Source: Spirochaetales bacterium (GTDB lineage: Bacteria; Spirochaetota; Spirochaetia; Sphaerochaetales; Sphaerochaetaceae). Taken from it: DNA of 38,917 nucleotides. Below, piece after piece: positions 1-38,917 of the stretch. The notes under the pieces are model-generated. The model was not told the DNA's origin. It did not search any database and saw nothing but the letters and a program-made list of their open reading frames with translations. The first letter of the stretch is position 1; each line of letters starts with the position of its first letter. The position numbers and the translations under genes are program-made. Location of the stretch: the NCBI GenBank assembly GCA_012523305.1, contig JAAYIV010000153.1, positions 1-38,917 of the forward strand. The letters are read 5' to 3'.

Positions 1-467
1 GAAGCGGTTGTCTGATTTAGAAATGCATTCCGTTCGATTGTATCCATCACATCGCGTTCTTTAAGAGATGAAAAATCATCTCCAGCCGGATCAGTTCCAT
101 CAAGGATATACGCAATAGTGGCTTCATCGATCCACTGTTCCGTGTATATGTAATCGGCATGTGTCTCTGCCATGGTCAGGGACAAACTATGGTTCATCTT
201 TTGATAGAATTCATAATCATCGGGAGGGAGCTCTTTTGCGGTATCATAGACCAGCAGATTCTTATAAGACGGAGCAGCATGTTGTAGTTGGATCGCGATA
301 CTGGCAGCTATCCCCTCAGCACGTTTTTGCAGTTCAGATATTACAAAATTATGGTGATAATTCGATATGATATAGGCGGGAATAGCCATGCATATGGTGA
401 TGATGAGAACAATCAATGACAGGATTACGATTTTTGGGTTGATTCGAAGGGGACCAGTAAAACGCAT
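1..467 (-). CDS. Membrane-anchored sensor-type protein, N-terminal fragment
   Basis: The gene runs off the left edge, so only about 155 N-terminal residues are visible. I translated the complement from the ATG at 465-467. It starts MRFTGPLRINPK, followed by one strong hydrophobic segment (about residues 13-34) and then a soluble, presumably extracytoplasmic, region containing ADYIYTE and a later YILDGTDPAGDDF stretch. This order (short cytoplasmic tail, one membrane helix, external sensing region) is typical of bacterial signalling proteins such as diguanylate cyclases, HD-GYP phosphodiesterases or histidine kinases, but the output domain lies outside the window. An in-frame TAA two codons upstream fixes the start region. 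A GGAG lies rather far (14 nt) from the ATG. Sensor assignment is inference; the membrane anchor is clear. Confidence 0.6.
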   Translation of the reverse strand, partial: MRFTGPLRINPKIVILSLIVLIITICMAIPAYIISNYHHNFVISELQKRAEGIAASIAIQLQHAAPSYKNLLVYDTAKELPPDDYEFYQKMNHSLSLTMAETHADYIYTEQWIDEATIAYILDGTDPAGDDFSSLKERDVMDTIERNAFLNQTTA

Positions 468-750
468 CGGTTACTAATAATCTCCATAAATCAATGAATT
501 AAAAGCACATTATCATGTTTTGCCATCTTCGTATAGTTATGAATTAATTACAATTTTGATGTTGAATAATTGATTGGGCGATTATCCCACAGTATCAATT
601 GAACGGAGGCGGAACATGTAGCTGCATGTAGGAATAAACCTATATGAGTCAGGCATGATGAAATTGAAGATTCCGATCCGGATAAGCCTTACCTTTTTAC
701 GGTCTTTGTATATACTGGACACTACAAGATATGTGGAGCACGACAGAACA
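468..750. other. Divergent intergenic region, sensor gene / MFS gene
   Basis: This AT-rich 283-bp gap separates the leftward sensor gene from the rightward MFS gene. It should hold promoters for both. The only hexamer I would note is TATACT at 711-716 on the plus strand, with a poor -35 (TTACCT, 689-694) 16 bp upstream, about 35 bp before the chosen MFS start. The open frame that extends the MFS gene back to 655 has no ribosome binding site. I see no repeat or RNA structure worth calling. Confidence 0.35.
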
Positions 751-1911
751 ATGAATACACGAAGAAATATTGGCCTTATCATCAGCCTTGCCGGTTTTGC
801 CATCACCATCAACACTTTCCCTGCTTTTGTAACATGGTTTTCAGAACGGTTTGGCATACCTTCGGGGAACTTCGGTGTAATTTTTTTTGCTCAGTATGTA
901 GCATATGCCATCGGTTCGGTTGGCATAGGGAAATTGCATGCAACCAAGAAACTCCCGTTGAGAGCAATCATGATCATCACTTTGCTAGCAGGATCAATCG
1001 GAATATTCTTCATAGGTGCAATGATAAATTTTGTAAGCCTACTGCTACTCATGATGCTCATCGGTTTCAGTGGAGGAGTGATGGAATCGATAGGAACGGC
1101 TCTTTTGGCAGAGAGTTCCAAGAATGGAAACATGATCTATTCCTCACAGCTCTTTTATGCTCTGGGAGCTTTTTCTGCTCCTTTGATCATAGGAATCGCA
1201 ATCAATGCAGGTGTTGCCATTCCTGTAATTGGCAGGACAGTCGGTGGTTTTGCCATTGCAATCGGTTTGCTTGTGTTTTATCTGGTGTTCTCTCCTGATA
1301 AAAATCCAGTATATTCACGTTCTGCTAATGAAACGATAGGTAGTACATCACTACATGCCGAACCAAGCCACAAAGGTTTTGCTTGGCTTTTTACAGCTAT
1401 GGTCAGCTATGTGTTCATGGAAAGTGTCATTGCCAATTGGCTTCCGACATTTCTCAAAGAAGCAAGGAATACGAGCACGGGAAATGCATCGCTGTATCTC
1501 ACGGCATTTTGGATAGGATTAGCGACCACACGATTGGTGTATACGTTCTTTAATAAAAAGAGCACGAAGATTCCCCTGATCGCACAATCGATCATGTTGT
1601 TGGTCACAGTCGTCGCTTTGATGCTCACCAGTGAACGGACTCATCCTGCCATCATGATCATCATCATAGCCCTCATCGGAATTGGAGCAGGACCGATATG
1701 GCCATTGATAGTGGAACACGGGGCGACCACCTATAAAAATGAATCGCTAGTGATGTACCTCGTCGCAGCCGGAAGCATCGGGGCAATAGTAGGTCCTTCT
1801 TTATCGTCCTTCGTCTTCACTTACACATCCATTTCAATAATGGGTTTGCTTTTAGTGATGTATGAGATTATCTGCCTGATCACAATAAGTATCGCTGTCA
1901 ATAGGCGATAG
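751..1911 (+). CDS. MFS transporter, probably sugar or sugar-acid
   Basis: A 386-residue, strongly hydrophobic protein of the size expected for a 12-helix major facilitator. About six helices precede a hydrophilic central loop near residues 203-232, and about six follow. Glycine- and proline-rich segments such as IGIGAGPIWPL in the C-terminal half fit MFS helices lining a substrate path. I chose the ATG at 751 (MNTRRN) rather than the in-frame ATG at 655. The 32 extra residues are hydrophilic and unlike an MFS start, no Shine-Dalgarno precedes 655, and a possible -10 lies at 711-716; a GGAG stands 13 nt before 751. The gene is alone on the plus strand beside a sugar ABC operon, so a carbohydrate substrate is likely, but specificity cannot be read from the sequence. 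Confidence 0.8.
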   Translation: MNTRRNIGLIISLAGFAITINTFPAFVTWFSERFGIPSGNFGVIFFAQYVAYAIGSVGIGKLHATKKLPLRAIMIITLLAGSIGIFFIGAMINFVSLLLLMMLIGFSGGVMESIGTALLAESSKNGNMIYSSQLFYALGAFSAPLIIGIAINAGVAIPVIGRTVGGFAIAIGLLVFYLVFSPDKNPVYSRSANETIGSTSLHAEPSHKGFAWLFTAMVSYVFMESVIANWLPTFLKEARNTSTGNASLYLTAFWIGLATTRLVYTFFNKKSTKIPLIAQSIMLLVTVVALMLTSERTHPAIMIIIIALIGIGAGPIWPLIVEHGATTYKNESLVMYLVAAGSIGAIVGPSLSSFVFTYTSISIMGLLLVMYEIICLITISIAVNRR

Positions 1912-2132
1912 CAAGATGTGTGATCTCAATACACGTCAGGCTCATGAAAATAACAAGGACATGGTAATTTCCCATGACTGAAGCATACATATCTGGTTTC
2001 AGCACTATTTCACGAGATGTTTCTCTAGGGTTCGAAGGCAATCATGTTAACAACCGAGCCAATTAATTCCTCAATGGATTGGGAAAAAAATTGTCTCCAT
2101 GAGGATAGAAGATTTAAACCTAATAATAAAAT
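1912..2132. other. Non-coding tail between convergent operons
   Basis: Together with the terminator to its right, this makes a stretch of about 300 bp without a gene, between the end of the MFS gene (plus) and the end of the VOC gene (minus). I see only weak inverted repeats (for example GTGT/ACAC just after the MFS stop) and no good plus-strand terminator, coding frame or mobile-element remnant. Confidence 0.4.
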
Positions 2133-2166
2133 CCCCTTTTGTTGGATGACAGATCCGCAAAAGGGG
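2133..2166 (-). terminator. Rho-independent terminator of the ROK-ABC-Gfo-VOC operon
   Basis: A 9-bp stem, CCCCTTTTG (2133-2141) pairing with CAAAAGGGG (2158-2166), has a further GGAT/ATCC pairing inside the loop. Read on the minus strand, the hairpin is followed by ATTTTATTATT, a T-rich tract. It sits about 50 bp downstream of the last gene of the leftward operon. On the plus strand the tail is poorer in T, so it mainly serves the minus strand. Confidence 0.75.
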
Positions 2167-2214
2167 GTTATGTTTCTAAAACTGGATTACAATATTACAC
2201 TATGTAGGTGAGTA

Positions 2215-2529
2215 TCATGTAACTTCCATGAGCTCGACGACAGCTCCGTCTTTTGTCTGGCAGAACACCACGCGCTTATGCTCGTCTATCGTCATCGGTC
2301 CAAGCAGTAGGTCCAGACCTTTCATCGCTTTTTCCAGATTGTCTACCATGAATCCTACATGCGGTTGGCTTTTCACCGGTTCCAGTACCGGCGAATCATC
2401 CTCATAGCGCAACCATTCAATCTTGAAAGGATGTTGCTCGGCATCGGTGATCCACACTTTATTGGGAGCATAATAAAACTCCCCTACACGTTTCTTATAG
2501 CTACGATATCCGACATGATCAAATTTCAT
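2215..2529 (-). CDS. VOC/glyoxalase-superfamily protein
   Basis: A 104-residue protein starting MKFDHVGY, with an internal PHVGFMVDNLEKAMKG segment and a C-terminal AVVELMEV. The two H-V-G-type strands plus the closing V-E-L-M-E strand are hallmarks of the vicinal-oxygen-chelate fold (glyoxalase I, dioxygenases, epimerases), with candidate metal ligands His5, the His before VGF, and the C-terminal Glu. It is a short single-domain member, so it probably dimerises to build the active site. A GGAGG lies 6 nt before the ATG. It follows a Gfo/Idh dehydrogenase by 21 bp at the end of a sugar ABC operon. An isomerase or lyase role on an oxidised sugar is a guess; the fold is fairly sure. Confidence 0.75.
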   Translation of the reverse strand: MKFDHVGYRSYKKRVGEFYYAPNKVWITDAEQHPFKIEWLRYEDDSPVLEPVKSQPHVGFMVDNLEKAMKGLDLLLGPMTIDEHKRVVFCQTKDGAVVELMEVT

Positions 2530-2550
2530 CAGGTTCCTCCGTACATGATT

Positions 2551-3576
2551 TCAATCTTTCAGCGGAAGCTTGATCGGCGTTCCGCCCCGTTGCGCGCTTC
2601 GGTCTGCAGCTTCGATGATCTCGAACGTTTTAATGGCATCGTCCAAATCAACGATGCATCGTTCACCATCGAGTATCGTGCTTACAAAGTGGTTTACTTC
2701 TTCGGGGAACGGATGATGCGATACATCTCCGGAATCAGGTGTCTGTACCGGTAATGTGATCCAATCGTGCTGGCCCGGCAAGGCTTTCTTTGCCCAGAAG
2801 CGGTCATTAATCAATGTCCCCTTTTCTCCGTACAGTTTGAGATTATAGATGTAGGGACAGATCACATCGTAGGAACAGCAGACTTTCCCCATGGTTCCAT
2901 TGGCGAATTTGGTCACAAAGGTAATGGTGGTATCCTGTTCGAAATCGGGTCGATACCTACCGGACAGCGCAACGACTTCCGTAGCGTCGGATTGCATGAA
3001 CCAGCGCAGACCGTCCACGGCATGACATCCTCCGACTTGCAGGATTGAGCCGCCAGTCTCACGTTTCTTGGACCAATCGTAACAATTGTACGTTTCATCG
3101 ATTCTATGGAGATAGTCGACTTCCGCGTAGAACGGGTTACCAATGATATCGCGTGAAATCAGCTCCTTCGCGGTAGTGAACAACGGATTCCAGCGCAATA
3201 CGAAGCCTACGATTGTCTGTACTTTGTTTTCATGCACAGCTTTTTGCATCTTTAACATATCGGCCCAATGAATGGCGATCGGTTTTTCGATGACAATATG
3301 TTTTTTTGCCTCTGCGGCCATGATGGTTTGCTCAGCATGCATGAAATTCGGTGTAAGAACAGCGACAATATCGATATCTTTCTGTTTAAGCATTGTCTCG
3401 TAATCATCATAAGCTGTGCAGTGCGACAGATGATGTTGGAGAGCCTTCTGACTGGCTTTTTCTTTAGAACGCGAACAAATCGCCCGCACTTCGGTTCTCG
3501 GGTTCATTGAGAACGAACGAATATATTCGTCGGATACCCACCCGGTTCCTACGATTCCAACTCCTAGTTTATCCAT
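2551..3576 (-). CDS. Gfo/Idh/MocA-family NAD(P)-dependent sugar dehydrogenase
   Basis: A 341-residue protein with an N-terminal Rossmann motif (GVGIVGTGW, residues 5-13) and the family's E-K-P motif at residues 97-99, whose lysine is catalytic. The later GGSILQVGGCHAVDGLRW segment matches the conserved glycine/histidine region of the C-terminal substrate domain. Such enzymes oxidise or reduce a sugar, inositol or glycoside hydroxyl using NAD(P). GAGGAGG precedes the ATG by 9 nt. The gene follows the second permease of a sugar ABC transporter by 111 bp and precedes a VOC protein, so it likely performs an early step on the imported sugar. Substrate unknown. One of four Gfo/Idh paralogues in the window. 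Confidence 0.88.
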   Translation of the reverse strand: MDKLGVGIVGTGWVSDEYIRSFSMNPRTEVRAICSRSKEKASQKALQHHLSHCTAYDDYETMLKQKDIDIVAVLTPNFMHAEQTIMAAEAKKHIVIEKPIAIHWADMLKMQKAVHENKVQTIVGFVLRWNPLFTTAKELISRDIIGNPFYAEVDYLHRIDETYNCYDWSKKRETGGSILQVGGCHAVDGLRWFMQSDATEVVALSGRYRPDFEQDTTITFVTKFANGTMGKVCCSYDVICPYIYNLKLYGEKGTLINDRFWAKKALPGQHDWITLPVQTPDSGDVSHHPFPEEVNHFVSTILDGERCIVDLDDAIKTFEIIEAADRSAQRGGTPIKLPLKD

Positions 3577-3619
3577 AATCCCATTCCTCCTCGTTATCCT
3601 TATCGTCTGAAAATCTCAA

Positions 3620-3681
3620 GACGTTCGCGTCCGGTACAACCAGGACAATCTATCCATGAGTGAAAAAGTTCACAACCATGG
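3620..3681 (-). other. Two intercistronic hairpins between permease and dehydrogenase genes
   Basis: In the 111-bp gap, CCATG (3654-3658) pairs with CATGG (3677-3681) around an inner GTGAA/TTCAC stem (3660-3664 with 3669-3673). Closer to the dehydrogenase start, GACG/CGTC (3620-3623 with 3628-3631) encloses a 4-nt loop. Neither is followed by a T tract, so they look like mRNA-stability or attenuating structures rather than full terminators. Confidence 0.4.
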
Positions 3682-3687
3682 TTTGTT

Positions 3688-4671
3688 TTAAGTTCTCTTT
3701 TTTCGTGAATTTGCTGCAACTACCGATAAAATCAATACCGATTGGATCAATAGTTTACCCCAATTCGCGATATTCGCTTTTTGAAGCAGACTTGTGATCA
3801 ATCGGATAATCAATGCCCCGGCGACCGTACCTTCCACTCCCCCTATGCCCCCGGCAAACATGGTACCGCCCACTACGGCTGCGGAAATCGAATCCATCGA
3901 GTAATCAGCTCCCAGATTCAAACTGACCGCACTCATGTCCATCGTCAATACGATGGATGTAAAGGCAGCCAGTAATCCGGCGAGAGTATACACCGCGATG
4001 ATGATTCGATCATTCTTGACACCGGAAAGTGTCGAACAGACCGCATTCGCTCCGATCATATGAACACGGTTACCGAATACCGTTTTTTTCAGGATGAATA
4101 TGAACAAGGCCGAAAGAACAATCCAAAACAGTACTGATAGCGGTACCATCCCGAATATTCGGTAACGGCCGAGATTTCGAAAACTTTCGGCGAGAATCCC
4201 TTTCGGTTGTCCTTTCGTATAAATCATGTACAATCCGCGGAGGATAAAATCAGTACACAACGTCATGACGAACGGTGCGATACGGGCTTTGGTAATACCC
4301 AAGCCATTGAATAGTCCGGCCAATGATCCGACAGCCAGTCCGAGCAGGCATACGCCCAGGATACGGCTGGGGTCCCCGTTCATCAGACCGATAGTGAGTA
4401 CGTGGACAAGCGTGACGATCGAGCCGAGGCACAGATCGATTCCGCCTGTCATAATCACCATCGTCTGTCCGATGGCTAACATACCGAGTCCCGAAGACTG
4501 CTTCAACAGGTTGATGAAATCTTGCAGCGTACGCGATGCTGGACTGATGATGTATGAGATGATAAGTAAAATGATAAACCCGATATAGACTCCGAACACT
4601 CCGACCGCATGCGGTGTCCTGAGAATCTGGGTGAGCTTTAACTTACGTATCGGTGCCAACATTCCTTTCAT
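3688..4671 (-). CDS. RbsC-type sugar ABC transporter permease
   Basis: A 327-residue hydrophobic inner-membrane protein with the signature of the ribose/galactose/autoinducer-2 type permease family: GMLAIGQTMVIMTGGIDLCLGS in the first third and GGTMFAGGIGGVEGTVAGA near the C terminus. Eight to ten membrane segments are apparent. Its ATG overlaps the stop of the upstream permease gene by 4 bp, indicating translational coupling. With the other permease it should form the membrane channel of a transporter driven by the double ATPase at 5645-7156 and fed by the binding protein at 7229-8278. Substrate not determinable; a monosaccharide is likely. Confidence 0.9.
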   Translation of the reverse strand: MKGMLAPIRKLKLTQILRTPHAVGVFGVYIGFIILLIISYIISPASRTLQDFINLLKQSSGLGMLAIGQTMVIMTGGIDLCLGSIVTLVHVLTIGLMNGDPSRILGVCLLGLAVGSLAGLFNGLGITKARIAPFVMTLCTDFILRGLYMIYTKGQPKGILAESFRNLGRYRIFGMVPLSVLFWIVLSALFIFILKKTVFGNRVHMIGANAVCSTLSGVKNDRIIIAVYTLAGLLAAFTSIVLTMDMSAVSLNLGADYSMDSISAAVVGGTMFAGGIGGVEGTVAGALIIRLITSLLQKANIANWGKLLIQSVLILSVVAANSRKKRT

Positions 4672-5648
4672 TTTCGATTCCTATAGAAATACATGGCGCT
4701 AATCAGGAGAATGCCAGTAATGATATCTTTGTAATAGGTTGACTGCAAATTATAGCGGAACGCGATGTTGTTCAGTACATTGGTAAGCATGCTGATGAGA
4801 ATCGTTCCTGCAAAAGTCCCCGTCAATCCACCGAGTCCTCCGGCCATCGAAGTCCCTCCGACAACGGTCGCGGTTATCGAAAGCAATGTATACTCGTCAC
4901 CATAACGGGCACTGCCGCTACGTAATCGTGCTGCGAGATAGATACCGACGATCGCACACAACAATCCGCTGACCATATAGGTCTTGATTTTTATTCGGTC
5001 GATCCGTATGCCACTTTTTTCCAGCACATCGGCATTGCCACCTAACGCATACACGTACCTACCGAAACGTGTGCGATAAAGGACATAAGCAAAGATTGCG
5101 AATAATAGGACATACAACCCGAACGGAACAGAGAAAAATCCGCTATTGGCAGTCAGCACTTGTTTCAATGCGACCGGGATGTAGCCGCCGCTGGTTTTAT
5201 GCAAGGCGAATGCGATGCCTTGGAAGAAATATCCGGTGCACAACGTGACGATGATCGGAGGCATGGGAAATAATTTCAGGATGAAACCGTTAAGAGCTCC
5301 GAACAACACGCCACATACGAGACAAAGGGCTGCCACGGCAATAATGTTCAACGGCGAGTCGGTCATCAACGTGCTAGCGATAAGCGAGATAAGGCTGATC
5401 TGGCTCCCGACAGACAAATCGATCCCACCCCCGAGAATCACATAGGTTTGTCCGATGGCGACCATTCCGAGCGGTGCCATCTGAATCAATACGTTTGCGA
5501 TATTTGCCGGTCGGACGAATTCGGGAATCACGATAATAATCGGTATGAGCAACACTACCAGCAATACCCAGATGATTTTGGACGAATGGCGCTTCGGATT
5601 GCGCAAGTCCCGCACGAATGTCTTGATGGTATCGGCAGATGGTTTCAT
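4668..5648 (-). CDS. RbsC-type sugar ABC transporter permease
   Basis: A 326-residue hydrophobic protein carrying the RbsC-family motif GMVAIGQTYVILGGGIDLSVGS about one third into the protein and GGTSMAGGLGGLTGTFAG near the end. It is a paralogue of the next permease downstream. Many family members work as homodimers, whereas this operon encodes two different permeases, which suggests a heterodimeric channel. The N terminus is a basic stretch (residues 1-25) before the first membrane helix. GGAGG lies 6 nt before the ATG, and the start overlaps the ATPase stop codon by 4 bp. Confidence 0.9.
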   Translation of the reverse strand: MKPSADTIKTFVRDLRNPKRHSSKIIWVLLVVLLIPIIIVIPEFVRPANIANVLIQMAPLGMVAIGQTYVILGGGIDLSVGSQISLISLIASTLMTDSPLNIIAVAALCLVCGVLFGALNGFILKLFPMPPIIVTLCTGYFFQGIAFALHKTSGGYIPVALKQVLTANSGFFSVPFGLYVLLFAIFAYVLYRTRFGRYVYALGGNADVLEKSGIRIDRIKIKTYMVSGLLCAIVGIYLAARLRSGSARYGDEYTLLSITATVVGGTSMAGGLGGLTGTFAGTILISMLTNVLNNIAFRYNLQSTYYKDIITGILLISAMYFYRNRK

Positions 5649-7156
5649 ACCATACCTCCGATTGCCATCGGCTTACCGCTGGCTGCAGCCATGATGATTT
5701 CTTCTGTAGCGACCTCTCCCGGATATTCAGCCGATACAGAACCTTCATAGAACACGATGATACGATCTGAAATATTGAGTAATTCAAGCATGTCACTGGT
5801 AACCATAATGATCGAGATTCCTTGCGAAACCAGATCCCGTAATATTTTATAGATTTCCACTTTCGCTCCGACGTCCACTCCCAGCGTAGGTTCATCCAAA
5901 AGTAAGATGCGCGGATTGAGCGGAAGCCATTTCGCTAGCACGACCCGTTGTTGATTCCCCCCGCTGAGGTTCTGGACTATCTGTCGTTCAGAAGCCAATT
6001 TGATACCGAGTCGATCGATGAGGTCTCCTACGAGTGCATGCTGCACCTTGGTACGTACCATACCGTTGCGATGATAGCGATTGAGACTGGGATACGCAAT
6101 GTTTCGCTCTACGCTCTGGGTCTGGGCGAGACCTTCGTTTCTCCTGTCGTCCGAGAGAAACGCCATGCCATACTTCAAGGCATCGGCGGGATGTTTGACG
6201 ACAACCGGTTTGCCTTCGATCGAGATAGTACCGCTTGTAATCTTTCCCGCACCGAATAATGCTCTGAGCAGTTCGCGTTGTCCGTGTCCAGACATACCCC
6301 CTATTCCCAGAATCTCTGATTGCCCGACATGCAGTGAGACATTCTGGAAATGGGATGCATCAGAAAGATGCTCAATACAAAGTATTTTTTTCGTACCTTC
6401 TCGTTTTGTTGTCGGGCGCGGGGGAAATACCGCGGTAATTTCCCGACCTACCATAGCCTTGACCAAGAAATCACGGTCGATAGCACCTGTTTCCCAAGTT
6501 CCGACATGTTTTCCGTCTTTCAGGACGGAGACTTTGTCGCAGATGTGGAATACTTCATCCAATCGATGGGATATATAAATGACACCTATGTTTCGTGCTT
6601 TCAGATTTCTAATCAGGGAAAAGAGCGATGCGACATCATCGTCGTCGAGAGCAGCTGTCGGTTCATCGAGAATCAACAGTCGCATCGAATTGGTACAAGC
6701 ACGTAGGATTTCAGCCACTTTTGCTTCTGCGCTGCTTAGATCTCCTGCGTATTTGTCCAGATTTACTTTGATTCCATCCTTACGGGCAATTTCTTCCACG
6801 TACGCTTTGGAACTTTCCTTATCGATCGCTTTAAGACGCCCGGTCATTTCTTTACCAAGCATGACATTTTCCAAGACAGTCATGTCAGGTACCAGATTGT
6901 ATTCCTGATGGACGATACTGATGCCGAGTTTGGCCGCATCCAGGGCATTAGAGATTTTCACCGCTGTTTTGTCGACGAGTACGGATCCTTCATCGGCATG
7001 ATAAATTCCACCGATGATTTTCATCAACGTTGATTTGCCGGCACCGTTTTCACCTACGAGCGCATGCACTTCGCCTCCGGCGAAGCCAAGATTCACTTTG
7101 TTCAAGACAGTCACACCATAAAAGCGCTTGACGATGTCTTTGACTTCGAGCAGCAT
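5645..7156 (-). CDS. Sugar ABC transporter ATP-binding protein (RbsA/MglA type)
   Basis: A 503-residue protein with two tandem ABC domains, the standard length for RbsA/MglA. Domain 1 has a good Walker A (GENGAGKST, residues 35-43), a weakened signature (DLSSAEAKVAEI, LSSA in place of LSGG) and Walker B LLILDEPTAAL. Domain 2 has a degenerate P-loop (GIGGMSGHGQRE) but a canonical signature (LSGGNQQRVVLA) and Walker B (ILLLDEPTLGVD). This mixed pattern is normal for the family. It energises sugar import through the two permeases immediately downstream, with which it overlaps by 4 bp. A GGAG precedes the ATG by 5-6 nt. It is separated from the binding-protein gene by a 72-bp gap holding a strong hairpin. 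Confidence 0.93.
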   Translation of the reverse strand: MLLEVKDIVKRFYGVTVLNKVNLGFAGGEVHALVGENGAGKSTLMKIIGGIYHADEGSVLVDKTAVKISNALDAAKLGISIVHQEYNLVPDMTVLENVMLGKEMTGRLKAIDKESSKAYVEEIARKDGIKVNLDKYAGDLSSAEAKVAEILRACTNSMRLLILDEPTAALDDDDVASLFSLIRNLKARNIGVIYISHRLDEVFHICDKVSVLKDGKHVGTWETGAIDRDFLVKAMVGREITAVFPPRPTTKREGTKKILCIEHLSDASHFQNVSLHVGQSEILGIGGMSGHGQRELLRALFGAGKITSGTISIEGKPVVVKHPADALKYGMAFLSDDRRNEGLAQTQSVERNIAYPSLNRYHRNGMVRTKVQHALVGDLIDRLGIKLASERQIVQNLSGGNQQRVVLAKWLPLNPRILLLDEPTLGVDVGAKVEIYKILRDLVSQGISIIMVTSDMLELLNISDRIIVFYEGSVSAEYPGEVATEEIIMAAASGKPMAIGGMV

Positions 7157-7173
7157 CGGTTCTCCTCTTATAT

Positions 7174-7206
7174 GCGGACCAGGATAACGTATATATCCCG
7201 GTCCGC
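7174..7206 (-). other. Intercistronic RNA hairpin after the sugar-binding-protein gene
   Basis: GCGGACC (7174-7180) pairs with GGTCCGC (7200-7206) and, after one A/C mismatch, GGATA (7182-7186) pairs with TATCC (7194-7198), leaving a 7-nt loop. There is no T tract on the minus strand, so it is probably a 3'-end stabiliser or partial terminator that keeps binding-protein mRNA more abundant than transporter mRNA, as is known for other binding-protein operons. Confidence 0.65.
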
Positions 7207-7228
7207 TAAATTTCAGATAGGTCTTCGT

Positions 7229-8278
7229 TTACTTCTGTCCGTAGACTCTCTGCAATGTGGCTTCATCCATCTTGGTGTTTGCCCAGAATGAATCGGAAAG
7301 ATCTTCGCGTAAGAATTGGGCCAAGTTGTCATCGGTGATCGTATACACTTGCATGATGGTGTCACGAGGGATATCGGTTCCGACTTTCTTGGTTCCCTTG
7401 AGAATTTCCACGCCTTGTGCCAATGCATCGGCAAAGAAGTACGTAGGCATCGAGCAGCCGACCGCGGCAAAGTTATCCTGACCTTTGACATTCTTCCATG
7501 CCTTGAGGAATCCGTTGGCATCCTCACCCATCATCGGGACCAATGGACGCTTGGCTTCGACAAACGCTTCAATCGCACCGCGGGTCATGTCCCCGCCGGA
7601 ACTCCATACGCCGTCAATCTTAGGAAATGCAGCCAACAAGTTTTCGGTGGCGGATTTGCCCTTCGCATAATCCCAGTCTGCGAAGACTTTGCTTACGATC
7701 TTGATGTCGGGGTATTTTGAAAATACTTCCATCGCACCGGCCCAACGTTCGATCGCGACGGTAATCCCATCCATGCCGTCGAGCGCGATGATATTGCCCT
7801 TACCACCCAGCTTGTCCACTAAGAACTGAGCTCCGGTACGGCCGAATGCCCTGTCATCACTGATCATGCTCAACGTGTATGCATCGGTGGCAAGAGGAGA
7901 TACGCATGCGATGACGATAGTGCCGCGATCATGGAATTTCTTGATGATGTCGGAAACGGCAGGCGGATTAACCGGTTGGATAATCAGAATATCGACGTTG
8001 CGCGTATACAGGTCTTCAAGATCGGAAACCTGTTTTTCAGCACTGTTGTCGGCATTGAGATAATAGACGTTGCCAATAGTACCGGCAGCCTTCTGGCGTT
8101 CTACCTCGGCATAGAATTCTTCACGACTTTGCACTGCGTAGGTATTTCCTTCCCATACGACCGACAAAGCCACATCATACTTTTTCGGACCGGCAGTTTC
8201 TTGGGCTCCGGCTGCGAACAGCAGGCTACCAGCCAAAACGACGAAGCAGAGCGTGAGCAATACGATTCGTTTCTTCAT
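7229..8278 (-). CDS. Periplasmic sugar-binding protein (Peripla_BP_4 type)
   Basis: A 349-residue exported protein. It begins MKKRIVLL, has a hydrophobic core and then FAAGAQETA, a signal-peptidase-I-like cleavage region typical of spirochaete binding proteins; there is no lipobox cysteine. The mature part has the ribose-binding-protein-like pattern: ALSVVWEGNTYAVQSR at the start, then DLEDLYTRNVDILIIQPVNP, with alternating alpha/beta lobes. It captures the substrate and delivers it to the permease pair. GGAGG precedes the ATG by 6 nt. It is the second gene of the operon, 40 bp after the ROK regulator gene and upstream of the ATPase, with hairpins on both sides. Type I sugar-binding fold is confident; the sugar is unknown. 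Confidence 0.9.
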   Translation of the reverse strand: MKKRIVLLTLCFVVLAGSLLFAAGAQETAGPKKYDVALSVVWEGNTYAVQSREEFYAEVERQKAAGTIGNVYYLNADNSAEKQVSDLEDLYTRNVDILIIQPVNPPAVSDIIKKFHDRGTIVIACVSPLATDAYTLSMISDDRAFGRTGAQFLVDKLGGKGNIIALDGMDGITVAIERWAGAMEVFSKYPDIKIVSKVFADWDYAKGKSATENLLAAFPKIDGVWSSGGDMTRGAIEAFVEAKRPLVPMMGEDANGFLKAWKNVKGQDNFAAVGCSMPTYFFADALAQGVEILKGTKKVGTDIPRDTIMQVYTITDDNLAQFLREDLSDSFWANTKMDEATLQRVYGQK

Positions 8279-8294
8279 AGCGTTCCTCCATTAT

Positions 8295-8314
8295 ACTCCT
8301 GATCAGACAGGAGT
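8295..8314 (-). other. Hairpin between ROK regulator gene and binding-protein gene
   Basis: A perfect 7-bp stem ACTCCTG (8295-8301) / CAGGAGT (8308-8314) with a 6-nt loop lies in the 40-bp gap, just ahead of the binding protein's ribosome binding site. On the plus strand it is followed by GTTTTT and would resemble a terminator, but no plus-strand gene leads into it. On the minus strand it may tune read-through or translation of the binding protein relative to the regulator. Confidence 0.4.
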
Positions 8315-8318
8315 GTTT

Positions 8319-9524
8319 TTATGTTCCATTCCCCATCATATAGGGAAATTCTTCAAAGAAATATTGTTCCAAGGCCATCTGGCCGGCACCGTAAAGCGTA
8401 ACCAGGGGGCCGTATTTCGAATAGCAGATATCCTGACGCATCTGCCTGAGCGGCTTATAGCGATCATTAAGGCGCTGCAGAAAGAGCAATTCCGAATGTG
8501 GCATTTGGCAAATATCACCGCCGATGACGATAAGTTCCGGATTCAGCAGGACATCGACCTTGTTCAGCATGACGATAATCTTGTCGATATACTCGTTGAG
8601 AATCTGATTTGCAATCGGATTGCCTTGAAACGCGCTTTCAAAGAGTTCGGCTGTTTTATTAAGACAATAGTCTTCATCGAGTGCGGTGATGTCAACTTCC
8701 CTGTTCTCCAACAGCCGCGCCATCTCGCAGCAGATGGTCCGAAAGGTTCTGGTCCGCTTGTAATTGATCGTCGGGTTGTCGATATTATCGGTAAAGAACC
8801 CTGTTTCACCTGCCATGTAATGTGCTCCGCGATGGATATGCCCGTCTATGAGAAGTCCGGTACCGATTTCCAAACCAAGATCACAGGATATGATGTTGCT
8901 GATTTCATTACTGAATTCCCAATAATTTGCATAAGCGGCAATGTTGACGACGTTATCGATGAACACCAAACAATCAAAATGATCCGACAAGGCTTTCTTG
9001 AGCTGAACATGTTCCAGACCCGGATGGAAAATTGCTTTAAGCACTACCCCCTCGTCGACATCGACAATCCCAGGAGAACCGATACATATTGATTTTACCG
9101 ATGAAAGAGGTCGTTTCAGGTTATCGTGAACATAATCGGTAATGATCGAAACCAAATCTTCGACAACATTCTTTTCCTTGTCCAGTTTGAAATATCCGAT
9201 TGAAAACAGGCCTGACAGGTCTTGGGCCGCTATGGCACCTTTCAAGAGATCAAGCGAAAGCATGATCGTATCTTTGATCGTGATACGGTAATAAGGAACG
9301 GTTCTTGCTTGATCATTCCTTCGATAATCAACCAACTCGACAAAATCACGCTCGACCAAAGCCTTCAGGGCCCTGGCTACCGAAGGAAGGCTTATGTTTA
9401 GCGCATTTGCAATTTGATTGCGATACGTGGGACCGTGTTCGCGTAGATAGTGAAACACCGCCGATTGGTTAATGATGAGTTGGTAGGCCGGATTAACGGT
9501 TTGTGACAAACTGATGTAATGCAT
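8319..9524 (-). CDS. ROK-family transcriptional regulator (NagC/XylR-like)
   Basis: A 401-residue protein with an N-terminal winged helix (about residues 18-75, including RNQIANALNISLPSVARALKAL) fused to a ROK sugar-kinase-like domain (about 85-390). The ROK glycine motif LGLEIGTGLLIDG (about 216-228) and AGETGFF (238-244) are present. The position of the catalytic Asp (usual N-D-x-N) reads N-V-V-N (191-194), so kinase activity is unlikely. The Cys-x-Cys-Gly zinc motif of NagC and Mlc is absent and the usual GExGH is GETGF. It is probably a sugar-responsive repressor of the operon it leads. GAGGAGG lies 5 nt before the ATG and a strong promoter is at 9562-9590. Function as regulator is confident; effector unknown. 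Confidence 0.88.
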   Translation of the reverse strand: MHYISLSQTVNPAYQLIINQSAVFHYLREHGPTYRNQIANALNISLPSVARALKALVERDFVELVDYRRNDQARTVPYYRITIKDTIMLSLDLLKGAIAAQDLSGLFSIGYFKLDKEKNVVEDLVSIITDYVHDNLKRPLSSVKSICIGSPGIVDVDEGVVLKAIFHPGLEHVQLKKALSDHFDCLVFIDNVVNIAAYANYWEFSNEISNIISCDLGLEIGTGLLIDGHIHRGAHYMAGETGFFTDNIDNPTINYKRTRTFRTICCEMARLLENREVDITALDEDYCLNKTAELFESAFQGNPIANQILNEYIDKIIVMLNKVDVLLNPELIVIGGDICQMPHSELLFLQRLNDRYKPLRQMRQDICYSKYGPLVTLYGAGQMALEQYFFEEFPYMMGNGT

Positions 9525-9561
9525 CCGTACCTCCTCTTACTAACTTAACTTTAGCAACTAG

Positions 9562-9590
9562 AGTATAGGATGCAAAAAGGAGCATGTCAA
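9562..9590 (-). promoter_or_regulatory. Sigma70-type promoter of the ROK-ABC operon
   Basis: Read on the minus strand: TTGACA (9585-9590), a 17-bp spacer, and TATACT (9562-9567). Transcription would start near 9555, giving a leader of about 30 nt that ends in the GAGGAGG ribosome binding site. Repeated GTTAG/CTAG-like half-sites between -10 and the start codon (9540-9562) could bind the ROK protein itself, but they form no clean palindrome. Confidence 0.75.
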
Positions 9591-9631
9591 GGAAAAGGTA
9601 AAACATCAATGTTTGGAAATAATAAATCTCG

Positions 9632-9649
9632 ATCAGGCTAGTTCCTGAT
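9632..9649 (-). terminator. Weak terminator-like hairpin downstream of the GntR gene
   Basis: ATCAGG (9632-9637) pairs with CCTGAT (9644-9649). On the minus strand it is followed by CGAGATTTATTATTT. A second AT-rich hairpin (ATACTT/AAGTAT, 9745-9762, followed by TTCTATCTT) lies closer to the GntR stop. Either could end the GntR transcript before the ROK promoter; both are weak. The rest of the 288-bp gap shows no gene. Confidence 0.35.
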
Positions 9650-9812
9650 GCATGGCAGTAATGAAAGTCTGATCAATATGAAATGTCGATAGATATTGGA
9701 AATATCAACCACAAACTTTGTAATCACAATGATATAAGATAGAAATACTTGTATCAAAGTATCCCTGACAGTGTAGGAGCCTCTGCGCTATCTTTATTCC
9801 ACAAGGTGCTGA

Positions 9813-10454
9813 TCACACTTTCCTGAAGATGAACTCGACAGCGTTCGCTTTGCTGTGTTCGAGGTGTTCTTTGAGTTTCGCCTTTGCCAAAACAATATCT
9901 CTGTTGAACATGGCTTCAATAATTTGGAGATGTTCATCACGATTCTGTTGAATTCTATCTGCAATCGGGAAAGAAGAGTTTCTAATAAGCAAAGTAAAGA
10001 GTTGTTCTAGAATTGATTTCAATCGAGGTTTCCCACTGCAATTCGCGATATACATATGTAATGCATAATCATTTTTTGCCAATACATCTAAATCTGTATC
10101 TAACGTAATTGCCTCTATCCTTGACTTAAGTGCGCTCAATTCTTGCAATTTGATGTTCACGATCGCAGCTTCGAGGGCATACTGTTCCAACACTATCCGT
10201 AAATCATACATCTCTTCGACATCATCACAAGACAGTCCGATGACTTCGGCACTCTTATTGGGATTGAGAACGAGAAGTCTCAACGAAGCAAGTTGATGTA
10301 ATACTTCGCGTATAGGGGTGCGACTTATGTTAAATTCGGATGAGAACATTTGTTCTGTAAGTCGAAAACCTATGGGATAGTATCCGGATACCAACCGATC
10401 AAAAAGAATTTGGAAAATAGTATCTTTTGTAATTTTGCAATTTTCTCTTGTCAT
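9813..10454 (-). CDS. GntR-family regulator, FCD (FadR) subfamily
   Basis: A 213-residue protein. The N-terminal winged helix includes LTEQMFSSEFNISRTPIREVLHQLASL (about residues 33-59), where the SRTPIREVL stretch is the family's recognition helix. The C-terminal FCD ligand domain begins near DVEEMYDLRIVLEQYALEAAI; His residues in NDYALHMY, RDEHLQI and KEHLEHS are candidates for the domain's metal/ligand site. FCD regulators usually sense organic or sugar acids. It lies 52 bp after the racemase gene that ends the TRAP operon, with its own promoter. The ATG has no convincing Shine-Dalgarno, only an A-rich stretch, so initiation may be leaderless. Probable targets are its own promoter and the TRAP/nagB region. 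Confidence 0.88.
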   Translation of the reverse strand: MTRENCKITKDTIFQILFDRLVSGYYPIGFRLTEQMFSSEFNISRTPIREVLHQLASLRLLVLNPNKSAEVIGLSCDDVEEMYDLRIVLEQYALEAAIVNIKLQELSALKSRIEAITLDTDLDVLAKNDYALHMYIANCSGKPRLKSILEQLFTLLIRNSSFPIADRIQQNRDEHLQIIEAMFNRDIVLAKAKLKEHLEHSKANAVEFIFRKV

Positions 10455-10463
10455 TTTTTCATG

Positions 10464-10492
10464 ATTCTATAAAAATTTATTTTAAGACTCAA
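10464..10492 (-). promoter_or_regulatory. Promoter of the GntR gene, nearly leaderless
   Basis: Minus strand: TTGAGT (10487-10492), a 17-bp spacer, and TAGAAT (10464-10469). The predicted transcription start is within a few bases of the GntR ATG (10452-10454). The spacer contains TTTATTTTAA, which also occurs in the dctP-nagB intergenic region, so it may be an operator for this regulator. Confidence 0.5.
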
Positions 10493-10506
10493 TCACCTTT
10501 ATCCTT

Positions 10507-11802
10507 TTAATCGATAATTTTTGACTTTTTAAAACATATTTCAGCCGAAAGTACCACCGAAATACTTGGATTGTCATATTTAGTCAACAAATAATCCAAT
10601 CCTCCCCGTACCGATTCATGCCACATTATACCAGATTTTTCCAATAACTGTTCAGATAATCCGGGCGAAGCCATGTGCAAATTAATTCTCTTCCTGATTT
10701 TTGCCATCATTGCCCCCGGAGCCAATGGGATGGGATCTTCGGGAAGTTCGCCTGTTCCATCGAGAATCGATTTGATGATCTCGACATTGTCGTCCCTGCC
10801 GATGCGTTCGGGGTAACTGGCATGCAGTCCGATTCCCTCGGGACACGGTGTGGCTACAAGGATAGCTCCGCCATCTTTGACCAACGATTCGGCACAATAG
10901 AAACCTTTACCGGCTTGCCATAAATCAGGGTCATGAGGATACGGTATCGAAATTAAGATACCATCTTGCCTATCATAATGCCGGATATAAGCTTTTTGCG
11001 CTTTTGCCACTCCTGCACGATGTGCCTTAATATAATGGCCTGCTACCACATGATAGACTTCAGCCGACGGGGTAAGCACGCAATTCACGATGAACTGCAG
11101 CCCTACCACTTCAACCCAGCGTTCCATCCTCGAGCGCACAACGGTTTCATCGATACCGGTAAGATTTTGTTCGGTTAATCCGTGTGTATAGTGGAATCGC
11201 GTTACGGTACTTTCGCCTGCGATGCCAGGATAGATAATCTTTCCGCCACCGGACCACCCTACCGCTCCATGCGGAACGATGCTTCCGATACCGATTTTCA
11301 CATCGGCACGGGCGACTTCGCTGTCGATGTAGATATCCACCCCGTCCTCGCTTGTTCCGACAAGCGTCAGCTGTCCTGGATCGTTGAAATGCGATTGAGT
11401 GACACGGTATGTGTCATGGATCTCTTTTGAAATCTTCGTGTCGATTTCTTCATCGGTCATATAACGGTGGCTACCGAGAGCCATGACGATAACTATCTGG
11501 TCGTTTGCGATATGGGCTGAAGCGAGTTCTTTTAATACTGCGGGCAAGATGTTATACGCGGGTGTCGGTCGGGTAATGTCGTCAACGATAATCGCGACGC
11601 GATCGCCAACCTTAACCACATCCCCCAGGCGTTTTGTTCCGATGGGATGGGCTATTGCATCTTCGACAGCTTGGTCCACGTTAGCAAGCGGCTTAACCTT
11701 CGGGAGGTCATGGACCTGATGCAAATAGCGTGTAGGCACATCCACATACGCTATACGTTCATCGGTATACGGGAAAGCTATCCGTGTGAATTCTTGTTCC
11801 AT
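10507..11802 (-). CDS. larA: LarA-type nickel-pincer racemase/epimerase family protein
   Basis: A 431-residue protein of the lactate-racemase (LarA, formerly DUF2088) family. Family landmarks are visible: DDITRP (Arg78), GSHR (His112), PHGAVGWSGGGK (His178, Lys188) and FHYTH (His204/207). These match the catalytic histidines and the lysine that anchors the pyridinium-dithiocarboxylate nickel cofactor in characterised LarA. Members interconvert epimers of 2-hydroxy acids, including sugar acids. It is the last gene of the TRAP operon, 18 bp after nagA, with a somewhat distant AGGAAG before the ATG. The cofactor genes larB, larC and larE are not in this window, so they would have to lie elsewhere. 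A sugar-acid substrate is inferred from context; lactate is not excluded. Confidence 0.85.
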   Translation of the reverse strand: MEQEFTRIAFPYTDERIAYVDVPTRYLHQVHDLPKVKPLANVDQAVEDAIAHPIGTKRLGDVVKVGDRVAIIVDDITRPTPAYNILPAVLKELASAHIANDQIVIVMALGSHRYMTDEEIDTKISKEIHDTYRVTQSHFNDPGQLTLVGTSEDGVDIYIDSEVARADVKIGIGSIVPHGAVGWSGGGKIIYPGIAGESTVTRFHYTHGLTEQNLTGIDETVVRSRMERWVEVVGLQFIVNCVLTPSAEVYHVVAGHYIKAHRAGVAKAQKAYIRHYDRQDGILISIPYPHDPDLWQAGKGFYCAESLVKDGGAILVATPCPEGIGLHASYPERIGRDDNVEIIKSILDGTGELPEDPIPLAPGAMMAKIRKRINLHMASPGLSEQLLEKSGIMWHESVRGGLDYLLTKYDNPSISVVLSAEICFKKSKIID

Positions 11803-11820
11803 GCCGGTACCGTCTTCCTT

Positions 11821-12978
11821 TTATTGGTGCTCAAATACCACCTGGCCTGCAATGAGGGTCTTTTCAATCTGCAAAGCGGTATCATGGGTATCGTAAGTGA
11901 AAGACACCAGAGTAGCTACAGAACCTTGTGCAAAATCCAGTGATACGGAACTCAGATTGAGTAGTTTCGCAGCATTAATCGTGCACAACCGTATGCTTTG
12001 AGCTAAGGTGACATGACTGTATTTCATGAAATGCAAGATGTCCCAATCCAACATGTGGGCAGCACCTGCCAAGATTTCGGTACCTGGCAATCCTATATGA
12101 CCATCATCAAACACCTCGACATCGACATTCCCCCATTTGTAAAGACCTTTCTTGAAACCACCGAGCGGAGCAACGTCACTGATAAGTACCAGCCGATCAA
12201 GTCCTTTTGCCCTGGTATAGGTTTTCACCACCTCGGCAGGGAGATGATCGCCATCGGTGATGATCGATGCGACAAGCTTGTCACACGCCAATTGCGGCCA
12301 TATGTGGTTGCGCAAACGGTTGATCATCGTAGGACTACCGTTACCGAGGTGCGTGGACAAGCGTGCCCCTGCTTCGACAGCTTTAAGAATTTCTGCGGGC
12401 TTGGCTTGAGTATGACCGATAGCAACCACCACGCCAGTTGCCGCAACCTCTTCGATGAACCTCAGCGCACCTTTTGTTTCAGGAGCGAGCGTTACGATTT
12501 TGACCAATCCCTTGGCAGCATCCTGCCATTCCTTGAACTCGTTGAGATCCGGATTTCTTACAAATGCAGCATCGTGTGTTCCGCGTGCTCCGTCTGCTCC
12601 TGAAATGTATGGCCCTTCAACATGAATTCCCGGTATGGCGTGCTGTAGTAACGGACTCGCATCCCTCGTCGTTCGTATCAATTCTAGGTTTCTCAGTATT
12701 CTGTCCTGCGAGGCTGTCACTATGGTTGGACAGTGCTGGGTCGTGCCAGTGGCAGCCATCGAGCGTACCATTGATTCAAGATGTTCGGGTTGTAGTGTAG
12801 CCGAGGAGTAATCCATCCCCATGTATCCATTGACTTGGATATCGATGAACCCGGGAGAAACATATGCCCGAATCTGATCGTTGGCTGAACATACGGTTTT
12901 CTTAGCGATGCATGAACTGTTGATATCGAGTTCGATGATTGAGTTGTCAAACGGCGAAATCCCTCTTACGGTTAACAT
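11821..12978 (-). CDS. nagA: N-acetylglucosamine-6-phosphate deacetylase (NagA family)
   Basis: A 385-residue amidohydrolase, the usual NagA length. PGFIDIQVNG (43-51) matches the Escherichia coli-type strand, where QxN replaces the HxH of two-metal members. GIHVEGP supplies metal ligand Glu121, AIGHT supplies His189, STHLGNG supplies His210, and LISDVAPLGG supplies catalytic Asp268. The reaction removes acetate from an N-acetyl amino-sugar phosphate. GGAGG precedes the ATG by 5 nt. It sits in the TRAP operon between a Gfo/Idh gene and larA; nagB, the next step in the classical route, is divergent from this operon. No kinase to make the phosphorylated substrate is encoded here, so it may act on a related N-acetyl sugar. 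Confidence 0.87.
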   Translation of the reverse strand: MLTVRGISPFDNSIIELDINSSCIAKKTVCSANDQIRAYVSPGFIDIQVNGYMGMDYSSATLQPEHLESMVRSMAATGTTQHCPTIVTASQDRILRNLELIRTTRDASPLLQHAIPGIHVEGPYISGADGARGTHDAAFVRNPDLNEFKEWQDAAKGLVKIVTLAPETKGALRFIEEVAATGVVVAIGHTQAKPAEILKAVEAGARLSTHLGNGSPTMINRLRNHIWPQLACDKLVASIITDGDHLPAEVVKTYTRAKGLDRLVLISDVAPLGGFKKGLYKWGNVDVEVFDDGHIGLPGTEILAGAAHMLDWDILHFMKYSHVTLAQSIRLCTINAAKLLNLSSVSLDFAQGSVATLVSFTYDTHDTALQIEKTLIAGQVVFEHQ

Positions 12979-13016
12979 TGTATCCTCCAGAATGCTTATG
13001 TGGCATGCATACTATC

Positions 13017-14105
13017 TTACCAGTTTGAGATATCAATGGTAATACCGTTTTTCATAGCCGATTCATGCATTGCGACTCCGACCTTTACCGAATCAACACC
13101 TTGCCATCCCGAAGCATACTTTCCCTTCAGTTCTGCCAAGGAGTGACCGTTCTGCAAATATTTGAGATTCTCGACAAAGTCATAAATCGAATCTGCAAAA
13201 TAACCTTTCTTGATCAAATTGCCATCCTTATCATAATCACGGAAGGTCATGCCAAGATTCGGCGTCTCCATACCCGTATTCGTACTGCATCCCCTAGCTC
13301 CGCGATATTGGCTGTTCACTTCCATGAAACCTTCGGTACCGACCATCTTCACACCTTGGCGTACGACCGATTCATGCGAGTTTGGCAACACCACCGTGGT
13401 ATCGTAGGTAATGGCCGTGCCATTGTCATAGGCAACTTGGATTTTCATCGAATCGTATATATCGATTCCCATCGACTTCAACTTGCCCTTGAATCCGAAT
13501 GCGGAAACCGAAACAGGCTTGGGACAATCCATCAACCAATAGGAAAGGTCGATCATATGGATGGCCAAGAACCAGCCTGGAGAACCCTGGTTGTTCCATG
13601 ATTTTTTGCCGATCATATCGGTTCCAACCCGAAGCACGTCTTCCATCCAGCAATACCCATACTGGATTTTCCCCAACGTACCTTCTTGAATCCTGAATTT
13701 CAGATCGATGTGGTATGGATCGAAACGTTTATGGAAATCGACTTGAAGCAATGTCTCATAGGTGTCTGCGGCTTTAGCCATCGCTTTTGCTTCTTCAAGT
13801 GAAGTCGATAATGGTTTTTCTACCAACACCGGTATTCTTCTTTCTAGACAATCCATTACGATGTTGTAATGCAAATGATCGGGAGTCACGACAGTAAGTG
13901 CATCAGGATGTTCTCTTTCAATTAACTCGCGATAATCAGCGTATGCAGGTACAGCATACTGTTTTTCCATCGCGGCTCTTCGTTGAGCATCAACTTCTGC
14001 AAAACCCACAAGCTTGATGTCACCAAGATACTTTGCTCTTTGTGCAAATGCTGTGAAATGATTCAAACCATACAAACCTGCCCCAATAATTCCAACCTTC
14101 AACAT
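13017..14105 (-). CDS. Gfo/Idh/MocA-family oxidoreductase
   Basis: A 362-residue protein with a clean Rossmann start (KVGIIGAGLYG, residues 3-13) and E-K-P at residues 96-98. Other family features include TPDHLHY (about 74-80) and a C-terminal segment with GSPGWFLAIHMIDLSYWLM, whose histidine is in the catalytic region. It should oxidise or reduce a cyclic sugar with NAD(P). GGGAG precedes the ATG by 7 nt. It is in the TRAP operon between the alpha/alpha-toroid gene and nagA, 38 bp before the latter. It is rather divergent from the other three Gfo/Idh proteins of the window, so it likely has its own substrate. Confidence 0.87.
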   Translation of the reverse strand: MLKVGIIGAGLYGLNHFTAFAQRAKYLGDIKLVGFAEVDAQRRAAMEKQYAVPAYADYRELIEREHPDALTVVTPDHLHYNIVMDCLERRIPVLVEKPLSTSLEEAKAMAKAADTYETLLQVDFHKRFDPYHIDLKFRIQEGTLGKIQYGYCWMEDVLRVGTDMIGKKSWNNQGSPGWFLAIHMIDLSYWLMDCPKPVSVSAFGFKGKLKSMGIDIYDSMKIQVAYDNGTAITYDTTVVLPNSHESVVRQGVKMVGTEGFMEVNSQYRGARGCSTNTGMETPNLGMTFRDYDKDGNLIKKGYFADSIYDFVENLKYLQNGHSLAELKGKYASGWQGVDSVKVGVAMHESAMKNGITIDISNW

Positions 14106-14132
14106 AGGTGCACTCCCCTTCTTCCTAACTAC

Positions 14133-15188
14133 TTAGCGACAAATTGCATAGAGCGTATCGCAGAATTCTGATACATATTCCTGGACCAAATCCAATGTAG
14201 CTTGGAATGGTTGTTCTTCGATTGACTTGTACCACAATGAATGCACCCATTCGCCGCTTTCCAGCTGGCTTTCGGTCAACCATGTGGCATAACGCACAGC
14301 CGCGTCATAGTATTCGGTTTTCTTGGTCTGATGGTATAACTCCGAAGTTCCCCACATGATTTTGGTACCTGAATTATTCTGCCATCGCTCACTACTGAGT
14401 TTGTTAAAGAAATTAAAATACTGGGCAGCACAATCCAGATATTTTTTATCAGAGGTCACTTCATACACCAAGCCAAGGATTTTCATCGGCATTCCAAGGA
14501 ACCACACCATCTCATACAGCGCATTATGTTCGGTGCTCACGCAAAAATGTTTTCGACTGTCAAAAGCCGTGGCATCTTCATTGTGAAACACATCGGTAAA
14601 GATCCCTGATTCCTTTACCAATGTGGTAAAGAAGAATCTATCTCGCTGCGGTTGATCCTCCATCATTCTTACAAGGTAGTCGGCTCCTTTCACAGCTTGT
14701 TCAAACTTGCCGCAGGCTAATAAGGCCAAGGTCCCCGAACAAGTAGATGAAGTATCGGTTCTTGACCTGTCGATCTTTTTTTGCTTGATATCGTAACGCG
14801 AGTAAAATCCACCTGACAGAGGATCTTGAAATTTCTCCAAGAATGGCAATGCTTTGGCAACAACACCGTACGCTCCAATTTTCTGCAGCCCTGCTACCGC
14901 CCATCCGTTGCCATAGATATAGCGGTTATGGGGGCTGGCAGGCATATGCTGCCAGCCTTTGACATCATCGGACATGCGCAGGTCACCATCCTTGCGCAGA
15001 TAAGAAGTTGCCAATAATTCAGCATACTTTCTAGAACGCTCTGACATTCCAGTCACTGCGTATAAGTAGGCAGCTTTATAATGGGCAGCAAAATCTTTGA
15101 TCTCATTTATCTTGGCATCTTGGGCTACTAGCCAATCAAGACCTCTCTTGATTGCTGTTTGCAGTGAGTTGAGAATAGTTGTATCCAT
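14133..15188 (-). CDS. Putative alpha/alpha-toroid protein, glycosidase- or epimerase-like
   Basis: I do not recognise a precise family. The 351-residue protein is all-helical in appearance, with repeating pairs of amphipathic helices (for example SERSRKYAELLATSYL and KKTEYYDAAVRYATWL) and aromatic, glycine-rich turns such as NRYIYGNGWAVAGLQKIG. This resembles the six-hairpin (alpha/alpha)6 folds of GH88/GH105-type unsaturated glycoside hydrolases and N-acylglucosamine 2-epimerases. No signal peptide is seen, so it is cytoplasmic. GAGG precedes the ATG by 7 nt. It lies between the HIT gene (4 bp upstream) and a Gfo/Idh gene, tightly inside the TRAP operon. Acting on an imported oligosaccharide or sugar is plausible from fold and context only. 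Confidence 0.6.
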   Translation of the reverse strand: MDTTILNSLQTAIKRGLDWLVAQDAKINEIKDFAAHYKAAYLYAVTGMSERSRKYAELLATSYLRKDGDLRMSDDVKGWQHMPASPHNRYIYGNGWAVAGLQKIGAYGVVAKALPFLEKFQDPLSGGFYSRYDIKQKKIDRSRTDTSSTCSGTLALLACGKFEQAVKGADYLVRMMEDQPQRDRFFFTTLVKESGIFTDVFHNEDATAFDSRKHFCVSTEHNALYEMVWFLGMPMKILGLVYEVTSDKKYLDCAAQYFNFFNKLSSERWQNNSGTKIMWGTSELYHQTKKTEYYDAAVRYATWLTESQLESGEWVHSLWYKSIEEQPFQATLDLVQEYVSEFCDTLYAICR

Positions 15189-15192
15189 ACTG

Positions 15193-15639
15193 TTACCTCT
15201 TCACATTGCTATCCAAAGCGGAGAGCAACTTGCGCGAGATTGATTCATATTCCTCTTCTGTTAGATACACCGGTGGCACTGATTCAGCAGAGAAGGCCTT
15301 CCCCCACAACGGACCATCTTCATACTTCGGCACCAGATGAATGTGGAAGTGCGGGACAAAATCACCGTAAATCGCGTAATTAATCTTTGCAGGGGACCAG
15401 ACGGAACGAATCGCGGCTACCGCATCCTGAAGATCTCTGAAAAAATCTGATCCTTGTTGTGGTTCCAATTCATCGGCTTCCGTGCAGTGATCGCGTAATG
15501 CCAATACGCATCGGCCTGTAAACGATTGGTCTCGAAGCAGATACAAATTGGCTGTCCTTAACCGAGCAACCAAAATCATCAGTTTTGAAACCGCTTCTTT
15601 TTGGTCACAGTACATGCATCCGTCAACTTTTTGTTTCAT
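15193..15639 (-). CDS. HIT-family nucleotide hydrolase/transferase-like protein
   Basis: A 148-residue protein with the histidine triad PHFHIHLVPKY (His97, His99, His101) near the middle and a CMYC pair (Cys8, Cys11) at the N terminus that may bind zinc, as in some HIT hydrolases. HIT proteins cleave or transfer nucleoside monophosphates from phosphate-linked donors; galactose-1-phosphate uridylyltransferase is a distant relative. The start codon is 3 bp after the upstream Gfo/Idh stop, with AAAGG overlapping the end of that gene, so it is translationally coupled. Placement inside a sugar operon suggests handling of a nucleotide-activated or adenylated intermediate, but housekeeping repair functions are equally possible. 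Confidence 0.85.
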   Translation of the reverse strand: MKQKVDGCMYCDQKEAVSKLMILVARLRTANLYLLRDQSFTGRCVLALRDHCTEADELEPQQGSDFFRDLQDAVAAIRSVWSPAKINYAIYGDFVPHFHIHLVPKYEDGPLWGKAFSAESVPPVYLTEEEYESISRKLLSALDSNVKR

Positions 15640-15642
15640 GTT

Positions 15643-16656
15643 TCAATACCTTTCAATGATTTCTTCCAGGGTCAATGTGCGTTGTTCTTGGCTGCTGATC
15701 ATGAGCGCCCTGATTCCTGCCAGTGCCAGTATCGCTTCAGCCGCACCCGTTTCCGGTTTCTTACCGGTTTCTATGCACATGGCGAATTCTTCCAATTCCT
15801 CGTATACCGGATCGTTATAGGGATTGGGATCCAAGGGAAATGTTCTCCGTTCTATGGTCGGAAATGGCGAATCTTGGATGTACAGCTCCCTGCCGAATTT
15901 TTCCATATGGAAGATTGCCTTCTCACAGTAAAAACTGGCAGTGCTGTTGTATGGTGCGATGTAGTGACTTCCAAGGTAGCCCAAACTTTTATTCTTGAAA
16001 GCGAACACGCCGCTGGCAGCTTCGGGAATAGTCGTTCCCTTCATTCCCGTAACGGTGAATCCGGTCGCTTTCTCAATCGGTCCCATGAGGTATTGGAATG
16101 TTTCGATGAAATGGACTCCCATCATGTACAGCGAACCGCCGGGATTTTTCTTGCCATCAAGCAACCAATGCCCAAGACCATACATATCAATTCCCTGAAG
16201 TCCTACGTATGCTAATGCGTTTACTACGGATCCGTATTCACCGCTTTCAAACAATCTCTTGAGTGTTCTTGGTCCTGGCAAGCGTCTCTGAGAATGGCCG
16301 ACCGACAAGACCACATTGGCATCATCGCACGCTTGGGCCATCAATTTCGCTTCCTGGATAGTGTTTGCTATCGGTTTCTCTATCAATACATGCTTGCCGG
16401 CTTTCGCTGCTTCAAGAGTTCGAGCGTAATGTTCGTCATGACAAGATGCGATGATCACCCCATCAATATCCATCTTAAGAAGCTCTTCATAGCTTTTAGC
16501 TGCGGTTATACCGAATTCCTCAGAAGCTTTCAAAGCTGTTTCATACCTGCGACTCGCACAGGCGACAATTTCAACAGCTCCGGATTTCTGACAGGATTTT
16601 ATGATGTTTTTACCCCACGTTCCCGGACTCATGAGGCCTAATCTTAGTTCCTTCAT
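15643..16656 (-). CDS. Gfo/Idh/MocA-family oxidoreductase
   Basis: A 337-residue protein. The Rossmann motif is slightly unusual (LGLMSPGTWG, residues 6-15). The E-K-P motif is at 93-95 (LIEKPIANT), and GGSLYMMGVHFIETFQYLMG gives the substrate-domain histidine. It should be an NAD(P)-dependent sugar or sugar-acid dehydrogenase. GGAGG precedes the ATG by 9 nt. It is the first enzyme gene after the TRAP permeases (21 bp after dctM), so its substrate is probably the imported compound or its first product. Confidence 0.86.
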   Translation of the reverse strand: MKELRLGLMSPGTWGKNIIKSCQKSGAVEIVACASRRYETALKASEEFGITAAKSYEELLKMDIDGVIIASCHDEHYARTLEAAKAGKHVLIEKPIANTIQEAKLMAQACDDANVVLSVGHSQRRLPGPRTLKRLFESGEYGSVVNALAYVGLQGIDMYGLGHWLLDGKKNPGGSLYMMGVHFIETFQYLMGPIEKATGFTVTGMKGTTIPEAASGVFAFKNKSLGYLGSHYIAPYNSTASFYCEKAIFHMEKFGRELYIQDSPFPTIERRTFPLDPNPYNDPVYEELEEFAMCIETGKKPETGAAEAILALAGIRALMISSQEQRTLTLEEIIERY

Positions 16657-16677
16657 AAATACAATCCTCCTGTTTTA

Positions 16678-17955
16678 TTATTTCCTAAGAAGACTCGGGA
16701 CATATTCACTTACCCAAGGCACATAGGTGATCAACATTAATATGCCAATGGCAATCAGAATGAAGGGAATCATCTTCTTGGCAACTTTTGTCGGATTGAG
16801 ATCCCCGACTGCGCATACTGCGTAGAGCACTCCTCCGACCGGTGGCGTAAGCAACCCGATCGACAGGTTGAATACGATAATTACTCCGAATTGAATCGGA
16901 GATATTCCCATCCCGACGAGAATCGGTAAGAAAATAGGAACTACTATCGGATACACCGCTGCTCCATCCATAAACATACCGATAATGAGTAACATCACAT
17001 TGATCAGGATGAGTATCATCGTTCGATTAGTCGTTAAAGATGATATGAGTTGACTGAATTTCAATGGCAGGTCGGCATATGTGCTCAAGAAAGCGAATCC
17101 GCCCGAGAAGGAAATGATCAGTGTTGGGATTGCCGAGATAATGGCAGTCTCGATCAATGATTCGTAAAAATCTTTCCACTTGATGTTTTTATACACGAAA
17201 ACTCCTGCCAGTATCGCATAGAGCACCGAAACGGCACCGGCTTCGGTAGCGGTAAACACCCCACCGTAAATACCGCCGACTATGATGATCGGCATCCCCA
17301 ACGGTATCAAGCTCTGTTTTAGGATCACCAAAAATTCTCTGCCTGAAACCATTCCGGTTTTCGGATGATGGTGGTACCTTGCATAGCCATAACAGTAGAT
17401 GATTTGAACTGTAGCCAATAAAAGTCCTGGAATAATCCCTGCCATGAAAAGAGCGGCGATCGATGTGCCGGCAATCGTTCCATATAGAACGAACGAAATG
17501 CTCGGAGGAATGATTCCGCTAAGGGTTGCTGTCGCTGCAGTCAGAGCTCCGGTAAAGTTCACATCATAACCATCTTTTTTCATTTCAGGAATAATCATTG
17601 CCCCGATAGATGAAACATCGGCCAGGGAGGAGCCTGAGATACCCCCGAAGAACAATGAATCCAACACGTTGGCCATTGCTATGCCACCGTGGATTCGCCC
17701 GACAAGCGCTTTTGCCAGGGTAAGCAAACGCCCAGAGATCCCGGAACGGTTCATGATTTGTCCGGCCAGGATATAGAGCGGAATCGCCAGCAGAGAGAAA
17801 TTGTTCAACATCGAATTCATTTTCAACGAAATGATTGATGTCGGGAGTCCTGTCGTTATGGTCATCGCGACAAAGACACCTAATCCCAAACAGAAAGCGA
17901 TTGGGATGTTGATAAGCATCGCTAAAAAGAATACACCTAAGAGTATTATCGCCAT
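16678..17955 (-). CDS. dctM: TRAP transporter large permease (DctM)
   Basis: A 425-residue, highly hydrophobic protein of the usual DctM length. GGISGSSLADVSSIGAMIIPEMKK-type and LTPPVGGVLYAV segments are conserved helix-turn regions of the family, and about a dozen membrane helices are apparent. It forms the ion-coupled import channel with the small subunit 12 bp upstream. TRAP systems use sodium or proton gradients to import organic acids, including sialic and uronic acids. AAGGAG precedes the ATG by 8 nt. Confidence 0.92.
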   Translation of the reverse strand: MAIILLGVFFLAMLINIPIAFCLGLGVFVAMTITTGLPTSIISLKMNSMLNNFSLLAIPLYILAGQIMNRSGISGRLLTLAKALVGRIHGGIAMANVLDSLFFGGISGSSLADVSSIGAMIIPEMKKDGYDVNFTGALTAATATLSGIIPPSISFVLYGTIAGTSIAALFMAGIIPGLLLATVQIIYCYGYARYHHHPKTGMVSGREFLVILKQSLIPLGMPIIIVGGIYGGVFTATEAGAVSVLYAILAGVFVYKNIKWKDFYESLIETAIISAIPTLIISFSGGFAFLSTYADLPLKFSQLISSLTTNRTMILILINVMLLIIGMFMDGAAVYPIVVPIFLPILVGMGISPIQFGVIIVFNLSIGLLTPPVGGVLYAVCAVGDLNPTKVAKKMIPFILIAIGILMLITYVPWVSEYVPSLLRK

Positions 17956-17967
17956 TCCAATTTCTCC

Positions 17968-18474
17968 TTACAAAAGTGACGCTTTCTGTAAAGCGTATTC
18001 GTTTATGTAATCTTTTCTCACTACCGCCAATATCGTATGGAACACCATCAATCCAGCGGAAATAGGAATATTGACCAATACGAAAAATGATGGGATTTGA
18101 ATGATGGTGTAGGTATGACTCAATCCTTGTCTCACCATCGGGATTGCTTGAATCAGCATGACGTACCCGACGAACGCGATGATGACGAATTTCTTTACAA
18201 ACCAAAATAATTTGAAATTCTTTTCAGACATCCTGCTGGTCAAGCTGATGATACCTAAATGCCGGTCATACCTGATTGCATAAGCAGCACCGTACATGAC
18301 CATGAAGACAAATAAAATAATTGATAATTCCTCTGTCCAAGGCATTGAAATAGGTAAAATGTATCTAAAGAAGACTTGGGCCAATACTGCGAACACCAAC
18401 AATCCCGCTGCGATAGCCATGATCACTCGTTCTATCTTCAAAATCCATTGTTCGATTTTTATTAACATGTCCAT
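17968..18474 (-). CDS. dctQ: TRAP transporter small permease (DctQ)
   Basis: A 168-residue protein with four hydrophobic segments and the DctQ-type sequence PWTEELSIILFVFMVMYGAAY followed by R-x-x-R-H-L-G. I chose the ATG at 18474 (MDMLIKIEQW) over an upstream in-frame TTG at 18510, because AGAGGG stands about 7 nt before this ATG and the 12 extra residues are hydrophilic. It partners with DctM (next gene, 12 bp). The gap to dctP carries a perfect palindromic hairpin. Confidence 0.88.
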   Translation of the reverse strand: MDMLIKIEQWILKIERVIMAIAAGLLVFAVLAQVFFRYILPISMPWTEELSIILFVFMVMYGAAYAIRYDRHLGIISLTSRMSEKNFKLFWFVKKFVIIAFVGYVMLIQAIPMVRQGLSHTYTIIQIPSFFVLVNIPISAGLMVFHTILAVVRKDYINEYALQKASLL

Positions 18475-18564
18475 AATCAAGCCCTCTTGACGCATATAGT
18501 AATCTTTCAAGAGCCTAGCATAATGATAACTATGCGAGCGTTATCCCTAGGATTAGAAATCAAC

Positions 18565-18590
18565 AGCGGTTGGCATTAATGCCAACCGCT
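18565..18590 (-). other. Perfect palindromic RNA hairpin between dctP and dctQ
   Basis: AGCGGTTGGCATT (18565-18577) is followed directly by its exact reverse complement, a 26-nt perfect palindrome lying 18 bp downstream of the dctP stop. As RNA it forms a stem of about 11 bp with a 4-nt loop. The minus-strand tail is TGTTGATTTCT, only moderately T-rich, so partial termination or protection of the dctP 3' end is likely. Confidence 0.75.
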
Positions 18591-18607
18591 ACTAGTAACA
18601 CCAACAA

Positions 18608-19618
18608 TTACTTGAGCATGATGTCGATTAAACGAGCACCTTCCGCTCCGAACTTTGTTTTGTACGATTCAACCACTGGTTTTGCAAGTTCAAAGAAAGC
18701 AGCTTTATCAACTTCGTTGACAACTCCACCCTGAGCTTCAATTCCCTTATAGGCATTCACCAACAATTCATCTGCTGTTTTTCTCGACACTTCCCTAGCA
18801 GCATCGGCAGCTTCCAGGATGGCAGCTTTCAATTCCGGACCGAGAGCCTCGAGTTTGCTGGCCTTCATGACAACCACGATTGGCATGAGTGAGTGTTCGG
18901 TGAGAGAGAAATACTTTGCAAATTCAATGAATCCGTATTCATCGATGACAGGAGGATCGTTTTCATGAGCATCGACTGTCTTGGTCTGCAAAGAAGTATG
19001 CAATTCTCCCCAAGCTATGGGAACAGGGTTCGCTCCAAAAGCGTTGAAGGCATCGATGTACGCCGGGTCCTGCATGACACGAATCTTTTGTCCTTTCATG
19101 TCAGCGGGTGTCACCACTGGCTTGGTAGCGCTGTTCACACTCCTGAAGCCCTTTCCGATCCACCATGAAAGCGGATAGAAATCTTTTTTGACCAACTCTT
19201 CACGCATTACCCTGCCTACTTCACCAGACATGATTTCTTCGGCATGGTCAAGGGATTTGAAGATGTACGGCAACCCAAGGATACTGATCATCGGAGCAAA
19301 AGTCGCCAACGGGGACGGAGCGACGATCGCCAAGTCCAGCGAATCATTCTGGATCATTGTCAGCATTTCTTTTTCATCATTCGACAAGGTGCCGCCAGCA
19401 TAAATCTTCAGTTTTATCTGGCCTCCGGTTTTTTCGTCCAACACCTCCTGCATTTTTGCCAACCCGGTATTGTATGGATGGTATTGACCTTCTATTGCAA
19501 CATGGGCGACTGTCAGCACGATTTCTTTCTTGGCTGAAGTTTCAGCTGCCCCTGCTGCACTGAGCAAAGACAACGATACGATTAAGAGCAAAGCAATACA
19601 AAACGAAACTCTTTTCAT
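18608..19618 (-). CDS. dctP: TRAP transporter substrate-binding protein (DctP)
   Basis: A 336-residue periplasmic protein. The signal peptide runs to about residue 25 (LLSAAGAAETSA) with no lipobox. The mature protein carries the DctP signature: QKIRVMQDP with Arg180, the residue that binds the substrate carboxylate in characterised family members, then AFGANPVPIAWGELHTSLQTKTVDAHEND. This implies an acidic ligand such as a sugar acid or sialic-type acid. GGAGG precedes the ATG by 7 nt, and a good promoter lies at 19647-19675. It leads the operon dctP-dctQ-dctM-Gfo-HIT-toroid-Gfo-nagA-larA and is divergent from nagB. Confidence 0.92.
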   Translation of the reverse strand: MKRVSFCIALLLIVSLSLLSAAGAAETSAKKEIVLTVAHVAIEGQYHPYNTGLAKMQEVLDEKTGGQIKLKIYAGGTLSNDEKEMLTMIQNDSLDLAIVAPSPLATFAPMISILGLPYIFKSLDHAEEIMSGEVGRVMREELVKKDFYPLSWWIGKGFRSVNSATKPVVTPADMKGQKIRVMQDPAYIDAFNAFGANPVPIAWGELHTSLQTKTVDAHENDPPVIDEYGFIEFAKYFSLTEHSLMPIVVVMKASKLEALGPELKAAILEAADAAREVSRKTADELLVNAYKGIEAQGGVVNEVDKAAFFELAKPVVESYKTKFGAEGARLIDIMLK

Positions 19619-19646
19619 TTTGAATCCTCCTTAGATTGGTATGAGT

Positions 19647-19675
19647 AGTCTAAGCCCACCTCCCCCAGTTGTCAA
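19647..19675 (-). promoter_or_regulatory. Promoter of the TRAP-nagA-larA operon
   Basis: Minus strand: TTGACA (19670-19675), a 17-bp spacer, and TAGACT (19647-19652). Predicted start near 19640, giving a leader of about 22 nt to the dctP ATG. The first ten bases of this promoter (TTGACAACTG) recur at the oppA promoter, and its -35 overlaps a 12-bp direct repeat. Confidence 0.65.
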
Positions 19676-19770
19676 CAATTAATATCTTAAAATGTTTATT
19701 TTAAACTTGATTGTATACATCATGTGGTATAAATTAATAATAACAAAGTATGTGAATAAACAATTAATAT
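19674..19770. promoter_or_regulatory. Candidate operator region between dctP and nagB
   Basis: AACAATTAATAT occurs twice in direct orientation, at 19674-19685 (overlapping the dctP -35) and 19759-19770 (nagB leader). Between them is an inverted repeat GTTTA-ttt-TAAAC (19694-19706). AATAAAC half-sites recur at 19755-19761 and 19773-19779. This arrangement would allow one regulator to control both divergent genes; GntR or ROK proteins of the window are candidates. Confidence 0.45.
19707..19733 (+). promoter_or_regulatory. Probable nagB promoter
   Basis: TATAAA (19728-19733) preceded by TGG forms an extended -10. A TTGATT (19707-19712) lies 15 bp upstream, a short spacing that the extended -10 could compensate. 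The transcript would start near 19740, about 60 nt before the nagB ATG. Confidence 0.45.
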
Positions 19771-19799
19771 GCAAATAAACTATGATAATGGAGGTTGTT

Positions 19800-20540
19800 A
19801 TGAACATCAAAGTATTTGATAATAAGAAAATGCTTGGAGCTGCTGCCGCAAGAAAAGGTGCTGAGGCCATTAAAAGAGCTATCGAATGTCAAGGTTATGC
19901 AAGAATTATCGTCGCGACAGGAGCAAGTCAATTCGAAATGCTAGAAGCGTTACGAAATACGAAAGGAATTGACTGGTCAAAAGTCGATGCGTTTCACTTG
20001 GATGAATACGTTGGTATTTCCAAAAACCATCCGGCAAGCTTCCGTAAGTATTTGAAAGAACGATTTGTCGATCACCTGCCGACATTAAGAAGTTTCACCT
20101 ATATCAATGGAGATGCTTCTGATTTGGAGCAGGAATGCATGCGGATCGGAACGCTGGTTTCAGCAAAAGCAATTGATGTCGCATTCGTTGGAATCGGAGA
20201 AAACGGGCATTTGGCCTTCAACGATCCTCCTGCAGACTTTGATACGGAAAAACCCTACCTGATCGTTGATTTGGATCTCGCTTGCAGGGGCCAGCAATTG
20301 GGAGAAGGTTGGTTCGAATCACTGGAGGATGTACCCAAACAGGCAGTATCGATGGCCATCAAACAGATCATGAAAAGCAAAACCCTTATCGTTACCGTTC
20401 CTGATAAACGGAAGGCAAATGCGGTCTCATCCACGGTCCTCGGTCAAGTGACTCCGAATTGTCCCGCTTCGATAATGCAACAACATAGCGACTGTCATTT
20501 GTATCTGGATAATGATTCTGCCAGTCTCCTGTCAAAATAG
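19800..20540 (+). CDS. nagB: Glucosamine-6-phosphate deaminase family (NagB)
   Basis: A 246-residue protein. I chose the ATG at 19800 because GGAGG (19790-19794) is 5 nt upstream; an in-frame ATG at 19782 has no such site. NagB features are present: VATGASQ at the phosphate-loop position (38-44), FHLDEYVG with Asp68 and Glu69, and [12 protein letters not shown] with Asn135 and His137, close to the GxGxDGHxxFNE catalytic motif. The Asn in place of Asp is common in non-enterobacterial NagB; the final Glu is Asp142 here. The enzyme converts glucosamine-6-phosphate to fructose-6-phosphate and ammonia. It is divergent from the TRAP-nagA operon, and its stop is 8 bp from the stop of the convergent UroD-like gene. 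Confidence 0.87.
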
Positions 20541-20548
20541 GAGAGATT

Positions 20549-21655
20549 TCAATAGCTTCCGTATTCTCTTACAAGAGTCGGCAACATCTCGATCCTATGA
20601 AACGGAGCATCGGTAGGGACCTGATCACCTGCTGCCATGAAGAGCCTTGGCGAAGTCTCTTTTGTCGCAAGCCATGTTTTTACCGCCCTGATGAATTCTT
20701 CATCGGTTCCTTGAACACCAAAGACCGTAGCAGGAATGCCCCCTGAAAGAATCATGGCATTCCCTGCTTGCTTTCTTGCCTCTTGCGGCGAAAGAGAGAA
20801 CATGGGAGAGGGTGTGGCCGCATCGATACAGTCAACGTCACACTCTGCCATCCACCTTAAAGCGCCACGCATCTCTCCGTCGACATGCACCGCAAGGTGT
20901 TTGCCCTTTTTATGCAAACGCTGTGCGACCTCGGTATAATAGGCTTTGGAATAGCAGTCAAACAACTCTTTTGTCTGGATATTGCTGTCATAGTTATCAC
21001 TGATGATCAACGTTGAAAACGGTCCGTCAATGATAGTATCCAGAATTTCAAGATTGCGTTTGTTGATTGCATCGACAAGCGCTTTTGTTTCATCAGGATA
21101 GTCCAAATGGGTATAGATGGTCTTCTCTACCCCGTAATTTCTCGATATCAGATAACCGAGGCCCGAATAGGGAAGCTGACAGTACGGATAGCCCACATCA
21201 CCGAGTGCGTCATTCCAAGCATGCCAACGGTCCCATCGGGGGATGCACTCGACATGTTCCATGAGTGAAATGATGACAGGAAAATCATCCACCGATTCAA
21301 GCAAATGCTTTTTGATGTTGTACGAATAGCTTGAAACGCTGAATGTGCGTTCTTCATGCACACTCCCTTCAGGAGTCTTAACATAGGTATAAAACACTCC
21401 GTCCTTGGTATCTGATCTTGATATGATATCGTCTCGTGTGCTCCTCAGCTCGTAGAACGAGCCCATCTCGACATAGCAGACCGCTTGGAGTTGTTTGTGT
21501 AATTCAACCAGTTCTTGTTCGACTTGAGTATAACCGGCAAGGTTGAACGGTTTGTTACGCGTGCACTTATAATAATGGCTCAAGTCGAGTAAGAGCGGGA
21601 CTTGATCTGGAACTTGGCCGGCATACACGGCTTCAACACGTTCTCTCGGAGTCAT
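20549..21655 (-). CDS. Uroporphyrinogen decarboxylase (UroD/MtaA) family protein
   Basis: A 368-residue protein. The start at 21655 (MTPRERVEAVYAG, the typical beginning of this superfamily) is supported by AAAGGA 8 nt upstream and lies 1 bp beyond the stop of the NagB-like gene; the open frame extends 14 residues further upstream without support. The C-terminal half has HVDGEMRGALRWMAECDVDCIDAATPSP and the ILSGGIPATVFG region of the TIM-barrel fold. It is not a haem enzyme by context: such members often occur in sugar clusters of anaerobes with unknown function. The His-x-Cys zinc motif of MtaA-type methyltransferases reads H-V-D-G, so methyl transfer is doubtful. Last gene of the Opp operon, convergent with nagB. 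Confidence 0.75.
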   Translation of the reverse strand: MTPRERVEAVYAGQVPDQVPLLLDLSHYYKCTRNKPFNLAGYTQVEQELVELHKQLQAVCYVEMGSFYELRSTRDDIISRSDTKDGVFYTYVKTPEGSVHEERTFSVSSYSYNIKKHLLESVDDFPVIISLMEHVECIPRWDRWHAWNDALGDVGYPYCQLPYSGLGYLISRNYGVEKTIYTHLDYPDETKALVDAINKRNLEILDTIIDGPFSTLIISDNYDSNIQTKELFDCYSKAYYTEVAQRLHKKGKHLAVHVDGEMRGALRWMAECDVDCIDAATPSPMFSLSPQEARKQAGNAMILSGGIPATVFGVQGTDEEFIRAVKTWLATKETSPRLFMAAGDQVPTDAPFHRIEMLPTLVREYGSY

Positions 21656-21656
21656 A

Positions 21657-22592
21657 TCAGTATCCTTTTGCCCAATCAGGTTCGATATCCTTGGCATTCT
21701 CTTCGGAGATATAATAATCGGTCTTGAGCAACTGATGGATCGATGTGGGTACCAAGGGCGTCACCGGTCCATGGGCCGCCAGCCTCGTGATCATGCGCTG
21801 CCAGCTTGTCGATGTTCCATGAACGGTTATGGAACTCATGTCCATGCGATATTTGGCACCGGTCACATCCCTGGGACCGATGGTGAAGGCTTTTGGCGGG
21901 ACCATTGCCAAGTCTCCGCTTTTCCCGAACGATCCGTGCATAGAATTCTGGGCAAGGGTAAACGGACTTAAGGTGACTATCCTTGAACCCATCTGTAACC
22001 ACTCTTCTAACGAAGCGGCTTTGAATTCAGGGGCATCCGGTTCGACAAATGCAAGATGACCTGTCCATCCCGGACCGGTATAACAGGCATCTGCCCCGCC
22101 CCTATCGGCAATCATCTTGCTGTAGGCCTTACAGTTTTCATTGGTCGGTCCGATAATCTGTTCTTTCGGCGGACGCAGTTCTTTGTCGATCGCATAGTAG
22201 AAGTTGTTCAATAGTGAGTGAAAGAAACCAAATTCCCATGTCTCCGGGGCAATATTCCCGTCTTGGTCCGCATATTCGTCCAATGCGAAGACCCACACGT
22301 TACGGCAGCTGACTTTGAGCGTATTGATCAGATGGGCGACTTGCCAGTACGCAGGATTGGGATTAGGGAACATGAAGACTACCGGCGTATCTTCCACATC
22401 AGAACGATAGATCCTTGAGAATATATCGGTGATGAAGATATGGGCGATTTTCTCTGCGGGAAGCACTCTGATTTTAAAATCAGGATTACTGTGTTTTTCG
22501 ATATCCTCACGACGTATTGCTCTCACCCGTTCAATGATTTTCACATCGTCAAACGGTACCCAGGCGGAAGGTTTGTAAGCAAATTCACTCAT
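21657..22592 (-). CDS. NagB-fold isomerase/deaminase homologue with altered active site
   Basis: A 311-residue protein. The start at 22592 (MSEFAYKPSAW) is chosen for AGGAG 7 nt upstream; the frame extends 33 residues further without a ribosome binding site. WVFALDEYAD (Asp105, Glu106) and GPGWTGHLAFVEP (His179, Glu184) align with the NagB motifs LDEY and GxGxDGHxxFNE. The usual Asp/Asn before GH is Thr177. The phosphate loop (GSTP-type in NagB) is replaced by FPNPNPAYW (75-83). The protein is also longer than NagB by about 60 residues. I infer an isomerase or deaminase acting on a non-phosphorylated or differently charged amino sugar. It overlaps nothing but is 31 bp downstream of the aldo/keto reductase and 1 bp upstream of the UroD-like gene. 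Confidence 0.72.
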   Translation of the reverse strand: MSEFAYKPSAWVPFDDVKIIERVRAIRREDIEKHSNPDFKIRVLPAEKIAHIFITDIFSRIYRSDVEDTPVVFMFPNPNPAYWQVAHLINTLKVSCRNVWVFALDEYADQDGNIAPETWEFGFFHSLLNNFYYAIDKELRPPKEQIIGPTNENCKAYSKMIADRGGADACYTGPGWTGHLAFVEPDAPEFKAASLEEWLQMGSRIVTLSPFTLAQNSMHGSFGKSGDLAMVPPKAFTIGPRDVTGAKYRMDMSSITVHGTSTSWQRMITRLAAHGPVTPLVPTSIHQLLKTDYYISEENAKDIEPDWAKGY

Positions 22593-22623
22593 CACATGAC
22601 TCCTAACATTCAGATATAGTCGA

Positions 22624-23556
22624 TTATCGGTGCTGACTCCATAACGAGGGATTGACGATGTCAACCGGCACAGGAGCCAACTGTTCTTCAATGGTTATCC
22701 GTTGGGCTTCACTCAGCGAAGATCTTGACAGAAGAGCAATATTTTCCTTCAACTGCTCCAAGGTATCCACACCGATGATCGTCACGTCTATCTCGGGTGT
22801 TCCCAACACGTACGAAAACGCCAGTTCCTTCAAGCTCATGTTCCAGGCCGAAGCCAGATCATGAAATGTTCGTAACCACGGAACCGCACCGGGAAGCCTG
22901 TCCATCGCCTTGTCAAGATCCATCAACAACAATCCTTGCAGGTATGCACTTCTGGTAATGACAGTAACCGAATCTTTCTTGGCTAAGAATCCGGAACGTT
23001 TCCACCGCTGGTCAAGGGCATTGAAAGGAATTTGCATGGCAGAGACGGTCTTGTCATCAAGAGCGCTCAATGCTTCATGCGGACCGTTACCGATCGAGAT
23101 GCCCAAGGTCTTGATCACTCCTTTTTGCTGCCACTGCAGCAACCTGTTCCATACGAGGTGGTCTTTCCATGCGTAATAATCGTACGTATGCAAAAGATAG
23201 AGGGGAATCGTTTCAAGATCCAATGTTTCAAGACTCTCGGTGAGCGAAGCGTCCACCGCTTTTATCAGACTCGCATCATCAAGCTCCTTATAATCTCTGG
23301 GCAAATCGAGTTTGGTGCAGATCAAGAACTCTTTTTCTACTTCTTTGATGGCCTGTCTGATCACCGATTCACTCGAACCGTAATTTCTCGATGTGTCGAG
23401 AAAAGTGATCCCGTGTTCATGGGCCAGAGAGAGTATCGAACACACTTGATCGAAACTTACTTGACCGGTGGAATTGTTTATCCCGTAGGCTTGCCCGAAC
23501 TGAACGGTCCCCAGACCCAGACGTGAATAGTTACGTGTGGTGTTATCGTGCTTCAT
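22624..23556 (-). CDS. Aldo/keto reductase
   Basis: A 310-residue protein with the complete AKR catalytic tetrad: Asp54 (TFLDTSRNYG), Tyr59 in the same motif, Lys82 (LICTKLD) and His123 (LYLLHTYD). The opening SRLGLGTVQFGQAYG is typical of AKR families acting on sugars (L-fucose/galactose dehydrogenase-like and related). It uses NAD(P)H to reduce or NAD(P) to oxidise a carbonyl/hydroxyl in the cytoplasm. Its ATG overlaps the stop of the FrdA-like flavoprotein gene by 4 bp, so the two are probably made together and may act consecutively. Confidence 0.88.
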   Translation of the reverse strand: MKHDNTTRNYSRLGLGTVQFGQAYGINNSTGQVSFDQVCSILSLAHEHGITFLDTSRNYGSSESVIRQAIKEVEKEFLICTKLDLPRDYKELDDASLIKAVDASLTESLETLDLETIPLYLLHTYDYYAWKDHLVWNRLLQWQQKGVIKTLGISIGNGPHEALSALDDKTVSAMQIPFNALDQRWKRSGFLAKKDSVTVITRSAYLQGLLLMDLDKAMDRLPGAVPWLRTFHDLASAWNMSLKELAFSYVLGTPEIDVTIIGVDTLEQLKENIALLSRSSLSEAQRITIEEQLAPVPVDIVNPSLWSQHR

Positions 23557-25229
23557 GGTCTTTTGCCTTCTTCGTAGCTGACAATAATTTCATGGTCTTT
23601 TTCACTGACTTTGATACGCTTTCCCGTAAGGGCTTCATTTCGGTTCGGGAAATCAGCACGGTAGTGCGGTCCCCTGCTCTCTTCACGTCGCAGTATCGCT
23701 TTCAACAGCGATTCTGAGGTGCGCAATGCATGGAACGCTTGCATCGAAAGCTTCACGTCATAGCCGGACTCGATTGCCCTTGCAGCGTTGTATGCTTTAC
23801 GCGTTTTCTCAATCCAATTCAGGACAGGCAACGATAACTCCTTGCTTCTTAATACATTCGCCCGAAGCCAGAGCTGTTCACGCAATGTATGCAAGACATC
23901 ATGGGGGCTGATTGAAGAATTTGTCTTGGTATCTATCCATTGCATGAAGCTGTCAACGATCTCAGTATCCGAAAGCACTTCTGGTGGTGAAGTCTGTTTG
24001 CTGTATGTGCAAGCTGCGTTTGCGGCCCGAGCTCCGAAGACCAGGCACACGGCGGTTGCCGCTCCCCCGTGCCTGTCGGCACCATGGATGCCCCCGGCCG
24101 CCTCTCCTGCGGCAAAGAGCCCATGTACTGAAGTGCAAGCATGTTCGTCAATGGAAATCCCTCCATTTGCGCAGTGGGCGAACGGAGCGATTGAGATTTC
24201 TTGCTTTGCCAGATCGATGTCATGATCCGCATAGAGTTTTCTCAACGAGGCTACCAACTCGTTGGAATCCTCATTGATGCTCTGCTTATATCTGATGATG
24301 AAACCTTGTTCACGATGGTGTTCGATCACATCCTTCATGATGGCCAATTCAAGATATTTCGAGTTATCACGTGTGGTGAACGGTCCGTGCATCGACCGAT
24401 CGCGGATACATTGTTCAAGGCTCACATCTTCTGGCAAGAATGCCCGCAACGCCGGTTTCCGATCTTGATCGAGAATCTCCTGACAGTGCCAGAGTGAGAT
24501 TTCTCCGAAGAGAAGTTTATACACCGGGGCGGTAAGTCCGGGAATGAATTGCATGAACTCGAGGTTGATGAGCTCGGCACCGGCTTCGAGAGCTACCGAA
24601 TGGCCGATACCGCACACGTCATCGGTATTCAAGCTGTGCTTGTACAGTCCGCAATACCCTCCGGTGGCCAAGATCACCGTAGAAGTTTTCACATACACCA
24701 ACTGCGAATTATTATCGATCAACAGTGCTCCGATGATGCGATTGTCACGGTGGAGCAATTTCAACACATCACAGTGCTGCATTACCGTCAGAAGTTCTTG
24801 TGATGAAAAGATATCGGTCACATTTTTTCGAATACGATCCCAATTACGCCACACTTTCAGTATCCGTTCGCGCTTGGCAAAACAAGCCGGGCGTCCGGCG
24901 GCTTGAGCGACCTCGATGCCAAGTTGCGGCAATCGTCCGACCTGGTCGGTGATTTCATCGACCATGATGTGACAGAGATGCTCATCGGCGATACCGTCTC
25001 CCGAGTCCAGCAATTCTTCCAGATAGTCGTTCTTATCAGCAGCATCGCGGGGCAGCTGGGCCCCCAAACCTCCTGTCAGGGGGTAAAAACTTGCTCCGGA
25101 ACACAATCTGCCTTTTGAGATGACCAGAACGTTCAACCCGTCGGCAGCTACATCGTACGCTGCTCGCAGTCCAGCCAGACCGGTGCCCACAACAAGTACA
25201 TCGCATGTCAGATGTCGTTCAATGTGCAT
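23553..25229 (-). CDS. FAD-dependent oxidoreductase, FrdA/SdhA/AprA superfamily (paralogue 1)
   Basis: A 558-residue soluble flavoprotein. Dinucleotide motif VVGTGLAGLRAA (residues 14-24), ATGGYCGLYKHS (189-199), FAD-binding GLFAAGEAAGGIHGADRHGG in the second half and the C-terminal REESRGPHYRADFP stretch identify the fumarate reductase/succinate dehydrogenase flavoprotein superfamily. There is no signal peptide. The family's substrate motif QFHPT reads QFIPG (227-231), so fumarate or succinate is unlikely. SGASFYP occupies the place where SdhA carries its FAD-linked histidine, so FAD is non-covalent. GAAGG precedes the ATG by 6 nt. It lies between HpcH/HpaI aldolase and aldo/keto reductase genes; sugar-acid or amino-sugar oxidation is inferred. 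Two close paralogues lie at 35151-36821 and 37820-38917. Confidence 0.85.
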   Translation of the reverse strand: MHIERHLTCDVLVVGTGLAGLRAAYDVAADGLNVLVISKGRLCSGASFYPLTGGLGAQLPRDAADKNDYLEELLDSGDGIADEHLCHIMVDEITDQVGRLPQLGIEVAQAAGRPACFAKRERILKVWRNWDRIRKNVTDIFSSQELLTVMQHCDVLKLLHRDNRIIGALLIDNNSQLVYVKTSTVILATGGYCGLYKHSLNTDDVCGIGHSVALEAGAELINLEFMQFIPGLTAPVYKLLFGEISLWHCQEILDQDRKPALRAFLPEDVSLEQCIRDRSMHGPFTTRDNSKYLELAIMKDVIEHHREQGFIIRYKQSINEDSNELVASLRKLYADHDIDLAKQEISIAPFAHCANGGISIDEHACTSVHGLFAAGEAAGGIHGADRHGGAATAVCLVFGARAANAACTYSKQTSPPEVLSDTEIVDSFMQWIDTKTNSSISPHDVLHTLREQLWLRANVLRSKELSLPVLNWIEKTRKAYNAARAIESGYDVKLSMQAFHALRTSESLLKAILRREESRGPHYRADFPNRNEALTGKRIKVSEKDHEIIVSYEEGKRP

Positions 25230-25262
25230 TCTTTACCTTCTCAATATAGTGACTCTGATCGT

Positions 25263-26063
25263 TTATCGTCTTGTCATATCCTTGAATTGATGTAAAATCG
25301 AGGAAAACCCTTCTGCCAATATGATCACATCGGCAGCACACGCTATGATATCAGCCCCGAGTTCGATATAAGAGGGAACCTCTTCGACCGGGCAGCTGAG
25401 AAACAATGCCTTGCCATATTTCTTGGTTGTCTCGCAAGTGGTGATACGCGCTTTTTGTACCTTCGGATGATCAAGCTGTCCCGATAATCCCAGACTGTTT
25501 GAAAAGTCATTCGAACCAAAGAAGATGCCATCGATTCCCTCCGTGGAGCAAATCGCATCCAAGTGTTCGATAGCTTCGTAATCTTCTATTTGCAAGATGA
25601 TGAATTTGTTGTGGTTGGAATTGTACACATACTCATCGTAAGGCAACATCGCATAGGCCCCGTCGGCATTACCGGTATCGATAGCACGGCGTCCGAGTGG
25701 TGGGAATCGGGTCATCCTCACCACTTCGGCCGCCTCTTGGCCACTGGTCACATGCGGAACCATGATACCGGTGGCATCCAATTCAAATGGTTTGATGTAA
25801 TTATTGTACGGTCCTTTTGAGATGCGCACGAAGCTATCCATATCGGTCATCTTGCACGCCATGATCATATGTTCGATTTCTTGCCAATCAGCCGCGGTGT
25901 GCTCGGCATCGATCCACATGCAGTCGAATCCGAGCAGTCCGGCAATCTCTACCGCCCTGCTCGATCCGGTGTTCACCGTCGCACAGCTCGAAGGTACTCC
26001 CGCTCTGAAATTTCGCAGGATCTTACTCTGCCGAAGCGTGATCGATCGTCTTGATTCTCCCAT
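25263..26063 (-). CDS. HpcH/HpaI-family aldolase
   Basis: A 266-residue class II (metal-dependent) aldolase. CMWIDAEHTAADW gives the catalytic-histidine region, FVRISKG the substrate arginine, FPPLGRRAID a conserved loop, LQIEDYEAIE the metal-binding Glu, and FFGSNDFSNSLG the metal-binding Asp. The family catalyses reversible retro-aldol cleavage of 2-keto-3-deoxy acids into pyruvate plus an aldehyde (for example 2-keto-3-deoxyrhamnonate or glucarate aldolase). It is 4 bp downstream of the DapA/NanA-like lyase gene and 33 bp upstream of a flavoprotein gene, indicating a sugar-acid pathway that ends in pyruvate. Confidence 0.88.
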   Translation of the reverse strand: MGESRRSITLRQSKILRNFRAGVPSSCATVNTGSSRAVEIAGLLGFDCMWIDAEHTAADWQEIEHMIMACKMTDMDSFVRISKGPYNNYIKPFELDATGIMVPHVTSGQEAAEVVRMTRFPPLGRRAIDTGNADGAYAMLPYDEYVYNSNHNKFIILQIEDYEAIEHLDAICSTEGIDGIFFGSNDFSNSLGLSGQLDHPKVQKARITTCETTKKYGKALFLSCPVEEVPSYIELGADIIACAADVIILAEGFSSILHQFKDMTRR

Positions 26064-26067
26064 AATC

Positions 26068-26949
26068 CTACCCTATTTCTCCGGTGCGTTTCATAATTGC
26101 GACGATCGTTTGTTTTGCAGCTTCATCCAGTTCCGGTTCGTAATCAGGAGCGAATCGGCCTTGGTATCCAAGCAGGTTCATCGCATAGGAGAATGCCGGC
26201 CAGATACCCAATGCGATCATATCGTCTCTTGCATCCATCATCATGTTCAGATGTTGCTTTGCCGATTCGAAATTACCAGTATCCAAAGCACTTTGGATGA
26301 TTCCGATGGTTTTGGGGAAGCTGGCGAAAATTCCATCAAGGTAATTCTTGATCCCGTAGGCTTGGGCTACGGCAAACAAATCCGATCCGCTGAAAATCGG
26401 GAGGAAATCCTTTTTGATTTCTTTTGATTCATGCAATTGCCTGATCAATACCAAATCTCCGCTCTTGATGCCTTTGATGTTTTTGATCTTGGACAGGTTC
26501 ATCATCATGGGAAAGGTGATTTTGTGTTTGGTTATCGGTACGTGATCATAGAGGTAGATATCCATCCCGGTCAACGCTGCCGCCCGGGCAAAGAACCGTT
26601 CAAGCACCTGATCCGGCATCTTGAAATAGTACGGGGCGGTGAGCACTGCGATATCAACCGGATAGCGTTCGAGGATGGCAAAACGATCCTTGACCCTGGC
26701 AAGTGAATTGTCCGAGCATCCCACAAGAAGGGTGACCCTTCCGGCTATGGCTTCACAGGCACATTCGATGATTTCTTCATAGGCACTGTTGCGAATGGTA
26801 CCGAGGGCGCCCATCGTTCCCATTACGAGAAGACCGGAAGCACCGCTGGCAATCTGATCTTCGATTTGTTTGACGAAACTTTGCTTGACCACCTTCCCTT
26901 GGTCATCCAGGGGCGTACCTAACGCTGTGTAGAATCCGTCTTTTCTCAT
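26068..26949 (-). CDS. DapA/NanA-family lyase (dihydrodipicolinate synthase-like)
   Basis: A 293-residue TIM-barrel lyase. The start at 26949 (MRKDGFYTALGTPLD) is chosen for GAGGAG 7 nt upstream; the upstream extension overlaps oppF. Tyr134 in IYLYDHVPI and Schiff-base Lys162 in KGIKSGD match the family's catalytic pair. The GTTGE loop reads GTMGALGT (44-51), so substrate specificity differs from true DapA. Family members include N-acetylneuraminate lyase and 2-keto-3-deoxy sugar-acid aldolases or dehydratases. Position after an oligopeptide-type ABC transporter and before an HpcH/HpaI aldolase suggests sugar-acid breakdown; sialate lyase is possible but unproven. Confidence 0.85.
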   Translation of the reverse strand: MRKDGFYTALGTPLDDQGKVVKQSFVKQIEDQIASGASGLLVMGTMGALGTIRNSAYEEIIECACEAIAGRVTLLVGCSDNSLARVKDRFAILERYPVDIAVLTAPYYFKMPDQVLERFFARAAALTGMDIYLYDHVPITKHKITFPMMMNLSKIKNIKGIKSGDLVLIRQLHESKEIKKDFLPIFSGSDLFAVAQAYGIKNYLDGIFASFPKTIGIIQSALDTGNFESAKQHLNMMMDARDDMIALGIWPAFSYAMNLLGYQGRFAPDYEPELDEAAKQTIVAIMKRTGEIG

Positions 26950-26963
26950 GTGGGAGCTCCTCT

Positions 26964-27995
26964 TTATTCGCTTATCTGTTGTTCCGTATGTAAGAAACAA
27001 GCTACTTTGTGACCTTCATTTCCTTTCATGCCACGCAATGGCGGTTCTTCTTTGGTGCATATGTCCATGCAAAAACGACACCGAGGATGGAACCTGCATC
27101 CGCTAGGAGGATTCACCGGCGACGGCACGTCGCCTTTGAGAAGGATCCTGTCCTTTCTCGCCCCCACCTTCGGAATCGGCACGGCCGAAAGCAACGCCTG
27201 CGTATAGGGATGAAGCTGCCGGTCATACAGACAGACAGAATCGGCAATTTCGACTACTTTGCCGAGGTACATTACCGCGATCCTGTCACTCATATATTGA
27301 ACGACACTCAAATCATGGGCGATAAACACGAAGGTAAGGTTGAATTCGTTCTGCAACCTGCGCATGAGGTTCAGTATCTGGGCTTGGATGGAGACATCAA
27401 GGGCGGACACCGGTTCATCGCATACGATCAATTCGGGATCGAGTGCCAAAGCCTTTGCAATACATATCCTCTGGCGTTGTCCGCCCGAGAATTCGTGAGG
27501 GTAACGATACATGTAATCGGGTTGCAGATTCACTGTTTTCAACGCTTGGGCAATTTTTTCCGTACGTTCGCTTTTCGATCCCAGGCCATGGATTCTCATC
27601 GGTTCGTCGAATGCATTATGTATGTTCTTCATCGGATCGAATGATGCGTACGGATCTTGGAAAATCATTTGGATTCTTCGTCTGGTCTTGAAACTCTCTT
27701 TTTTTGGCAATGAAAGCAGATCATGGAACTCGCCGTCATCGCAGCGTAGCAACAGCTCGCCGGATGTCGGTTTGTGTAAACGCAACAGGCTTTTTCCCAA
27801 TGTCGATTTACCACACCCCGATTCCCCTACGACACCAAGTGTTTCTCCTTTTCGAATATCCAAGGTGATATCATCGACTGCTTTTACATGACCGGTGACT
27901 TTCCGAAGCCATCCCGAGGATACGGGAAAATATTTCTTTAGGTGTTTGAGCTGCAGCAGGACGTGTCGGTCAAGCATAGTCTTATCGTCTGTCAT
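26964..27995 (-). CDS. oppF: Oligopeptide/dipeptide-type ABC transporter ATPase (OppF/DppF)
   Basis: A 343-residue ATPase from the ATG at 27995 (MTDDKTMLDRH), which overlaps the oppD stop; the longer frame beginning at 28052 lies inside oppD. Walker A GESGCGKST, signature FSGGQRQRICIA, Walker B LIVCDEPVSALD, and a C-terminal cysteine-rich CRFHPRCRFCMDICTKEEPP motif typical of OppD/OppF proteins are all visible. It energises import together with OppD. Opp-type transporters also carry oligosaccharides and glycosides, which fits this catabolic setting better than peptides. Confidence 0.93.
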   Translation of the reverse strand: MTDDKTMLDRHVLLQLKHLKKYFPVSSGWLRKVTGHVKAVDDITLDIRKGETLGVVGESGCGKSTLGKSLLRLHKPTSGELLLRCDDGEFHDLLSLPKKESFKTRRRIQMIFQDPYASFDPMKNIHNAFDEPMRIHGLGSKSERTEKIAQALKTVNLQPDYMYRYPHEFSGGQRQRICIAKALALDPELIVCDEPVSALDVSIQAQILNLMRRLQNEFNLTFVFIAHDLSVVQYMSDRIAVMYLGKVVEIADSVCLYDRQLHPYTQALLSAVPIPKVGARKDRILLKGDVPSPVNPPSGCRFHPRCRFCMDICTKEEPPLRGMKGNEGHKVACFLHTEQQISE

Positions 27996-28998
27996 CTTTA
28001 CATTTCTCCTCATACAGCCAACAACGGACTTCATGCCCTTCTTCAATCTCACATACCATGGGATGCTCCTCAGTGCATTTTTTCATTGCGAACGGGCATC
28101 TTGGTTCGAATTCACAGCCTTTGAACACCGTCGATGCGTCAGGGGTGGTTCCTTCGATTGATTCAAGCTCGGTATCCTTGCCCATACCCAACACAGGCAC
28201 TGATTTAAGCAATGCCTTAGTATAGGGATGATGTGGATTTTCAAAAATTTGGAGTAACGAACCGAATTCAACGACCCTTCCCATGTACATGACCGCCACC
28301 TCATCACAGATTTCAGCCACGATACCCATGTTATGGGTGATAAGAATGACGGAGGTGCCATGCTCTTGCTGCATTTGTTTGATCAATGCGAGGATTTGGG
28401 CTTGAATGGTCACGTCCAGCGCTGTTGTCGGTTCGTCTGCAATCAGGATGTTCGGATTACAGATCATACCGATGGCGATCATCACCCGCTGTTTCATTCC
28501 GCCCGAAAACTCGAACGGATAACTCTTGAAACGATCTTCCGGACTCGGAATTCCCAATTCGCCAAGCATTCTGATTATTTTTTCCTTGGCTTCTTTTTTA
28601 CTGAGTTTCTCGTGCATTCGCAGGTTTTCCATGATCTGCCAACCGATCGAATACACCGGATCGAGTGAAGAAAGGGAGTCTTGAAAAATCATCGCGATAT
28701 CTTTTCCACGGATTGATCGCAATTCCTTGCTATTTCGTTTGAAATCGGTGAGGTTCAGCGTCTGTTCAGGACTCGGAGTGTACAGGACCTGTCCACCTTC
28801 GATGTGGGCGGCCTTGGGAAGCAGCTGCATGATCGATAGGGCTGTCACACTTTTCCCACATCCCGATTCGCCGACAACTCCCAGCGTTGTGCCTCGGCGG
28901 AGGTTAAAACTCACATCATTGACCGCATGGACGGTTTTCTTGCCGATCTTGAATCTGGTTTCTAGGTTTTTCACCTGCAGTATGTAATCTTTTTCCAT
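27982..28998 (-). CDS. oppD: Oligopeptide/dipeptide-type ABC transporter ATPase (OppD/DppD)
   Basis: A 338-residue ATPase with Walker A GESGCGKSV, signature FSGGMKQRVMIA, Walker B ILIADEPTTALD, the LITHNMG switch histidine, and the C-terminal CEFEPRCPFAMKKCTEEHP motif. It pairs with OppF, whose start codon lies within its last codons. Only a weak AAGGCGG precedes the ATG, 13 bp after oppC, so translation is probably coupled. Confidence 0.93.
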   Translation of the reverse strand: MEKDYILQVKNLETRFKIGKKTVHAVNDVSFNLRRGTTLGVVGESGCGKSVTALSIMQLLPKAAHIEGGQVLYTPSPEQTLNLTDFKRNSKELRSIRGKDIAMIFQDSLSSLDPVYSIGWQIMENLRMHEKLSKKEAKEKIIRMLGELGIPSPEDRFKSYPFEFSGGMKQRVMIAIGMICNPNILIADEPTTALDVTIQAQILALIKQMQQEHGTSVILITHNMGIVAEICDEVAVMYMGRVVEFGSLLQIFENPHHPYTKALLKSVPVLGMGKDTELESIEGTTPDASTVFKGCEFEPRCPFAMKKCTEEHPMVCEIEEGHEVRCWLYEEKCKDDRR

Positions 28999-29011
28999 GG
29001 TACCGCCTTAT

Positions 29012-29884
29012 TTACTCTGTTGCATCGAATACATCCCGCAAGCCGTCACCGAAAAAGTTCACTCCCAGAACAAAGAGGGAGATGACTATGCCCGGTGCCA
29101 TCCAAAGATTGGGATAGTTTTGGAATATATGGAAACTGCTAGCAGCATTGATGACATTTCCCCATGTCGGTATCGCTGTCGGGACCCCCATGCCGAGGAA
29201 GCTGAGGGCTGCTTCGGCAAGCACGAAGCCCGCCGTCTGCATGGTGATCGAAACGATAACCGGCCCGAGCGTGTTCGGAAGGATATGTTTGAACATGATG
29301 GAGAAACCTGAAATGCCATTGGCAACACAGCTTTCCACGAACGGTTCTGTCTTTAATGACAACACCCTGCTGCGGACGAGTCGGGCAGTGCCCATCCATC
29401 CGGTGAAACAGAATATGAGAATCAGATTGGCAAGGCTTCTTCCGCTGAGTCCGACAAGAATAAGCACCAGCATGATCTGGGGAAACGTAGTGAATATTTC
29501 ACCGACATAAATGATAAACGAGTCAAAACGACCACCATAATAGCCTGCGATACTTCCCAAGGTACATCCGATCAAAGCTGCCCCCAAGGCAGCGCTAAGC
29601 CCGACGGCGATTGATATTCTTCCTCCGTAGAGAAGTCTGGTAAACGTATCTCTTCCAGCATTGTCCGTTCCGAGCAGATGTTCGCTTGACATGGGAAGCA
29701 AACGGACTTTCGGATCAACGTATGATGGGTCGTATGAGGTGAACAACGGTGCGAATATCGCGCAGAGGGTAAAAAACAGGATGATGAACAATCCGACAAG
29801 GGCAAGCTTGTTTGAAGCGAACTTGAGCATGTTTCGCTTGGCCAGGCTGGATTTATATATTTTGCCGCTTTTAGTTTGTGCCAT
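29012..29884 (-). CDS. oppC: Oligopeptide/dipeptide-type ABC permease (OppC/DppC)
   Basis: A 290-residue membrane protein. The start at 29884 (MAQTKSGKIYK) is chosen for GGAGG 6 nt upstream. The N-terminal TM, HLLGTDNAGRDTFTRLLYGGRIS and the later AEAALSFLGMGVPTAIPTWGNVI segment, including the EAA-type loop, are typical of DppC/OppC. It forms the translocation channel with OppB, 17 bp upstream. Confidence 0.92.
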   Translation of the reverse strand: MAQTKSGKIYKSSLAKRNMLKFASNKLALVGLFIILFFTLCAIFAPLFTSYDPSYVDPKVRLLPMSSEHLLGTDNAGRDTFTRLLYGGRISIAVGLSAALGAALIGCTLGSIAGYYGGRFDSFIIYVGEIFTTFPQIMLVLILVGLSGRSLANLILIFCFTGWMGTARLVRSRVLSLKTEPFVESCVANGISGFSIMFKHILPNTLGPVIVSITMQTAGFVLAEAALSFLGMGVPTAIPTWGNVINAASSFHIFQNYPNLWMAPGIVISLFVLGVNFFGDGLRDVFDATE

Positions 29885-29901
29885 AGATTTCCTCCACCAC
29901 A

Positions 29902-30867
29902 TCACATCTTGCCGAATCTGATTCGCGGATCAAGAAGAGCCGAGAGCAAATCGACAAGAAAGCTTGCTATCAACACTGCCAGCGCAATAAAAAAAGTAGC
30001 TATCATGACCACAGGCATGTCACTGCCGGAAATCGATTCCAATATTAATTTCCCCATGCCAGGATAGTTGAAGACACTTTCGATAACAACGGTTCCGGCG
30101 ATAAGGATGGGGATTCTGTTGACGATGATGATCATCACAGGAATAATCGCATTCCTGAATGAGTGAACCAGATTCACGCGAGTCTCGGAAAGGCCTTTGC
30201 TTCTGGCGGCTTTCACGTAGTCCTTATTCATGGTATCCAACATTGATCCTCGTGTGTAACGCATCAATGTGGCAGTGTAAGAGATGCCGATGACCAAGAC
30301 CGGCATGACAAGGTACGGAATCCTTTGAAAGAATCCCGGTTGTCCGGGAGTCATCCTTCCTCCCGGGGGAAGCCATCTGAATGTCAGGCCAAACACCACG
30401 ATGGCACTTAAGCCGAAGAAAAATTCGGGAATTGAAACGCCTACCATTCCCAGTGCGGTAAGCGAATAATCGATCGGAGTATTACGTTTCAAAGCTGATA
30501 TGAATCCGAACAACAGTCCGAGGATTGTCGCGACAGCAAATCCCAAAGCGGTCAGTTCAATGGTGGCAGGAAGCCGAGTCCAGATTATATCGGATATCTT
30601 GACGCCATTTATCAAGCTGTATCCCATATCACCTTTGAGAATATTGCCCAACCATTTGAAATATCTGATGTAGGCGGGATCATTCAGCCCCAGGTTTTCC
30701 CTCATGTTCGCAATCGTCTCTTCGGTCATGAATGCCATCTGTTCCGGTGGGATAAGATAAGAGATGGGGTCGCCGGGAACAAATTCCAACCCGATGAAGA
30801 TGAGAATGGTGATAATGAGAATTTTGGGTATGAATGAAAGAAGCCTTCGGAAAAAATATTTAAGCAT
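29902..30867 (-). CDS. oppB: Oligopeptide/dipeptide-type ABC permease (OppB/DppB)
   Basis: A 321-residue membrane protein. The start at 30867 (MLKYFFRRLLSFIPKILI, the standard DppB/OppB opening) is preceded by GAGGG at 7 nt. RYTRGSMLDTMNKDYVKAARSKGLSE is the conserved EAA-loop region that contacts the ATPases. VVIESVFNYPGMGKLILESI is also typical. About six membrane helices. A 166-bp gap with a strong hairpin separates it from oppA. Confidence 0.92.
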   Translation of the reverse strand: MLKYFFRRLLSFIPKILIITILIFIGLEFVPGDPISYLIPPEQMAFMTEETIANMRENLGLNDPAYIRYFKWLGNILKGDMGYSLINGVKISDIIWTRLPATIELTALGFAVATILGLLFGFISALKRNTPIDYSLTALGMVGVSIPEFFFGLSAIVVFGLTFRWLPPGGRMTPGQPGFFQRIPYLVMPVLVIGISYTATLMRYTRGSMLDTMNKDYVKAARSKGLSETRVNLVHSFRNAIIPVMIIIVNRIPILIAGTVVIESVFNYPGMGKLILESISGSDMPVVMIATFFIALAVLIASFLVDLLSALLDPRIRFGKM

Positions 30868-30970
30868 ATAGTCGCCCTCTGTGTTCGCGTACCTTTCGGG
30901 CAGGGGACCAACCTTCGGGTACAATCCATCTCTGTTACATACCCGTATTGACCATAATTACCCTTATTCA

Positions 30971-30997
30971 GATACAGCGGCAAAAAGCCGCTGTATC
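30971..30997 (-). other. Intercistronic RNA hairpin between oppA and oppB
   Basis: GATACAGCGGC (30971-30981) pairs perfectly with GCCGCTGTATC (30987-30997) across a 5-nt loop, 37 bp after the oppA stop. No T tract follows on the minus strand. It resembles the hairpins after dctP and after the sugar-binding-protein gene, so it is likely a stability element or partial terminator. Confidence 0.7.
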
Positions 30998-31033
30998 AAT
31001 TGTCACCAGGAAGTTGTCAATACAGATAACATC

Positions 31034-32716
31034 CTATTTCTTATTCAGTTTCCAGGTCTCAAGACGAAGATCACAGGTCCTGTAGATCGCCAGGTCCGAA
31101 GCCTTCAGCCATGCTGGGTCGAAGTCCCACTTGGCATCATTATAAATCATCATCTTGTTCATGGAAATAACAGGAATCGGACTTCCGTAATTAAGGCTGT
31201 TCTGTTGCAAGAGAATAGCCAATTCCTTGAGTCTCGCAGGATCGCTCGTGGCAGATACTTCCTTGAGGTATTTGCCGAAGAGTTCTTCCCTGACTGCTTC
31301 GTTGCCAAGATAGACGTCATAGATGGTTCCGGGATTCACTACGCCGTAGTTCTCTACGCCGCTGAGTTGGTTTGCTCCGGCATAACAGATATCCCAGTTT
31401 TTCTGCTCATAAATCGCTGCATAGATGTCTTGGATCACAACTCTTGATTCTGCTGGAATTCCAATTTCGGCAAGGTTCTGTACGGTAAGGTCCATCAGGT
31501 CATTGTGCATCTGATCATTGTAATAGTATGCGATTCTGATCGGGCTACCATCATAACCAGCTTTTTTTAACAACGCTTTGGCAGCTTCGACATCACGTTT
31601 GAATAATGGGATACTCTTGTCATACAACGGATCTCCGGGGTTCACCGCGGTTGACAATGCAACGGCCTGTCCGGGGAAGTATGAAGCAAAGGCTTCCTTG
31701 TCGATCGCCAAGTTGATGGCTTTTCTGAAATCAGCGTTGGCCATGAACTTGTTCCACTTTCCATCTGCCGATCCGGTGAGGTTCGTAGTGAACAAGCGGT
31801 AGTAGGGGCTGAAGAATGCATTGTAAGCATAGTCAGGATTCTGTTTGACCACATTGCTGGCGATATTGACATCGTTAAATGCATTTGAGTGAGCCAAATC
31901 CAATCGTCCGGCGATCATTGCGGCAACCGCGGCATCCGTCCCACCGGCGTCGAAACTTATCCCGGTAACACGTTTGATACCCGGGCGGGGACCATACCAG
32001 CTGTCATTTCTTACCAAGACGCAATAGTCCGGGAACGTGACGCTTTCAAGCACATACGGTCCGCAGTGAACCGGAGCTTTCCAATAATCGTACGAACCGA
32101 ATTTGGTGTAATCCACATCGGCCGGAAACAAATGTCTCGGATAAGGAACGAATGTAGCCAGGGTTCTCATCATGAATCCGTACGGCTGGGTAAGGGTGAT
32201 GGTGAGCTTCTTGCCTTCAGCTTTGACTCCGCTGATGCTGTTAGCTGTCTTATCGAAGTATTCCTGGGCTCCTTTGATGAACTGGAACGAACCGCGTTCA
32301 TTCTGGATACCATATCCCCTGAGCTGGGCTTCCAGGCTGAATACAACGTCATCGGCGGTAACGGGCTTGCCGTCTGTCCAATTCAGATTCTCGCGGATAT
32401 AGAAGGTATACACTAATCCGTCAGCAGAAACTTCCCAACGATCTGCCATTCTCGGCACGATCTTCGAGGTATCTTCCATGTCGAGTTTGATGAGCGTATC
32501 GTAAAGAAGATCGGGAACCTGTGACTGATAGTCTCTGTACACGCATTCGAATGAACCGCTGGTACCGCCTGCGGCATACCATAGGACATTCAATGTTCCT
32601 GTCTCGCTGAAATCTTCGGCAGCCTTAACTGCCCCAGCTTCCGCTGCGCCTCCTGCAAACAAATTCGGTATCAATAATACCGAACACAGAAATAAAACGG
32701 TTACTAGTTTTTTCAT
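31034..32716 (-). CDS. oppA: Extracellular solute-binding protein, family 5 (OppA/DppA type)
   Basis: A 560-residue exported protein. The signal peptide ends near LFAGGAAEAGA. The family-5 pattern is clear: VPDLLYDTLIKLDMEDTSKIVPRMADRWEVSADGLVYTFYIRENLNWTDGKPVTADDVVFSLE early on, and FRKAINLAIDKEAFASYFPGQAVAL in the middle. Family-5 proteins bind peptides, nickel or oligosaccharides/glycosides. GGAG lies 8 nt before the ATG, and a strong promoter is at 32783-32811. It leads an 11-gene operon whose enzymes are all of carbohydrate or keto-acid type, so an oligosaccharide or amino-sugar conjugate is a likely ligand. Confidence 0.92.
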   Translation of the reverse strand: MKKLVTVLFLCSVLLIPNLFAGGAAEAGAVKAAEDFSETGTLNVLWYAAGGTSGSFECVYRDYQSQVPDLLYDTLIKLDMEDTSKIVPRMADRWEVSADGLVYTFYIRENLNWTDGKPVTADDVVFSLEAQLRGYGIQNERGSFQFIKGAQEYFDKTANSISGVKAEGKKLTITLTQPYGFMMRTLATFVPYPRHLFPADVDYTKFGSYDYWKAPVHCGPYVLESVTFPDYCVLVRNDSWYGPRPGIKRVTGISFDAGGTDAAVAAMIAGRLDLAHSNAFNDVNIASNVVKQNPDYAYNAFFSPYYRLFTTNLTGSADGKWNKFMANADFRKAINLAIDKEAFASYFPGQAVALSTAVNPGDPLYDKSIPLFKRDVEAAKALLKKAGYDGSPIRIAYYYNDQMHNDLMDLTVQNLAEIGIPAESRVVIQDIYAAIYEQKNWDICYAGANQLSGVENYGVVNPGTIYDVYLGNEAVREELFGKYLKEVSATSDPARLKELAILLQQNSLNYGSPIPVISMNKMMIYNDAKWDFDPAWLKASDLAIYRTCDLRLETWKLNKK

Positions 32717-32731
32717 GTGCCTCTCCTTTTT

Positions 32732-32770
32732 TGTTCTTTTTGAACATGAATACTCTAAAGATAGAATATT
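32732..32770. promoter_or_regulatory. Inverted repeats in the oppA leader, candidate operators
   Basis: Two inverted repeats lie between the oppA transcription start and its ribosome binding site: TGTTC-ttttt-GAACA (32732-32746, perfect arms) and AATACTCT-n6-AGAATATT (32749-32770, 7 of 8 pairs). Both could be repressor sites; the first could also fold as an mRNA hairpin next to the ribosome binding site. Confidence 0.45.
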
Positions 32771-32782
32771 ATAACCAATTAA

Positions 32783-32811
32783 ATTCTAGGGTACAAATAC
32801 TCAGTTGTCAA
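32783..32811 (-). promoter_or_regulatory. Sigma70-type promoter of the opp operon
   Basis: Minus strand: TTGACA (32806-32811), a 17-bp spacer and TAGAAT (32783-32788). Predicted transcription start about 32776, giving a leader of some 60 nt. It starts immediately after the T tract that ends the sialidase-fold operon. Confidence 0.75.
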
Positions 32812-32828
32812 GAAAAAAAGAAGTGGCT
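32812..32828 (-). terminator. Short-stem terminator after the BNR-protein operon
   Basis: Minus strand: GAAG-CCA-CTTC followed by a run of seven T residues (32812-32828), about 30 bp after the stop of the last BNR gene and directly before the oppA promoter. The stem is only 4 bp, so efficiency is uncertain; the T tract is the main support. Confidence 0.35.
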
Positions 32829-32855
32829 TCATCGTGTATTATATATTTTTTATCT

Positions 32856-33992
32856 CTATATTATATCAAGAAATATACATTGTATTTGACTTTTCCCGTG
32901 TTGTTCGTACCAGAAAGTCAGCATCCATTTCCCGTTTTGTAGTTTTATTGCTGAAGGCTGGCCGAACTTAAGGTACGCAAAAACACTATGCTTGGTGCTG
33001 TCCTTTGAGAAGGGCTCGGGTTCCCATATCATTTGCTGTGAAATGATATCGAAAGTGTTATCCCGAATCTGGGCAATGCAAGCCAAAAGGCCTGGTCTAT
33101 CGGTATCTCTGCGGATAGAATGCAAGGTGAGCACTCGATCGTTACCCAGATAATGGATACTGGAAGCCTGTCCCATGATTCCTGTGGATATCGGAGAAAA
33201 AAAGGTCTTTCCGTAATCATTGGACACAGCAATATGGTTCGGATGTAACTGATTGTTTTTCAAATCCTCCACCCATGCTATGACAGCAACCATACCAGGT
33301 TCCATTTCACATGCACGTTGTTCCCATACGCTCATATGAGGTTTTGGAAACCTCAGCGTCACCGTCACGTCATCCCATGTAAGTCCTTCGTCTTCGCTTC
33401 GAAGCATCCTGCCAAACAAGCCGGAAGCGGTGCTGCCGTCCCAATTCATGAAATTGGCAATAGGAGTGATCCAATGACCGTTCGACAGTACGACAAGCGG
33501 TGCCGACGCTTCTACCGGTTCGTTGAAACTGACCGGTATGATCTCAGGACGGTGAAAATGTTTTGCTTCATCATCCGATCTGAGCAGTACCACTTCATCG
33601 GGTAATACACCGCCGGTATCAGGATTTCCCACCGGAACCGACGGATCGTCCCGAAAGAATCGGTAGCCGATGGCAACGACTGTATGCGAACCTACCGCAG
33701 TTATCTTGCAACTGTCGGTAAACACCCGGTCTTTGATCGATGCTTCGAACAATTTTACCGGAGAGTGCCAGGTGGTACCACCGTCAATACTCGAGCTGAC
33801 CATGGTCGTGGTATCGATGTTGTCCATTCCCGAACCGGCGACAAACGCTGCCAACAGCTTGCCGTTGTCCATTTGCGTGACATTCGGAAAGTATGCGCTT
33901 ACTTTACTATCGCCTGAAGTAAGTTGACCGCATATAATTTTTGAATCCAATACTTTGATACTACTCATATGATGTTCTCCGTTCGTTTTCAT
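32856..33992 (-). CDS. BNR/sialidase-fold beta-propeller protein (paralogue A)
   Basis: A 378-residue protein from the ATG at 33992 (MKTNGEHHMSS), which has AGGAGG 5 nt upstream. Asp-box motifs S-x-D-x-G-x-T-W occur at 68-75 and 199-206, with degenerate copies at 139-146 and 257-264, showing a sialidase-type six-bladed propeller. No signal peptide is seen, so it is cytoplasmic. Where sialidases have the FRIP arginine this protein reads AYFPNV (33-38), so a canonical sialidase mechanism is doubtful. A W-E-Q-R-A-C motif (223-228) is shared with its neighbour. Annotation pipelines would call it exo-alpha-sialidase; I infer a different glycosidase or lyase activity on an imported glycoside. Confidence 0.75.
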   Translation of the reverse strand: MKTNGEHHMSSIKVLDSKIICGQLTSGDSKVSAYFPNVTQMDNGKLLAAFVAGSGMDNIDTTTMVSSSIDGGTTWHSPVKLFEASIKDRVFTDSCKITAVGSHTVVAIGYRFFRDDPSVPVGNPDTGGVLPDEVVLLRSDDEAKHFHRPEIIPVSFNEPVEASAPLVVLSNGHWITPIANFMNWDGSTASGLFGRMLRSEDEGLTWDDVTVTLRFPKPHMSVWEQRACEMEPGMVAVIAWVEDLKNNQLHPNHIAVSNDYGKTFFSPISTGIMGQASSIHYLGNDRVLTLHSIRRDTDRPGLLACIAQIRDNTFDIISQQMIWEPEPFSKDSTKHSVFAYLKFGQPSAIKLQNGKWMLTFWYEQHGKSQIQCIFLDII

Positions 33993-34012
33993 ATTCACCT
34001 CCTGGCAGTCGA

Positions 34013-35140
34013 TCATTCGTCATCAAAACCGATCATCACATAGGAGATCGAAGTATCATCGCAATGTTCTCCCGCATAGAAATAGGCAAGCAATCTGTTT
34101 TCTGATAATTTCAACAGATGCGGATGGCCAACCGAAAATCTAGCCATTTCAGCCCACGCTTCATTCATGCTTATCTGTTTACTATCCTGTTTTGTCATCG
34201 CACTATCATAGATAACCAAAGATTCACTCCATGTGCGAGCCCTATCATCGCTAAGTCTTACAGTGATCACGGGACGCGTCGATCTATCGATGTCGATACA
34301 GGCTAAGCCGTGAAGAGCACAATCGACAGGTCGTCCCGGTTGTCCATAGATTCCGGTATCCCACAATTCACCCCATGTGCGGCCCGCGTCCCTGCTCTCT
34401 TTTGCATGGATATTGAGATAGGTATTGCGCTTTCCGTCGAGTGACCAAAAGAAATCGACGAGTGTCTTGCCGTCATCGGTGACGCAAGGTCGCTGATCCC
34501 AATAATACATATCTGGAACATCGGTTACCAATGTAAGGTTATCCCAGGTAGATCCTTGATCGGCAGAGAAGATCATAGCCGACCGATGGATCCATGTACG
34601 CGTATCCTTTCTGTTTTTGTTTATCTCGAAGTGACACGCCAGCCGACCATCGCCGAGTAATAATGGGGAACCGGTAAGGGCTACCGGATCAGCATCACTA
34701 CCGATGTGGACTCTCTTCGGTTCGGACCAAGTAATTCCTTCGTCTTCGGAAATGATAGAGAAGATATAGGTATCTTTCAGGCTTTCGGTCACCGGATCAT
34801 AAAACGGTTGATCACTGATTGAACCGTCCACCCAATTGAACAGTGCCAATACGCGCGAGCCGCCGAGTGATACGCAATAGTAGCAGATACTCATGCCTTC
34901 CCGCCCATCGATAAGTGGCAATCGCACCGGTTCGTACCAACTAGCCCAAGTAGCGCCCTGGTTATCGCTATAGGTCATCATCGCATTGAAGTGACGGGAT
35001 CCTTTGGTCGTCGCTATCCTGAACGATGCTAGCCAACGTCCTGAGGGCAGTGCTTCGATCGAGCAGAATGTATTGCTCGGATACAAAGAGTATGCGGGGT
35101 CTTTTGGGATAGTACCGCGCCGTATCACCTTCATCATCAC
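34013..35140 (-). CDS. BNR/sialidase-fold beta-propeller protein (paralogue B)
   Basis: A 375-residue protein with five Asp boxes: 58-65, 131-138, 192-199, 249-256 and 297-304 (the last lacks the glycine). This is a clear sialidase-type propeller. No signal peptide. The expected FRIP segment reads TFCSIEALPSG (24-34), without the arginine; an FRIA at 40-43 is displaced onto the following strand. A W-D-Q-R-P-C motif (214-219) matches the WEQRAC of paralogue A, and both have a G-I-x-G-Q segment afterwards, so the two genes are an old tandem duplication. GGGAG lies 9 nt before the ATG, 10 bp after the flavoprotein stop. Confidence 0.75.
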   Translation of the reverse strand: MMMKVIRRGTIPKDPAYSLYPSNTFCSIEALPSGRWLASFRIATTKGSRHFNAMMTYSDNQGATWASWYEPVRLPLIDGREGMSICYYCVSLGGSRVLALFNWVDGSISDQPFYDPVTESLKDTYIFSIISEDEGITWSEPKRVHIGSDADPVALTGSPLLLGDGRLACHFEINKNRKDTRTWIHRSAMIFSADQGSTWDNLTLVTDVPDMYYWDQRPCVTDDGKTLVDFFWSLDGKRNTYLNIHAKESRDAGRTWGELWDTGIYGQPGRPVDCALHGLACIDIDRSTRPVITVRLSDDRARTWSESLVIYDSAMTKQDSKQISMNEAWAEMARFSVGHPHLLKLSENRLLAYFYAGEHCDDTSISYVMIGFDDE

Positions 35141-35150
35141 CCAGATCTCC

Positions 35151-36821
35151 CTATGTGAATCGATATTCGATATCTTTGTCTGCGGTCGATTGGACCATCA
35201 AGCGCCTCGCATAGGACCGATCATTTTTTTCGGGGTAATCCTCTCTATAATGCGGACCCCTGCTCTCTTTCCTGAGTAACATGCACTCGAGCAATATCAT
35301 ACTCAGTCGAGCAGCATGATCAGCTTTCACCGCCATACCAATCGTCTTGGGATTGGACATATGGGTAGCAGGATTGAAATCTTCATACAATTGTCTTATT
35401 CGGTCTTTGGCATAAACAAGGTCCCGTTCATTACGTACTACATTGGCATGATACCACATCAGATGACGAATTTCCTTAATGAGTTCATCCGCATCAATCC
35501 TATTGGGACGATGATGTTCAAATCTTTCGGTAAGTGCTTTTCGAGCGATTGAGGTATTTATCGCTTGTCGATCACAAGACTTGGCCCATTGGGAAGCATA
35601 TGCTCCAGATCGATGACCGAAGACAAGGCAGCTCCCCGAAGCATTGCCTCCATGGCGATCCGCTCCATGAAGGCTTCCGGCGACTTCTCCGGCAGCATAC
35701 AGACCATTCACGCCGGTAGCGCACCGAACATCGATCACGATTCCTCCGTTACTTGCCTGGGCAAGCGGGGCAATCGTATGCTTGGTGCCCAACAAATCGA
35801 TGTGTTGTTCCTTCCTGATCCAATCAACATAGATCGAAATGAATTCTCTTTTGTCCTCGAGTAGCTTCGGGTCATAGCTCAGGTTAAAGCCTTTTTCGCA
35901 ACCGGTGTCGTTGATCTCTTTCATCATCGCGATATCAAAGTAGCGGGAGATGTCACTCGAGGTGTACGGACCATGTTTGGATCGTTCATCCAAGCACTGT
36001 CGGCTGGTGATCGATGACGGTAGATATCTGGCGAGCAAATCCCGACCCTCCGCATCATTGACTTGCGTGCAATATCCAAGGATCTGTTCGCTGAAGAGCA
36101 CTTTGTAACGAGGCGTCATGAAGCCGGGGATGAATTGGATAAATTCCATGTTCACCAATTTCGCACCGGCATCGAGAGCAAGGATATGGCCATGGCCGCA
36201 TACATCGGATGGATTCAGGTTGTGTTCGAACAGATCGCCGAATCCTCCGGTAGCGAGGATCATCGAACGGCAGCTGATGACAAAAAGGGAGCCTTGCCTG
36301 TCGATGCATAGTGCTCCGGCTATATGATCATCATGAAGGATAGTATCGATTACTGTGCAATGTTCCATCAACCTGACATTGTCTTTGGCTTTAAGCAGGG
36401 CATAACTCTTATTACGGATCGCGTTCCAGTCTTCCCAGATGAATATGTCCCGTGCTCGTTTTGCAAAACAGGGGATCCTCCCTCCCTGCATCTTCCGATA
36501 AGGGATTCCCATCGCAGGCAGTTCCGCTACCCGGTCTCTGATCTCATCGATATAGATCTTTGTAAGCTCTTCATCGTGCATCTGAAAGGAGGATTCCCTG
36601 ATTTCTTCAAGCAGACGGATATTGTCCTCGGGATCTTCTGTGGGTGCTTGGCATCCCAGAGCTTCCATCAAAGGATAAAAACTAGAACCCGAGCATATGG
36701 TGCCTTTTGATACCACCAACACTTCCATACCGCTCTCACTGGCACTATGGGTGGCTTTCAATGCTGCCAGTCCGCCACCGATGACAAGGATATCGGTAGT
36801 AATAGTCTGAAATCTCATCAC
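35151..36821 (-). CDS. FAD-dependent oxidoreductase, FrdA/SdhA/AprA superfamily (paralogue 2)
   Basis: A 556-residue flavoprotein, clearly homologous along its length to the one at 23553-25229. VIGGGLAALKA (13-23) is the FAD dinucleotide motif, ATGGFGDLFEHNLN follows near 190, and QFIPG (229-233) replaces the QFHPT of fumarate reductases. RSKHGPYTSSDISRYFD, GLYAAGEVAGSLHGADRHGG and RKESRGPHYREDYP are shared blocks. PCFAKRARD (117-125) is also shared with paralogue 1. No ferredoxin or membrane anchor partner is encoded beside it. GGAGG is 4 nt from the ATG, which overlaps the stop of the Gfo/Idh gene by 4 bp. Confidence 0.85.
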   Translation of the reverse strand: MMRFQTITTDILVIGGGLAALKATHSASESGMEVLVVSKGTICSGSSFYPLMEALGCQAPTEDPEDNIRLLEEIRESSFQMHDEELTKIYIDEIRDRVAELPAMGIPYRKMQGGRIPCFAKRARDIFIWEDWNAIRNKSYALLKAKDNVRLMEHCTVIDTILHDDHIAGALCIDRQGSLFVISCRSMILATGGFGDLFEHNLNPSDVCGHGHILALDAGAKLVNMEFIQFIPGFMTPRYKVLFSEQILGYCTQVNDAEGRDLLARYLPSSITSRQCLDERSKHGPYTSSDISRYFDIAMMKEINDTGCEKGFNLSYDPKLLEDKREFISIYVDWIRKEQHIDLLGTKHTIAPLAQASNGGIVIDVRCATGVNGLYAAGEVAGSLHGADRHGGNASGSCLVFGHRSGAYASQWAKSCDRQAINTSIARKALTERFEHHRPNRIDADELIKEIRHLMWYHANVVRNERDLVYAKDRIRQLYEDFNPATHMSNPKTIGMAVKADHAARLSMILLECMLLRKESRGPHYREDYPEKNDRSYARRLMVQSTADKDIEYRFT

Positions 36822-37816
36822 ACCTCCACCGAGCGTTGTTCTTTGTGTGACTGATAGGAGCGTTCAACCAATTCAACGATACGTTGTCCGTATGCGCCAT
36901 CGATCGGGGAAGGTGTTTCATCATTCAGATACTTGAGGAAATCAACCAGTTGCAACCGGTAAGAATTGTCATCCTCAACTGGAATCTGTTTAAAATCATG
37001 TTCATTCGAGCCAATCCACACACCTTTCGGTTCGATCACGTTGTCGCGTAACGTTACCCGTACTATTCCCTTTGAAAAAATGAACTCAGTTGCATTGACA
37101 AATGGATTACTGTAACCGGTGCAGGTCATGGTCATGGATATATCGTTCCCCATCAGTGCCATGATCTGATAGCCGCTATCCACGGCAACTGCGGGTTGCT
37201 CCCAATCGACATGGGCAAAAATCGTGTTGATCGGTTGACCGGTGAGGTAGCAGACACGGTCTAGCGTATGAACTCCGTAGTTCATCAAGATTCCCCCGCC
37301 GCACTTGCTATCATCGAGAAACCACGCGGGCCGGCCTTCCCAGAAATAGTGATAGTGGATCGAGTCTTTCACCATGATAAGCTTGCCGAGTTCTTTGCTG
37401 TCAATGATGCGCTTTGTCGCGACATACAGCGGGTTATAGCGCTGGGTATGGCCGATCATCAGCTTTGTTTTGGTAGCTTCGAAGAGGGCGTTGATTCGTT
37501 TGCAGGCTTCGCTGTCTTGGGCCATCGGTTTTTCAAGAAGTACGGGAACATCAACGTTCGCGCAAGCGATTGCCGACTCTTCATGCAGATGGTTGGCCAG
37601 ACAGATGATCGCCCCGTCAAGTTTCACCGATGCAAGCATCGCATGGTAATCGCCGAACACGTTGCGTTCATCGATGCCATACGTGCGCGCCACATCGATC
37701 GCCTTGCCAAGGGTCCTATTGGAAAGGGCGACGATGTGCACACCGGGAATCTGTTGGGCTGCCTTGATATGTTCATGAGCAATGATCCCGGTCCCGATAA
37801 TTCCCAATTTTACCAT
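36818..37816 (-). CDS. Gfo/Idh/MocA-family oxidoreductase
   Basis: A 332-residue protein with Rossmann motif KLGIIGTGIIAHEH (3-16), E-K-P at 95-97 (LLEKPMAQD), and GGGILMNYGVHTLDRVCYLTG, which gives the substrate-domain histidine. It lies between two paralogous FrdA-like flavoprotein genes, overlapping one by 4 bp and separated from the other by 3 bp, so the three proteins are very likely co-produced. NAD(P)-linked sugar oxidation is expected; the substrate is unknown. AAGGTGG precedes the ATG by 6 nt. Confidence 0.88.
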   Translation of the reverse strand: MVKLGIIGTGIIAHEHIKAAQQIPGVHIVALSNRTLGKAIDVARTYGIDERNVFGDYHAMLASVKLDGAIICLANHLHEESAIACANVDVPVLLEKPMAQDSEACKRINALFEATKTKLMIGHTQRYNPLYVATKRIIDSKELGKLIMVKDSIHYHYFWEGRPAWFLDDSKCGGGILMNYGVHTLDRVCYLTGQPINTIFAHVDWEQPAVAVDSGYQIMALMGNDISMTMTCTGYSNPFVNATEFIFSKGIVRVTLRDNVIEPKGVWIGSNEHDFKQIPVEDDNSYRLQLVDFLKYLNDETPSPIDGAYGQRIVELVERSYQSHKEQRSVEV

Positions 37817-37819
37817 CTG

Positions 37820-38917
37820 TTACCACCTTATCACTTCAAATGAAAGCTCTGTTTCTTTCTTCCGTACTGCGATCATCCCTGCCAAGGCAGGATCCTGTTC
37901 GGGATAGTCAATCCGATAGTGCGGTCCCCGGCTTTCTTTTCTATGACGCATTACCGTCAGTAGAACTTTCGCCGTTTCGATCGCACTGCGCAGATCGACT
38001 GCGCGCTTCATCTGTCGTTTCAGTTGAAGATGTGCTGTCACATTGAATCGTTTTTCTATTTCCGCAATCTTTTTCAATCCTTCATCACATCGTTGGGCAC
38101 TGCGTACGATCGCTCCGTTCTCCCACATGATGGTTTGTATTTCTTGTATGGATTCGGCCACACTAACGATACCGCCTTGTTTGGAATCCAACTGCTTCAA
38201 CACCCGGTGTGCGACCTCATCCGTTTTCATGACGCAAAGACTCCTGTCCGAAGCCCATCGTGCCGCTTCTTTTCCGGCAATCGCACCGAATACTTGAGTC
38301 GCTGCAATGGCAGCCCCGCCAAGGCGGTCGGCTCCATGGGGACCGCCCGCCGTTTCTCCCGCGGCAAACAGGCCACGTACTCCCGTGGCGCACTGTCGGT
38401 CGATATAGATACCTCCATTGAATCCCTGGGCATGGCAAATCATGTCAAATCCATCGTTGACGACATCGATATGCTTTGCATTCATCCACTCGAGCCAGCT
38501 GGTGATGAACCAACGTGTATCTGAAAGAATCGATGCATCGTATTGCATATGGATGCCCCCCGAATCAAGCACATTGCCTTTTCTCCATTCTTCATACATG
38601 GCGATATCAAAGTAACGGCTGCAGGTGACATTACTAAACGGTCCGTGCTTTGCCCGTTCGGTCAGACATTCGGCAACACTGATATTCGCCGGTAGATAAT
38701 CATTCAGGATCTCTTTTCCATGGCGGTTGGTCACCGAAGGAATCGAATCGAGGTTTTTCTCTTGAAAGAGCATTTTCTTCACCGGATGGGTCAAACCGGG
38801 TATGAATTGGATGAATTCAAGGTTTACCAAACGAGCCCCGGCATCAAGGGCAAGCGCATACCCGTTTCCGGTTTGGTCTGCTGTTGCCAAGCCGTAGCGA
38901 TAGATGCCACAGGCGCC
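37820..38917 (-). CDS. FAD-dependent oxidoreductase, FrdA-like (paralogue 3, N terminus outside window)
   Basis: The gene runs off the right edge in open frame; about 365 C-terminal residues are seen, beginning GACGIYRYGLATADQTG, which aligns with the ATGGYCGLYKHSLNTDD region of paralogue 1. Apparent starts inside this fragment are not real. Shared blocks are NLEFIQFIPGLTHP, ERAKHGPFSNVTCSRYFD, GLFAAGETAGGPHGADRLGG and RKESRGPHYRIDYP. As in the other two, the QFHPT motif of fumarate reductase is QFIPG. The FAD dinucleotide motif would lie beyond the window. It is the first visible gene of the operon that continues with Gfo/Idh, flavoprotein 2 and the BNR pair. Confidence 0.83.
   Translation of the reverse strand, partial: GACGIYRYGLATADQTGNGYALALDAGARLVNLEFIQFIPGLTHPVKKMLFQEKNLDSIPSVTNRHGKEILNDYLPANISVAECLTERAKHGPFSNVTCSRYFDIAMYEEWRKGNVLDSGGIHMQYDASILSDTRWFITSWLEWMNAKHIDVVNDGFDMICHAQGFNGGIYIDRQCATGVRGLFAAGETAGGPHGADRLGGAAIAATQVFGAIAGKEAARWASDRSLCVMKTDEVAHRVLKQLDSKQGGIVSVAESIQEIQTIMWENGAIVRSAQRCDEGLKKIAEIEKRFNVTAHLQLKRQMKRAVDLRSAIETAKVLLTVMRHRKESRGPHYRIDYPEQDPALAGMIAVRKKETELSFEVIRW

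Follow-up and report, generated by a model that had tools for sequence, protein, structure and literature searches.

Tandem sialidase-like propeller proteins of a Spirochaetales bacterium are predicted to form an uncharacterised family with a rebuilt active site

Two adjacent genes of a Spirochaetales bacterium, here called SialA and SialB, would probably be labelled exo-alpha-sialidases by automatic annotation, and the use of sialic acid would be predicted from them. Do their products carry the machinery of a sialidase, and if not, what might they act on? The window analysed, 38,917 nucleotides, is the entire contig C87 of the assembly. Both open reading frames lie on the minus strand where a preliminary description of this DNA had placed them and overlap by 4 bases (Table 1); judged by its homologues, SialA may start at Met17.

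Table 1. Genes of the SialB-SialA run and active-site columns of the two propeller proteins, by position in the window
Feature	Position	Strand	Description
FAD1	37820..38917	minus	SDH-like flavoprotein, N-terminus cut by contig end
GFO4	36818..37816	minus	Gfo/Idh/MocA oxidoreductase
FAD2	35151..36821	minus	Stand-alone SDH/fumarate-reductase-like flavoprotein; substrate His replaced by Gln
SialB	34013..35140	minus	375 aa, predicted cytosolic BNR_2 / six-bladed propeller, branch B; AF2 model
SialB residues 23-26 (NTFC)	35063..35074	minus	FRIP columns, without Arg
SialB W214-D215-Q216-R217	34490..34501	minus	D215 in GH33 catalytic-Glu column
SialB W232	34445..34447	minus	Second triad arginine column
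SialB R286	34283..34285	minus	Family arginine before third-triad column
SialB H339 (GHP)	34124..34126	minus	Nucleophilic Tyr column; profile-profile alignment agrees
SialA	32856..34016	minus	386 aa, BNR_2, paralogous branch A
SialA residues 41-44 (AYFP)	33885..33896	minus	FRIP columns, without Arg
SialA W231-E232-Q233-R234	33315..33326	minus	E232 in GH33 catalytic-Glu column
SialA W248	33273..33275	minus	Second triad arginine column
SialA R302	33111..33113	minus	Equivalent of SialB R286
SialA Q353 (FGQP)	32958..32960	minus	Nucleophilic Tyr column
Solute-binding protein, family 5	31034..32716	minus	Opp/Dpp/Nik type
Two ABC permeases	29012..30924 (29902-30924, 29012-29905)	minus	
Two ABC ATPases	26964..28998 (27982-28998, 26964-28052)	minus	
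DHDPS/NAL-superfamily aldolase	26068..27000	minus	GTMG loop replaces GxTGE
HpcH/HpaI-type aldolase	25263..26063	minus	
FAD3	23553..25229	minus	Third SDH-like flavoprotein, substrate His retained
Aldo/keto reductase	22624..23556	minus	
NagB-like	21657..22691	minus	Glucosamine-6-phosphate deaminase fold; DGH-motif Asp replaced by Thr
UroD-like protein	20549..21697	minus	Relatives adjoin SialB in L014 and L065

Pfam BNR_2 matches SialA at 36.5 bits and SialB at 51.1 bits, both over its cut-off of 31.4 bits, and no NCBIfam model matches either protein. The clear Asp boxes of the preliminary description are present, three canonical and one degenerate in SialA and four plus one in SialB. The AF2 model of SialB (pLDDT 91.2, pTM 0.91) shows a predicted six-bladed Asp-box propeller, and the list of its PDB matches in Foldseek is headed by 5hx0 (TM 0.75), followed by GH33 enzymes; for SialA the same fold is predicted from profiles only. 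At 375-386 residues, each protein consists of a single propeller with no C-terminal CBM-like domain. As had been suggested, neither has a hydrophobic N-terminus or signal peptide in a hydropathy scan of the first 45 residues, where the best 12-residue stretch scores 0.89 in SialA and 0.47 in SialB versus approximately 2-3 in most other sampled BNR_2 proteins (among relatives, L066 is borderline), and both are predicted to be cytosolic.

Active-site columns were derived from profile-profile alignment to GH33 and from a joint alignment of 22 family members (9 A, 13 B) with 35 other BNR_2 proteins, and the two approaches were concordant. All column counts given here come from the joint alignment, in which the aligned proteins are distant and the comparison set is drawn from few genomes; the SialA/SialB family probably arose once, so the counts are not independent events. 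The preliminary description had singled out replacement of the first triad arginine, that of the FRIP motif, and this residue is indeed found in 0/22 family members, with A-Y-F-P in SialA and N-T-F-C in SialB. As the key feature, however, FRIP loss was rejected as too common, since only 8 of the 35 other BNR_2 proteins have the arginine. What is unusual is the additional loss of the second arginine and the tyrosine nucleophile: the second triad column holds Trp in 22/22 members versus Arg in 35/35 others, and the nucleophilic Tyr is present in 0/22 versus 35/35. The third triad column holds Arg in 6/22 members, both window proteins among them, versus 30/35 others. A complete arginine triad with a Tyr/Glu pair was looked for in the alignments and was not found, which bears out the earlier view that the triad is incomplete and that these are not GH33-type sialidases.

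Judged at the sequence level, only the acid of the Tyr/Glu pair survives. The catalytic-Glu column is Glu in all nine A members and, by a conservative change, Asp in all 13 B members, and the residue in the Tyr column varies (Gln in 7/9 of A; His in 7/13 and Leu in 5/13 of B). The GH33 acid/base Asp column falls in a loop of ambiguous alignment, with Ser or Asp in B and Asp or Glu in A, and no general acid was identified. Around the retained acid, WDQR is invariant in B (13/13), and in A the acid is Glu (9/9), the fourth position Arg/Lys (9/9) and the first W, Y or F, so that of the W-(D/E)-Q-R-x-C motif described earlier the first four positions are real and family-wide and the trailing Cys is unconserved. 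Residues gained by the family include the Arg/Lys two residues past the catalytic acid (R217 in SialB; 22/22), Gln267 (22/22) and R286 in SialB numbering (21/22), which lies three residues before the third-triad column. Taken together, [WYF]-[DE]-Q-R, the Trp, R286 and GQ would form a rebuilt site in place of the sialidase set. Loss of almost the entire ancestral catalytic set could also mean that these propellers sense sugars or act as scaffolds without catalysis, which we regard as very improbable, as members from four phyla keep a different set of polar residues (acid, Q-R, W, D, H, R, G-Q) and the genes lie within catabolic operons.

The same columns bear on a further alternative, in which an acidic sugar (a nonulosonate or uronate conjugate) is still the substrate and R217 and R286, relocated, bind its carboxylate, making the proteins sialidase-like hydrolases with a rebuilt site. 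Both residues are new family-wide basics close in sequence to those lost, and SialA and SialB each have Arg at the third-triad column; against this, none of the 22 members has the Tyr or an arginine at the first or second triad column, and only a minority have Arg at the third. We consider this alternative rather unlikely, and return below to gene contexts that speak for and against it.

SialA and SialB share approximately 25% identity, and profiles built from their relatives align over their full length (E 4e-51). In a tree of 57 propellers that included six FRIP-bearing GH33 proteins, A (support 100/99), B (100/100) and A+B (100/96) were each recovered, and the A+B clade stood apart from the six GH33 proteins. 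The two proteins thus appear to be two branches of one well-supported family, separate from GH33. Relatives are found in Spirochaetota, Bacillota, Bacteroidota and Lentisphaerota, and six genomes overall contain both branches (G000, G496, G498, G499, G646 and G670). Among 289 genomes from the phylum of L014, B occurs in five, A in three and both in two; the chance of such co-occurrence is approximately 7e-4 if the branches are independent, a value uncorrected for kinship and for a threshold that was chosen using a profile made mostly of B members. An attempt to enlarge the co-occurrence sample around G498 gave only 30 genomes. The outsiders grouping nearest to the family are cytosolic BNR proteins (L071, L075), whose genes have N-acetylneuraminate-lyase-like aldolases and importers as neighbours. 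One of the two belongs to the genome of the window, and this context favours the acidic-sugar alternative.

Among known enzymes, GH33 (clan GH-E) shares the six-bladed Asp-box propeller and the acid at the catalytic Glu column, and its profile aligns with SialB at E 7e-19 and SialA at E 5e-17; unlike GH33, the two proteins lack the FRIP arginine, the second arginine and the Tyr nucleophile, belong to a family in which the third arginine is not conserved, are predicted to be cytosolic and fall in a separate clade. GH181 (Akkermansia Amuc_1547), of the same superfamily, has Gln for Tyr beside the catalytic Glu, like E232/Q353 of SialA, a likeness present in A (E 9/9, Q 7/9) and absent from B (D; H or L). 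In GH181 the water that attacks is held by Glu218 and Gln350, and catalysis proceeds with inversion (PMC10067855). Unlike SialA and SialB, with Trp throughout the second arginine column, it retains two arginines and carries a CBM-like domain, and its structure 8axi gives a weak, partial match to the SialA profile (E 0.0026). PDB 5hx0 (Dfer_1899, of unknown function) is the best fold match of SialB, the best profile match of SialA (E 4e-16) and the third-ranked profile match of SialB; it retains Glu and the second arginine in the alignment, which puts it on the conventional side, unlike our pair. In alignments with solved structures the family's catalytic-Glu column recurs in 5hx0 and in an exo-alpha-sialidase, whose Arg falls on the family Trp or close to it. 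The preliminary description had proposed a check against GH93, and membership was rejected, as exo-arabinanase structures matched one stretch only (profile 133-207; E 2e-4 to 4e-4). By the tests made, SialA and SialB fall outside both GH33 and GH181 and represent an uncharacterised family within the sialidase-like propeller superfamily. We found no paper on this family, and none on 5hx0.

The two genes belong to one operon, part of a closely packed run of 16 genes that are all on the minus strand and extend from 38917 to 20549, in the order FAD1, GFO4, FAD2, SialB, SialA, solute-binding protein of family 5, two permeases, two ATPases, DHDPS-family aldolase, HpaI-type aldolase, FAD3, aldo/keto reductase, NagB-like and UroD-like. 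The 139-base gap preceding the solute-binding protein gene holds a promoter-like site (11/12), and for this reason the run may be transcribed as more than one transcript. Fumarate reductases carry a substrate His, and at this position FAD1 and FAD2 have Gln and FAD3 has His, all three stand-alone SDH/fumarate-reductase-like flavoproteins sharing the operon. A divergent NagB-like family without the DGH-motif Asp is represented in the window, at L061:3074-4009 and at the start of contig C88 (L128:1-172). A join of C87 to C88 was considered, as an aminotransferase and the start of another NagB-like gene, in matching orientation, stand at the beginning of C88; adjacency was not supported, C88 having no FAD1 N-terminus. 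Elsewhere in the window (10507-19618) lie adjoining genes for a TRAP transporter, a LarA-type racemase, a NagA-like deacetylase and two Gfo/Idh proteins.

That the operon carries a NAL-superfamily aldolase and a NagB-like protein would again fit an acidic sugar. Neuraminate lyases have a GxTGE loop. The partner aldolases of SialA/SialB modules argue against this fit: in 5/5 (the window, L005, L070, L108 and L109), GTMG or GSMG replaces that loop, while the Tyr and Schiff-base Lys are kept. Nan-type clusters of the same genome (contig C51) and of G121 share with the operon an importer, a cytosolic BNR protein, a DHDPS/NAL-family aldolase and UroD-like proteins; they differ in that their BNR protein retains Glu, the second arginine and Tyr, and their aldolase the GxTGE loop. 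A separate cluster of this kind, at L117 (contig C51) and L071, encodes an ABC importer and three UroD-like proteins together with a neuraminate-lyase-like aldolase and a cytosolic BNR protein that has Glu, the second Arg and Tyr retained.

Part of the operon recurs together with SialA in G498, a Clostridiales genome in which a single contig carries HpaI, the aldo/keto reductase, DHDPS (57%), solute-binding proteins, SialA (41%) and FAD1 (55%), with both permeases and both ATPases at 50-61%. This pairing of SialA with FAD1 and importer homologues upholds the link to neighbouring dehydrogenases drawn in the preliminary description. In a family relative (G121), importer, DHDPS, FAD3 and FAD1 lie in a row at 59-85%, with a SialA relative (30%) divergently oriented beside it; a FAD1 relative (63%) adjoins the importer-DHDPS block in a family relative. 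G496 has SialA, the aldo/keto reductase and NagB-like (85%) together, and SialB downstream of a DHDPS relative. Elsewhere, in Bacillota, Bacteroidota and Lentisphaerota, SialB adjoins an amidohydrolase and a class III aminotransferase, encoded either separately or as a fusion; the genome of the window has homologues of both on C88 (aminotransferase 53%), the latter followed by the second NagB-like gene start. The Amidohydro_2-class III aminotransferase fusion lies beside SialB in L009, L011, L013 and L065, and the genes are split in L007. The nitrogen-handling genes of this context (NagB-like, class III aminotransferase, amidohydrolase) had no part in the earlier model, which is partly supported as a whole.

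A close rival, which takes up the idea of the preliminary description, is that SialA and SialB are lyases or hydratases for 3-keto (or 4-keto) glycosides, taking the elimination or hydration steps of a route like that of levoglucosan. The 3-keto-disaccharide-hydrolase and xylose-isomerase-like families are known from keto-sugar chemistry. A SialA relative, L066, abuts a gene of the former family and another, L067, a gene for a xylose-isomerase-like TIM barrel; the operon itself contains Gfo/Idh and flavin dehydrogenases, and no conventional dehydratase was found within it. These keto-sugar neighbours are single cases outside the window, however, and we know of no lyase or hydratase with an active site of the SialA/SialB type. 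Precedents for such chemistry exist in the four-step oxidation-elimination-hydration-reduction breakdown of levoglucosan (PMC7676230) and in sialic acid recycling via keto intermediates with the putative dehydrogenase YjhC (PMC7315737). On balance we hold this rival to be unlikely.

Our best reading is that SialA and SialB are uncharacterised cytosolic hydrolases or lyases in which a Glu or Asp would activate water against an imported oxidised or amino-sugar conjugate. Loss of the carboxylate-binding triad makes a normal sialoside an improbable substrate; an oxidised (keto) or amino-sugar conjugate is the probable one. In its full form the explanation, which we favour tentatively and with less than even confidence, treats the two as paralogous enzymes cleaving a conjugate that the Opp-type ABC importer would bring into the cytosol and the Gfo/Idh and flavin dehydrogenases would prepare. 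Water would be held and activated by the surviving acid, Glu in A and Asp in B, together with the residue that stands in the place of the Tyr, Gln353 (A) or His339 (B), as we infer from the resemblance to Glu218/Gln350 of GH181; a glycosidic or similar acetal bond would be hydrolysed with no covalent Tyr intermediate, and both aldolases and the aldo/keto reductase would take over the products. Because the Tyr-column residue is not conserved, such a water-activating dyad would hold only for part of the family. It is possible, though short of probable, that the family is new in the sense that its propeller was kept and the active site remodelled for another substrate and another reaction (such as the cleavage of a keto- or amino-sugar conjugate with no covalent Tyr intermediate), in an undescribed catabolic pathway present in four phyla.

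Lacking the sialidase machinery, SialA and SialB would be markers of a different, conserved pathway. With the whole catalytic set swapped but for one acid, they make a good test case for re-use of the sialidase propeller, and the operon supplies concrete enzymes for identifying the substrate. A sodium:solute symporter is encoded upstream of SialB at L011:5474-7990 (homologues in L009, L010 and L013) and carries an extra N-terminal region of approximately 350 residues with no Pfam match.
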